NCBI RefSeq assembly: GCF_000203815.1
Contig: NW_004457624.1
Location: forward strand, 2,914,001 to 2,978,000
Direction of reading: 5' to 3'
Length of the DNA stretch: 64,000 nucleotides
Source: Cavenderia fasciculata
Taxonomy: Eukaryota > Evosea > Eumycetozoa > Acytosteliales > Cavenderiaceae
In this document: piece by piece, positions 1 through 64,000 of the stretch
How the letters are laid out: each line of letters starts with the position of its first letter
Numbering within the stretch: the first letter of the stretch is position 1
Translations under genes and position numbers: made by a program
Notes under the pieces: generated by a model
What the model was told of the DNA's origin: nothing
What the model saw: only the letters and a program-made list of their open reading frames with translations
The model's database searches: none

Positions 1-1083
1 GGAAATATAAATATACATATAACATTGTATACAAATATGTATATATATATTTAATTGGAAATAATAATATTTATTTTGTATTTTGGGTATTTTATTTGTT
101 TTTTCATGAGCGTGTGTGTGAATCTCTTTATCTTTACTCATCAATCCAATACACACATACATACATAACACATACATAAAAACAACGTCAGATGATGTTA
201 ATGATGATGATGTTGATGATATTCGACACCACGTGATGATGTTGAGGAAGGATGAATAGATAGATAGATCAAAAAAAAACATATAATACGTATTTCTACA
301 ATCAACACCATCTATCTGAATATCTATCCAATCAAGTGGGGGTATGTATACATAAATGTTAACAACGCTCACACATTTACTAACCATATATCAATCAATC
401 TATTTCCTCACTCATCATCCACTTGTTACTCTTCTTCTTCTTCTTATTATTCTGGCGTTTTTAATTAATGGATAGATTGTACATGTGTATCATTAAATAT
501 GATGATCATAAACTTAACACCCAATCTTATGGGGAGTGGTAATGATGATGATGATTATCATGGATGTTGGATCATTTAAAATCGTATATTAGTGTTTACT
601 CGGATTACACATTCCCAATATATTCGTACGAATCATTTTACTGCAGTTGTTTGTGCAGTTCTCTATCTCTCTCTCTCTCTAATCTTTGACGTTTATTGCA
701 GCTGCTTATGGTATCAATCAACTCGATGGTTGTGATTGTATAATATTTGGCGTTGTTCAATCAAATCAACATTGTTGTTGATCCATAAACACCCGAATGT
801 GCCATGTTGTTCTGACGAAGTGGTAACAAGTGTGATGGTGGAAAGCATATGGGCAGTTGGATATATTAGTATATCACCCAACCAACCAACCAACCAATTT
901 AAACTATCTCTCTATAGGTTGTATAGGAGTGAGTCAATCTACAAAGGTCAACAAGTTGTTGTCGCTCTCCATCGTTTTCGTCAATCATACATAACCTATA
1001 AATATTTAATTGTTTTCTTGTTTATTTTTAGAACAAACAAAACAATCAACTATCTAATTGTTTCCTAAAAAACAAAACAAAAA
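1..1083. other. 5' intergenic region, simple repeats only
   Basis: No gene is seen. The stretch is AT-rich with short GATGAT, CT and CAAC tracts and an A-rich leader just before the ATG at 1084, as is usual for dictyostelid promoters. A 110-codon open frame at 736-1068 has no recognisable content and looks like chance. Confidence 0.6.
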
Positions 1084-2483
1084 ATGAAAATATATTTATT
1101 ATTATTACTATCAATAGTTTTATTATCTTGTTGTTTGACAAGTATAACAACTGCCGAAACTACTACTGTAAGAAGAACGTCTAAATATGTAGAAGAAATT
1201 CCAGGTTTGTAAAAGAAAAAATTAATATAATTATAATTATTTTAATATTATTTTACCTTTTTATTAATTAATTTCTTTTTTATTTATTTATTTATTTTTT
1301 TAGTTTGTAAATCATTAGGACCAAGAGAATGTGCCAAATCATCATATTGTACACCAGTATTTGGTACTGGATGTTGTGGAGACATTGACTATGAATGTGT
1401 CCAAATCCCACAACACTCTTGCAAATTTAATGATAGTGATACAAAGTGGTGTCTTGCCTCTGGTGATCATCACAACTTTTATCAATATTCTACAAACAAT
1501 ATAGATTGTCTTCCAGGTAGATTGGAAAATTATTTTGTTCCAAATGGTAAATAATAATAACAAAAAAGAGAAATATAAATTGTCCAATTTATTTTTAACC
1601 TTTTATATTTTTTTTTTATTTCTTTAATTTAGATAGAAGATGTAAACATGTTGAATGTCCAAGTGGATTTACATGTGAAAATAGAGGAACTGAAGATGTA
1701 GTATTTTGTGACTCCAAGAATCCATGTTGCAACTTTGAATCAATGTGTATTATGAAGAGTGGAAGAAATCCTCATAGTGTAGCAGAAGCCTACCTCCAAG
1801 AACTCAACAACCCACACAAAAAGAATTCAAACACTTTGCCACCACTCTATGGTCCAGATGCTGATTCAAAAAAGAAAAAGGATAAAAAGCAAGAGGAAGA
1901 AGAAGAAGAGGAAATTGATCAAGAGGATCATGTTCAACCAGCTCCACCAACCAAGAAACCATTCATTAAACCAACTGCTAAACCAACTATGAAACCAACA
2001 ATGAAACCAACTGCTAAGCCAACTATGAAACCAACAATGAAACCAACAATGAAACCAACCATTAGACCAAATCCAACTATCACACCAACTATGAAACCAT
2101 CAGTTTCAAAAACAATCGCAACAAAGAAACCAACCTCACCACCTGATGTTACCATTGAGCCATGGTTAATGACTACAACAACAACTACCACCACTGGAAA
2201 GGTACCAAAGGCACCAAAGGCATCTACTACTACTACCACTACTGGATGGTCATTTGCCTCACCAAAGCCAACAGTACCACCAAAAAAGACTAAGGAATCA
2301 TCATCTGAAGAACCATCGTCTACATCGACCACTGGATATGTTCAAATTGATGGAGGAGAGATCGTAGATGAAGACTCACACCTTGGTGGCAAATACTCTT
2401 ATACCATTGAACCATTATACAATGGTGTAGAGAAAGCACAAGATGCTGCTTCAGGTGAATTGGATGGTCTTCAAGAGGCTTAA
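1084..2483 (+). CDS. Secreted Cys-rich protein with Lys-Pro-Thr repeat tail
   Basis: Three exons: 1084-1204, 1304-1546 and 1633-2483. The introns run GT to TAG and the phases agree, giving 404 residues. Exon 1 encodes a signal peptide (MKIYLLLLLSIVLLSCC...). Exon 2 and the start of exon 3 carry about 16 cysteines, with spacing such as CPSGFTC and a CC pair, which suggests a disulfide-rich extracellular module like those of dictyostelid matrix or spore-coat proteins (inference). A Lys/Glu-rich hinge follows. Then come tandem KPT(M/A) tetrapeptides, about residues 205-245, and Thr-rich runs likely to be O-glycosylated. The C-terminus is acidic and no membrane anchor is seen. The gene ends 62 bases from the convergent karyopherin gene. 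I do not recognise the family with certainty. Confidence 0.8.
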
Positions 2484-2545
2484 GAGGAAGAAGAAGAAGA
2501 AGTGAAAACAACAAACAAATAATAAATAAAAAAGAATACTATATT

Positions 2546-5500
2546 TTATTGAACAAACTCTGTATAACCATCATTTAAATACATTGTGTTTAGGTCATTC
2601 ATTAAATCCATTGATACAAAACGAAGTTGTATATTTTTGTCTAGACTATCCCATCTCTCTTTAATCAATAGAGATAGCGATGATCGAATATTCTCGCATG
2701 TTTGTTGACCTGTGACACTGCTAGCCAATTGATCGTCAGGGTCAACGTTTTGATGATATATTTTTTGCATTTGTCTTTTGAGATATCGTTGGCATTCAAA
2801 TGAAAGAATATTGATTCGTTTGGCGTTGGTCAATTGATTACCACCAAGACATTCGTTTGGATATAATTGCATAATATGGTACAAGTTTTCGAGGCACTTT
2901 ACATTTTCTTCGTGATCTTCTATGGGCAGTTTATCCAACCACACTGGAATGATTTGCCCGACATGTGGAGACAATTGAGGGACAAACCGAATGAATTTAC
3001 CAATTGCTGAAATGGCATTGTCAGTTACTTCGATCGTTTCCCTTTTATTGCCAAAGCCAGCGATGAGACCCTTGAGTTGAATGAGTGCATTGAATACATA
3101 GGGTGCAAATTGATTTTTGCCATGGGTCGCAGCAACACCCAAACCAACTGCTGCATATGCTGCAGTACCTATGTTGTCGATTGTATCATCGTTGTATGTA
3201 ACATATTCAATCATGGCTGGAATGATGAGAGGATACAATGCAATACTTGGTTGACCACCATGTTGACAAATATCTGTAAGCATTTGTAGTATTGCAATCT
3301 TTACCGTTTCATCCATTTCGTCTTCTAACGTTTGAATAGAATCTGAAATAAAATCCGCGAGGGCGTTGACTCCAACCTCTTTGTTTGTTTGGATAATGTA
3401 GCCAGCCAAATCGTATATCATTCCAATGGCATCTTGCATTTCATTCTCGTCCTCGTCTTCGTCATTGTCTTCATCATCATCATCATCTTCGTCCTCTTCC
3501 TCTTCCTCTTGTTGTTGTTCAAAAAGTTCAAAATATCTATCTTTGACAATCCACAACTTTGACATGGTATCTTGAATCTGTTCAAATGTCATAAAATGGT
3601 CGCCCATCATGACAGTCATATCTCCAGCAATATCCAACTTTTCATACAATATCTCGACATTTGACTCACTTGAACCACATGAATCCAAGATACATGATAA
3701 TAGTCTTGAATAGAGTGTTTTGGCTTGTTGACTATTGTTTCCAAATTTTTCCAGGTATACTCTTAACAGTGGATAGAAATTTCTAATAGCACTGATACGA
3801 ACATCTTCTGCAGCCTCGGAAGTTGAGTGTCTTATACAAGCAACGACCAATAATTCGAGGTATGGATAAATGCTAGACTTGCAAAAAGTCACAACAGTTT
3901 CCAGGGTCTCCAGCGCATGATCGACTCGAGACGTTTGACTTTCATCATATTCGTCTTGGTCAATTTGTTCAATATCCTGATTGACAATATCCAAAATGAT
4001 TTTGATTGTTGGTGCAAGGTAGACGGAATAATCCTTTCCAAGACTTTCTGCTGCTGACGAACATGTTTTGAGAAATTCAAAAAATATGTCATCTTTGGTG
4101 CCACCATGACCAATAACATATTTGAATAATGTTTTTAAATCCTTTGAAAATTGTTTACTATTGATTGTTCCAATTTCTCTGATTGCTTTCAATGCACGAC
4201 GTCTAACTCTAACTGTTTCATTTGATGTTTCATATTTTTCCAAAATTGATACAATCTTTGGAATAATTGTTCTTGAAATGCAGCACTAAAAATAGATGAA
4301 AAATAAGGTTAATATATTTATATAAATATTTATATATTTTTTTTAATACAAACAGAATTATTTTGTTCTTGAGCAACCATCGATATAGTGACGAGGGCAG
4401 ATAAAGCATTTTCTACAACATAGAGACGTGGTGATTGTAAAAAATGTTCAAGTGCAATAAATAAATTCTTTGGTGAAACTGATTTTAATGTATCCTCTTG
4501 ACAATTTTCTAAAAATAATTGAATAAATTGACAAACTATAAAAAAAATAAAAAGAATTAATAAAAAAGAATATAAATTAATTTTTTTTAATTCTTTCTAC
4601 TTGCAAGCTGATTGTACACGTTCATTTGGATCTTGAGTTGCTTTTTCAATGGTAGGTAGTAATAGTTTAACAAGACTAGTCGAAAAATGTGGACAATCAT
4701 CAGATAGTTGAGAAAGAAAAGCAAAAAATGCCCATCTAACTCGAGGATTGGTATCACTGACCGCCACCGTACACTCTCTGACTAAACTTTCCATCTCTTG
4801 AGGGTGCTCTTCGGAAAAGTTAACCATAAATGGAACCATCTGAGTATTGATTAATAATGCAGAATATACATCTCTCCAACATGTTGATTTCACTCGCTTT
4901 TTGCATTCTGCCAGAGCAATAGGCAATAGAATTGGAATTGTTAAAAACTGTGCACAATCTCTAATCAATTTTCTAGCATCTGTTTCTCTATATTCTTCAA
5001 AATCTAGATTGTATTTTCGTTCGTCATAACTACCATCATCTTCATCATATTCTTCTTCATCTTCATCTTGGTCTTCATCATAATCTTCTTCATAATATTC
5101 ATCTTCATAATATTCATCTTCATCTTCATATTCTTCTTCTTCTTCCTCCTCTTCTTCTTCTTCTTCATCTTCATCTTCATCATCATTTATATCTCTATCG
5201 TGATCGATCATTTCTGGGTTATTGTTTGAATTGTTCCAAATATCTAGCTCGACATCTTGAACTAGAACAACTTTTGAATAGGTTAATGATACAAATCGTT
5301 CAAGTTGTTGTTGATTCCATTGCGGAAGAGCAGTACTTGAAACCCTTAATAACATTTTGAATGACAATCCTCTAACTGGTAAGATCGATGACTTTTCAGG
5401 TTGATCCAAGATGGTCATAAAAGTGTGGATGATGATTCTAGCATGATAGATCAAATCACAGTCTTCAGCTTGTAATAATAATCTTCGGATCGCCCTGTTG

Positions 5501-6370
5501 ACCAATACAGCATCACCTACACGATGAGCTTGGCCAATGATTGATATGACCAATGACATGACTTGATCAATTTCTTCATCGTCTGATGGTTGAATAGAAA
5601 CAAGTGCAATGAAAAGATACAACGATGCAAATCTAATCCTCTCACTACTCGTGTTCTTTAATCCAGTCACTGCAGCTGCTTTAAGCACATCTATGTTATC
5701 TTCAATCTCTTCTACAAAAAAGTCAGTATATCTAGCCAATACTCGCATTCCAGCATAGCTTGACAACTCGTTTTCACTTCTAACCAAATTTATCAACACA
5801 TAAACAAAATCATCCCAATATTCATCTAAAAATAAATATTTAAATATAACAATTAGTATCATGATATTCGTAATTAAAAATGATACTCTTCTCTACTCCT
5901 CTCTCTCTCGACCTACCTTCTTCTTCAATTGGAGAAAATGATTCAAACAACATTTCAATTGAATCAATGATAGTATCTAGATTCTTGTTTGATTGTGCTT
6001 CTTTGGTTGATTCAATAACTTTTTGCTTTAACTTTGTCATTAGTTTAGGTTTGTCTTTTGACTCTTGTATTACAACCCTTAGGAATAGAATTGAATTTGA
6101 TAGAATCTATTAACAAGTATAGAAAACGGATATGAATCAATATTGATTGATCAACTATAGTTGATGATGAAGACTATCTTATGTATATAATAAACGACTT
6201 ACAGTATCATTGTCACTATGACTTTGAAGATACAATATCCATGTTATAACATTATGAATCTGTGTTGGACCTATATACTTTTGTATTTGTGTTCGAATTG
6301 TTTGATTGTCTACTTTTTCAGGATTACTAATGATTTTAATAAATTCTAATGGAGGTTTACTAGTATTCAT
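2546..6370 (-). CDS. Importin-beta family (IPO5/IPO4-like) HEAT-repeat protein, copy A
   Basis: Five exons on the minus strand: 6370-6203, 6106-5917, 5825-4605, 4535-4354 and 4285-2546. Phases agree and give 1166 residues, near the roughly 1,100 of importin-5. Such karyopherins carry cargo, including ribosomal proteins and histones, through nuclear pores with Ran-GTP. The protein is alpha-helical HEAT repeats throughout. A long Asp/Glu/Tyr loop is encoded at about 4990-5190, a second acidic loop at about 3440-3510. A C-terminal motif, PVWLDKLPIEDHEENVKCLE, parallels the LPxxEDxEE region of IPO5/IPO4. The intron after exon 3 has a GC donor (GCAAGT). The start is chosen because the related copies begin with the same PPLEF-type N-terminus. 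Subfamily is inferred by memory of motifs, and cargo is unknown. Confidence 0.82.
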
Positions 6371-6489
6371 TCTATATTATATAGAACATAATAAAATATT
6401 AGTAATAAATGTAAAGCCGAAATGAATGCAGCGTCTTCTCAACTATCATTTTTTAATTTTTTTATTTATTTTACACATCAATCTCGAGA

Positions 6490-9400
6490 TTACTCTCTTT
6501 CTCTCTCTCTCTCTCTCTCTTTAATCAATAGAGATAGTGATGATTGAATATTATCACATATTTGTTGACCGTGAAGAAAACTTGTAGTTAATTCTGGATT
6601 TGGTTCGGTCTCTTTATAAAGTTGACTTTCATGGTTGACTATTGAAAGTATTTTAAAGTTGGATATAATTGCTTTGATTCGATCTACATTGGTCAATTCA
6701 TCTCCACCAAGACACTCGTTTGGATATAATTGCATGATGTGGTACAGGTTTTCGAGACACGATATGTTTTCTTGGTGTTCTTCGATGGGCAGTTTCTCCA
6801 ACCACGCTGGGATGATTTGTCCGACAAATGGAGCCAACTGAGGTACATGACGGACAAATTTACCAATTGCTGATATGGCATTGTCAGTTGCTGGAGCTTT
6901 TTCCTTTTCCTTGTCATTTGCATTACGAGAGATGAGATCCTTGAGTTGCATCAATGCATTAAATACATAGGGCGCAAATTGATCTTTACCTGAGACAGCA
7001 GCTTCACCCAACCCAAAAGCTGCATTTTGTGCAGACTCTACATAGTCTGATGAAAGATGATCAATCATGGCTGGAACGATTTGAGGATACAATGCGATAC
7101 TTGGTTGACCACCAAATTGACAAATATCTGAAAACATGCACAATATTGATTTTTCTATCTTTCCATCTTCTGATCTTTCGTCCAATACTTGTAAAGTCTC
7201 TGGAATAATATCTACGATGATGGCATTGATTGCAATATCTTTGTTCTTTTGAACCATATCACCAACTAATTCATAAATGGTGCCAATTGAATCAGACGGA
7301 CTATCATAATCGTAATAATAATCTTCGTCTTCATCTTCTCTATCCAAAAGACCAAAACTTTTCTTTTTAACAGTCCACAACTTTGACATGGTATCTGAAA
7401 GCTGTTCAAATGTCATGAAATAGTCTCCCATCATTTCTGTCAAGTCACCAGCCACAAACAACTTTTCATTCAACACATCGATATCTTGTTCACTTGAACC
7501 ACACGAATCCAAGATGCATGACAATAGTCTAGAGTAGAGTGTTTTAGCTTGTTGACTATTATTTCCAAATAAACCAATACATGTACCAAGCAATGAATTG
7601 AAATTATTAATGGCACTATAACGAATATCTTGATCAGCCTCGGTCGTTGAGAATTTTATACAAGCATTGGTCAATGATTCGAGGTATGGATAAATGGTAG
7701 ACTTGCAAGATTTTAAAAATGAATCTAGACTTTCCAATGCACAACTGACCAATGACACCTCTCTTGAGTGAGAATCATCGTATTCGTCAGTTGGTTCAAT
7801 GTCGTACTTGAAAATATCCATAATGAATTTCATTGTTGGTGCAAGGTAGATGGCATAATCCTCTCCAAGACTAGTTGATGCCGTTGAACATACTTTGATA
7901 TAATCAGAAACTAGATCAAATTTTCTACCTTGATCACTAACATATTGGAATAAACTATTAAAATCCTTTGAAAATCTTTTATCATTGATTTCTCCAAATG
8001 TTTGAATTGCTCTCAATGCACGACGTCTAACTCTAATTGTTTCTCTAGATGATTTATATTTTTCCAAAATTGATATAATCTTTGGAATAATTGTATTTGA
8101 ATAAAACTATAAAAATAAAAAGTTAAAAATGGTTAATTATATTATAAATAAAAGAAAGTATTTTTTAAATATTTTTTAATACAAACAGAATTATTCTTTT
8201 CTTTAGCAATTGTAAATGTACTGGCAAGTGCAGATAAAACACTCTCTACAACATATAGACGTGGTGAATCTAATAAATGTTCGAGTGCAATAAACAAATC
8301 ATTTGGTGAAATTGAATTTAATGTATCCTCTTCACAATTTTCTAAAAATAATTGAATAAATTGACAACCTATAAAAAAAAAAAATACAAAAAAAAGAGAA
8401 TTAATAAATTATTATTATTATTTATATATTTATGTTATTTTTTGTGTCTACTTACAAGCTGATTTTACACGATCATTTGGATCTTGAGTTGCATTTTCAA
8501 TGATTGATAGTAATTGTTGTATCACACTTGTTGAAAAAATTGGACATTCTTCACATACTTTTGAAAGAAAAGTAAAAAATTCCCGTCTAACTCTTGGATC
8601 TGTATCATTGGCAGTAGGCATAAACATGGCGATAAGATTTTCAATTTCTTGACTAAAGTCTGAATCTTCTTCAAAAATTTCAGTCAAAAATGGTAGTATC
8701 CTAGTATAGAGTACCAATGCAGTATGTCTATCTCTCCAACATGTTGAAATGACTCGCTTTTTACATTCCTCTAGAGTAATAGGCAATAGAACTCGATTTG
8801 CTAAAAACTCTCCAAATTCTCTAGTCAATTGTTTTGAATTGACACTATATTCTTGATTGCCATAAATTGAATATTCATCCTCTTCTTCTTCTTCTTCTTC
8901 TTCTTCGTCTCCTTCTCCTTCTCCTTCATCTTGATGATCAACATGATAATTATATTCATTATATTTTTCACCAATTATATTTAAATCAATGTAATTGTCT
9001 TTTGATGAATTATTCCAAACGTCTATATCGAGATCTTGAACTTGATCAACAACATTTGAATAGATTGATAATACAAATCGTTCTATAAGTTGTTTTTGAT
9101 CCCACTCTTCGAGTTCTACACTTGAAACCAATATTAACATTTTGAATACCATTCCTTTGATTGGTGTTTTCAAAGACTTTTCTGGTTGTTCAACGATGGG
9201 TAGTAGAGTGTTGATGATGATTCTTGCATAATTGACAAAATCTTCCTTTGGATGGCGCAATAATAGTCGTAGGGCCTTTTTGACCGAATCTATTTCACCT
9301 GCACGATAAGCTTGACCGATGATTGGCATGACCAATGGAATGGCTTGAACGATTTCATCATCTTCTGATGATCTCATTGAAAACAATTTGATAGATAGAC

Positions 9401-10116
9401 CCAATGATGCGAATCTAATTCTCTCATTGGTAGTGTTTTTTAATCCGATGATTACAGCTGTTTTGAGTAAAGTCATCTGATCTTGAATATCAATTTCATC
9501 AATATAACATTCTTTTGCCAATAATCGCATTCCTGCATATCTTGATGACTCGTCTTCACTTTCAACCAAACTTATTAATGTCTCTATATAATCTTGCCAT
9601 TCTCCTAAAATTAGTTTAATAAATAAATTAGTATTTATGTTTCTCTATCCTATCTCTCTCTCTCACTCAATCTCTTAGTTTTCTTACATACCTGATGGAC
9701 ATAGTGAAACAAATAACAATTGAATTGATTCAATAAGAGTATCTAGATTCTTGTTTGATTGTGCTTGTTTGATTGATTCTATGACTTTTGATTTTAACAC
9801 TGTAACTAGTAAAGGGTCCTCTAATGATTGTTGTATTACACCACGTAAGAATCGATTTGCGTTTGATAGAACCTATCGTGAGAGAGATATATATTCATAT
9901 AAGAACAACAAATGTACATTTAAAAGATGTTGATGATGTAAACAAACTTACAATATCATTGTCGCTATGGGTTATCCATGAAATAATATCATCAAGTTGT
10001 ATACTATGGTCTGTCATATAATTTTGTATTATTACTTGAAGTGTTTCGTCATCTATTTGTTGTTCAAGTGAACTAGAAATGAGTTGTATAAATTCTAATG
10101 GAGGTTCACCCATCAT
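6490..10116 (-). CDS. Importin-beta family (IPO5/IPO4-like) HEAT-repeat protein, copy B
   Basis: Five exons with the same layout as copy A: 10116-9952, 9872-9692, 9604-8456, 8368-8187 and 8106-6490. Their sum gives 1097 residues. Exon 3 encodes an acidic loop (about 8875-8935), and exon 5 the conserved QIIPAWLEKLPIEEHQE motif. At the intron where copies A, C and D use a GC donor, this copy has a canonical GTAAGT. The C-terminus is odd. After SLLIKE the frame runs into a CT/GA microsatellite (about 6494-6522) and ends in alternating Arg-Glu, where copy A has a further ordinary tail of about 30 residues. The gene lies head-to-tail between copies A and C and is probably functional, although its end may vary between strains. 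Confidence 0.82.
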
Positions 10117-10239
10117 TAATTAATAAAGTAAGTAATAAATGTAAATCAGAACAAGTTTGTGAAAAAGCAATATCACTGGGAGATATTTTAAAAAAAAATA
10201 CCAATATTAAAATTAATAAATTAAATAATTTTTAATTAT

Positions 10240-10410
10240 ATTTATCTATAATCATTATAGATAATAATGATTGAGTATTATTACATAATTGTTTACCTTT
10301 ATTGTAGGGAACTAATCCATTGTAATTATGTTTGTTCATATTATCTTATATTTGTTTGGCTCTTGTTTGTAATTCAGAGTCTGTTGTGCAGTTGGATACA
10401 ATACGATTGA
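10240..10410 (-). pseudogene. 3'-end stub of another karyopherin copy
   Basis: The stretch matches the 3' coding end of copy C (16250-16410) and of copy D closely. Shared landmarks on the plus strand are the block GATAATAATGATTGA, the TGTTTACC/TGTTGACC block, and the GTTTGGCTCTTGTTTGTAATTC block. The frame is not maintained and the match stops where the TGGATGG minisatellite begins. It is the remains of a further tandem copy immediately upstream of copy B. Confidence 0.75.
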
Positions 10411-10625
10411 TGGTTGGTGGATGGAGGATGGATGGTGGATGGTGGATGGCAGATAGATGGTTGGTGGATGGTGGTGGATAGAGGATGGTTGGATGGTGGA
10501 TGGATAGATGGTGGATGGAGGATGTTGGATAGAGGATGGTGGATGGAGGATGGAGGATGGATGGTGGATAGAGGATGGAGGATGGATGGTGGATGGTGGA
10601 TGGAGGATGTTGGATAGAGGATCGT
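10411..10625. repeat. TGGATGG-type minisatellite
   Basis: About 215 bases made of variants of GGATGGTGGATGGAGGATGG. Looser relatives continue to about 11040 and at 11230-11320. The open frames across it, such as WMVDGGW repeats, are products of the repeat and not genes. Confidence 0.9.
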
Positions 10626-11803
10626 GGAAAGAGATAGAAATTTAAGTCTAAGATTTAATTGTAATTTAAAAGGTCTTTATAAGTTTATTGGATTCTTTGT
10701 ATTAAACAATCATTATAATCAAAATGTACTGTATCAACTATAGTCCGTTGCTGATGTAAATAATAATATTACGATATTCAAAGTTGGACTTTTGTGATTC
10801 TATTGTATTTGATCCATCATTCCAACTTCCAGTGCATTGAACCATCGATCTTGATAAAACATGATGCATTCTTGATTTCCACTTGGACGATGGTTGATTA
10901 TGTGCAATGGTGGATGAGATTGAGAAAGATGGATGATGGCTGACGATAGTCTACCATGGATAGTAGATAGATAGACAATAGATGGATGATTGATAGATGG
11001 TAAATGATGGTGGAGGATGGTAGACATAGGATCCACTATCTACAATCCACAATCCTTAATAATCATGTATCAACTATAGTACATTGGTGGTGTCTCTAAA
11101 ATAACTAAATATATTTAAAATAATATAAATTTATATTAATATTATTATTTCCTTTGTGAAGAATCTATCTTGATCAATAAATTCATCTGTCACAATAAGT
11201 CCTTATACTTTCTTGATTTTCAACCAGTGGATGATGGTTGTACTAGGCATGATTGTCGATCATGGGTAATGGACGATGGAAGATAAATCATGAGGAATAG
11301 TTAGTGGATGATGGAGCTAAATAATGATTGTAAGAAATAGACAGATAGTGCACATAGAACAGTCTTTATTTATTTATTCGTATCATCATCATCTTCTATC
11401 TATGTATGAATATATATTGATATGATTGTATTAACGAGTCATTAATTATAATTATAAATACAAGAAAAATAAAATAATAAAGTCAGAGTTGGTGAAGTGG
11501 TGTGGTTGCTTTTTTTATTTTATTTTTATTTTAAAGTTTTATTTTTAATTTTAATAAATTAAAGTTACAAACCCATAAACCATCTTTGGATGCACACCTT
11601 TATATAGACACATGTTGCTATAGCTGAAGTGTCACAAATATTTGTTACAAATAATTATTACAAATTCTGATGAATTAAATTAATTTAAATTAGTCAGAAA
11701 AATAATATTGATTTGGCGGGTAAAAAGAATTAATAAAAAATAAGAAATAAAAAAGAGAGGGAAAAAAGAGAAAGAAAGAAATAGAAAAATATAGTTTTTG
11801 GTT

Positions 11804-11832
11804 GTTCCCATGGTTGGTTAGACCATGGGAAC
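11804..11832. repeat. Perfect 11-bp inverted repeat, 7-nt loop
   Basis: GTTCCCATGGT at 11804-11814 is the exact reverse complement of ACCATGGGAAC at 11822-11832, with TGGTTAG between. It is followed by an A15 run and then C/G-rich sequence that is unusual for the neighbourhood. No gene is attached to it, and I cannot say whether it is an RNA hairpin or a mobile-element end. Confidence 0.85.
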
Positions 11833-11895
11833 AGTCCAAAAAAAAAAAAAAAGCCCCCCAATGCGAAGAAAATCGACTTACACGGGGGCGAACCT

Positions 11896-12131
11896 GGGAA
11901 ACCCTCTGGGTAAAAGTAATTGAATATCTTTTTGTAAAGGAAACCACTTGGGTAAAAGTAATTGAATATCTTTTTTGGGGTATAAAAGCCTAGGGAGACG
12001 TGGAACATGGATGGACGATGATGGACTGGACAACGGACACGGACGATGGCAACGGACAATGTATAAAAAGAAAAGAGTAGGAAGAGGAGGGAAGCCACTT
12101 GGGTAAAAGTAATTGAATATCTTTTTTTAGA
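11896..12131. repeat. Three copies of a 40-bp direct repeat
   Basis: The unit GGGTAAAAGTAATTGAATAT with flanking GGAAACC...CTTTTT occurs at about 11896-11938, 11939-11980 and 12089-12131. The first two are adjacent. The third lies beyond about 110 bases that contain a GGAC(G/A)ATGG-type repeat. Confidence 0.85.
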
Positions 12132-12333
12132 AAAGAAGAGGATTGTAATTATTATTATTAAATTAGTTATTGCTGTTGGTTGTTGTAATTATTATTATTA
12201 TTATTATTATTAAGATGTTGTTATTACCAAAAGAGTTGATGAGAATAATGATTAGTGTACCTATAAAATAAAAAGAAAAAGAGTCAGTAAAATTATAATT
12301 AATTATCAACATTTGATACAGAGGAAGAGTTAA

Positions 12334-13290
12334 TTATGTTGGTCTACGAATGGTGGTGATTGTTGCTTGGAAACTGGTACTCTTGATCACTGGATTTGGG
12401 ACGGGCGACTGACTAGAGGATTGGTGATGAACGAATGATTGATTGGTGAATGAAGATCGTGGATTGGAGTGATTGGTAAAGATTGTAATATTATTATGAA
12501 TATTCTTTGTTGTAATTGGAATGTTGTTATTTGTTGGTGAATAATGAGGGGGTTGTTTGTCTATGTAAGAGGAATAATTGTTGTTGTTATTATTATTATT
12601 TGTTGATCTTGAGTTATTGATGTTGTTATTTGTTTTTGTATTTTTGTTATTATTATTCTTGTTATTATTCTTGTTATTATTTTTGTTATTATTGGTATTG
12701 TTATTATTATTAATATTTTTTGTTTGATTGTTGGTTGAGATGAATGTTTCAACATGGTTGAAACATGAGAATGATGATGATGATGATGAGTTGTTGTTGG
12801 TGTTGGCGTTGTTATTAGTATTTTTTAATTTAATGTAGATATTGTTTGTATTATTTGTATTTTTTAATGACTGTGGATTGAAGTGATTGGCAAAGATTGT
12901 AATAGTTTTACGATTATTATTGGTGGTTGGTGAACAATGAATGGGTTGTCTGTGTGTGGAAGAGGAATAATTGGAGTTGTTATTATTATTTGTTGGTCTT
13001 GTGTTGTTATGATTTGTATTTGTATTTTTGTTATTGTTAGAAGATTGTCCAATGGTTTGAGGATTGTGGGTCAATTGGAGATGAATGTGGAGGGTGGATG
13101 GATTGGTGACGACTGCGAGATTGTTTGATTGGCAATGAGTTAAAATATTACTTGAATTAAAACATGGAATCGATGATTGATGGACATTGCAGAACGAATT
13201 ATCATTATTATTATTATTGATGGAAATGATTGGTTGATGATCTAAACATGGGATTGAATTCGTTGTTTGTTGCTGTTCGATTGAACATAG
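12334..13290 (-). CDS. 3' part of Asn-rich secreted repeat protein, shifted frame
   Basis: The minus-strand frame that ends at 12334 stays open upstream to about 13290. It carries the same modules as the long frame beside it: IPCLDHQPI, SSIPCFNSS, FNHVE and Asn runs. The long frame ends at 13242 in a different register, so the two overlap around 13262-13290. Either one frame change or a very short intron separates them. I read this as the C-terminal third of one gene, about 1,030 codons in all. A sequencing slip in a repeat tract is a real alternative. Confidence 0.5.
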   Translation of the reverse strand, partial: LCSIEQQQTTNSIPCLDHQPIISINNNNNDNSFCNVHQSSIPCFNSSNILTHCQSNNLAVVTNPSTLHIHLQLTHNPQTIGQSSNNNKNTNTNHNNTRPTNNNNNSNYSSSTHRQPIHCSPTTNNNRKTITIFANHFNPQSLKNTNNTNNIYIKLKNTNNNANTNNNSSSSSSFSCFNHVETFISTNNQTKNINNNNNTNNNKNNNKNNNKNNNNKNTKTNNNINNSRSTNNNNNNNNYSSYIDKQPPHYSPTNNNIPITTKNIHNNITIFTNHSNPRSSFTNQSFVHHQSSSQSPVPNPVIKSTSFQATITTIRRPT

Positions 13291-13474
13291 AAAAGAATGT
13301 GATTGTTGGTTGTTGAGTGATTAATTGGTAATTGAAAATTAAAAGGAATTGACACTGTGGATGAATTAAAAAATAAATAATTATCATTGTTGTCAGGAAT
13401 GAATGAATGATTTGATTGACATTGAGTATCACTTGAATTATAAAATAAAATGGTTGATTGATGGAAAGAAATAC

Positions 13475-13522
<48 letters not shown>

Positions 13523-13936
13523 GAATTGAATCAACATGGTTGAACAATGAGATTGGGATTGTGTTGTTGTTGTTGTTTAATGACACCTCCCTCTGCTCTT
13601 CTTCTTCTGCTAAAAGAAAATGGTGGTTGTGAAAATGATTAAAGAGTAATGGTGATGATCGACAATTGGTCGAAACATCAGGTGAATTAAATGAAATGTA
13701 CATGTTCAATGAGTGAATAAGTGAGGCTGATTCGTTGGGGTTATTTTTGTTGTTATTATTATTATTATTTGAAGATGGTGGAATGATTTGTGAATATTGA
13801 TTGTGAGTTGATTTTTGAATGTGGATTGTGGTGAGGATTGTATCACGATTGATTGGTGATGATGATGATTGTTGCTGTATTGTATGATTTGAATGAGTGG
13901 TTCCGAAACAGTTGAGAGAATCAAAATAATTGTTGG

Positions 13937-14000
<64 letters not shown>

Positions 14001-15455
14001 GGTATCTATAAAAATAAAAGAAGAGGTATCAGTAAAATGGTTTAAATTGTCAGAGCTTGTTACCGCGTTGTTGCTTTCTATTCTTGAGATGTTGCTGGAG
14101 TATCTTGAAAATGGGCTTGTCTTTGATCTGGTTGAATTGATTGTATTTGAAAATAAATATATTATATTTATGGATGTGTTTGAAGAGATAAAATAATCAG
14201 ATGAAAATGGAATAGGTGAAATCAATAATGATGAAAAATAGTTATTATTATTATTATTATTTGATTGATTATTAATTGGAATTGATTGATGTTTAACATG
14301 GTCTAAACATGTTAATGAATGTGTTCTGTTGTTGTTCAATTGAACAAACTCCTCCTCCTTGTCTACAAGAATGTGGTTGTTGGTTGTTGAATGAGTAAAA
14401 AAATCACTAGATTTAAAACATGGAATCAATGATTGATGGCCATTGAAGAATGAAATATTATTATCTATGGGAATTGAATGGTTGAAATATGAAACTGAGA
14501 TTGTACTGCTGCTGTTCAATTGAACAGACTCAGACTCCCTCTCCTGATCTAAAATAATATTGTTGGTGGTTGTTGAATGATTTGGTGATTGACAATGAAA
14601 CAAAACATCACTAGAGTTTAAGGGTAATTGAAAATGAGACAAAACATTTAAATTAAAATGAATTGAATTAAAAGATAAATTATTGTTATTATTATTAATT
14701 GAATGATGTTCAACATGGTTGAACAATGAGAATGTGGTTGTGTTGTTGTTTTTTTTGTTGTTGTTGTTCAATTGAACAAAGTCCTCTTCCTCCTCTAAGG
14801 TAAATGAAAATGAACTATGATTGTTGATGAGATTTGATTGATGGTTAACATTGAAACACGAGATTGAAATTGGACTGCTGTTGAAGTCCTCCTCTTCTTC
14901 TAAAATAATATGGTTTTTGGTTGTTGAATGATTTGAGATAAACAAAACATGGCTTGAGTTAAAGTGAATATTGTGTGAAAAGGATGGAAAACTAATTGGC
15001 AAAGCATTAAAAGGAATTGACATTAATGAATATAAATTATTATTGTTGTTGTTGTTGTTTTTGTTATAGACAGGAATAAAAGTATGGTTTGATGTTAAAT
15101 GACATTGATTTGAATTAAATTGGGTTGAAATAGATGAATCGATATTGTTATTATTATTATTAATATTATTGTTGTTGTTGTTTTTGTTGTTTTTGTTTTT
15201 GATAAGAATGATTGGATTTTCGAAATGATAAGATGATGATAATGAAACTGATGATTGATGATGCATCATCATAGACAAAGAAATATTTTTATTTTGGATG
15301 ATAATTGATTGTTGTTCAACATGGTCAAACAATGAAACAGATGATGACAATGTGTTGGTGTTGTTGACATAGACATATTGGTTGTTGCAAGACATATTGG
15401 CAAAAACGGATGATACAAGGATACACAAAATAAAGATGATAATTAATGGATTCAT
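13242..15455 (-). CDS. Asn-rich secreted protein with degenerate repeats
   Basis: 737 codons from ATG at 15455. The N-terminus is a clear signal peptide (MNPLIIIFILCILVSSVFA). The rest is Asn/Ser/His-rich with no known domain. A module recurs at least six times in degenerate form: a F(N/D)HVExxSI block, an Asn run, an IPCFxSSD-like block, then HSTTxNHI followed by an acidic cluster and VQLNNN. Long N runs come from GTT/ATT microsatellites, for example at 13934-14000 and 13475-13520. The module pattern argues that this is a real protein and not just translated microsatellite. Its function is unknown. It could be a cell-surface or matrix protein (inference from signal peptide only). Confidence 0.55.
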
Positions 15456-16215
15456 GATTGGATAATGAATGTAAAATAAATGATTTGATTTTTGATAGGT
15501 AGTAGTAGAAATGATTATGTTGCTGTAAGACTATAGATAGATGGTAGTAAGTAGAAAAGAAAAAAAAAAAAATAAGAGTAAGAGAAATGGTTAAAGTTTA
15601 AGAGTTTGAGTTGGATATAGTATAGAGAGGGTCAGAGAGAGAGAGAGAGAGAAAGAGATAATAGTATAACACTATTATAATCTGTATATCATACGATTTT
15701 TGAAACAAGTTTCATAAAAGAAATAAAATGATCAGTGCATAAATATAGAGTATGAGAGAAGTGAGAGAAGGTTGGTAGGGTATACCAAGAAACACTCGGT
15801 AATTATTTAAATATTTTTAATATTAGTTTGTGTGTGGGTAGTGGGGGGGTTTATATAAATCTAATACGCATAATTAATTTTCATTGCTGGATGATGATGG
15901 ATGAGTTTGTGGGGGGTGCATGTCTCACAGCCTGTCATCCTAAACGAGTTTGACTAAAAAGGAGAATGCAATCATCGCACCACCAATTAAATTAAATTTG
16001 ATGTTCATTGGCTGTCTGCCACACACTGTCACAGAAACTCTAACTATTGAGTGCACAAAGCAGCGTGTGTTGCAAGTTCAGTTGATTATGATTGATTGTT
16101 TGATTGCCTTTGTGTAGATGCAATAGTAAATACAATCTTTGAGAAAGATATATATATATATATATAATCATAAAAGAATCATTCATCTTTTAATTAATAT
16201 TATATTTTTTTATTA
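15456..16215. other. Intergenic region
   Basis: Upstream region of the Asn-rich protein gene and downstream region of karyopherin copy C. AT-rich, with GA and TA microsatellites (about 15635-15655 and 16150-16166). No gene seen. Confidence 0.6.
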
Positions 16216-19200
16216 TCAATCTTTTTGATTATCCTCTTCAGTCTCTTTAATCAAAATAGATAATAATGATTGAATATTATCACATGCTTGTTGACCTCTA
16301 TTGTAGGTAACCAATTTAGAGTAGTTTTGTTTGAGATCTTTGTACATTTGTTTGGCTCTTGTTTGTAATTCGGTGTCTGTTGTGTATTTGCATACAATAT
16401 GTTTGATTCGATCAACATTTGTCATTTGATTTCCACCAAGACACTCGTTTGGATATAATTGCATGATGTGGTACAAGTTTTCGAGACATTGTACATTTTC
16501 TTTGTGTTTTTTTACGGGTAGTCTCTCTAGCCAATCTGGAATGATTTGTCCGACTTGTGGAGCCAATTGAGGGACATGTCTAATCAATTTACCAATTGCT
16601 GATATGGCACTTTCAGTTGCTGGAACTTTGTTCTTTTTCTTTCTATTTTCATTACAAGAAATGAGATCATTGAGTTGCATCAATACATTGAATACATAGG
16701 GTGCAAATTGCTCCTTGCTGTTGACAGCAGCCACACCCAAACCAACTGCTGCTAAATGTGCAATCTCTACATTTTCACTTGAAAGATGATCAATCATGAC
16801 TGGAATGATTAGAGGATACAACAATACAATACTTGGTTGACCACCATATTCACAAATATCTGCAAACATTTGTAGTATTGATATATGTAGCGTTTCATTT
16901 TCTGATCTATCAACCAATACTTGTAGAGTGTCTTGTACAATATCTCGCTTCACAATTACATTGATTGCAATGTCTTGATTTTTTTTGACAATTTGACCAA
17001 CCAATTTATAGAGAGTTGCAATTAATTCTGGTAGTGTATTATCAGAAGTGATTTGGCCAACAATTTCATCCTCTTCTCCATCCAAAAGACCAAAAAATCT
17101 CTTTTTAACAATCCAAACTTTTGAAATGGAATCTTGAATCTGTTCAAATGTCATGAAATGGTCATCCATCATTTCTGTCAATTGACAAGCAATGACCAAC
17201 CTTTGCTTTGGATACTTGATAGGTGTCCCACTCAGACTACAAGACTCCAAGATACTATTCACTATTCTAGAGTATAGGGTTTTGGTTTGTTGACTATTGA
17301 CATTATATTTTTCGATGCAAATGCCGAGTAGTAATTTGGTAGCCCCAAAACTAATATAGTCTTGACCAGAAACTGAAAATGATCTTGTACAAGCATCGAC
17401 CAATGATTCGAGATATGGAGAAATGATAGATTTGCAAGATTTTAAAAAGGGTTTGAGAGTTTTCAATGCATCAACTCTAAATCTCTTGTGAGCTTCATCC
17501 TTTTTATAATCACCAGTTGGTTCAATATCTTGATTGAGTATATCCAAAATGATTTTCATTGTTGGTGCTAGGTATATGGAATAATCCTTTCCAAGACTTT
17601 TCGATGCCGTTGCACATATTTCGATATATTCGGATAATAGATTAAAATTGTCTCGTTGACCACTGACATTTTGGAATAAAGATTTAAATTGCTTTAAAAA
17701 TCGTTTTCCATTCTTTTCTATAAATATTTTTATTGCTCCAAGTGCAATAGGTGATTTACACTTATAGTTTTCAATCATCTTTAAAATAATTGTTTTTGAA
17801 AAGAAATTGTACTAAAAAAAAACAGTTAATAAATAGTAAATATTTATATATTGTTGTTGTTGAAGAATACAAACAGAAATATCTCTTCTTTGGGCAATTG
17901 TAAATGTAGTTAGGGCACATTCTACAACATTAGGATGTGGTGATTCCAATAGATGTTCAAGTGCAATAAATAAATTATTTGGTTTCATTGATTTTAATGC
18001 ATCCTCTTTACAATGTACTAAAAATGATTGAACAAATTGACAACCTATAAAAAAATAAAAAGAATTAATAAAAAAAAATAATATATTATCTTTTTTTTTT
18101 TTTTTTGTTTTTCAACATGCAAGCTAATTTTACACGATCATTTGAATCTTGAACAGCAATTTCAATGGTAGATATTAATTGTTGAACCATAATAGTTGGA
18201 AAACTTTCTTCTCTGCAGATTTTTGAAAGAAAATTAAAAAATGCCCATCCAACTCTGGGATTTGAATCATTGGCAATAGGTATAAACATGTTGATAAGAT
18301 TTTCAATTTCCAAAGTTTTTTGAACATTCTCTTCAAAAATTTCATTCAACTCTGGAACCATTTTCGTAATGATTATCAATGCAGCATATCGATCTCTCCA
18401 ACATACTGAATTGACTCGCTTTTTACATTCCTCTAGAGTACTAGTCCATAGATCTGGTTTTACCAAATTCTCTACCAATTTTCTAATCATTTCGTTTGCA
18501 CCATCATCAATGTCTGGTCCATTTGTTGTTGAATTGTTCCAATTGTCTAGACAATTGTCTTCAACTCTATCAACAACATTTGAAAAGATTGATGATATGA
18601 ATGGTTCGAGTTGGTGTTTTTGGTGTTTCCATTTAACAGACATTAACAATTTGTATGACATTTCTTTGATTGGTTCAACCAATGACCTTTCTGCTACTGG
18701 TTGATCTACTATTATTGGTAGCAGAGTGTCGATGAAGATTATAGAGTGTTTTGTATATGACTTTTTCTTTGAAAGGCGCAATAATACTCGTAGACCCTTT
18801 TCAACCAATTCAATCTCACCTACTTGATAGGCTTGACCGATGATTGGCATGATTAATGGAATGGCTTGATCGATTATTTGATGTTTTGATGATTTCTTTG
18901 GATACAATTTGATACATAAATCCAATGATGCGAATCTAATTCTCGTCGTAGTGTTGTCTTTTAGTCCAGTCACTGCAACCATTTTAAGCAACTCTAATTT
19001 ATATTTGATATTATTATGAAACCTTTTATTTGCTTTAACCAATAATCTCATTCCTGCATATCTTGATGGCTCGTCATTTTCGTTTTGAATCAAATCAATC
19101 AATGTTTTAAAATAATCATTCCATTCTCCTTAAGAAATATAATAATAATAATCATTAGTAAATGTTTCTATCTCTCTCCTTTTTTTATTACATACCAATT

Positions 19201-19568
19201 GGATAAAGTAAATCAGATACTAATTGAATTGCTTCAATGATAGTATCTAGATTCTTGATGGTTTTGGTTTGTTTGATTGATTCTGTAACTTTTGATTTTA
19301 ATAATCTAACAAGTAAAGGTTTGTTTATAGATTGTTGTACAATACGTAGTAGGAAGAATCGATTTGAGTTTGATCGTAGATTGACATCATCTGCAGTAGT
19401 GTCAGTGTCATCTTCTTGTTGAGTTTGTAGATACAATATCCATGAAATAATATCATCGATCGGTGTACCATCAATGTACTTTTGTATTTCTATTTCACTA
19501 TCTACTTTAGATGATTGAATAATGAGTTGAACAAATTCCAATACTGGATGTTCAACCGTATTCATCAT
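16216..19568 (-). CDS. Importin-beta family (IPO5/IPO4-like) HEAT-repeat protein, copy C
   Basis: Four exons: 19568-19196, 19128-18121, 18044-17875 and 17811-16216. Phases agree and give 1048 residues. The intron that separates exons 1 and 2 of copies A and B is absent here: the reading frame runs straight through TADDVNLRSNSNRFF, so the intron was lost or never gained. The intron after the second exon starts with GC (GCATGT). This copy lacks the long acidic loop of copies A and B. The exon ending at 17875 is 12 bases shorter than its counterparts. The conserved QIIPDWLERLPVKKHKENV motif is present. The start is set at the ATG pair at 19563-19568 to match the siblings, although the frame is open a little further upstream. 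Confidence 0.8.
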
Positions 19569-19784
19569 TAATAAAAAAATAAACAAAAACAAATAAACTC
19601 TAAAACTCTAACTTTCATCTTCTCTTTGAACAACAAAAAAATTCCCGCCAAAAACAAATCATACATTACATTAACGATCATGATGCTAGGTTTGTTAAAA
19701 TAGATTGAAAAGATAACTCTAGAGATAGATCTTACAATATTTTGAAAAAAATAAATAAATTTAATTTTAATTGAATTATCATTC

Positions 19785-19880
19785 ATTCTCTTTTAATCAA
19801 TATAGATAATAATGATTGAATATTATTATCTATTACATAATTGTTTATCTCTATTTCTGGTCAAACCAATTCATCAATAT
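19785..19880 (-). pseudogene. 3'-end stub of a further karyopherin copy
   Basis: CTCTTTTAATCAATATAGAT and the following GATTGAATATTATT block match the 3' coding ends of copies C and D, then decay into a TA-rich tract. Like the stub at 10240, it sits just upstream of a full copy and marks a lost array member. Confidence 0.7.
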
Positions 19881-20149
19881 ATATTTATATATATATATAT
19901 AACCACTTTTGAGGGGGGTGGAGGGGGGGAGGTGGGTAGAAAACGGTTGGAGAAGTGGAACAAACAACACTAGGTCCTCAAATCGATTCGATACGATTCG
20001 ATTCATTCTCCGATCAACATATTTGATTGGTTAATGTATATTAAATATTTATTAATATATTCATTATTTATTAAATAATTATACTCTTTTAATTATTATT
20101 ATTATATTGATTTATTTATTTATTACTCTTTATATTTATATTTCTAGAA

Positions 20150-21001
20150 ATGATGAAAAAAGAATATTTATATAGTTTTAAAGAATTTAAAACTTTATTT
20201 TTTAATAGAATAGGATTGGAGGAATTGGATGAAATCAAATTTAAAGATTTGACTCGATTGATGGAAGCATTTTCAAAGAGTGTATCATTTAACAACTTTG
20301 ATGTATACCAAAAAAAGGAACAAAAATGGGATAGAGATTATTTAATCGAGAGAATATTGGTCGATGGTAGAGGTGGAATGTGTTATCAATTACATACGGT
20401 ATTGTATCACTTGCTAAAGGAAAGTGGAATGGATATTTCCTTGTGCAGAGGTAGATGTGCTGTTTTAGGTCAATTGATCAATGCAACACATGTTACACTT
20501 GTACTACATCACCAAGGTAACCAATATTATATGGAAGTGTCTGGTGGTGCATTTGTACCTCAACAACCCCTGTTGCTTCAGAATAGTCGAGGTGATGACC
20601 AATACTCGGTCAATAAATATGGTTGCAAGTTTAGAGTTTACAAGTGTGAAACTGCTGCTGCTGCTGAATATGGAAGGTATGTGGCCGAATTTCAAAGACC
20701 TGGATTAGGATGGGAACCTTTCTTTTTTTCATCGTTTGAAAAGGAATTGGACAAGGACGAATTGTTCAAATACTCGATCAAAAGTATTCACGACGACCCC
20801 ACAAACTATCTAACAGGCAACTATCTTGGTGTCATGCCCCAAGAAGATGGACATTTGGCCATTGTAGATGGTTCAAAACGATGCTTTACCCTTTCCAATT
20901 GTCAGTTTTGGCAACCCCGAATTGAACCAGATTTAGAATATGCATCTCAAAGATTCCAAGACTATTTACCAAAGTATTTTGGTTTTAATCCTTTAAAATA
21001 A
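20150..21001 (+). CDS. Arylamine N-acetyltransferase-like protein
   Basis: A single exon of 283 residues, close to the usual 270-290. The family moves acetyl groups from acetyl-CoA to arylamines through a Cys-His-Asp triad. The active-site motif is RGGMCYQ with Cys78. THVTL supplies His114. At the third position the usual Asp is Glu129 (YYMEVSGGAF where many members have DVGFG). An FNNFDVY segment at about 48-53 matches the conserved FENxD region. The gene is on the opposite strand to the surrounding karyopherin array, and its stop lies 26 bases from the end of copy D. The Glu makes the reaction less certain than the fold. Confidence 0.85.
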   Translation: MMKKEYLYSFKEFKTLFFNRIGLEELDEIKFKDLTRLMEAFSKSVSFNNFDVYQKKEQKWDRDYLIERILVDGRGGMCYQLHTVLYHLLKESGMDISLCRGRCAVLGQLINATHVTLVLHHQGNQYYMEVSGGAFVPQQPLLLQNSRGDDQYSVNKYGCKFRVYKCETAAAAEYGRYVAEFQRPGLGWEPFFFSSFEKELDKDELFKYSIKSIHDDPTNYLTGNYLGVMPQEDGHLAIVDGSKRCFTLSNCQFWQPRIEPDLEYASQRFQDYLPKYFGFNPLK

Positions 21002-21026
21002 AAATGTGTATATATATATTTAATAT

Positions 21027-23307
21027 TTAAATTTTTGATAATAATGATTGAATATTATTACATAATTGTTTACCTCGGTTGTAGGTAACTAATTCATCGT
21101 AATTGAATTTGTAGTTAATGTACATTTGTTTCACTTTTTTTTGAAATTCAGGGTCTGTTGTGTATTTGGATACAATATGATTGATTCGACTAACATTTGT
21201 CATTTGATTTCCATCTCTACCACCAAGACACTCGTTTGGATATAATTGTATGATGTGGTACAAGTTTTCGATACACTGTACATTTTCTTCGTGATATTTG
21301 ATGGGTAGTCTCTCTAGCCAAGCTGGAATGATTTGTCCAACATGGGGAGCCAATTGAGGGACATGTCTAATCAATTTACCAATTGCTGATATGGCACTTT
21401 CAGTTGCTGGAACTTTGTTCTTTTTCTTTCTATTTTCATTACAAGAGATGAGATCCTTGAGTTGTATCAATACATTGAATACATAGGGTGCAAATTGATC
21501 TTTACTCGAGACAGCAGCTTCACCCAACCCAACTGCTGCATTTAGTGCAATCTCTACATTGTCACTTGAAAGATGACCAATCATGACTGGAATGATTAGA
21601 GGATACAACAATACAATACTTGGTTGACCACCAAATTGACAAATATCTGAAAACATTTGTAGTATTGATTTCTTGATATGGTAATCTACTGTTTGGTCGC
21701 TGAGCAATTGTATCGTTTCGGGTATAATATCCACCTTTATGACATTGATTACCATGCCTTGATTTTTTTCGACAATATCACCAATCAATTGAAATAGAGC
21801 TCCAATTGATTCTGGTAGGCTACCATCATTGTCTTGGACTTGTTCATCATCTCTATCCAAAAGACCAAAAAATCTCTTTTTTAACAATCCAAGCTTTTGA
21901 AATGCAATCTTGAATCTGTTCAAATGTCATGAAATGGTCATCCATCATGTTGGTCATACCACCAGCAACAAATAACTTTTCAATTAGCACACCAATCTCT
22001 TGTTCACTTGAACCACATGAATCCAATATACATGACAATAGTCTAGAGTAGATTGTTTTAGCCTGTTGACTATTATTTCCATATTTAACAATGCACGCGT
22101 TAAACAATGAACGGAAAATTTCAGTGGTACTATAACGAATACCTTTACGAGTATTGGTAGTTGACAGTCTTGTAGATGCGTCGACCAATAATTCAAGATA
22201 TGGAGAAATACTAGATTTGCAAGAATCGACAAAGGTTTCAAGATTTTGCAATGCACATGCTACCAAATCCACTTTTTTTGACCCATTTTCATCCTCTTGA
22301 TCAATCGTTTCAATATCTTGATTGAGAATATCCAAAATGAATTTCATTGTTGGTGCAAGGTAGATGGAATAATCCATTCCAAGACTCTTTGATACCGTTG
22401 AACATATTTCGATATAATCAGAGAAAAGATAATAGTCAATTATACCATGACTTTGAACATGTTGGAATAAATATTTTAATTGTTTTGAAAATTGTTTCCC
22501 ATTGGTTTCTGCAAATGATCGAATTGCTTCAAAAGCACGACGACACTTTTCAATTACTAAACTAGATGATTTATATTTTTCTAAAATTAATAATATACAC
22601 TAAATATATAAATATATACATTTTGGTTAGTCAATCTTTTCTTTTTTTTTTTTTTTGAAAATACAAACAGAAATATTTTTTTCTTTGGAAATTGTAAATG
22701 CTTTGACAAGTAAATCTAAAGCACTTTCTACACAATAGCTATCTTGTGGTGATAGTATTAAATATTCAAATAAAGTAAATAAATGATTAAATGAAATTGA
22801 ATTTAAAGAATTATTTTCTAAAAATATTTGAATCAATTGACAACCTAAAAAAAACAGAGAATTAATAAATTAAAAAAAAGAGATATAATATAAATCATTT
22901 GTATTTTTTTAATTCCTCTCTACTTGCAAGCTAATTTTACACGATTATTTGAATCTTGAATTGCCATTTCAATGATAGATATGAATAGTTGAACTATACT
23001 CGTTTTGGTTGAAATTATTCGATCAACTTTACATATTTGTGAAAGAAAATTAAAAAATGCCCATCTAACCCTGGGATTTGAATCATTGGCAATATGTATA
23101 AACATGTTGATAAGATTTTCAATTTCCATTTCTTTTTGAGCAATAGTATCTTTTTTTAAAAATAAAAGTATCCTAGTTGAGATTACCAAAGCAGTATGTC
23201 TATCTTTCCAACATGTTGAAATGACTCGCTTTTTACATTCCTCTAGAATACTAATCGATAGAATTGGATTTGTTAAAAACTCTCCAAATTCTCCTTCTTT
23301 GTCATTG

Positions 23308-23339
<32 letters not shown>

Positions 23340-23689
23340 TTCCGCTTCAAAATCTTCCTGTTCAAAACCATTGTCTTTTGTTGTTGTTGTTGAATTGCTC
23401 CAAATATCTATATCGATTTCCTCAACTCTATCAACAACATTTGAAAAGATGATTGATACCAATTGTTCACACTCTCCTTGGTCAATAGTTGCACTCTCTC
23501 TATCCAATAGTCTTATTCCTGCACATCCCGATGACCCGTCGTCATTTTCTTGTAGTATCAAATCTATCAATGTTTTAATAAAATCTCGATCTAGATAATA
23601 TAAATAATTATTATGTAAATATAAATATATATATATATTATCAAAAATAATATTTTAATACCTATAACTAGTAAATCAGATTTGACCAT
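21027..23689 (-). pseudogene. Karyopherin copy D, decayed
   Basis: The layout follows copies A-C: a short exon from ATG 23689, then about 23588-22928, 22849-22670 and 22599-21027. Three kinds of damage show. The N-terminal two exons are gone except for debris. About 150 residues of HEAT repeat are missing between RLLDRES and the region equivalent to SIIFSNVVDRV. There is also a one-base frameshift in a T run at 21877-21882 (six T, where copy C has five at 17102-17106). The GC donor (GCAAGT) after the second piece is kept. The shift could be a sequencing error, but the lost N-terminus is not. The C-terminal 298 codons are undamaged, so decay looks recent. Confidence 0.75.
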
Positions 23690-23976
23690 TTTAATTGATT
23701 AATAAATAATAATAATAATAATAATAACAATATAGATTCTTGCTTGATTGTTTGTTTGATTGTTTGTTTGTTTGATTGTTTGTTTGATTGTTTGTTTGAT
23801 TGTTTGTTTGATTGTTTGTTTGTTTGATTGTTTGTTTGTTTGATTCTATCTATGACTTTTTTTTCAAGAACACTTTTTTATTTAGATATTAATGTTTGGA
23901 TATTATGTGCTTATTCACCATTGATCAATGTACTTTTGAAGATACATTATTCTGTTTCACTACAAAAAAAAAGATC

Positions 23977-23982
<6 letters not shown>
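23690..23982 (-). pseudogene. Debris of copy D 5' exons with TTTG/ATTG expansion
   Basis: GATTCTTG followed by TTTGATTG units at 23735-23850 corresponds to the exon-2 segment ATTCTTGTTTGATTGTGCTT of copies A and B. Here the TGTTTGATTG core has grown to roughly 100 bases. Past it, TCTATGACTTTT and, near 23925-23940, ATCAATGTACTTTTG match exon 2 and exon 1 of copy C. No open frame survives. Confidence 0.7.

Positions 23983-24064
<82 letters not shown>
23983..24064. repeat. (CT)n microsatellite, about 41 units
   Basis: An uninterrupted CT tract of about 82 bases between the copy D debris and the upstream region of the ribosomal protein gene. Open frames through it (Ser-Leu repeats) are artefacts. 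Confidence 0.95.
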
Positions 24065-24065
<1 letters not shown>

Positions 24066-24623
24066 AAACTTCATCTCTATGTAGTTGTACTTGATACTTA
24101 TCAAATAAATCAATCTCTATATTCGGTCATATGTTTATGTGTTTTTGTATACGACAATAGGCTCTTTCTCATTGTCACTCACAGAGGCAATTATTTCGAA
24201 TCCAAAGAAAAACATTCATTTTTTTCAATTTCTTTTTTTTTTCTAGCTGACGAATGATCACTGAGCTAGCGACCCACCGACGACTCGATGAGCTTATCAG
24301 GTGATACAGTTTCTTCCTTTTAGCACATCAGCCCGATTAATCCAACAGGTAGATATACCCTTCATCATGCATCTAGAGACCCTTCCTCTTCTTGCACATC
24401 AATGGTGAAGGAATATCAAGTAGTCCATCAAATAGCAGCATAGTGAGCAGTGAGTTAGAGTAGAGAGGTCCTTGCCACCCAGAGTCGCCGTCTCTCTTTC
24501 TCTCTCTTCTCTGCCACATACTTGCTGCTAGGACCCTTTGATACTCCTTCACACTTGATTGTCCTTTTACTCTTTGTTCATATTATTTAACCCCTTCTTT
24601 TTTCCTCTTTCTCTTTTAGAAAA
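24065..24623 (+). promoter_or_regulatory. Upstream region of the S15a gene
   Basis: Less AT-rich than other intergenic DNA here. The last 80 bases are strongly pyrimidine-rich and end in CTCTTTTAG just before AAAAATG, which looks like a 3' splice site of a 5'-UTR intron. That would place the transcription start well upstream. No donor is certain. Confidence 0.4.
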
Positions 24624-25095
24624 ATGGTCAGAGTCTCCGTCTTAAACGATTGTTTGAACAGCATCCTCAACGCCGAACGTCAAGGTCGTCGTCAAGTCCT
24701 CATCAGACCATCTTCCAAGGTCATCGTCAAGTTCTTGACTGTCATGATGAAGAAGAAGTACATTGGTGAATTCGAAGTCATCGATGATCATCGTTCCGGA
24801 AAGATCGTCGTCGAGTTGGTCGGTCGTATCAACAAGTGCGCCGTCATCTCTCCACGTTTCGATGTCCCATTGAACGAGCTTGAGAAGTGGACATCCTACA
24901 TTTTGCCCTCTAGACAATTCGGTCACCTCGTTTTAACCACCTCCTTGGGTATTATGGATCACGAAGATTGCAAGCGTAAACACACTGGTGAGTGTCCACT
25001 AAGACCTAGAAACACATCAATTACATTAACTAACGCAATATTTCTCTTTCTTTTACTTATTAATAGGTGGTAAGCTCCTTGGTTACTTTTATTAA
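24624..25095 (+). CDS. rps15a: 40S ribosomal protein S15a (uS8)
   Basis: Two exons, 24624-24987 and 25067-25095, give exactly 130 residues, the family's standard length. The protein sits in the small-subunit body and binds 18S rRNA. The sequence [18 protein letters not shown], the internal [16 protein letters not shown] and the end [11 protein letters not shown] are diagnostic. The intron (GTGAGT to TAATAG) splits the Gly-Gly pair near the end, so the last exon codes for only nine residues plus stop. The third codon positions are C-rich, as expected for a highly expressed gene. This is the best-supported gene in the window. Confidence 0.97.
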
Positions 25096-25336
25096 GTTGA
25101 TAATATCATATTCCAGCTATGATTATCCACTCTGGTGAACAATATCCTGGATACTTTATTAAATAAACTTATAATCTTTGGTTTTTGACTATATACTTTT
25201 GTTTGACTCAGTCCTCTTATACCATGTTCTTCTATTCCCAAATATTCACAAAGTCCAAAATTATTATTATTATTTATTATCAATATTATTTTTAATATTA
25301 TTATGTAAAAGAGCACAGTCATATTTGTTGATCAAG

Positions 25337-25417
25337 GGTAAACACACTGGTGAGTGTCCACTAAGACCTAGAAACACATCAATTACATTAACTAACGCAA
25401 TATTTCTCTTTCTTTTA
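25337..25417 (+). repeat. Duplicate of the S15a exon/intron junction
   Basis: About 80 bases, starting GGTAAACACACTGGTGAGTG, are almost identical to 24977-25056. They cover the last exon-1 codons, the donor site and most of the intron. A further TAATATTTCTCTTTCTTTAC piece follows at about 25455-25475. The second exon is not copied, so this is a stranded fragment and not a second gene. Confidence 0.9.
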
Positions 25418-27229
25418 TATACTTATAGGTTGGCCGGAATAAATATATACTTGTCTAATATTTCTCTTTCTTTACTTTTGTAGATATAGGGGCAAGATCT
25501 TTTATACTTTTTTAGTGATTCAATAATATACTTTTGGACTCCAATGAAAAAAACATATATCTATCCAAGTTATTCAATAGTATTCAATTATTATTACTAA
25601 GGTTCTTTTGATTATTTTCTTTGGAATAAAAAAAATCATTTGGATGAACATTCATTATAATCAAATAGATTTGACACACAATCATGATTCGATTCAAGAA
25701 CCTGTTGTTAAAAACAAAAGAGATCATAATATGATCAGCTTTCTTGTTTGTTTATAGATTATTGTTTATTTATCTCTATCACCAACACTTATATATATAT
25801 ATATATATAAATGTTAAATAAGGTTGAAATACTTTGTACAGATCTATCTATATTTAAAGACCCGTATCCTTCTTTATGCAAATAGTGTAGACAGCTCAAA
25901 CACAAGTAAGATCGATCAGCAACAGAACCAAATACTACTATTAAAAGGATTAACTTTTTTTTTTTCCCTCTAATCTTTTAGTTATAGGAATACAAAGAGC
26001 AAGAAGATAAAGTCCATCGATACTCTACTGTTAGAATCGTCAAGAGTGACCTCGACCACTTATATATGGTACCAGAGCAAGCAATGGTAGTTTATGAATC
26101 AAAAAATTGTCTCCATTGAATACAATATGAATGTTCACCCATTTGTGTATGGCATCTCATTCACAATAACACCATTTAACCTAACATTACATATCGTATG
26201 CTTTTAGAAGCATAGGCCATACCTCCATCACAGGTTGGCAATGCATTCAAGGTCCGTAACAACAAAGTGGTCGACTTTGATGATGGGTGCTGGTGAAATA
26301 TTCCATCTACATTTCAAATCTGATGAAAATCATTCATCTGAATTCATCAAGTACCGCGATATGATCAAGAACCGTATCACTGAAGCTCCCCCAACTCTTT
26401 CATCGCCAGATTCTCTGATAGCTGGTACAAAGACCGAGCCAACTCGAATATTATTTACCATCATTTCAATTGTATCTTGGCACTTGTCCACATGATATCA
26501 ACCAAGTCAGACATGCCCAGTCTAATCTTTTCTGACGAAAGCTTGGTCCCCATCAAGGCTCAATGTACATCCTCTCGGATGCGTACACTCTGTTGACCGA
26601 TGCTTTTTTAGATGCCAAACGTGCGTATAGATTTAGAATCAGATATGGCTCCTGGGTGATATCAACAGATACAGACAAAACATTTGATTACATTTAATGT
26701 AATACAATGCAACCGAACCAGTTAGGAATTCAAAATATTATTATTATTTGAATAATAGTAATAATGATTAATTAAATCATTTTACTGCTATAATATTATA
26801 ATATTATTTTTGAAACTCTAATTGATTCGGTTAAATATTTGTCTGATCTGATAACCTCGGTACTAATCTCTCAACTACAAACGTTTGTGCACCGATATAG
26901 TGGTCCGGAATGAAATGCACCCCCCAAGAGTAACGGTATATCATGATAGCGCCCCTCCCCCTATTTGTCAGACTTTCCAAATGTAAGAGTAAACTTTAAA
27001 TAAATAATCAACCTTTTTTCATTTTATTAAAAATATTTTATTATCCAGATTGCAAGCCAAGATGATTCAAACCTAGACGACTTTAATAAATATAAATACT
27101 TTCCAGATCTTTTAGAAGTCAATTTAAATTTTTTTAAAACAAGCAAGTATACTTTTTTTAGATTTAAAACCTTTTTGCGAGGTTATTTAAAGCAACTAGA
27201 AATCATGTAAAGTAATCATTGCGTAAAAA
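25418..27229. other. Region without a clear gene, with coding debris
   Basis: Between about 25985 and 26690 base composition becomes coding-like. Short open stretches occur on the plus strand, such as DKVHRYSTVRIVKSDLDHLY and, in a later frame, ALVHMISTKSDMPSLIFSDE. They are interrupted by stops and I cannot identify the parent gene. The rest is AT-rich. Confidence 0.4.
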
Positions 27230-27426
27230 ATGTTTAATAGTGATAAATATCATCCTCATCCTACTAGTACTAGTAGCTGTAAAACTCCAGTTTTAAATAT
27301 GCAAAAAAAATATAAAACCCTCAAAAAAGAACCTCCAAATGGATTTACATCTGTTCAACAAAATGGTTGATCAATCTAACCATAATTTTTTAATTATATT
27401 TATTTATAAATTTAAACCATTATAAT

Positions 27427-27512
27427 TCATATTTACTAACCTTTTTTTTTTTCTTTTTTTTTTTTTTCTTTTTTTTTTTTTTCTTTTTTTTTTTTTTCTT
27501 TTTTTTTTTTAG
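27427..27512. repeat. Tandem T(n)C tract in intron
   Basis: Runs of 13-16 T separated by single C, about 70 bases, immediately before the AG acceptor at 27511-27512. It acts as an overlong polypyrimidine tract. Confidence 0.85.
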
Positions 27513-27661
27513 GTAATACAGCATTACCAGTTTCTTATTGGGGAAAATGTTTGTTGAGGGATGGGATATACTATCTAATTGTTAATGAATCCTTTTTAGA
27601 AATGATCTCTGAATTTTTGTTACAACGTTGGGTTGCCCCAGGCCTCAAGAGCTACCTGGCC

Positions 27662-27667
27662 AAATGC
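27662..27667. repeat. Target-site duplication, left copy (AAATGC)
   Basis: AAATGC at 27662-27667 directly abuts the left end of the element. The same six bases abut the right end at 40541-40546. Six bases is the duplication length known for Polintons/Mavericks. Confidence 0.85.
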
Positions 27668-28298
27668 GTGTGTGGGTTGGGCGTTGGATCGCTGGTGCTC
27701 CCAAAAAAGTTTACAAGCATTCGCCCTTGCAGGGCTCATTATATATTAAATAAGTTAAAATAGTTAATTTATTTTTAGAAATATATATTTTTATTGTATT
27801 TTATTATTTTTGAGAATTAATTATTAACTTTTAATATTTTGGATAGAATTATAAAGGTTAAAAAAGTTAAGATTATTTTAGAAAAATAGAAAAATATTGG
27901 TTTGATTTTAGATTTTGGATTATAAATTCATAATTTTAACCATAATTGGATTGAAATTATATGCAAACATAGCTCATAGAAAATGGATCAATGGAAAAAG
28001 ATTGGTTGGCATCACAAGGTATTCCACTTCCATCACTATTTTGGATTATCAATTGTCCATCTAACATACAACAGATTCTACATGGATGGATAAATAAAGT
28101 TGGAGATTGTTTTTGGTATGTTGACACTGTGACTATTTGAATATTGGGAGGTCTAAATCTTTCAGGAATAATAATATCAGTGTATACTTCTGAAGCTTGA
28201 GCTGTTGCATGCATTGTAAAGGTTGGAGGTGAATCAACACACAGTGTAACTAGTTTACCAATTCTTACGATATGGATTTGGTTGTATGAATAAACATA
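27668..28298 (+). repeat. Left terminal inverted repeat
   Basis: Matches the reverse complement of 39913-40540 almost base for base, including the tip block GCATTCGCCCTTGCAGGGCT. A few substitutions and small indels occur near the tip and within the fibre-gene part. The repeat includes the last 115 or so codons of the fibre-like gene. Confidence 0.92.
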
Positions 28299-28925
28299 TG
28301 ATCCTCCAGATAGATTGTATTTAAATTGAACCCAGTGCGTATAATATTCATAGAAATCCAGTGGTGTTGGAATATAACCTGGAATTAGATTGACAAATGA
28401 TAACTGGTTTGTTTCTACAGATGGTGCATTGATAAATAATGATTTGATTGCTGCAATATTAATTGTTTCTCCAGTAGTTTTGTTTGTTGCAAGAGATTCA
28501 CACTCTATGTTGGCAATATCCAGTAATTGCATGCTAACCTTTCCATTTATTTCAAGATTATTTACTGTTGTTGTTCCATTAATAGTAATACCTACACCCG
28601 ATTGAGGAGTAATTGTATTTGTTTTCATTTCATTTGATTCAATTGATTTGTCGACTTTTAAACTATCACTAAATGTCTTGTGTCCATTAATTGTTTGATC
28701 TATTTCTGTCAATACCACTTGAGCAACCTTTTTTGATCCAATACTTGGTATGTCTATTGTAGATTGTGATGTTGTATCTACATTTAAAATTACTTGCAAA
28801 TCTCCAAAAATAATTTGATTTGTTGTGTTTTCCAGTACCAGTTGATCTGTAATTGTCAATTCATCAACTTGTCCAATGGCCACATCTTCAAATTCATTTA
28901 ATAAATCTACAAATCTTGCTGTCAT
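27957..28925 (-). CDS. Fibre-like structural protein of the element
   Basis: 322 residues. The N-terminal two thirds repeat beta-strand-like segments with the pattern of trimeric fibre shafts (LVLENTTNQIIFGDLQV, TINGHKTFSDSLKVDKSIES, GITINGTTTVNNLEINGKVS). The TINGxKTF motif is common in phage and virus tail-fibre proteins. The C-terminal part has several cysteines and could be the receptor-binding head. It lies inside the terminal repeat, so its C-terminal end exists twice in the element. Assignment rests on repeat texture only. The gene looks whole. Confidence 0.6.
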   Translation of the reverse strand: MTARFVDLLNEFEDVAIGQVDELTITDQLVLENTTNQIIFGDLQVILNVDTTSQSTIDIPSIGSKKVAQVVLTEIDQTINGHKTFSDSLKVDKSIESNEMKTNTITPQSGVGITINGTTTVNNLEINGKVSMQLLDIANIECESLATNKTTGETINIAAIKSLFINAPSVETNQLSFVNLIPGYIPTPLDFYEYYTHWVQFKYNLSGGSYVYSYNQIHIVRIGKLVTLCVDSPPTFTMHATAQASEVYTDIIIPERFRPPNIQIVTVSTYQKQSPTLFIHPCRICCMLDGQLIIQNSDGSGIPCDANQSFSIDPFSMSYVCI

Positions 28926-28964
28926 TTTTCTTTTTATATTAATTGTTAATCAATATTTAATATA

Positions 28965-29270
28965 TTACTTTTTTCTAGGTCCTCTTTTTCTCTTGGCTCC
29001 ACCATTAATTCCATATTGCGTTCCTCCAGCTTGTGTTCTTTTTCGTCTTGGTTTTTTTCCATAACCCAATTTGTCTGCAACCTCTCCAATCTTGCTAGCA
29101 TAAGGAACACCAGCATCACCAAGTGCCTTTGCTCCTCGTGATATTAATTTGTTTTCTTTTACAAAGTCGTATGCTTTTTTAAACCAATCTCCAAATCCAT
29201 CTCCTTGTTGGCCACCCAAACCTGTGTGAATACAAGCTCCATCATTTGAAATCCATACCCTTCTGCTCAT
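28965..29270 (-). CDS. Small basic virion-core-like protein
   Basis: 101 residues, with a Lys/Arg-rich C-terminus (KKPRRKRTQ, KRKRGPRKK) and an N-terminal half with GLGGQQGDGFGDWFKKAYDF. Small basic proteins in this position are common in Polintons and adenovirus-like elements, where they bind DNA inside the particle (family knowledge). The role here is inferred from charge and neighbours. Confidence 0.5.
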   Translation of the reverse strand: MSRRVWISNDGACIHTGLGGQQGDGFGDWFKKAYDFVKENKLISRGAKALGDAGVPYASKIGEVADKLGYGKKPRRKRTQAGGTQYGINGGAKRKRGPRKK

Positions 29271-29293
29271 TTTTTCTTTATATATATTTAAAT

Positions 29294-30073
29294 CTATATT
29301 TTAATTTCCAGTTGTAAATTGAAATCCTTTCTATAATCTCCATTTCTACTTGTGTAAAGAAAATGATATTTCTCTTTGGTTGAAAATGAATAAATCTCTA
29401 TAAATAATTTAAAAGGAATTGTCAGTGATAGTTCTTCATAAATGATTTTTAATGTTTCTGTTGGTATATTTTTAAATAGCAAAACATAATCCAAATTACC
29501 TTTTCGAATATGTGATGAAGTGTCTTTCCATGATTGAGTACTAATAATAATCTTGGTTGAAAAGTGTCTTTGAATCTTCATTAGTTTGGTAATACTTGGA
29601 TCTTTTAATTCATTTGATAAATCATCAAAAATAATTAAATAATCTGGTGCCACTTCTTTTTTTGATGATGATTTCTCTGCCACAATATTATTGGTCAATA
29701 TCAATGATTTACTATTTTCATTTGGTTTTACTTGTAAACTTTGAATAAATGCTTCCAACACATTTGCCTTGTCATCATAAATACTTGTAAATGCCATAAA
29801 TGTTATTCCTCTTTTATCCAAATCTTTTTGAATTTCCAACCAACTATGATCATTGTGAACTGTCGCACAAAAAATTAAAACATTGGTTTGTTTATTAGTA
29901 CATTCATCTATAATCTTTTTAATAACAACAGTCTTGCCACTATTCTTTGGAGCACATACCAATATATTTGCATTTAATTGATTAAATAATTCTGATCCTT
30001 TTACATTTTTTGGTGGTTGTGGTAATTTGATTGGTTCCACAATGACATTATTGATTTTTGTTAGCTTTATCAT
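29294..30073 (-). CDS. DNA-packaging ATPase (FtsK/HerA, A32-like)
   Basis: 259 residues. The Walker A motif is APKNSGKT near residue 38, preceded by a beta strand (NANILVC). The Walker B motif is YLIIFDD near residue 145. The order and spacing match the genome-packaging ATPases of Polintons, virophages and large DNA viruses, which drive DNA into the capsid. It stands between the small basic protein and the capsid genes, as is usual for the module. The gene looks whole. Confidence 0.85.
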   Translation of the reverse strand: MIKLTKINNVIVEPIKLPQPPKNVKGSELFNQLNANILVCAPKNSGKTVVIKKIIDECTNKQTNVLIFCATVHNDHSWLEIQKDLDKRGITFMAFTSIYDDKANVLEAFIQSLQVKPNENSKSLILTNNIVAEKSSSKKEVAPDYLIIFDDLSNELKDPSITKLMKIQRHFSTKIIISTQSWKDTSSHIRKGNLDYVLLFKNIPTETLKIIYEELSLTIPFKLFIEIYSFSTKEKYHFLYTSRNGDYRKDFNLQLEIKI

Positions 30074-30091
30074 TTTTATATATATGTTGAT

Positions 30092-30457
30092 TTAAAATTT
30101 GGTAAATTGAAATACAGCTGCAAATTCCAATCCATTTTCCAAATAATTGTTGTTTTGATCCACACATTCAAAATAATAAGCTCCTTGTATAATGGCTCCA
30201 CTTTTGTTTGTAAAATGTAAATTACAATTGGTGGTGGATATTTTTGAAAAGGAAAAAAGGTTGTTGTCACTAATCAATGAAGTTCTAATTGTGTACACAT
30301 CCCCAATATGAAGTGTTCCATCCAAACTATAGAGTTTTAATGTAATAAGATCTGGAACAAAATCTAAATTAATTTGAACCATCAACCTTGCATGACCACC
30401 AGGAATGATACCACTAATTGGGATTGTTTTAATAATTGTCTGTTTGTTGAATTTCAT
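30092..30457 (-). CDS. Small element protein of unknown function
   Basis: 121 residues, beta-rich, no motif recognised. It lies 18 bases upstream of the ATPase start on the same strand and has the same TATATA-type leader as its neighbours. Probably a minor virion component, by position only. Confidence 0.45.
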   Translation of the reverse strand: MKFNKQTIIKTIPISGIIPGGHARLMVQINLDFVPDLITLKLYSLDGTLHIGDVYTIRTSLISDNNLFSFSKISTTNCNLHFTNKSGAIIQGAYYFECVDQNNNYLENGLEFAAVFQFTKF

Positions 30458-30493
30458 TTTCCTATATATTATTTAATAATGAATAAATAATAT

Positions 30494-31824
30494 TTACATT
30501 AATGTCAATCCATTTGAAGTAATAACTAATCTTCTTTTACATACCACAGTTGATTGATGAGTAAGATTGGTTGCAACACTTAAAAATGCAATAAAATCCC
30601 ATTTAACCTCTCCTAGATTTAAATCAATACCAGAAACAATATTTTCATCTAACAAACCAAATGATCCATCATCAAATCTATCCAACCAACACCAATTATA
30701 GTTGTGAATATTTGGTGTTTGAATTGTTGAATCTATCAATTTGTCTCGCAATGCTTTATAATCATCATTTACAATTGGATAATAATCGTATTGCATTCGC
30801 CTTGTATTATTAATATTGGTGTAAAAATGTTCCAAATTTGTCGCAGCCACATTGTTGTTGTAGATGGCAGAGTTTGCAACTGAAGCAGTAACAAATAAAC
30901 TATGATAAATTCTTTCCAAAGTAATACCATTTAGTCTATTTAATCTTAATGATACCGGCTGATTTGTACCTGTAAGTGATGCTGTTGTAGTATAACAATA
31001 AGGAATAAGTAAAGAGAAACCTTCTGAGCTTGCAATCGTTGTAAATTTTGAATAATATCAAATCTCTTTTCAACTGCTAAATGTATTTCCATACCTTGTA
31101 CATTGGGTCCAGCAGGAGCAGTTAAAGCAACTGGGTTTGTTTGGGGAGTAAGAGAGGCATCTGCACCAAAACCAATATTTGGTAATTCTGACCAAACAAA
31201 TCTAACCAATAATGTTTCATTCAACATAATATCCTTGTCCAATGATAAAATGGATTCGTATAATTCGTTGAATGGAATGGTTACATTTAAATTAACTGCT
31301 GTATTGGCCGCAAAGCCTGAAGATAAATAGTCTGGTACAGTAAATGCTCTATCACATGAAGTGCCATCATATCTTGGATTCATATTTACCAAAGTGTTAC
31401 AAGAATAACAAGGAATATAAGATTGATTTGCTGTATTTACTGCAGAGTTGAAAGTGTTGAGTGTATTATTTAATTTTTTGTTGATCTTGGTCACCATTTA
31501 GAAATGTAAATGAAAGTTGGTATGATCCATAAAATATGTACCACCTCTTGTAAATACCTGTATCTGTCTAAAGAATGGAGTAAAATCTGTAAATACAAAT
31601 CCAAACTTGTTATTTGTTGCAGGTAATGTAAATGTAAATGAAAACCATGACCTACTTAAATTGAATGCTTTGGTTGGTGGTATTTCAAATATAGTGTCAT
31701 TTCCTCCTTGATAAACTGTTGTTTGAGTTGCACCAGCTTGAGGATATACTCTAGTGTATTCATATTGTGGTCCTGATCCAACCATTTGTCGATAATCAAA
31801 TTGATTTGAAATTGCTTGTTCCAT
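30494..31824 (-). pseudogene. Major capsid protein gene (fossil, broken)
   Basis: The region reads as a double-jelly-roll-type major capsid gene. The N-terminal part has the FNLSRSWFSFTFTLP block followed by aromatic beta-strand sequence. The middle and C-terminal parts are also beta-rich, as in Polinton-like virus capsids. This copy is broken, with about two breaks. Its size (about 1.3 kb) and its place between ATPase and penton-like genes fit the family. Identification is by motif texture and gene order, not by a database match. Confidence 0.65.
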
Positions 31825-31857
31825 TTTTTTAATTCTATATATTCTATATATCTAAAA

Positions 31858-32570
31858 TTAAATTTCATCAACAACTGTTAATGATTCTTTTTCTTTAACC
31901 AATAAATAATTTATATATTCTCTTACCAATTGTGAGATGTCATTATGTTTGAATAAAATCAATGTCAGATTGATATTTACACCATTTAAATTTACTTCAT
32001 TTCCATCTTGATCTGTCAAATAAATGGTAAAGCTTGTCTTTGTATTTGATACCAATTGTTTACTATATGATTCAACATCATAGTTTTGCCAATGAATATT
32101 TGAAAAATCTGCATTACCAGCTGCAGAATAAACCTCTTGTAATATATCATCATCTCCATTGCTACATAAATCTGAATGAATAAACAATACATTGTCAGAT
32201 TGTAAGTTGATTACATTGGTTGATTCCAAAATATTATTCTTGAATGGATTTTTTGAATCTTTATTAAAACCTAAATGACGAAATAATTGATTAGTAAAAG
32301 AAAAGATTGGTTGAATATCTCTTGTTGATGCACAAGTAAAAATATATTTACCAGTATTTGGTTGTTGTGATGTCGGCCAACCGATTGCATACTTTACATT
32401 GTTTGGTGACAATGCATTCAATTGCTTTTCCAATGTGTCTTGCAATGATTTTCTTGAATAATTACCAACAGGGATAGAAATAATAGTTGATTGATCATCT
32501 TCTATCAATTCAAAAGTATTTAATCCTCTTCCAACTGTATAAAATGATTTTGGTATTGTCGCTTGTAATT
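31858..32570 (-). pseudogene. Penton/minor capsid-like protein gene (fossil)
   Basis: The region encodes a beta-rich protein with STNVINLQSDNVLFIHSDLC, a block typical of the single-jelly-roll penton proteins of Polintons and virophages, and an N-terminal part with a GNYSRKSLQDTLEKQLN helix. It is next to the capsid gene on the same strand, as in related elements. The beginning of the gene appears degraded in this copy. Confidence 0.6.
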
Positions 32571-33271
32571 ATGCAACTCTGTCAAATCTGTCTTGAGGAT
32601 AATATATAATATTATATTTAAATTTAGAATTAGTACCACTGATTCTATTATGTGAATTTATATAGAATATTTTTTTATGTGTAATCAACATACTTTTATA
32701 TATAATTAGTAAAACATTATTATAAAATTATTAAAATTTACTATTACTCTAATAAAAGTGATTTGCTGTCGCTATTTTGTCTTTAAATAAAGTAGTGAAA
32801 AAGTATTATAAAAGTAGTGTAAAAATAGTAATATAATAAATTACTCTATATATATATAATAAAGAGAATGGATCAAGATATAAAAAAAGATAAAAGATCA
32901 ATTACATCTGCTCTAAATCTAAAAAAAGCACGTGATGCGAGAAAAAATCAATTATAATCTATGATAGTGATTCGGATTCGGATAATGATTCTGATAATGA
33001 TAATACAAAGAAAAGAATAAACAACAAAGCTACTGTTAAAAAGAAAAGAATAGTAATAGATAATAATAAAAAAGACTTTGAACAAATGAATAAAAAAATG
33101 GAATCTCTCATTGAAATGTTCATCAACAAAAAAATAATTTAATTGTAAATGATGAAGTTGTAGAGAAAGAGATAAAACAACAACCTATAAATAGTATTAA
33201 AGAATCAGATATTATAAAGAATAAAATGATTATGAAGTTTTAAATATAATTATATTGTATAATAATACAAG
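32571..33271 (+). other. Divergent promoter region and degraded small gene
   Basis: Between the minus-strand virion genes and the plus-strand gene at 33272. AT-rich to about 32860, including TATATATATA shortly before 32869. A Lys/Asp/Ser-rich coding-like stretch follows to about 33240 and is broken. No function can be given. Confidence 0.4.
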
Positions 33272-33988
33272 ATGATGATTGGAGGTAAGAAGCAAAAACA
33301 GAGACCATTAAGATTAAAAGATAAAAGAGGACGATACATACAACATGGAGTAGATAGAGTTTACATTAGATCAAAAAAGAATGATAAAAAATTGATTAGA
33401 AAGTTGATTAGAGAAGCATTAGATGATGAGAGGAAACAACAACAGCAACTCTCTAAAGAAAGCAGCCCTGTATTGGCTTGGTCAAATCCAAATGAAGTTG
33501 CCATGATCAAATCAATACAGGATGCCAACTTTAGAGAGTCTGTACTCAAGAATCAACAAGAATTGGATAAAGAAACAAAGAAAAAGATTATTGATCTAAC
33601 AAAAGATGATATTCAAGTAAAACAAGAGATACCAATAGTAAAAAAAGAAAATGATAGATTTGATCAATTGGAAAAGAGATTGTCAATGTTGTTTGAAGCA
33701 AAGGAGGAGAAATTAAAGAGAAGACAAGAAAAAGATGATAGATCAATGGAAATACTTTACAATCAAAAGTTGACAGAAAAGAGAATACAAGAATTGGAAG
33801 GCAAGTATGAAAATACAAGACAAATAGATGAACAATTACAATCAATTATAGATATGAACAATGAAATGAAAGAAAAGAATCTTTTGGAATTGGAAAGAAC
33901 AATTCAAGCAAATCAAGTAAATCAAGCAAAACAAACAGAACAGCAACAAAAGATTGGTGGAAGATCAAAGGTCTTTATGATAGAATAA
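33272..33988 (+). CDS. Coiled-coil, charged element protein
   Basis: 238 residues, rich in Lys, Glu and Gln. Long heptad-like helices span about residues 115-220. The N-terminus is basic (GGKKQKQRPLRLKDKRGRYI), which would suit DNA or RNA binding. The ATG is preceded by an AT-rich leader as for the other element genes. No known domain. It lies on the opposite strand to the virion module. The gene looks whole. Confidence 0.5.
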   Translation: MMIGGKKQKQRPLRLKDKRGRYIQHGVDRVYIRSKKNDKKLIRKLIREALDDERKQQQQLSKESSPVLAWSNPNEVAMIKSIQDANFRESVLKNQQELDKETKKKIIDLTKDDIQVKQEIPIVKKENDRFDQLEKRLSMLFEAKEEKLKRRQEKDDRSMEILYNQKLTEKRIQELEGKYENTRQIDEQLQSIIDMNNEMKEKNLLELERTIQANQVNQAKQTEQQQKIGGRSKVFMIE

Positions 33989-34489
33989 TTAATCTCAAAA
34001 TTTCGCTATCATAAAGTAAACAAAGTTATTGATCAAGCATCAAACATGTGGTTTGCTATTAATAGATACAATGGTATACCATTTTAAAGAATCAAGTTTG
34101 ATTAATATAATATTAATCTTTATTTGTATTATTTTGTGATAGATCAACCATAGCTATCATGATTCTTTTCATAAAATTAAATAAACTTAAATATTAACAA
34201 AGTTCCATTGCTTTTTACTTGATACAATGAAGAACTTTGGCACGAATGATTAGAGGCGGTCCGTTTTCCCAACCACTGTTGAATGAATCGATGTTGGTCC
34301 ACCACTTTTAATAATCCATTGATTATTGATACACCGCTTCCCCAAAAAATAATAATAATATAGCACTTCCATCCACACTGCTTCAAAATCCATTGATTTG
34401 AAGCGCCACACTTTCAACCCACTTATATTGGTTCTACTTCTTGTTGATTCAATAATTTATTTAAATTTGGTCCACCAATTAATACCAAT
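33989..34489. other. Non-coding stretch in the element
   Basis: No gene seen. A perfect short palindrome, GATTAATATAATATTAATC, lies at 34100-34118. It could be the terminator shared by the two convergent genes on either side (inference). Confidence 0.45.
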
Positions 34490-37400
34490 ATCTATTCACT
34501 CTTTGAAACAAAAAAATCGAGAAGTTTCAAATTGTTGTTGTTGTTGGTTATCTCGTCCAAATATACAATAAACTGGTTATTGAAAGATTCTTTGTTGACA
34601 TTTAAACGTCGATCGGCTATCCACAAAAAGTTTGTTTTGGTACCTGGGGGTAACATTCTTTTAATTAAACCAAATATTTCGGAATCCTCCCATTCGTTCT
34701 TGTGTGTAGCCGCAACGGTGACCTGACATGCAGTGAGGACAGGTCCGTCCACAAGAAGAAGTCAACATGTGGAAAGTTGGAGGCCGATGGTACGATAATC
34801 TCGTTATATGGTGAACCCCAACGGTAAGCTTTGAGTTTGTCTGTTTTGAGTTTCTGTGCTTCAAGACCTTGCCAGTCCATCCCAGTTGATAAAAGTTTTG
34901 TCACATTCTCCTCTTTTTTGTAATCGATATTGTAAAACATCTTTGAACATGATATTTTGAAAGCTTTTGCTTCAATAATAGAGTCAATAATGTATTTCTC
35001 TACAACTCTGCCGCGGAGATCCTCTGTAAACTCCAAACTGTTTCTGAAAATAAGGTTATAAAAATGATCGAGTAACTCTTTATACACAACAGAACCCATA
35101 TAACGCTCCTCAAGTATACTTTCCGCTACTTTTGTAATACCATAAACATGTTTGTCTTTGACAAACATAAGTTGTTGGTTAATGAAGTGTGGGGGTTCAA
35201 TAGGAATCTAATAGAGAATCAGGTAAATATAAATATCGTACGATGAATATTTTTAAATAAATACTATACCTTTAATGCCATTGCTACTACTGATCTGGTA
35301 AAAGATTTTAGGTCTTCTGGGTCCTGTAAGTATTCTTTGCGATAGAAAATGTCTAATGGCCCGATTTGTGCGGATCTTGCAGCATCGAAATTGTCGAGTG
35401 ACAGGATGATATCATCGTTGTTGATGTATTTTTTGGAGGAAAAAGGTCCTTCCAACTGTTTGATCCAGATCGACAGATCTAATCTAGAAAGTAGTACCAA
35501 AGTTGGTTAGCGATTATTTGTTATAAATATAAAAAGAAGCCTATCTTACGGGATAAAGTTTGTATAAAGATTGACAGTTTCAAGGTCATCTTCAGACACA
35601 ATGACATTATGTATGCCCAAGTATGCCAAACACTCTTCTTTGGTGAAGCCATCACAAAATTGGAAAACAGGCCAAGATTCTTTATGAGCGACTGTGAAAT
35701 AATAGTTATTATTTGCTGATGCAGACGACACAACCACCATTTGGCCATATGTTTCCATAGCTCCAGCAAGATAGCTTTCAATGATGCAATAGGGGGACTC
35801 TTTTCTTTGTGAATCTGTCAAGCCATTGTGTTGATCGAAAACCCAATACACTTGATGTTCAGCATCCAACCACAATTTTGTGGCCTGGGTGATGAGTTCT
35901 TTCAATGAAGCAAGTGATTGTGGAATAGTCTGGCTACACAAAAAATTAGAGAGTGTAGAGTCTTGGGCAAATGAGGCAGCATGAACCATTGAGGATATCA
36001 GGAATGAATAGGCATTGTTCGATTCTGCCCATCCCTGGCAATCAGGGATATATATCACGATGTTTTTGGGCTTCAGTCGAAGCAGATATACTGCTTGATA
36101 GATTGAATGAGATTTTCCGAATCCTTGTGGACCTTGTATGTACACCCCTCTCTTGCAATCTCTGGCAGAAGAGGAAATGAAGTCTTGAAGCTTTTTTGAG
36201 ATGCCTCTGTCCACAATCTTGACTTGTTTTTCATTAAAGGAAAATCTGCCTTTGTGGATTGACTTTGAAAAAGAGTCTTCAGGGATAGAGTATGCTCCCC
36301 CTGAACTATTGAAGTATCCAATAACTCTTCGCTTCTTTACAGTTTCAACTATTTCCTGATCTTGATAGTATACTAAGAAAGCAAGAAATTAGTAAAACAC
36401 TAGTTATTATTGATCGTTTGACTTACATTGTTCACCAACAATGACTTTTTTTTTTTTTTTGTTGCCTTGGCACTCCAGGAATTCGAGTATTCTCTTTTCA
36501 GACACTAAAAGGTTTGCAACAAGAAATAAAAGAAAAAGAAAAAGAAAACAAAGAATGGTTAGATATATTGCAGTAAAGGTAAATGAAATGTATTTAAAAT
36601 TGTTGCCTATGTGGAGATGAGGCAAGTGGTTAAAAGGGAAAAGAGATGGGAGTGGGGATAATGAAAACCAAAAGATAATCAACAAGAAATGGTTTAAAAA
36701 GAGGAGCAATGATAGTGATTGTAACATCTGATAGAAATATGAATGGTGATTGGTTGATATAATAATTATAATTATATTAGGAATGGTTGGAGATGGATTG
36801 ACCAACAACAATGAGGCAAATGTTTAGTGTTTGGTTGGTTCGACAATGGTTAGAAGTACAATGGGGCAAGTGGGTAAAAGGAAAAGATGGGTAATTGGTA
36901 ATGAATAGATTAAAAGAGCTGGGTGGTGCATTGATGAATAAAAACCAAAAGATAATCAACAGAAATGGCTTAAAAAGAGGAGCAATGATAGTGATTTTTT
37001 ATTATCTGATGAAACAAGAAAGTATTGTCCACTGGATGTGAATCAAACCAACAAACAAAAGGTGGAGGGATTTTAGTGAATATAGCCAGTGATATTAATG
37101 GTGATTGGTTGATAATATTAGGAACGGTTGGAGATGGATTGACCAACAACAATGAGGCAAGTGAAGGGCCTGTAATATGAGAGCAAACAAAGCAAAACAA
37201 AATGACTAGATTTGAATGATGGTGATTGGTTGGTGTAGCAATTAGGTATGTTTGACAAAAGTAGTGGATAAGATGGAAAAAGAGATGGGTGATAAAAATA
37301 AAAGGATGTAGAGCGATAGAGAGTGGTGTAGCTTGGTGAATGGACAATGGTATTTGATTTGGATCAAAGGATTATAAATATATCAACGAACACAAGAGGT

Positions 37401-38685
37401 CAATGATATGTAAAGATGAACAAGCAAAACTAAATGACAAATGTTTGGTTGTACAACAATGAAGCAAGTGGTTAAAAGGAAAGAGATGGGTGGTGCATTG
37501 GTAATGAAAAAAAAAAGATAATCAAAAGAAATGGTGCAAAAAAGAGGAGCAATGATAGTGATTTTTAATTATTTGATGGATATAGGAAGTGTTGTTAACC
37601 GGATAGGTGAGTGAAACAAACTAATAAAAGGTAGAGGTTTTGAGTGTCCAGTGATATTAATACTGGTTGATAATATTAGGAATGGTTGGAAATGGATTGA
37701 CCAACAACACTGAGGCAAGTGAAGGCCTGTAATGTGAGAACAAACAAACAAAACAAAATGACTAGATTTGAATGATGGTGATTGGTTGGTGTAGCAATTA
37801 GGTATGTTTGACAAAAGTAGTGGATAAGATGGAAAAGGAGATGGTTGATAAAAATAAAAGGTTGTCGAGTGATAAAGAGTGAGTGTAGCTTGGTGAATGG
37901 GCAATGGTATTTGATTTGGATCAAAGGATTATAAATATATCAATGAACAAAAGGTCGATGATATAAAATATGAACAAACAAAACAAAATTGCAAATGTTT
38001 AGTGTTTGGTTGGTTCGAAAGTGGTTAAAAGGAAAGAGATGGGTGGTGCATTGATTGGTGATGGTGTTTGGTTGGTGTAAGAAATAGACTGGCCAATAAT
38101 GAGGCAAGTGTCAAGTGGTCAAAAGGAAAGGAGATGGGTGAAAAAAAGGTAATAGTTGAAAGAGGAGAATGTAGTGCAATATCCGATGGAATGTTAAAAT
38201 GGAAACAAAAGTTGTTGATAAAATATAAATTTAATGAAATATGAATAAAATTGTGTTTATATTACCTTGAGGAGCATCGGCTGGAGTACCTAACAAAAAA
38301 AAAAAGAGAGGAAATTTAGTGTCCACACACACATATTGATTTGGGATTAATTTGTACATACTTTTCGTGAGCTTTTCGATTGATTCAAGAAGAGAATAGG
38401 CAGAACCATCTTTGAATTTATAGGGACCGTCTGACTGAGTTAATCTTGCAAAGGTAAGATTTTTCAAAAACTGCCCTTTGATGGATTGATCTTTCAATGC
38501 TTGAGCATAGTCCTCCCCATCGGATTGATTTTTTGCCCATCCATACACTTCTTCAATATTCCACTGTTCCCAAGTCTTTGATTTGTCCTGTATAGGGTTG
38601 GGATTGTCTGAAACAAAAAAAATGGTCAATTTCTTATTAATAACTATTTTTGTTCCAAATATAACTTACGAGTGCCAGACATTTG
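34490..38685 (-). CDS. SAM-like/P-loop ATPase/nuclease-like gene (Crinkler-RHS type)
   Basis: A multi-exon minus-strand gene with about seven exons and GT-AG introns. The N-terminal exons (about 38685-38363) encode a SAM-like helical domain (WNIEEVYGWAKN). A 24-base exon lies near 38290-38267. After a long intron the main exon (about 36373-35548) has a Walker A motif, GPQGFGKS, and a Walker B-like VYWVFD. The last exons (about 35215-34492) contain a VDFFLWTD segment and a QVTVAATHK segment, as in the restriction-endonuclease fold of Crinkler/RHS proteins. These families are known as secreted or mobile-element-linked effectors. Here the gene lies wholly inside the capsid-bearing element. It looks nearly whole, with about one break. 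Function is unproved. Confidence 0.6.
36600..38230. repeat. Tandem repeat of about 560 bp in the long intron
   Basis: 37091-37410 and 37653-37965 are about 90% alike, both containing TGATTGGTTGGTGTAGCAAT and TTTGATTTGGATCAAAGGAT. Shorter blocks such as AAAGAGGAGCAATGATAGTG recur at about 36700, 36980 and 37545. Partial units extend from 36600 to about 38110. Open frames through it are shadows. Confidence 0.85.
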
Positions 38686-39300
38686 TTCTTCTTTTGGTGG
38701 TTGAGTGTTAGAGTACAAGAGATAATATATGAATTAATGTCAAAGAAATAAGGATAAAAAGGCAATAAATGAGCAAATGTGGTAAGGAATGTTATATGGC
38801 GGATATATATTTATAAATTAAAATACTAGGAGTGAAAAAAGAGAGGGAATGAATATATATGTACAAGATACTGGTGTCTCTTTAACTGATGAATAGATAA
38901 ATATGAAATATATGAATAAATGGCAAAAAAAAAGAACAAATAAAAGGTATCAGAAATACATAATAACACTGCTGCTGCTGATTCTGCGGTATGGTGCTTC
39001 TATCATCAGACTCCAAGAAAAAAAAATATTATATTATAATTATTAAAAAAATGGTGGTTTTATTTTATATAAATAAAAATCATTAGAATGTCTAATGGGT
39101 GAGTGATGATAACACAAGACTTTAATATTAGGGTTGATGGTGTGATTAACAGATGACTTGAACCACAACACCACCAGTAACTAAAGTAAAGCAAAGAGTA
39201 TCATGATGGGGTGGTGGGGGAATCTGACGAATGACAATCATGTGCAAGACGAATATGAGTGGTTAAATAGAAGATAGATGCATAGTTATCATTACTTACC
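38686..39300. other. Non-coding stretch in the element
   Basis: AT-rich, no gene seen. It is probably the promoter of the SAM/ATPase gene and the remainder of the transcript that starts at 39600. Confidence 0.4.
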
Positions 39301-39600
39301 TCTACTGCTGCTGTGTTGATGCGATAGCGATTGTTGTTGCTGCTGTTGTTGTTTAATTAAAAGTTGTTGAACAGCCAGATAGAGCTTCTTTGCAGGTGCT
39401 ACGACTATGCCACATTTACTAAAATCAGCCTCTGTAAACACTGCGATACTTTCTCCATCTACATCATTATCAAGAAGCATCTGGGCATATTCTTCTCTTA
39501 CTTGAACTTCTTTTGTAGCCCATTCTTTTACTTGTTTTGCTGACCATCGTTTGAAATCGCTTTGTGATGCAATTTCTGTTATTGTCTTGGCATTATACAT
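39301..39600 (-). CDS. Second SAM-domain exon, orphan
   Basis: 100 codons starting MYNAKTITEI with WSAKQVKEWA, a typical SAM start, through VAPAKKLYLAVQQLL, then a Gln run. It ends at a good donor (GGTAAGT), but no downstream exon is obvious. It may be a short SAM-only gene or an alternative 5' exon of the ATPase gene next to it. SAM domains form homo- and hetero-oligomers, so the pair could assemble together (inference). Confidence 0.5.
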
Positions 39601-39912
39601 GTTATGATTAAAAGAGATGCCGTGAGATAATAGAAAACATGATGTTGTTGTGATGGATACTTTGTCTTATGTGAACAAAGATTAGTACTACTAAAGAGGG
39701 TAGTCTTCTATTATAGATAGAGGTCCTATATATTCAGCTCAACTTTGAACGATAACAGCAATTTATATTTAATATACCAACATTCTATGATGACAATAAC
39801 ATTCAACCTATTACATACAACATTGATAATCAATGTTTTGTCTATTGTAATTGCTAGAACCACTCTCACTAAAGCATTCTCGTTTATCATCCAATCCATG
39901 TTATATTTCAAC

Positions 39913-40540
39913 TTTGTATGTCTATTCATACAACCAAATCCATATCGTAAGAATTGGTAAACTGGTTACACTCTGTGTTGATTCACCTCCAACCTTGACA
40001 ATGCAAACTACAGCTTCAGAAGTATATACTGATGTTTTTATTCCTGAAAGATTTAGACCTCCCAATATTCAAATAGTCACAGTGTCAACATACCAAAAAC
40101 AATCTCCAACTTTATTTATTCATCCATGTAGAATCTGTTGTATGTTAGATGGACAATTGATAATCCAAAATAGTGATGGAAGTGGAATACCTTGTGATGC
40201 CAACCAATCTTTTTCCATTGATCCATTTTCTATGAGCTATGTTTGCATATAATTTCAATCCAATTATGGTTAAAATTATGAATTTATAATCCAAAATCTA
40301 AAATCAAACCAATATTTTTCTATTTTTCTAAAATAATCTTAACTTTTTTAACCTTTATAATTCTATCCAAAATATTAAAAGTTAATAATTAATTCTCAAA
40401 AATAATAAAATACAATAAAAATATATATTTCTAAAAATAAATTAACTATTTTAACTTATTTAATATATAATGAGCCCTGCAAGGGCGAATGCTTGTAAAC
40501 TTTTTTGGGACGCCAGCGATCCAACGCCCGACCCACACAC
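39913..40540 (-). repeat. Right terminal inverted repeat
   Basis: Reverse complement of 27668-28298. On the plus strand it reads the last 110 or so codons of the fibre-like protein (IHIVRIGKLVTLCVDSPPT to the stop at 40252), without the rest of that gene. The tip GTGTGTGGG is at 40532-40540 on the minus strand. Confidence 0.92.
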
Positions 40541-41290
40541 AAATGCGCCAAAGAATTCCACATTAGGTTACACTGTATAGATAGAATATCTTTTCTTTCT
40601 GGCCGAATCGTAGGGACGGGGAAGCTCGAGAGATTCCCCCAACATTCAATATTCCCAGCCAACCACAGTGTAATGACCGAGGTAGCCCAACGCTGCATTC
40701 TACCCCTCTATGGAGACAAGATTTGGAAACGTCAGATCTCTCTCTATGTGTCCTACCCATCATTGCGTCGATGTTGCCAGGATCTCTACTTTTTAAATGA
40801 ACTCGATCACATCAAAATCAGCGTTCCCTTTGAACAAGATCCACTATTTGGGATTTGTCAAGAACAACACCGTAGAATTTCATTAGAGCAAGCAATCAAT
40901 AATACTTCTACAAAGGTTAAACAAAGACATGATGGACAAGAAGAGGATTCAGAGGAAGAGGAAGAGGAAGAAGAAAATGATGATCAAGAAGAAGAGTATG
41001 ACGACAAAGAGGAGGAGGAACAATATTATAAAGAAAACAAACAATACACCAAAAAAAGATCTCCTACTCCTCCATCTCCACCTATGCAAAAGGTTTTGAG
41101 TAAAATGCAACCCAAAGTTATAAAAACCACCAATATAATTCCACCTCCTTCTTCTTCTTCTCCTTCTTCTTCATTTCCTACTCCTCCTTCACTTCCTCTT
41201 CCAGTATCTAAAAAACCTGAACCAGATCTGGCACATCTAGATGCAACACAAATTTCCCAATTGTTCCAACAATTTGAATCAAATTTTTGA
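40541..41290 (+). pseudogene. PKGFD-family gene, 3' half, split by the element
   Basis: Begins with the second AAATGC, which is the right copy of the target duplication. It then continues the family sequence: KEFHIRLHCIDRISFLSG, QHSIFPANHSVMTEVAQRCIL, then an acidic stretch, a Ser/Pro stretch and a stop at 41290. The intact relatives have KKFSIELHLLDGHPFLRG and QSIFPAYPRVMAECVRRCIL at the same places. The half-gene is open to the stop, which argues for a recent split. Confidence 0.8.
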
Positions 41291-41334
41291 AAAGGTTTGA
41301 TTCCATCATCAATTCCCAACAACAACAACAATTA

Positions 41335-41520
41335 CCAACACAGCCAAATTAGATTAAAAATAAAAATAGTTTTTTTAAATAAACTATAGTTTTTATTTAT
41401 TTAGTTGCTAGTTTCAAAAGCAATCCAATTAAAAGAGATTTCTTCCAATTGACCATTATCTCAACTTCAAAATGAGAATTGTGAAACCATCATCTGTAAT
41501 AATAATAATATCTATTTTCA
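41335..41520 (-). pseudogene. 3' fragment of a discoidin gene
   Basis: Nearly the same as 46845-47030, the 3' end and downstream region of the intact discoidin gene (shared AAGCAATCCAATTAAAAGA and CCAAATTAGATTAAA blocks). The match is lost at about 41500, so only the last 35 or so codons were copied. It lies between two PKGFD-family genes. Confidence 0.85.
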
Positions 41521-41575
41521 TTTTCTTGTCTACATTGTGTGAAACTTTATACATCCTTTGACATCTACATTTTTA

Positions 41576-43143
41576 TTAATAATAATGATGTTTTGGTAAA
41601 TTATCTTTTGGAATGTTTTTGTCAACAAAAGGATGTTGTTGGTGTTGTGATTGCTGAATAAAATGTGGGCTAGGTTTGTTGTTGAAATTTTGTTGATTAC
41701 TTTGTGGCAGTAAAGGTATCGATTGTTGATGAGAGTAATGGGGTGCATCTGATGTAGGGATTGATGGTGGTGGTGGTGGTGGTGGATAACTATGGTGATT
41801 GTATGGTGGGTATCGTGGAGGAAGGGGGTTTACCGGTATGGAACTTGGTGGAGGAAGTGTTGGTTGAGAATATGGCATTTGATTTGATTGGTGATTAGGG
41901 TTGGCTTGTGGTCGCTGTTGATCAGGTAATTGGTTTGATTGGTGATTAGAGTTGATTTGAGGTCGTTGTTGATGATCTGTGAGTCTTTGTTGATCTGGCA
42001 ATTGATTTGGTTGGTGGTTAGGGTTGATTTGTAGTCGTTGATGGTCTGACATTTGTTGGTTGATTTGGAGTCGTTGTTGTTCTGATATTTGTTGGGTGAT
42101 TTGTTGGGTGATTTGGCTTTGCAGTGCAATAAATTGTTGTTGGAAAAATTGCATCATCGAACTGCTTTCCATAAGTTGTTGATTTACAGTTGGTGTTGTT
42201 GTTGTTTCTATTGTTGGATCTGGATCTTTGGTCTTGCTGTCTGCAAGTTTAGGTGAGCTTGTTTTTAATAGTTTGGATGGTCGTTTTTTCTTTTTCGTTT
42301 CTTCTTGTTGGTCCTCTTGTTCTTCCTCGTCATCATCATCATCATCATCATCATCGTCCTCGCTATTTTCTTCGTCTTGGTCATCTTCATCATCTTGTGT
42401 TTTGGTGGGAATGGGGAAATCGTTGTGGATGGCTTTAAAGAGTGGTGTATCTGGCTCGCGCTCGCGGCAGATTCCGTAGAGCGGATCGTCCTTTGAAAGA
42501 TCGGCAAGAGATATGTGGCGCTTTTCCTTGAGGTAGTTGAGGTCTTGGCAGGTTCGTCGGAATGTGGGATAACATACATAGAGAGAGACTGATCTTTTCC
42601 AACAACGGTCGCCATGCATTGACAATATACAGCGACGGGCGCACTCGACCATCACACTAGGGTAGGCCGGGAATATAGATTGATCGGGAGACTGAAACTT
42701 ACCAGTACACACAATATGGCCTGACAGAAAGGGAAGGTCATCCAACACGTGCAGCTCTATCGAGAATATCTTGATACATTTCTCTAGGTACGTCTCGACG
42801 CCACGTACCTTGGGACGCTTGATCAAGTGATCTGCGAGCATCACTAGTAAAGATTCATTGACAATGAGATGATATATATTCTTGATTTTAATACATTTGC
42901 CAAAATCTGATACTGCTATCGTTGATGTCCCTATATTTAATAAAAGAATGAAGAAGAAGAAGAAGAAGATAAACAATATTAGTCATTGATCAAGCTGTGT
43001 GTGTGTATAAATATTTGAGTAAACCAACCCGATGACTTTACTTCCACGACATCAAATCCCTTTGGAGGTGTTGATTGTCTCATATTGCGTTCATTTACTA
43101 TTTTTTGTATTGTAAGTGTTTTTAAACTATTTTTTTGTTGCAT
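41576..43143 (-). CDS. PKGFD-family protein, copy 2
   Basis: Two exons: 43143-43029 (MQQKNSLKTL...TPPKGFDVVEVKSS) and 42930-41576, with a GTTGGT donor and an ATAG acceptor. The conserved core, in the first 170 or so codons of exon 2, runs FGKC, YHLIVNES, YLEKCIKIFSIELHVLDDLP, QSIFPAYPSVMVECARRC, RCWKRSVSLYVCYP, DPLYGICRER. Six or more Cys and the paired Cys/His suggest a folded, perhaps metal-binding, unit, but I recognise no known domain. An Asp/Glu run follows, then a Lys patch, then a long Gln/Asn/Pro tail. It could be a nuclear protein (inference from the tail only). Confidence 0.65.
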
Positions 43144-43311
43144 CGTTTTAACGTTTCTATAATATTGTTGATTAATGTCCAATATTATGAACAAATAAGT
43201 CTATAATAAAATAATAAAACTAAAAAAACAATCTGTATGTACTTGAAAACATCTCAATGATAGATTGTTGTTGATCACGAACTAGTCGAGGGCAAATTGA
43301 AAAAATTTTGG

Positions 43312-43327
43312 GGCGATATATATCGCC
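43312..43327. repeat. 16-bp perfect palindrome
   Basis: GGCGATATATATCGCC lies in the 380-base gap between two PKGFD genes, followed by CTCAGAACATTGGG. A related CGCCTCAGAA occurs at about 63440. No other feature is seen in this gap. Confidence 0.85.
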
Positions 43328-43520
43328 TCAGAACATTGGGCTCAAAAAAATATATGTTCGAAATCGAGCCAGGGTTACCTGAAGATACTCAAGATCACAA
43401 ATGATTGTTTGTGTTGATCAAAATAGAATTATAATTTATTGGTATTTAAATTAATTGTTTACAATTTCAGAGATGAATGAACAAATATTAAGATCACGAG
43501 GACAAACAATGCGCTGTTTG

Positions 43521-44727
43521 TCACCAAGTCATTGGCATTTGGCTGAATTGATTATATTGATGTTGGTCAGCATGTTGTTGTTGTTGTTGTTGAGGTTGTT
43601 GTTGAGGTTGTAGATTAAATTGGTGGAGTTGTTGTTGATTAATTTGAAGTTGGTGATTCAGATTAGTTGTGAGTTGGGCAATTTGTTGTTGCATTTGAAG
43701 GAATTGTTGTTGCATTTGAAGGAGTGGATTATTTTCATTCTTGGGTTGAGGTTTTTCCTTTTCCTCCTCTTCGTCCTCCTCCTCCTCTTCTTCTTCATCT
43801 TCCTCTTCCTCTTCCTCCTCCTCCTCCTCCTCCTCCTCTTCACCCTCTTGACCCGAATTCATTTGGTTTGCCATGGCTCTGGCTATGTCAATGTCACTCC
43901 TTCTTTCGTGGCAAATGCCCGAAAGAGGATCATCAATTGCATCTGAATGTTCGGGTGTTGGCAGCTGGCATCTCTTCATTAAATAGGATACATCGAGGCA
44001 AACCCTCCCCATTTCAGGGTAAGAGACATACATTGGGATAGATCTTCGAAGGCAACGTTCTGGATGGAGGGATAGGATGCATCGACGAACGCATTCAGCC
44101 ATGACGCGTGGATAGGCGGGGAAGATTGATTGGTTGGGGTCTCTGAAAATGCCACAGCATATGATCTTGCCTCTTAAAAAGGGATGGCCGTCCAACAGGT
44201 GCAGCTCGATCGAGAACTTCTTGATACACTCTGAGAGGTAAGTGTGATATGGACCTAGGTAGGAGGAGCCCTTTTTCATGGAAGCCAGGTGGTCTGCTAA
44301 TAACCCGAGCCAGTACTCGTTGACAATGAGATAATATTGGGAACCGATTTTAGCACATTTGCCCACATCCGATTTACTAAGGTGATCTATTTATAAAATA
44401 AAAATAATATTATCAGAGTCGAGAGAGATACAAAAACATTGTAAGTAAAAAAAACGTTTGATTTGATTGTGTCGAAATTTGGTATTATCATATTTAAATA
44501 TAAAAGTAATTACTTTTTTTTTTTGTAAAACATTCCATCATGTCGAAACCTTTTGGAACTTCACGAGAGGATGCAGATGTTTCTGATGTTGGAGATACCT
44601 TTTTCTCCTTTTTAATTGGTATGTCAGCAGCTACCATCTTTTTGGGTTGTGTTGAAAGTACTCTTAATCTCTGGTTCCTTTCTTTAATAATAGCAGCTGA
44701 TTTTTTAGTTTTTAATATATTTGTCAT
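43521..44727 (-). CDS. PKGFD-family protein, copy 3
   Basis: Exon 1 is about 44727-44511 (MTNILKTKKS...VPKGFDMMECF), with a GTAATT donor. Exon 2 is about 44388-43521, starting DHLSKSDVGKCAKIG. The core matches copy 2: YYLIVNEY, SECIKKFSIELHLLDGHPFL, QSIFPAYPRVMAECVRRCIL, RCLRRSIPMYVSYP, DPLSGICHER. A long Glu run follows and then a Gln-rich tail, replacing the Asp/Lys/Gln tail of copy 2. The core is therefore conserved and the tail free to vary. Same strand as copy 2, about 380 bases upstream of it. Function unknown. Confidence 0.65.
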
Positions 44728-45200
44728 TGATATATATATTTATACAAACGTTCTAATACTATCTCTCTCTCTTTTCTATTTTTTGTAACATCTCTCCTCT
44801 TTGACCCAAGGTGGCAAGGTACAATAGGAGAGAAAGAAACTAAAAAAAAAAAAAAATTACAAAAGCTAAAATGTATTGTTGGTTGATTTAATCATGCCCG
44901 AGCAATCACCAGTCTATTAATGAGGGTAGAGGGGGGCACAATGAACCAATATAATAAAGAGTCTATGCACAGAATGATTTGGCCCATGATAAATATATAT
45001 CGCCCCAAGAAAAAACTGTTTTTGTGGATGGCCATCATCAAAAGGCACCCCTTTGAGCTCCTTCAGCCCCCTGTTCACAGCCTTCAACTTTTGACAATGG
45101 CCTCTCAAACCATGAAGATCTCGACAGAGTTTATTTTTTAAAAAAAAACAATAAAAATTTGGCGGCAAGACCAAGGTAGCACTTGTGATAAAATGAATAT
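44728..45200. other. Gap without a clear gene
   Basis: AT-rich to 44900. From 44917 to 45174 an 85-codon minus frame (KLCRDLHGLRGHCQKLKAVN) has coding-like composition and a run of sense codons, but no relative I recognise. Likely debris. Confidence 0.35.
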
Positions 45201-45207
45201 TTATATT

Positions 45208-45640
45208 TTATTTTATTTTTTCAACGAGATTAATTCCAAGTGATAAGATTAGTAGAAGTGATTGATTGGACAAGGTTATTAATAGAGAGTGATTGGTATT
45301 CAGCGGTATAGGTATAGGCGGTACTTGGAATGCCATCAACATATACACTGGATACAGGTTCAGAGACACCAAAAATGACGACAGTAGAGATGGTGGCATT
45401 GCTAACACAGGATCCTGCAAAAGAGACGGATGATTCAAATGCGTATTGTCCAAGAGTAGAGTCATAATAGGCTTGAAGATCAATGACAGTGTATTGACCA
45501 TTGGTAGATATGGTGGATTATTTGGATCAAATGAACCAAATGACATCATTTTAATGTTCTTGCTATTGCTATCAATCCAAACACCATCAAATGGATTGGT
45601 GTTGCCGAGTTGTACCTAGATTCTTTTTCCTTTTAAAGAT
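45208..45640 (-). pseudogene. Alpha-glucosidase gene fragment
   Basis: 45225-45505 is nearly identical to 48230-48505, the 3' coding end of the intact alpha-glucosidase gene. It then jumps at about 45508 to sequence matching 49530-49670 (the GGTGGATTATTTGGATCAAA block and the catalytic-site region). About 1 kb of the gene is missing between. It is a dead partial duplicate. Confidence 0.85.
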
Positions 45641-45703
45641 ATCTATAACTACAATCTAAACAAAGAGGATTAAGCAAAATCAACAATAATAATAATAATC
45701 ACC

Positions 45704-45723
45704 AAGATCTTGATCAAGATCTT
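45704..45723. repeat. 20-bp perfect palindrome
   Basis: AAGATCTTGATCAAGATCTT, fully self-complementary, next to an AATAAT microsatellite. Function unknown. Confidence 0.9.
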
Positions 45724-46117
45724 ACCTTGATAATGGCATCAGTCAATGTCGGACACAGTCTTTTGGAAAGATTACTACATCTCAAGGTGTAAATGATAAT
45801 ATATAAAGGAATAGGTTCAAACAGACAAATCTGTGTTGATTAGACTCGAGTACCAACAAAAGATGTAATCTTTTTTTAATATAATTAATTAATAATTAAT
45901 GCTACCATGGATAATTAAACTCTTTCAATAGACTGATCATATGGTTTGGGTCTAACCCTATACCTTACATTGCTATATAATATATATATAGACTACTACA
46001 TTTAATAATAATTATAAATCAACTGGTCATGGTATTATTACCAATTAATTTTCATTTATTTATCGCACTGCGATATTTTTTTGCATTCACACGATCATTG
46101 ACTTCTAAACAACAATC
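45724..46117. other. Intergenic stretch
   Basis: AT-rich, no gene seen. Confidence 0.5.
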
Positions 46118-46782
46118 ATGAACTTAACACAGTCCAGCTCAACTCACTCAGCAATAACAACAACATCAACAGAAATTATCACTATCGACGTAACACTGGT
46201 AACATTGAGCAAGACACAATCACAATTTGATTATGAAGGTGGCAACTGTACCCACGTGAATGGTAAATACATAGACTCTGGTATCAATCTATGGGTATTC
46301 GATCCGTACAACCCCGTGTATGGACTGGATGCCTTTCCATTTAACTTTTACAACTATCCCAGACACCAGAACAATATGACAAGTTTATTACAGATGTCAA
46401 CGCGATCTCTCTATAGGGATGCAAGTGGTTGTCATTGTAAAAGAACCATCAATGCAAGATGCTCTTGTTCCATCATTTCAATCTCTTGGTTCTCTATTGT
46501 TTCAAGAAGCTCAAAAGCATCAAAAATATGGTTGGTCGAAAGGGTGGTAGTGCAGTTGAATCTTTTGGAGATGATCCATCAAACATTGGAGAGGTCAAAG
46601 TTGAAGGTTATTTTACATCATACAATGGCCCAGTCAATGGATCGGTGGTCATAGAGTACAACGAGTCTGGCCGAGAAATAAAGAGGATGGACATGAACGA
46701 TCCCAATGGTGATTCTGTGAGGGAGGAGTTGGCAAGGATTACAAAAGAATTAAAAGAACAAGAGGCAATGCAATCACTTTAA
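46118..46782 (+). pseudogene. Unidentified coding sequence, probably disrupted
   Basis: The first 105 or so codons from the ATG at 46118 (to about 46430) look coding, for example NLWVFDPYNPVYGLDAFPFN. From about 46530 a different frame looks coding to the stop at 46782 (GEVKVEGYFTSYNGPVNGSV, then a charged ELARITKELKEQE helix). A third frame at 46440-46545 (SMQDALVPSFQSLGSLLFQ) lies between. No splice sites join them cleanly. I do not recognise the protein. Confidence 0.45.
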
Positions 46783-46924
46783 AGCAATAGAACTATAGTA
46801 ATTCAAAGATATACCTATCGATTACCTTGGGGATAAGTTTACCAACACAACCAAATTAGATTAAATAAAAATAAAAATAGTATTTTTTTAAATAAACAAA
46901 AGTTTTTATTAATTTATTTAATTT

Positions 46925-47671
46925 TTAGTTACTACTTTCAAAAGCAATCCAATTAAAAGAAATTTCTTCCATTTGACCATTATCCCAACTTCTAATGAGA
47001 ATGGTGAAACCTTCATCTGTTATATCATGTGGGATGATACTAAACTTTAGGTCTTTGGTGTTGCTAAAGTGTAGATTGTGGATACCACAAACTACAATGG
47101 GAGGCTTGATAAATCCAGTTGTAAATTTGACTGGGTGTTCATATCTTCTATCGGCGACAGATCCATCATAGAGTTTTGGGAAATTTCCATCTCTGGTAGA
47201 GACCAATCCAACTTCAAAGTTGGTAATGGTGGAACGTGGAATTGGTTTGTATTCCACCTCGAATCTCATTGCTTTGAATCCAGTAGCTTGTTTGGGGATG
47301 ATTTGGATGGCCAGAGCTCTGATGGTTGGAGAAAAGGTGATGGTTTTTGGAGTGTTTCTGTCGGTCAGACCAGTTTGAATACCATTTCCAGAGTTGTAAT
47401 CCAACCAATTGACACCATCCTTGGTATACTTTATAGCAACTTCAGTGACCCATTGATCGGCATCTGGTCTTCCTTGCAACTCGATCTTTGAATACTCGGC
47501 AATACCATTTCCTTGATAGGTGGTTTGGACGTACGGATTGGTATCGGCGACAGTTGGATGCCAACATTTATTGGCATTGATAAATGCTCCGTTTGGAGTA
47601 AAACTAGCATTAAATGATGAGGATGCACTCAAAGATAGTGATCCTGTTGAAACTCCTTTAGTATATGACAT
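46925..47671 (-). CDS. Discoidin-type lectin
   Basis: 248 residues, single exon, no signal peptide, as in dictyostelid discoidins (about 250 residues, released by a non-classical route). Residues 1-150 form an F5/8-type C (discoidin) domain, with CWHPTVADTNPYVQ and QGRPDADQWVTEVAIKY. Residues about 155-248 form the H-type lectin domain that binds Gal/GalNAc, ending NWIAFESSN. Discoidin I of D. discoideum has an RGD adhesion site in the loop where this copy has RPD (family position recalled, not aligned). The family acts in cell-substratum adhesion and streaming. The gene has its own TTAAAATT leader. A fragment of a sister copy is at 41335. Confidence 0.92.
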   Translation of the reverse strand: MSYTKGVSTGSLSLSASSSFNASFTPNGAFINANKCWHPTVADTNPYVQTTYQGNGIAEYSKIELQGRPDADQWVTEVAIKYTKDGVNWLDYNSGNGIQTGLTDRNTPKTITFSPTIRALAIQIIPKQATGFKAMRFEVEYKPIPRSTITNFEVGLVSTRDGNFPKLYDGSVADRRYEHPVKFTTGFIKPPIVVCGIHNLHFSNTKDLKFSIIPHDITDEGFTILIRSWDNGQMEEISFNWIAFESSN

Positions 47672-48226
47672 TGTGTCTTTGATTGATAATTTTAATTAAA
47701 ACAAATTTTGATAATGATTAAAATGATTTAAAAAACAGACAAGAGAGAGTAAGTATTTATATCCAAAAACTTTGTAATTTTGGTTTTTATTAGAGATACC
47801 TCAGGGTTATAAAGTTGTAGTTTGGTTAAATTAAAAAGTTTGGAGGGGGTTTTAAAGTTGTAGTTTGGTTACTTAAAAAAGTCATCAAAAGGAGGGGGTG
47901 GATGCTATATTATTGGATTAGTTACTAGATATGTCATTGTTAAGTATCTCTATGATCAATTCTGTGACAGAGTTTGTTGTAATCTGGCAAATTTGAGTTT
48001 AAAAAATCTTTTCCAAGTTACACTTTGATTTTGGGGGGAAAAAATGTAAATTGGTTAAATCGTCGGGTTAATTATTAAGTTATTTCGGGGTGGCCATTGA
48101 TTAAAAGAATTGGTTGGATCGTACGATCTACAGTCAAGAGTTTAAGAAAGAAAGAATCAATGTTCACCGTTTATAAATATGAATCGGTGATTCATCTTGT
48201 TTTTTAATTTATTTTATTTATTAACT
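47672..48226. other. Discoidin upstream region
   Basis: No gene seen. The motif TAAAGTTGTAGTTTGGTTA occurs twice (about 47810 and 47850), along with G-runs such as GGAGGGGGT. G-rich elements in the promoters of dictyostelid developmental genes bind G-box factor. These are candidates only. Confidence 0.45.
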
Positions 48227-51062
48227 TTAATTCCAAGTGATAAGATTAGTAGAAGTGATTGATTGGACAAGGTTATTAATAGAGAGAGATTGGTATTCAG
48301 CGGTATAGGTATAGGCGGTGCTTGGAGTGCCATCAACATATACATTGGATACAGGTTCAGAGACACCAAAAATGACGACAGTAGAGATGGTGGCATTGCT
48401 AAGATAGGATCCGGCAAAAGAGACGGATGATTCAAATGCGTATTGTCCAAGAGTAGAGTCATAATAGGCTTGAAGATCAATGACAGTGTATTGACCATTC
48501 TCGATAGTGTCAAGAGAGATACCATCATCCAAAAAGAGTTGTCCTTGAGCACTGCCAGTCGAATCGAGGGCGACATTAATGGTGAAGGGGAGTGTACGGG
48601 CAACATGGGTAGTGATGGGGATTTCACCTTCTCCTGGAACATATGATTGGGTTGGTTGGAGTGCAAGTATGGAACCACCACGAATATGAACATTGATCAC
48701 ATCGAATGGGGCAGGGAGTACTTGAGACTTGCCAACTTGGGCAACTGGCGAACCAGTAAAGAAATCGTACCAAGTGTCGGTTGGGAAATAAGCAGTGACT
48801 GTAGTAGTGTTGGCAGTGAGGACTGGCGATACCAAGAGTGATGGACCAACAAGGAATTGAGTGTCAATGGCATAGGTGTTGGCGTCGGTTGGGTATTCCA
48901 TAAAGAGTGGACGCATCACTGGTAGACCTTGAGTATTGGCCAAATAAAACAATGTATAATAGTATGGCAACAGCGTATACTTTAGATTGATTGCATTGAT
49001 CGAAACATCAATGACAGCTTGTCCCCAAACATAAGGTTCTTGAGGAATCGAATTAAATGAATTATGGTTACGAGAGAATGGGTAAAAGTTACCCAATTGC
49101 ATCCATCTACCACATAAATCTGAATTTGAATCTTTATTAAATCCGCAAATCTAAAATAGAATAGAAATCAAAAGTTAGAAAATAAATAATTATTCTTTTG
49201 TTTTGTTTTTTTTTTTGTTTTCTATTACATACATCAGCACCAACTAAAGGAATACCAAAAATATTCATATTTAGCATACCTGGGATAGAAAGGTATAAGT
49301 CATTGTAGGATGATTCATTGTCACCTAACCAATGACCATTGTGTGAGCCGGTACCTGGAAAAGTTGAACGACTAATGACAGTGGTACGAGTACCAAGGAT
49401 TTGATGGACGGCATCTACAGTAGCCATACCTTCAGTATACCCATAAAGTGAATGTGAGTTGTAAACTGAAATATTACCATTTTGAACAGCTGTAAGATTG
49501 ATTGTATGTTGGTCAAGTGATACTCCACCTGGTAGATATGGTGGATTATTTGGATCAAATGAACCGAACATTGACATCATTTTACCACTCTTGCTATTGC
49601 TATCGCTACAATCACCATCACAAAAATTACTAACTTCATTCATATCAATCCAAACACCATCAAATGGTACCATGTCATGATAGTTTTGAAGTTGTTGTTG
49701 CCAAAAGTCCCATGCTTTCTGGTCGAGGAAATCTGGGAATATAGTTGAGCCTGGCCACACCTTTCCAATCAACGGTTGACCTTGATCGGTTGTAATAAAC
49801 GATCCGAGGGTCATCAAGTCGTCGTATGGAGCATACCCCTCTTCATTATGAATACCTGGATCAACAATCATAATATAATGTTGATGGTTTTCATGTAGAC
49901 TGTTTACAAAATTAAACATCAACGTTTGTGGGAAATTAACAGGATCAACTGTAAAATCTTTATATGCATCCATATAATCAATATCTAAATAAAAAGAAAT
50001 TAAAATAATAATATTAATATTCTTTTTGTTTTCTATTTGTTTGTTTTCTTATTCTTTCTTACCATTCCACATTGTTTCTAAAGGAATACCATATTTTGAA
50101 TAATTAGCAACAACTTGTTCAGTTTGTTCGACAGTGTGATAACCCCAACGACATTGGTGCCATCCGAGAGACCAGTAGGGTGGTATGTGAGGATTACCAA
50201 TCAATTGGGCGTATTGTTGGACGACGCTGACTGGGGTGGGACCGGTAAAGATAAAGAGGTCAATGATACCACCGACAATCTTGTAGGTCAATGAATTGGG
50301 TTGCAAGACAACATCCATGGCATTGGAATTAAGCATAAACACACCATTGGCATTACCATTGGGCAACAATTGCATATAGAATGGATGTGATCCATAGAGA
50401 TTGATATTCTCTGTCGACGCAGTCCCCTGATCCTTGGCAAACAATGTATAAGTCATTGAATTGTTTAATCTCAAAGGTGCAGCTCTTTCTCCCAACCCAT
50501 AAAGATTTGGATTAGATACTGTAAAACTTGTTGATAATTCAAGATAATAATCTTCAAACTAAAAATAAATAATAAATAGAATAAGTATATTGTTTCTTTT
50601 TTTGTTTTTGTTGTTTTTTATATTTTTACTTACAATTAAACCATTTGTTGGACAACCAGTTGATGGTGAAGAATTAAATAATATTTCACCGGTTGCAATT
50701 CTAACTACGGTGAAACCAAATGGATTGGCAGTGAATTTAACGTCATAGTCTAGGATGTTTGGTTTGGAGGTGGCAGTTGGCAGTTGATTGGTGAATGGTA
50801 CTTCCCATCGCTCATTCTTTGGATCGTAGATTTTGAATCGAACGATTTGTTGTGTTTGAAAGTATACATCGAAATACAAGAGACCAATGTCATTACCGTA
50901 GGGTCCAGGTGAAAGTAAACTTAATTGACCACTGTATCCATACTTTGTTAGCTGAACCGTTGTCATTTGGTATCCTGGGAAACATGTTTGTTGTGAATCA
51001 CCAAACATCACCATCAACAACAATGTTGTTATAAATAATATTATATCTCTTTGTTTCATCAT
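48227..51062 (-). CDS. gaa: Lysosomal-type alpha-glucosidase, GH31
   Basis: Four exons: 51062-50634, 50558-50063, 49984-49233 and 49150-48227. Phases agree and give 866 residues. The enzyme hydrolyses terminal alpha-1,4 (and some 1,6) glucose, in lysosomal glycogen breakdown. A signal peptide covers about residues 1-24. An N-terminal beta domain follows. The GH31 signature GVWIDMNEVSNF places the nucleophile at Asp422. HWLGDN gives the acid/base Asp530. GWHQCRWGY and the second-half VMRPLFMEYP and DTQFLVGPSLLVSPV are also typical. The C-terminal beta domain is complete. The gene diverges from the cyclase gene at 52348. The choice of the lysosomal over the ER glucosidase II type rests on the single-domain size and sequence texture. 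Confidence 0.92.
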
Positions 51063-52347
51063 CCTTTAAAAAGATAATAAAGATAATAAGATAATAAGAT
51101 AGAAAAGAATAGAAAAGAATAGAATAGAAAAGATATGAGTAAAAAAGAAACTAACCAACTAACAACTATTAAAAATGATCATCGTCAAACAGAATATGAT
51201 TAGATCACCAGTGAGTGTACTCGTGGATGAACAAACAATACAATTGTGGTGGTGGTGTGTCATATCATATGACACATTTTTGATTCAAAAAATCTGTAGA
51301 TAACTCCTCTTAAAATATATCTTCTCTTCTTCTTCTTCTTTCTCTTACCTCGTTTATTTGTATGAATAAATAAATAAATAAATATTATTATGTGTTGTGT
51401 ATAACAATGCTGAATGATTTTTTACGCAAAGGGCAGTGGGAGGTGAGGGTATGGTGGAATTGGGAACAACAAAATTGATGGACTCGCTCCTGGGTATGCC
51501 CCACCATGGCATTGTAAATGCCGAATCATGTGATAGCGGAAGAGGGCAACCCAACGACTATTAAAATGGTATTGGTAGGAAAAAGGTCAATCCCGCAGCT
51601 ATCCCCAGTGAAATAAAACGAAAATCATATAATTTCATTGCTCTTTCGGGGACTAGTACTTAATATCTTCTTCTTCTCTGTCACTGTCACCACAACCATT
51701 GCGTCTCAAAGAAGGGTGAGTTTTAGATATTATTATTTATGATACCATTGGGAAATGAGAGTATACTTCATTATTTAATTATATAATTATTATTATTAAT
51801 ACTCAAGAGTACTAATAAGTAAATAAAAACTGTCTATAACTTAAATTTGAAGCGAGCGGGTTTTCAAGATATTTCAATGTTTTTTTTTTTTTTGCTTGAA
51901 AACAGTTAAAAATCAACAAACCGAGTTAAATTTACAAGAGAGGTCTGCTTGAACAAGGATAGAGCCCATTCACATAACCATTCATCATCGTATCTAGATA
52001 AAATCAAATCATTCATCTTACTTTATCGTACATTACAACATAAAATAGATAGATAGATATATACACAGCAGACAGACAGACAGACACAACACACACATTA
52101 TAATACAGATGCAATAATTATTGATTTTAGATTTTATTATTGTGTTTTCAGTTTGTCTCTATTTATATACATATATACTTTATTTATTAAGAGAGAGAGA
52201 GAGAGAGATAAGATAGAGAAAAGAGATAGTAATAATAATATAAACACAACTTTGTATTTTAACAACAAATAATATATAAATATAACAACTGTAATAATAA
52301 TAATATAAAAGATATATATATACTATTCTTTTTCAAAAAGAAAAAGA
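51063..52347. promoter_or_regulatory. Shared region between divergent genes
   Basis: About 1.3 kb between the divergent alpha-glucosidase and cyclase genes. AT-rich, with AGACAGAC and GA repeats near 52070-52210 and poly-T at 51880. It should hold both promoters. No transcription-factor site can be named with confidence. Confidence 0.5.
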
Positions 52348-53637
52348 ATGGATAATAATAGTAATAATAGTAATAATAGTAATCAAAATGTTGAACATAT
52401 AATAGTATTACCAACAGATGAAAATTCAAGAAAGGTATTTGAGTTTAGTAGGTTAATGTTGATTGACTTGCATAGAATCGATGAGCTTGTCAATGCATCA
52501 GATGTTGTAAGTGAATTGGAGATTGTCATGTTTTCAAGACGTATGACTTCAAGATGCTCTGAATTATCTTCATTTGAGATAAAGTCGACCACAAATGCAA
52601 CTACTTCTACAACAACGACAACATGTGAAACATTTGGTATAATTAGACAACATGGTGAAAAAGAACAATTCAATCAGATAAAGGTGATTATTGATATCAT
52701 TGGATCGATGATTACATGTATAAAACAATACAACCAAGTCGCTAAAAAGGGGTCACCACTCCATGAACTACTCATTCCAAAGGGTGAATATTGGAATAGA
52801 CGAAAGGACTTGATCGAGTCATGGAAGAATTTGGTCTTATTGATTTGTGAAATCACCTGGAAACCACCTCCAAGACAACCACTTGTCACTCCTATCAATC
52901 TTTCTTCCCTCAATCAACAAGTAGTAGATTCTCCAACTTCATCATCATCTTCATCTTCATCATCATCGCCATCAACATCACCAGTAAAGTCACCTCCAAC
53001 ATCACCCAATGGACAACAACAATCTACAGGACGACGTAGATCATCAGTTTCAGATCGTCCACCACAAAATATCGTTAGAATTGGTGGTAGCAGTAGTTCG
53101 AGTAGTAGTAGTTTAAGTGGTGGAAATGGTACCGAGGAAGTGGCCAATATTAAACCAGAGTTATTAGAGTTGTTTGATGTCATATACCATATAAACTTTT
53201 CATTATTCAATCTATTGTGGCATTTATTAAACTATCAAAGAATATTGGCAAATAAATTAATTAATCCAACAACTACCACGACTACTACTCCATCAACTAC
53301 TCCAACATCATCAACAACTACAGTATCAACTCCACCAAAAGGAGCACAATATATTAGCCAAACTAAAAGTATCACATTGCCATCACTCGTTTCCAAATTG
53401 GTCGATTTATTGGCCATCCTTTCACTCTACATTGGAACTCCACAATTCCAATCGGTTATTAATAGTTTAACAAGTTTATCAAATAGTGTAAGTCAACAAC
53501 AAGACAAATCAAACAATCAAACAAACAATTCAAAAAGTACCAACCAAGATCTCTTTCAAACAAAAAATAATAGGAACTTATTGAACATGTACGAGACAGT
53601 TTATCATTATTACAATGTTTACCATTTAAAGTTAAAG
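52348..53637 (+). CDS. N-terminal region of cyclase gene, or separate gene
   Basis: 430 codons with no known domain. Helical segments (FSRLMLIDLHRIDELVNASD, HINFSLFNLLWHLLN) alternate with Ser, Thr and Pro low-complexity tracts. It ends at an excellent donor (TTAAAG GTAAGT), and the frame closes ten codons beyond it. The next frame begins about 1.1 kb later at 54777. D. discoideum SgcA has a very long N-terminal region before its cyclase domains, so a split first exon is attractive. However, the acceptor at 54766 would not keep the frame, and no middle exon is clear. A separate gene is the main alternative. Confidence 0.6.
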
Positions 53638-53667
53638 GTAAGTTTAAAAAGAAGAAGAAGAAATTAG

Positions 53668-54776
53668 TTTATGTTTTTAGTTTTTAGTTTATTTTGTTGT
53701 TGTTATAAATCTTGATCTAGATTGTCAATGATTTTAAAATCACGATTGATATGATAGATATCTATCATCATTCAACCATCCATCCATCTATCTCAACAAC
53801 TCCTCCCTTTTTTTTTTCCAACCACTAAAAATAAATAGATGTTGTTTGTGCTTGTTGGGAGGGGGGGAGTGAATAATTAAAACAACACCCGCAGTTGTTG
53901 GGGGTGATCACTACCATTGTTCCACCTCTCATTTTCATCCATCCCCTTCTCCTCTTTTCCCTCCTCGTTTTTTCATAGTTGATCAAAAACACACACTTTT
54001 ACAACTAACTAATTTTCCAATGTTAACGATATTCTGTCACACAACAACAACCACTAAACCAACCATTAAACATGCATGTTATTTGTTGTTGCTTTGAAAA
54101 ATTATAATTATATAATTTGGGTACAGGTGTTGCAGTTAACTCTTTTTTAATTATTAGTTTTTGTAAAAACAATCAATCAAGTCTAGTTCCATTTGATATT
54201 GTTTGTTATAATATAATATCTGTACAACAAATCCATCTTCCAAATCAATCAACATATTCATATTCACAACAACTCAAACCTACTAGAGAGTAGTATTATT
54301 ATTATTATTATTATATCATTCATTATAATATCTGCAATACTGGAATATTCCTAAAGGTTAGTTTGTTTATTTTTGGAGATGTTACACACGATCAGTGAAA
54401 CAGAGGCCATTTCGACATCTGTGTATTGATCGATTGAAATGCGAGATCGACAAACAATATCAATCACTGAAAGGGAGAAAGAAAAAAAAAAACCAAAAAA
54501 TCTTGTTGTTTTGTTGTTGGTTGTGTCTATGAAACCTCTCACGCGTGGAGAGCCCCTCAAGGCCAACAGGTTGCAATATTAATAACAACCGACAAAAACC
54601 CAATTTCTGTTGTTATCACACATACATGTGTTTATATATTGTACTACTACACCTATACTATATTATACTATATTATACTATAACTATTATTATTTCAATT
54701 TCTAATATATAATCTATAAATATACCATATACCATACATATACATATACATACATATTCATATAGGTCAATCATAT
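53668..54776. other. Long intron or intergenic gap
   Basis: About 1.1 kb, AT-rich, with tracts such as GGGAGGGGGGGAGTG near 53860. No open frame with family content is seen. If it is one intron it is far longer than the others here (70-120 bases), apart from the intron of the element's SAM/ATPase gene. Confidence 0.5.
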
Positions 54777-57700
54777 ATGAGTTTGATATCAGGAAAAGCA
54801 GCAGGTGTACCTAAAAATAGTAGTAAAGAAAATAGTAGTAGCAATAGTAATAAGGAATCAACGACAACGACGACGGGATCGGCGATGAGTGGATCTCAAC
54901 TATCATCTTCACCACCCAAATCATCTTCAACGACGACAACAACAACGACTCAATCGAGGAATTTCTTTAGTTCGATCATTAAACCATCGACAAAGATTAC
55001 AAAGCATCAGAGACACAAGTCGACGAGTAACGAGGAAAAAGAAAAGGAGAGTACAAACAGCGTTGGTAGTAACAGTAGTATTGGTAGCAATGGTAGTAAT
55101 AGTTTTGTGATCAAGAGTGATGAAGAGGATTATAGCAACTCTCATAAACATAAACGTCAACCTAGTACTGGTACCACCGCCTCGACAACGACCACTACAA
55201 CTACAGGATTAACACCAGATACACAGGTTACTCAAGACTGTCCTCCAAATGATAAATGGAAGATTCAAAGAAAACCAAGTGGCAACGAGATGACCAGTAG
55301 TGCTATCACATCTGATGATGAGTCTGGATCAAGTAATATAAGCATTGCTTCTGGAGGTGGTGGTGGTGGAGATAGAATAACAAGAAGTAATAGTACTATA
55401 TTTAAAGAGACATCATTATCTCCTGTTAAATTTGAAGTACCTCCTATTTTTGTATTAGATACATCAAATAATCAAAATAATAATCAAAATAATAATAATA
55501 ATATTGTAAATACTAATAATAATACTAATAATAATAATAATGTACAAAATAATAATAATAATAATAATAATAATAATCCCACATCTCCTACTTCTACTGC
55601 TTCTACAACAACTACTTCTACACCAGTATTATCACCACCAACATCACCAACAACACCAATCAAAGAATCAAAGAAAAAGGTTGGATTAAATATATTCTCC
55701 AAACACTTGAAAACCGTTAAACAAACCGATGAACAAAAACAAAGAAATAGCTTTAGTCAATTCTGGCTTGACAAGTCCACTCATCAAGATCGTATTGATA
55801 AGCTTCCATCCGATGATAAACAAAGACTTCAAATCACAAGTCTTGGTAGTTATGTTTCAAATCTTGTCATTAAAGATCTCTTGGCTTCCCCAAATCCAAT
55901 TCAACCTCCCCATAGTGAAAAGTAAATATATCAAATCGAACAATATTAATAATATATCCATTTATTAACATTTCTATTTTATTTTTTACTTTTGTAGTTT
56001 CCAAAGTTGTGTATTATTTGCAGATATTTCTGGATTTACAGCATTGACAGAAAGATTAAGTCATCATGGTCAAGAGGGTGTAGAATTATTGACAAAGAAT
56101 TTAAATCGTTATTTTGAAAGTCTAATCAAGATTGTAAAAGATTTTGGTGGCGATATTGTAAAGTTTGCAGGTGATGCAGTTTTGTGTCACTGGCCAACCT
56201 ATGGAGAGTTGGTGAATCGTGTACGAACAGCATGCGAGTGTGCATTGACACTACAAAAGAAATTACACAACTTTCCAGTACCAGGTGGCTTTTTGACGTT
56301 GCATATTGGTATTGGATGTGGTGATTTGACCGGTCTCTATGTAGGTGGAGTCAATCAAAAGGTAGAGTTTTTGATTGCCGGTGAGGCACTCCACGAGGCG
56401 GCCTCTTGTGAAAAGGAGGCAGAGTCGGGAGAAATCTACATTTCACAAGCGTGTTATGACGCTGTCAAGCCATTCTCATCGTGCGTGCAGAAAAAGACGC
56501 GAGTCAACGTTCGATTGGACAATATGACCTTTATGGACAAGAACAGCAACAAAAAGGCGCCGGTTGACCAGTTCAACATTGTCGACCGTCGTGCCATACT
56601 GCAACTGCCCTTGTTGATGGATATGGAGGAGTCGCTGCAGCGATTCGTCCCCAACGCAGTACTCAATCAACTGCGTCACGGTAGTTATCTCGCCGAGCTA
56701 CGTTACATCACGGTCATCTTTGTCAATTTGTCATACGGAGAGATTCCCGATCCCACCAAAGACGCCAAAAAGTTACAGGAAATTGTCAGTGAGATCCAGA
56801 CGATCGTGTATCGGTACGAAGGTACTGTGCGTCAGTTTATCGTCGATGACAAGGGGTGTGTGTTGATTGCTGCTTGGGGTGTCCCACCACTCTCTCATGA
56901 AGACGATCCTAGTCGTGCGGTAGAAGCAGCCATGGAGATTGTCGTTGGGTTGTTCAAGCTCAAGGTGATTAGCACGGTTGGTGTGACGACTGGAAAGTGT
57001 TTTTGCGGTGATGTTGGAAGTGACGAGCGTCGAGAGTATGCCGTCGTCGGTGATATTGTCAATCTGTCGGCACGACTCATGTCGCATGGCCAGGGAGGTG
57101 TACTCGTCGATGAGGAAACATCCAAGCTTGCGTCGCGCAAGATCGAGTTTGTCAAGCTCAGTGACCCCATCAAGGTCAAGGGCAAACAGACCAGCGTCAA
57201 CGTGTTCAAACCCATCAAGCGTCATACACACGAGTCATCCAACAACAGTCCGCGTCCAGGCGCGTCAACACGATCTGCGCAGCCTGTCATCAACCGTGGT
57301 ATCGTCGGCGGGCTCGACCTGCACCAACAACAGCAGACCGCGGCCATCAAGCACAAGGGCATTATCGGGCGTCACGGCCAACTACGCCAAATGGCCCATC
57401 TTGTAGACTGCCTTCGCACCGAAGAAGAAGGTGACGGCACCAAGATTGTCTTTATCGAAGCCGAAGCAGGTCTCGGGAAAAGTCGATTCATTCACGAAGT
57501 AAAGTACTCGTTTGCAATGGGTATCCGTATCTTTAAAACAACTGGTCTTCAAATGAACGAGAGTGTACCATTCTATGTATGGCGTCAGATTCTTGGTGAA
57601 TACTTGCGTGAAGAGCAAGCAACCAACTTTAAAAGCTTGCTTGAACTTGGTCCACACGTCAACTTGCTCAATCCCATCCTCGACCTCAACTTTTCCATCT

Positions 57701-60654
57701 CAACCAACCGTCGTTACTCTGCGCCACAGCGTCAAGAGACTCTGCAAATGCTTATGCTTAGACTCGTCCAAATGGCAGTACCGCGTGGATCCATCATCAT
57801 TATCGACGATGCTCATCACATGGATAGCGCGAGTTGGACACTTACCCTAAACCTGTGTCGTCAACTTGAAAACTGTCTCATCATAGTTGCATTGCGTCCA
57901 CTCAAGGAAGGTATCCCACACGGGTTCTCTCATCTTGACAATGTCGAGTTTATCCAACTTGAACCACTCCAAACTCGTGAGGAAGTTCAACTGCTATTAG
58001 AGCAAATGTTAAACGTTCGAAATAGTCCATCCTATGAATTGCCAGACGAGATTGTAGACGAGATATTTAATCGGTCACAAGGTAACCACTTTGTCATTGA
58101 GGAAATGGTCAATGGACTCAAACACAGTGGTTATATTGATGAAAAGACAGGTGAATTCAACTCTAAACACGAAGCTATTGAGCAGGTGCGTGTCAACATT
58201 CCACGTACAGTCACATCGCTCATTACCAGTAGAGTTGATCGTCTCTCGACAGCACAGCAGTTGGTACTCAAAGTTGCATCAGTCATGGGTACACCTTTTA
58301 CAGTTGACTCGTTGTTCAAGATATTACCAACATCCGAAACCTCGACCCGATCAGAGCTCACCAATGACCTTATCATCCTTGAACGTTTACACTTTATCAA
58401 GAGTAAAAAAGATCAAAATGGCAGCAGTGGCACCAATACCCCATCACCCAAACAATCCAATCATCACAATTATCTTAGATCACGTTCAAGTATTGTAACA
58501 TCTCCTTCTTCTCTTTCACCTTTATCTTCTCCCTATTATAATAATAATAACAGTAGTATGTCTCCACCACAACCAGTTATAGTTCAATCACCTCTAAATT
58601 TGTCACTTGATAATTCCAATCAATCTACACCACCGGCATTATCATCACCTGGATTGGTACCAATTTCAACAGAGGTATTGTATTCATTTGTACATACACG
58701 TACACAAGAAGTTATCTATGACCTCATGCTCTTTTCTCAGCGTAGAGAGTTGCATCACAAGATTGCCAAGATTCTCGAGATTACATGTACCCCACAAAAC
58801 TCACTCTACATCTCTCTGGTCAACCATTACCACGCTGCCCAAGACTACTCCAAGACGGTAGAGTATGCCACCAAAGCCGGTCAAAATGCCCTCTCTGACA
58901 ATAACAACAAAGAAGCTGTTAAATTCTTCCAATTGGCATTGAAATGCATGGAGCTAGAACAACAACAAGAGGAAGAGGTAAAGGCAATGAAAAAGTTGAA
59001 TCGTCGTAGTTCAACCAATACATTTATCACTCAACCTACCAATCTTACTACTTCTGTCGGGTCTCCTCCAGGTGGTAGTGGTAGTACATCGTCGTCGTCG
59101 TCATCATCGTCATCATCACCAACTCTAAAACGTATACCATTTGAAATGATATCAATTACAAGAAAACTTGGGTTGGCATTGTATAATATGGGATTGTTAT
59201 TGTCTGCTATGCAACAATTCCTTGCTGTACTCAAACACCTTGGTATAGAGTTGCCACCAGTGTTGGCTAAAGGTCCAACACAACTATTTGACGCGACTAC
59301 TGGTGCTCCAATGGGCCCACCATCTATGGGTGCCGCTGCACCAGACAAACGACACCGTCTACTAAAGTCTCCACAACGCCAAGATTCACTCACTAAGTTT
59401 GTGACCAACAACCTCGATGCCATGGAGAAACGTGAGGCACTGCTGTCGCTGGTGGTACTGTCCAAGATCTTTTTGCACGACTGTCAAAAGCAGAGTAGCA
59501 GCTGGTGCTCGTTCCTTGCCAACCAGTTGGCAGCCGACTCATGGAGTCTGCAGAGTGAGGCGTACTCGATTGGCATCCGTGTGCTCGGTGTCAATGGAGA
59601 TAATACAACGCCGCTAAAGTACTATGCGGCTGTACTCAGTCGTTCAGGCGAGACTAATGGCTACGTGTATGGAAATTCGCATCAAGCATGGGGTATATAC
59701 ATGTCGGGCACGGGTCAGTGGTCCGAAGCAGAGTCGGGATACCAGACGGCAACCGCGTCGGCTGGCAAGATGGGCGACAAAAAGTTGGTCGAGGAGAGCG
59801 GTGTTTTCCTCGGCGCATGTCTCTATCTCATGGGACAGAGCCAGGCTGCACTCTCACTTGCACTAAAGTCACTCGACGCTGCACGTACACGTGAGGATGT
59901 CCAGATACAGATGATGGCATTGCTCGTAGCCGGTGACGCCCGCGTGCGTATGGGTGAGGTCAAGGCTGCTGAAGACACGTTGCGCGAGATTGAACAGCTC
60001 GTGCAGGCAATTGGCATGGCCGAGCAGACTTCTGGCACCTACATCCACTACCTCTCGCTCAAGGCACAGTTCCAAAGTGTCCTCAAAAATGACCATTCAC
60101 AAGCCTACGACTCTGCACGAAAGGCACTCTCTGCCCTGGCACGTTGTGACACAAACAACTTTTCCGTCTACGAGTCGTATGCCTCCCTCTCGATGATCAT
60201 TATCCGTGTGTTCCAGAGTCTGCAAAACCACCCCATGTCACGTACCCAAACCTACCAACAACAACGTGCCAAGATGATCACTGAAATCACCGAGGCACAG
60301 CAACACCTCGAGCGCTTCACCGACACGTTCCCCATCGGTCAACCCCGTCTCTTGCTCCTCAAAGGTCTCATTGGCATCGTCGTCCACAACAATATCAATG
60401 GCTCTGAAAACTATTTCAAGGAATCAAAGGAAAAAGCAATCAAATTGGGTATGGTATTTGAAGAGGAACTAGCCACCTATCATTATAATTCATTTTATTC
60501 TGAAAGTGATCCGTTCCCTGTAAATGTAACTACTATTCAACCTTCAATTCAATTATTACAACAACAACAACAACAACAGAATAATCAAACAACAACAACA
60601 ACAACTAAATCAGTTACACCTTCATCTCCTCCTCAAATTATTAAAAAAGTTTAG
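54777..60654 (+). CDS. sgcA: Soluble guanylyl/adenylyl cyclase-type protein, SgcA-like
   Basis: Two exons, 54777-55921 and 55998-60654, 1933 residues if it starts here. The first 380 are Ser/Thr/Asn-rich. Catalytic domain C1 starts at the exon join (VLFADISGFTALTERL, then VKFAGDAVL), with both metal-binding Asp. C2 follows (ITVIFVNLSYGEIP, then GDVGSDERREYAVVGDIVNL) and lacks the first Asp. An AAA-type ATPase segment (GIIGRHGQLRQ, then Walker A EAGLGKSRF, then IIIDDAHHMD) comes next, followed by helical TPR-like repeats to the end. This is the layout of mammalian soluble adenylyl cyclase and of Dictyostelium SgcA, which makes cGMP for chemotaxis. Cyclase substrate cannot be told from sequence alone. 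Well conserved C-rich codons mark the core. Confidence 0.85.
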
Positions 60655-61709
60655 AAAAACTTAATAATAAACACCCCCAAAATATATATTATTTATTATA
60701 TAATTAACAAAAACCCAGGCTCGGAAAGAGATAGAGAATATCTAACGAACGTTCGTTTCGAAATGGAACGAATAGATAGATATTAAAATATTTATTTATT
60801 ATTTATTCGCGATCGCCGTAGATGAATAATAATGGGAGTGCTTCGAATCGAACCAATAGGGGCGTACCTACCTACGGGTTGGCACTTGTTTTTCGCCCAA
60901 CTTGCAAAATACCTTTTTTTGACTGTTGCCGGGTTCCGAACGTACGTATGCGAACATGTGATTGCGAGAGATTTGGTGTTGATTGCGATTAATATCTTAT
61001 TTTTAGAGCAAGCCTTTGACGATGCGCGTTGCTCGTCTAAAAGGGCGTTGACCAAATGTCAAACTCACTCAATTAGAGCCATGTTACTTTAATAAAAGAG
61101 AGAGAGAAAGAAACAAAGAAGGGACCTAACTTCGCAATTGATGTGCGTGTGTATATATATGATATCGAGTACCTAAACATACATTGCCAACGTAAGTACT
61201 TAAGGTTTTAAAATGGAAACCCATCATCGTTAAAAGTTTCCTGTACAATCCCCCCACACTCACAACACCCCCCACCATCACCAATCACCCACCCTAATGT
61301 TAGAGGAAGTGTGGGTAAATCTTAACATTGATCGAGATTAAATGTTTATTTATTATTTGTTATGAATAATAACACATCAACAACTTTTCTTTCTTATTCC
61401 AGTTCCAATCTTAAGTCAAGTCAGAATAGATAAAAAAAAAACAACAAAAAAGTAGGAGGTAGCTATTCATTATTTGTTTCACAGTTATATAGTAGTCACT
61501 ATTAATAGAAGTAACAGTCGTTTAAACATTATTGTAAGTGTCATTGGAGGTTCATATAAAAAAAAAAAAAAAAAAAAAACAATAAAGCTTTTGCTAACCT
61601 TTGCTTCCTTGTTTCAAATAATATATGTACAGTTTAGAAAATACAACAACAAATTTTACATCACATCCACACATAAAACAATCATACCATTTTCAAAATT
61701 AAAAAAAAA
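60655..61709. other. Intergenic region
   Basis: Holds an unusual GC-rich patch at about 60810-61080 with a broken coding look on the minus strand, and a T-rich/A-rich leader of the next gene. I looked for a tRNA in the patch because of GGTTCGATTC (minus strand) but the arms do not pair. Confidence 0.5.
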
Positions 61710-63218
61710 ATGATTATGAATCAACCAATCAATCATGACTTTCCAACAGTTGATATTACCAAAAAGGAACAAGTGTTAAAGGTATTACAAGAATCTACTT
61801 CCATTGTTTTCCTTAGAATAGTATGGACTGATATGGCTAATTTGGTTCGTTGCAAGTCGGTCAGAACCAAATGGCTACTTGAAAATAGAGACTCTTTCAA
61901 TTATGTATGTGTTACCAGTGCCTGTATGGCATTGCCAGGCAATTCAGATGTCGTCGTTGGAGAGGCACTAGCTTCGAACGATTTTGATGAAATGTTTTTG
62001 GTGCCTGATTGGTCGACTTTTAGATTGGTACCATACACTAAAGGAACGGCTCAAGTATTTGGTCACTTTTACAGGGTCGATCCTGCAACTAAAAAGATCG
62101 TACAATGGGATCAATGTCCACGTGTATGTATTGACAAGGCTGAACAAGCACTTGCTCAATGTAAATCACAAGACGACAACGTTGGAGGAGGAGGAGGATT
62201 CATTTTAAAGGGATCTTTTGAAGAGGAATTCTTTTTGCTCAAGAAATCGGCACTTGCCAACGAACCACCTGGAACCAAGTGTCCACCACCAGTAGAGAAC
62301 TATACATTTGCTAGTGTCTATAGTTTGGATGAAAATGCCGATGTGATGATGGAGATTGTTCAGAATTTGGAAGACCAAAATGTCCCCGTCGAACAGATGC
62401 TCAGCGAGTCTGCACCAGGCCAGTTTGAATTGACCGTTCCATACTGCGGTATCCGTGAAGCTTGTGATCGCCACATTATCGTTCGTCAGACCGTCCACGC
62501 CATCGCCCACAAGCACGGCTACATCGCATCGTTCCTCCCCAAAGTATACCAATATGCCGCCGGCAGTGGATGTCATCTCCATCTTTCACTCTGGGCGTCG
62601 AGATCTCCCACCGACAAAACCCTCGTCAACACCACTCCATTGGCCGGTGGGGTTGCAGGTCTCTCCAAATCATCGGTTCGTGCCATCGCAGGTATTCTCT
62701 ACCACACCAAGGCTATGACAGCCATATTCAACGCTAATGAAAACTCGTACGACCGTTTGAAACCAAATAGTTGGAGTGGAGGCTCGATTGCATGGGGTGT
62801 CAACAACAAAGAAGCTATTGTTCGTGTACCAACCTCTGCTAGCACACCTGTCAAGGGTAACAGCAACTTTGAGGTCAAATCAATCGACCATACATCCAAC
62901 CCATACCTTGTCATCTCTGCTATCATCTATTCGATGATTCATGGTATGACAGACCCAGACCACTCGATTGGAGAGTATCCACCAACCTCGATCAACCCAT
63001 CGGCTCTTACCAACGAGCAACGTGATGCCCATCGCATCCAACCTATTCCATCGTCTCTCTCGCAAGCACTCACTCATCTATCAAATGATAAATACCTTAC
63101 CGACAATCTTGGAAAGAATCTTGTCAATGCCTATATCCAAGTAAAGAAATACGAATCAAAAGAATATCGTGATCAACCCTTTGAATATGCTAGAGATGCT
63201 TTTTTACAAACTTATTAA
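61710..63218 (+). CDS. Glutamine synthetase family, class-I-like
   Basis: 502 residues, single exon, starting MIMNQPINHD. The family joins ammonia or amines to glutamate using ATP. The N-terminal beta-grasp begins IVFLRIVWTDMANLVRCKSV. Metal-binding Glu are in LKGSFEEEFFLL (about 170-180). The ATP/glutamate-binding block is AAGSGCHLHLSLW (about 286-298). NANENSYDRLKPNSWSGGSI and EAIVRVPTS (about 344-375) match the substrate Arg and adenylate regions. The length and the IVWTDMANLVRCK start resemble the FluG and GlnA-like group more than classic eukaryotic GSII (about 370). So gamma-glutamyl ligation of an amine other than ammonia is possible. No regulatory site is seen upstream. Confidence 0.85.
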   Translation: MIMNQPINHDFPTVDITKKEQVLKVLQESTSIVFLRIVWTDMANLVRCKSVRTKWLLENRDSFNYVCVTSACMALPGNSDVVVGEALASNDFDEMFLVPDWSTFRLVPYTKGTAQVFGHFYRVDPATKKIVQWDQCPRVCIDKAEQALAQCKSQDDNVGGGGGFILKGSFEEEFFLLKKSALANEPPGTKCPPPVENYTFASVYSLDENADVMMEIVQNLEDQNVPVEQMLSESAPGQFELTVPYCGIREACDRHIIVRQTVHAIAHKHGYIASFLPKVYQYAAGSGCHLHLSLWASRSPTDKTLVNTTPLAGGVAGLSKSSVRAIAGILYHTKAMTAIFNANENSYDRLKPNSWSGGSIAWGVNNKEAIVRVPTSASTPVKGNSNFEVKSIDHTSNPYLVISAIIYSMIHGMTDPDHSIGEYPPTSINPSALTNEQRDAHRIQPIPSSLSQALTHLSNDKYLTDNLGKNLVNAYIQVKKYESKEYRDQPFEYARDAFLQTY

Positions 63219-64000
63219 AATATAAGAAAGAACTATAATAATAATAATAATAATACTTAACAATCATCATAATCATTTTTTACTAATAACTCTAAATAAT
63301 AAATAAATAATATTGTATTTATATCTAACCAACTAAACTAAAATGAATGAATGTCTTACTTTTGGTGCTTAATATTTAAAAATAAAAATGAATATTTATT
63401 TTCTTTGGGGGTTTTGAAAATTTTTGGTTGGGAGTACCGCCTCAGAATCTATTTATTTGTAAAACTTATTTCTCTCTATGGTCTTCTTTATTTTTAATTA
63501 TTCTTTTACCAATCGATAGATCTTTTAATTATCTATCAAATGGTTGACAAAAAAATTTGCGAGAGGTTCACCCTTCTAAAAAGTACTTTCCGTAAAGTCG
63601 CCATTAGCCATGGGCTAAGATGAGGTCTAGAAAGCATTGTTTGGAAAAACAAATGATATAAACAGAAAGAGCACAAAAAGTTGTATCTATTGGTGATATT
63701 GGATCGTCGTTTCAAAGATTATTCAAATAAAAAAAATGCTATTCTTCAAAGCCTATCTCATATAGTAAACATGCAACCATATAAAACTACGTGCTACATG
63801 GATCGGATCACGATTAATCAAATAAAAAGACAAGCGCCAACGCAAGAGGTGTAGGCGCCTTGAATCTTCAACATTATATGCACTGGTGTCGGCAGTGTTC
63901 AATGCATGCCACATCCAGCAACGCTAGACAAGATGGTTAGTATATTTGGAATGGATCAATAATCAAATAATTCAGAAGTGGTCAATCTCAAAACAATTGT
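63219..64000. other. 3' region, no gene identified
   Basis: AT-rich to 63550. Then a more balanced stretch follows with short coding-like fragments (63830-63900) but with stops. TTAGCCATGGGCTAA at 63605-63619 is a short perfect inverted repeat. Mobile-element debris is possible but not shown. Confidence 0.4.

Follow-up and report, generated by a model that had tools for sequence, protein, structure and literature searches.

Among described systems, the closest to the locus studied here are the Polintons, or Mavericks, of D. fasciculatum and P. pallidum. A paper from 2013 (PMC3671162) includes Polinton proteins of these two amoebae in its trees and names both in its figure 1 legend. The host is thus not new, since Polinton proteins of Cavenderia fasciculata were in print by then; dictyostelids, which the first-pass annotation did not know as classic hosts, are not new ones. 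As portrayed in the parts of that paper and of two others (PMC4642659, 2015; PMC4409740, 2015) that we draw on, these Polintons share with our element the species and, within the family, an RVE integrase, an ATPase, and a capsid module, together with long inverted ends and a 6-base duplication, the latter given as typical of RVE integrases in the pertinent part of another source (PMC12220804). The form found in our window, the 64,000-base stretch of DNA that was analyzed, differs from them in having no integrase, PolB, helicase, or complete protease and in carrying SAM and Crinkler-like genes.

According to the portion used here of a review of Zhang et al. 2016 (PMC5289972), Crinkler-RHS (CR) proteins combine a variable header with an NTPase-nuclease or nuclease-kinase C terminus, an arrangement that our cargo genes may share, and for P. 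infestans an association with helitrons is reported. In contrast, our headers are SAM-like and not the ubiquitin-like Crinkler domain, and the cargo gene lies inside a capsid-bearing element. Endogenous virophages protecting protists, as outlined in part of PMC10945749, resemble our elements in being small, capsid encoding, resident in protist genomes, and of possible benefit to the host. They differ from the window form, which has no replication genes of its own and for which no helper among the giant viruses is known. Phage satellites such as P4 carry defense hotspots, wherein a dependent element offers one exchangeable slot for conflict genes. Form B of our element, described below, would have the same layout; however, it is eukaryotic, keeps its capsid genes, and apparently exchanges the contents of its slot within an intron.

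The element in the window occupies positions 27668-40540 (12,873 bases) of the analyzed stretch of the Cavenderia fasciculata genome and has the precise borders and roughly 630-base inverted ends that the first-pass annotation proposed (Table 1). Taken as one inverted pair, the ends span 631 bases at 96.8% identity; they resolve into 499 bases at 99% and 99 bases at 93%. The hexamer AAATGC was likewise found on both sides, as claimed. Taken alone, the match around it would equally allow a duplication of 8 bases (CAAATGCG); this reading was rejected in favor of 6 bases because other copies, C13 (CCTCTT) and C8 (GTTGGT), show 6 bases when read by eye. Both outer ends are readable in four copies (window, C13, C8, and C11), three of which have a 6-base duplication; none was found at the two readable outer ends of C11. 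Insertion inside a host gene with nearby relatives was also borne out. The site lies in a coding exon, and joining the flanks yields a single frame, open over 323 codons, of which the initial 23 fall in a T-rich stretch. In alignments of this frame with the two relatives, the junction shows no gap; identity is 49% (85 of 172 residues) with the relative at 41576-42841 and 38% (64 of 170 residues) with that at 43521-44279.

Table 1. Features of the element and of the interrupted host gene, in window positions
Feature	Position	Strand	Remarks
Host gene split by the element	27513..41290	+	Left coding part ends at 27667, right part starts at 40547
Left target-site duplication	27662..27667	.	AAATGC
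Left terminal inverted repeat	27668..28298	+	631 bases; contains 3' end of fibre-like gene
Fibre-like protein	27957..28925	-	322 aa, open; BppL_N match under cut-off
Small basic glycine-rich protein	28965..29270	-	101 aa; DNA-level conservation in C13, C11, C7, and C8
Packaging ATPase	29294..30073	-	259 aa, open; Pox_A32 above cut-off
Conserved protein	30092..30457	-	121 aa, open; role not assigned
Putative major capsid protein gene	30494..31836	-	Broken: one stop, one frameshift
Probable minor capsid protein gene	31858..32724	-	Assigned by place and by eye; one stop
Protein remnants	32862..33240	+	Protein is 131 aa long in C8
N-terminal part of protein	33266..33988	+	C terminus is protease-like in C8
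Crinkler/RHS-like cargo gene	34492..36388	-	Several open pieces; 99.7% identical to C13
P-loop NTPase piece of cargo	35546-36388	-	Other pieces downstream
Pyrimidine-rich repeats (coding strand)	36480..38100	-	Common to element arms; probable intron, header to cargo
Variable second header	38231..38665	-	SAM-like; SAM_Ste50p under cut-off
SAM1, constant SAM-domain frame	39292..39600	-	102 aa; beside terminal repeat
Right terminal inverted repeat	39917..40540	-	624 bases; second copy of 3' end of fibre gene
Right target-site duplication	40541..40546	.	AAATGC

The capsid and ATPase genes of the virion module lie where the annotation had placed them. The A32-type ATPase matches Pox_A32 at 26.2 bits, against a cut-off of 22.8. 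The putative major capsid protein, so named from a database name and from its context, has an open 448-aa relative in C8 and others in further dictyostelids (Tieghemostelium lacteum and Acytostelium subglobosum) and in metagenomes; the UniRef name of one relative (P0001) begins "Major capsid protein N-termina". The search for double and single jelly-roll capsid proteins gave no informative Pfam, PHROGs, or PDB match, and the structure model predicted for a piece of the putative minor capsid protein had a pLDDT of 33.7 and no usable fold. Scans of viral contigs for relatives of the C8 capsid protein, of capsid alignment A1, and of the C8 PolB frame found none. The window copy has no complete C5-type cysteine protease: the protein whose C terminus is protease-like in C8 is present as remnants only, and apart from a 32-residue relic (34013-34084), that C-terminal part is absent. 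Because matches to integrase, polymerase, and helicase are lacking and the protease-bearing protein survives as remnants only, the window copy is not a classic Polinton. The Polinton-like identity put forward for it is thus partly supported: it holds for the family, by the RVE-chromodomain integrase and the 6-base duplication of C8.

We propose that two forms coexist in Cavenderia fasciculata: form A, represented by the C8 copy of ~16 kb, and form B, comprising the window copy and its relatives. In the C8 copy, the frames for the capsid proteins and the ATPase are open, as are those for a helicase, an integrase of the RVE-chromodomain type, a protease-like protein, and, probably, a PolB. Pfam cut-offs are exceeded in form A by RVE, Chromo, and DUF5906; there are matches to PFV integrase and HP1, and the protease-like protein has a Peptidase_C5 match under the cut-off (E 0.011). 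The PolB assignment is probable and based on a reading of motifs: the 646-aa frame has PolB-like motifs by eye only, no polymerase match in Pfam or NCBIfam, and no PDB polymerase match. A DNA_pol_B_2 family search of the genome gave no match, being equally silent in 14 of 14 control genomes. Genome-wide, the PolB and integrase queries match 6 places each, none of them in the window, C13, C11, C1, or C9. A helicase gene in C7 adjoins a terminal repeat that opens with the same 30 bases as those of C13 and C11.

The window, C13, C11, C1, and C9 have no match to helicase, integrase, or PolB; the position of these three is filled by SAM-like genes together with pyrimidine-rich repeats and a gene of Crinkler/RHS-like type. 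This variant, in which Crinkler-like cargo takes the place of the replication block, is what is new; the first-pass annotation had noted neither the missing genes nor the Crinkler-like cargo in the right half of the window element. The ends of forms A and B are alike, and the capsid module is common to both. Genes are broken in every form B copy examined, and no full capsid module adjoins the arms of C14 and C7 (1812 kb); constraint on the capsid genes of form B may stem from form A ancestors. SAM1 occurs at 21 places in the genome, 14 of them no more than 3 kb from a terminal repeat and 15 no more than 4 kb from the element repeats, and its constraint is weak (50 synonymous and 70 nonsynonymous differences, summed over 21 pairs). 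The second header of the window is 99.5% identical to that of C11 and has no DNA match to the five other copies compared. SAM_PNT was above cut-off in two of the six second headers scanned (C13 and C14), and no element header matched the Crinkler N-terminal (ubiquitin-like) domain.

Since TRF found no tandem array at 35500-39500, the repeats must be too diverged or too irregular for this program. Splice-like signals suggest that they form an intron, splicing being predicted. With donors and acceptors hand-picked from candidates, a [AC]AG|GTAA donor was present in 8 of 8 cases and a phase-1 AG acceptor likewise in 8 of 8, spanning 6 distinct cargoes, although the copies are related, so that those that are alike do not count as independent cases. 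C9 offers one candidate phase-1 acceptor. The donor phase is clean in four of the eight (the window and C11, which have a common header, C13, and C7 at 1812 kb); it is phase 0 in C7 (856-860 kb), a stop precedes the donor in C1, and the frames of C2 and C14 are insecure. A G|GTAAGT at the SAM1 end, found in 9 of 9 ends compared and preceded by AG in eight and by TG in C2, was rejected as proof of splicing because common descent accounts for the likeness of the copies and because P0035, a 109-aa protein annotated from a SAM1 copy, ends nearby.

In the window cargo, a P-loop match to DAP3 exceeds the cut-off, and the other NTPase matches are weak. The C9 cargo aligns along its length with Crinkler-like proteins; the P-loop residues that are invariant in them recur in it, as does a set of nuclease-like motifs when read by eye. 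Its matches include a protein bearing the name Crinkler family and another with a Crinkler N-terminal domain. PADLOC gave weak matches only, in 1 of 10 cargo pieces. Eight different cargoes occur among 11 arms, and the slot at C13:521 kb holds the C1 cargo. When 8 cargo slots were compared, DNA likeness appeared in 1 of 28 pairs; at the protein level, several cargoes are distantly related to one another. The window and C13 have a near-identical cargo block and different flanks, ends, and target sites, with 8 mismatches in 2981 cargo bases versus 58 in 2549 capsid-ATPase bases (Fisher p 1.7e-12). Their identity drops at 37168, within the repeats, which marks one edge of the common block. The window and C11, on the other hand, are 96-100% alike in the header block and carry different cargoes.

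The anatomy, the 6-base duplications, the mosaic relations, and the cargo variation are direct observations. We consider it probable that the window holds a Polinton-derived, capsid-encoding, non-autonomous, and decayed element that was mobilized in trans and swaps Crinkler-like cassettes via intronic repeats. At the position of the helicase-integrase-polymerase block, form B carries a gene with a SAM domain, a header that varies, a putative intron filled with repeats, and a likewise variable gene of Crinkler/RHS-like type, putatively NTPase-nuclease or kinase-like. In this scenario, form B would be copied, packaged, and inserted in trans by form A enzymes, the end sequences being common to both, and cargo would be exchanged by recombination in the common repeats; exchange there would leave header and cargo spliced in one reading phase. 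The cargo would most likely be a nucleic acid-attacking weapon or defense, to the gain of the element or the host cell, a guess from the protein family.

An autonomous Polinton might instead have lost its integrase, polymerase, and helicase after insertion and captured Crinkler-like genes by chance. The window copy is indeed decayed, and C18 and C12 (130-140 kb) have broken replication-module pieces beside capsid genes, in C12 also with element repeats. The latter copy, with a PolB remnant between the protease-like gene and these repeats, may be an intermediate or recombinant and is also compatible with loss after insertion. However, the same replacement, SAM1 plus repeats, recurs in the same place and on the same strand at many sites with different cargoes, and two replacement copies (window and C13) are complete end to end, each with its own duplication, which makes such a history unlikely.

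We find it quite improbable that form B is self-sufficient, its own NTPase-nuclease or unrecognized genes driving replication and insertion. P-loop NTPase-like sequence does occur in most cargoes, and several form B frames have no known family, but the cargo differs from copy to copy, one cargo (DUF6826; kinase-like by eye) has no NTPase-like character, elements are remote from 18 of 27 cargo-like places (C9 counted as inside one), and the 6-base duplication fits the form A integrase. Crinkler-like genes away from elements would also suit a host Crinkler gene cluster invaded by Polinton pieces, or an assembly chimera. With terminal repeats and a perfect duplication enclosing the capsid module together with cargo in the window and C13, and with no N letters, hence no gaps, found in the window, we hold either to be highly implausible.

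Our data suggest that trans-mobilized elements of the kind we favor shuffle weapon-like genes around the amoeba genome. It is possible, if doubtful, that Polinton-derived capsid elements are both vehicle and workshop of dictyostelid Crinkler-type genes. They would then be satellite-like, with a single slot where recombination in a repeat-filled phase-1 intron joins header and effector exons into new pairs for conflicts with rival viruses or cells, as a eukaryotic counterpart of phage-satellite defense hotspots. One genome in which a capsid-bearing chassis recurs with eight Crinkler-like cargoes, and in which a tract of exchange can be seen, makes the mechanism testable and bears on the spread and diversification of Crinkler-type proteins across eukaryotes. 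A Polinton relative that lacks replication genes but retains shell genes also bears on the view of Polintons as viruses with satellites of their own.

The window element is bounded by a single pair of 631-base terminal inverted repeats, 96.8% alike, with the target-site duplication AAATGC on each side, as the first-pass annotation, which put the repeats at about 630 bases, had proposed. Joining the flanks with one copy of the duplication gives a host frame open over 323 codons, the first 23 of them T-rich, whose alignments to two relatives nearby (49% and 38%) are ungapped across the junction. This open, ungapped frame shows that the element splits a host coding exon, so that the insertion within a host gene with close relatives, also part of that annotation, held up under alignment. 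No N bases occur in the 64-kb window. Separately, GC skew is strongly positive over window positions 10001-16000 (0.2 to 0.64 per kb), from which most of the window differs.

The window is C21:2914001-2978000 of the 31.0-Mb Cavenderia fasciculata (Dictyostelium fasciculatum) assembly, which consists of 21 contigs, whose handles (C1, C2 and so on) here also name the element copies and arms that they carry. Genome-wide, DNA queries matched at least 14 pieces for the ATPase, at least 29 for the terminal repeat, and at least 19 for the minor capsid gene. The fullest relative is the C8 copy, with terminal repeats, a 6-base duplication (GTTGGT; CCTCTT at the C13 copy), and long open frames for its recognized genes, which sets it apart from the decayed copies. 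A passage of PMC12220804 describes 6-base duplications as typical of RVE integrases. Relatives of the capsid protein were found in Tieghemostelium, Acytostelium, and metagenomes. While the first-pass annotation did not count dictyostelids among the classic hosts of Polintons, passages of PMC3671162, PMC4642659, and PMC4409740 already list Polinton proteins of D. fasciculatum, and PMC10120064 reports MCPs in Evosea, the phylum that includes the dictyostelids.

We refer to copies of the C8 type as form A and to copies of the window type as form B. Integrase, helicase, and PolB had no match in the window, C13, C11, C1, and C9 copies, all of which carry capsid genes; PolB and integrase each occur at six places in the genome, all outside these copies. 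Instead, between the capsid module and the terminal repeat, form B carries on a single strand SAM1 (a constant frame with a SAM_2 match over the cut-off), a variable second header, the element repeats, and a Crinkler-like gene. SAM1 and cargo lie on the same strand in all nine arms in which both were read (window, C13, C11, C7 at 856-860 kb, C1, C2, C14, C7 at 1807-1812 kb, and C13 at 521 kb); in the C9 copy, SAM1 and a terminal repeat were looked for and not found. The 25 SAM1 matches in the genome merge into 21 places. A terminal repeat lies no more than 3 kb from 14 of these, and element repeats no more than 4 kb from 15, as counted with 28 of 29 terminal-repeat matches and with 26 of 82 element-repeat matches, the 71-72% dispersed family being among those omitted. 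That family comprises eleven places that match about 230-260 bases of the element repeats at 71-72% and is probably distinct. On C12 (130-140 kb), a broken copy combines a PolB remnant, a protease-like gene, and capsid genes with element repeats within a single stretch, and may be intermediate between forms A and B.

Locations and contents of the element copies, cargoes, and related features
Feature	Location	Description
Window element	window 27668-40540	12,873 bases
Local host-gene family	window 41576-44279	related to interrupted gene; tails long, acidic, glutamine-rich
Host relative, 49%	window 41576-42841
Host relative, 38%	window 43521-44279
C8 copy	C8:848167-864322	about 16 kb
DUF5906-type helicase	C8 copy	578 aa, long open frame
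RVE integrase with chromodomain	C8 copy	370 aa; both domains above Pfam cut-offs; PDB matches PFV integrase, HP1
Putative PolB	C8 copy	646-aa frame, from motif reading alone
Protease-like protein	C8 copy	481 aa; weak Peptidase_C5 match
Probable minor capsid protein	C8 copy	302 aa
Major capsid protein	C8 copy	448 aa
ATPase	C8 copy	263 aa
Fibre-like protein	C8 copy	336 aa
Cargo 1	window, C13
Cargo 2	C11, C7 (856 kb)
Cargo 3	C1, C13 (521 kb)
Cargo 4	C9
Cargo 5	C7 (1807 kb)
Cargo 6	C2
Cargo 7	C14
Cargo 8	C20 (111-114 kb)	from match positions alone
Host Crinkler-like gene	C1:1384055	56% to C9 cargo, stop-free
Nested or fused copies	C7:848173-860411	two cargo fragments and helicase gene adjoining own terminal repeat, one stretch
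Rearranged, broken copy	C18:1590001-1606000	capsid genes close to those of the window, next to remnants of integrase and PolB
Lone terminal-repeat fragment	C13:352699-353067	inverted; half a kilobase from complete C13 copy
Dispersed 71-72% family (three of eleven places)	C21:2981557, C21:1082542, C14:3219698

Eleven arms hold eight kinds of cargo; a further arm, at C12:654 kb, is too short to contain any. Among eight slots compared in DNA, one of 28 pairs is alike (window and C13, 99.7%); at the protein level, likeness is 31-43% between the window and C2 cargoes, 37% between C11 and C7 (1807 kb), and 29% between C9 and C20. The C9 cargo, a single open frame of 516 aa, has 12 matches: two are Acytostelium proteins (48% and 35%), and the others come from metagenomes and fungi. 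Of the fungal proteins, one is named as a Crinkler family and another has a Crinkler N-terminal domain. In their alignment, invariant P-loop residues and, by eye, a nuclease-like motif set are kept. The C14 cargo matches DUF6826 over the cut-off and has a kinase-like stretch, as judged by eye. None of the 15 pairs among six second headers is alike in DNA, and SAM_PNT is over the cut-off in two of them (C13 and C14).

Three cargo queries recovered 27 cargo-like places, including the three queries themselves. Eight of the 27, or 6 of 24 once the queries are set aside, have SAM1 or a terminal repeat close by, the chance of a random place lying near SAM1 being 0.9%. The 18 places away from elements, with C9 counted as in-element by its capsid genes, show that Crinkler-like genes also belong among the ordinary host genes. 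In Phytophthora, Crinkler genes of probable oomycete origin adjoin a giant-virus insertion, according to a passage of PMC8204020. Crinkler cargo was not found joined with dictyostelid Polintons in the literature passages searched, subscription papers and supplements lying outside that search.

Parts of the arms occur in different pairings. The window and C13 copies differ in target site and are 88-92% alike in terminal repeats and 94-99% alike in capsid-module genes, and yet are near-identical over about 33.96-37.17 kb, with 8 mismatches in 2981 bases compared with 58 in 2549 for the capsid-ATPase stretch (Fisher p 1.7e-12); at its right edge, this near-identity drops sharply within the element repeats. 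The window and C11 have a common header block at 37.8-39.2 kb (96-100%) with different cargo. C11 and C7 (856 kb), in turn, have a common cargo (NTPase piece 99%, other stretches 73-100%) and do not share the second header.

Splice-like signals suggest that the element repeats between second header and cargo are probably an intron. In 8 of 8 arms a donor, [AC]AG|GTAA, could be picked where the second header ends, each arm offering between 1 and 6 GT sites as candidates, and a phase-1 AG acceptor, mostly after a pyrimidine tract, precedes the cargo exon in 8 of 8 arms, which represent six distinct cargoes; C9, excluded from this count, has two candidate acceptors, one of them in phase 1. The donor is in phase 1 with no intervening stop in four of the eight arms (window, C11, C13, and C7 at 1812 kb), of which the window and C11 have a common header. 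The donor of C7 (856 kb) is in phase 0, a stop precedes that of C1, and the frame at the donor is insecure in C14 and C2. Across the 55,655 bases of these arms, NAGGTAA (N not T) is found 25 times, so that any one donor taken singly is weak evidence; the common acceptor phase and the location of donors and acceptors at the repeat edges weigh more.

In the window copy, one stop and one frameshift break the major capsid gene, a single stop breaks the minor capsid gene, and most of the protease-like part is lost, with the ATPase, fibre-like, 121-aa, and 101-aa genes open. We compared nonsynonymous/synonymous per-site ratios in pairs among the window, C13, C11, C1, C9, and C20, the last counted as form B though its cargo side is unseen. 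Ratios were 0.07-0.20 for the ATPase (6 pairs) and 0.14-0.33 for the fibre-like gene (5 pairs). For the major capsid gene, they were 0.17-0.28 among the window, C13, C11, and C9 (6 pairs) and 0.39-0.75 in pairs with C1 or C20 (9 pairs); the minor capsid gene gave 0.06-0.31 among the window, C13, C1, and C9 (6 pairs) and 0.36-0.72 in pairs with C11 or C20 (9 pairs). Ratios were 0.05-0.76 for the protease-bearing protein (13 pairs) and 0.25-1.03 for the 124-aa protein (9 pairs); of the four 124-aa ratios near 1, three involve C9, which has a broken match. By these ratios, the capsid-module genes were constrained for much of this history, if not demonstrably within form B.

With respect to the relation of the two forms, the helicase gene at C7 (851 kb) adjoins a terminal repeat that is identical over its first 30 bases to those of C13 and C11; judged from these sequences, the terminal bases are common to both forms. 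On C18, a broken integrase and PolB adjoin capsid-module genes 88-96% alike to those of the window. Together, this terminal repeat and the C18 copy show that form A once included a lineage close to form B. Most simply, form B would have been mobilized in trans.
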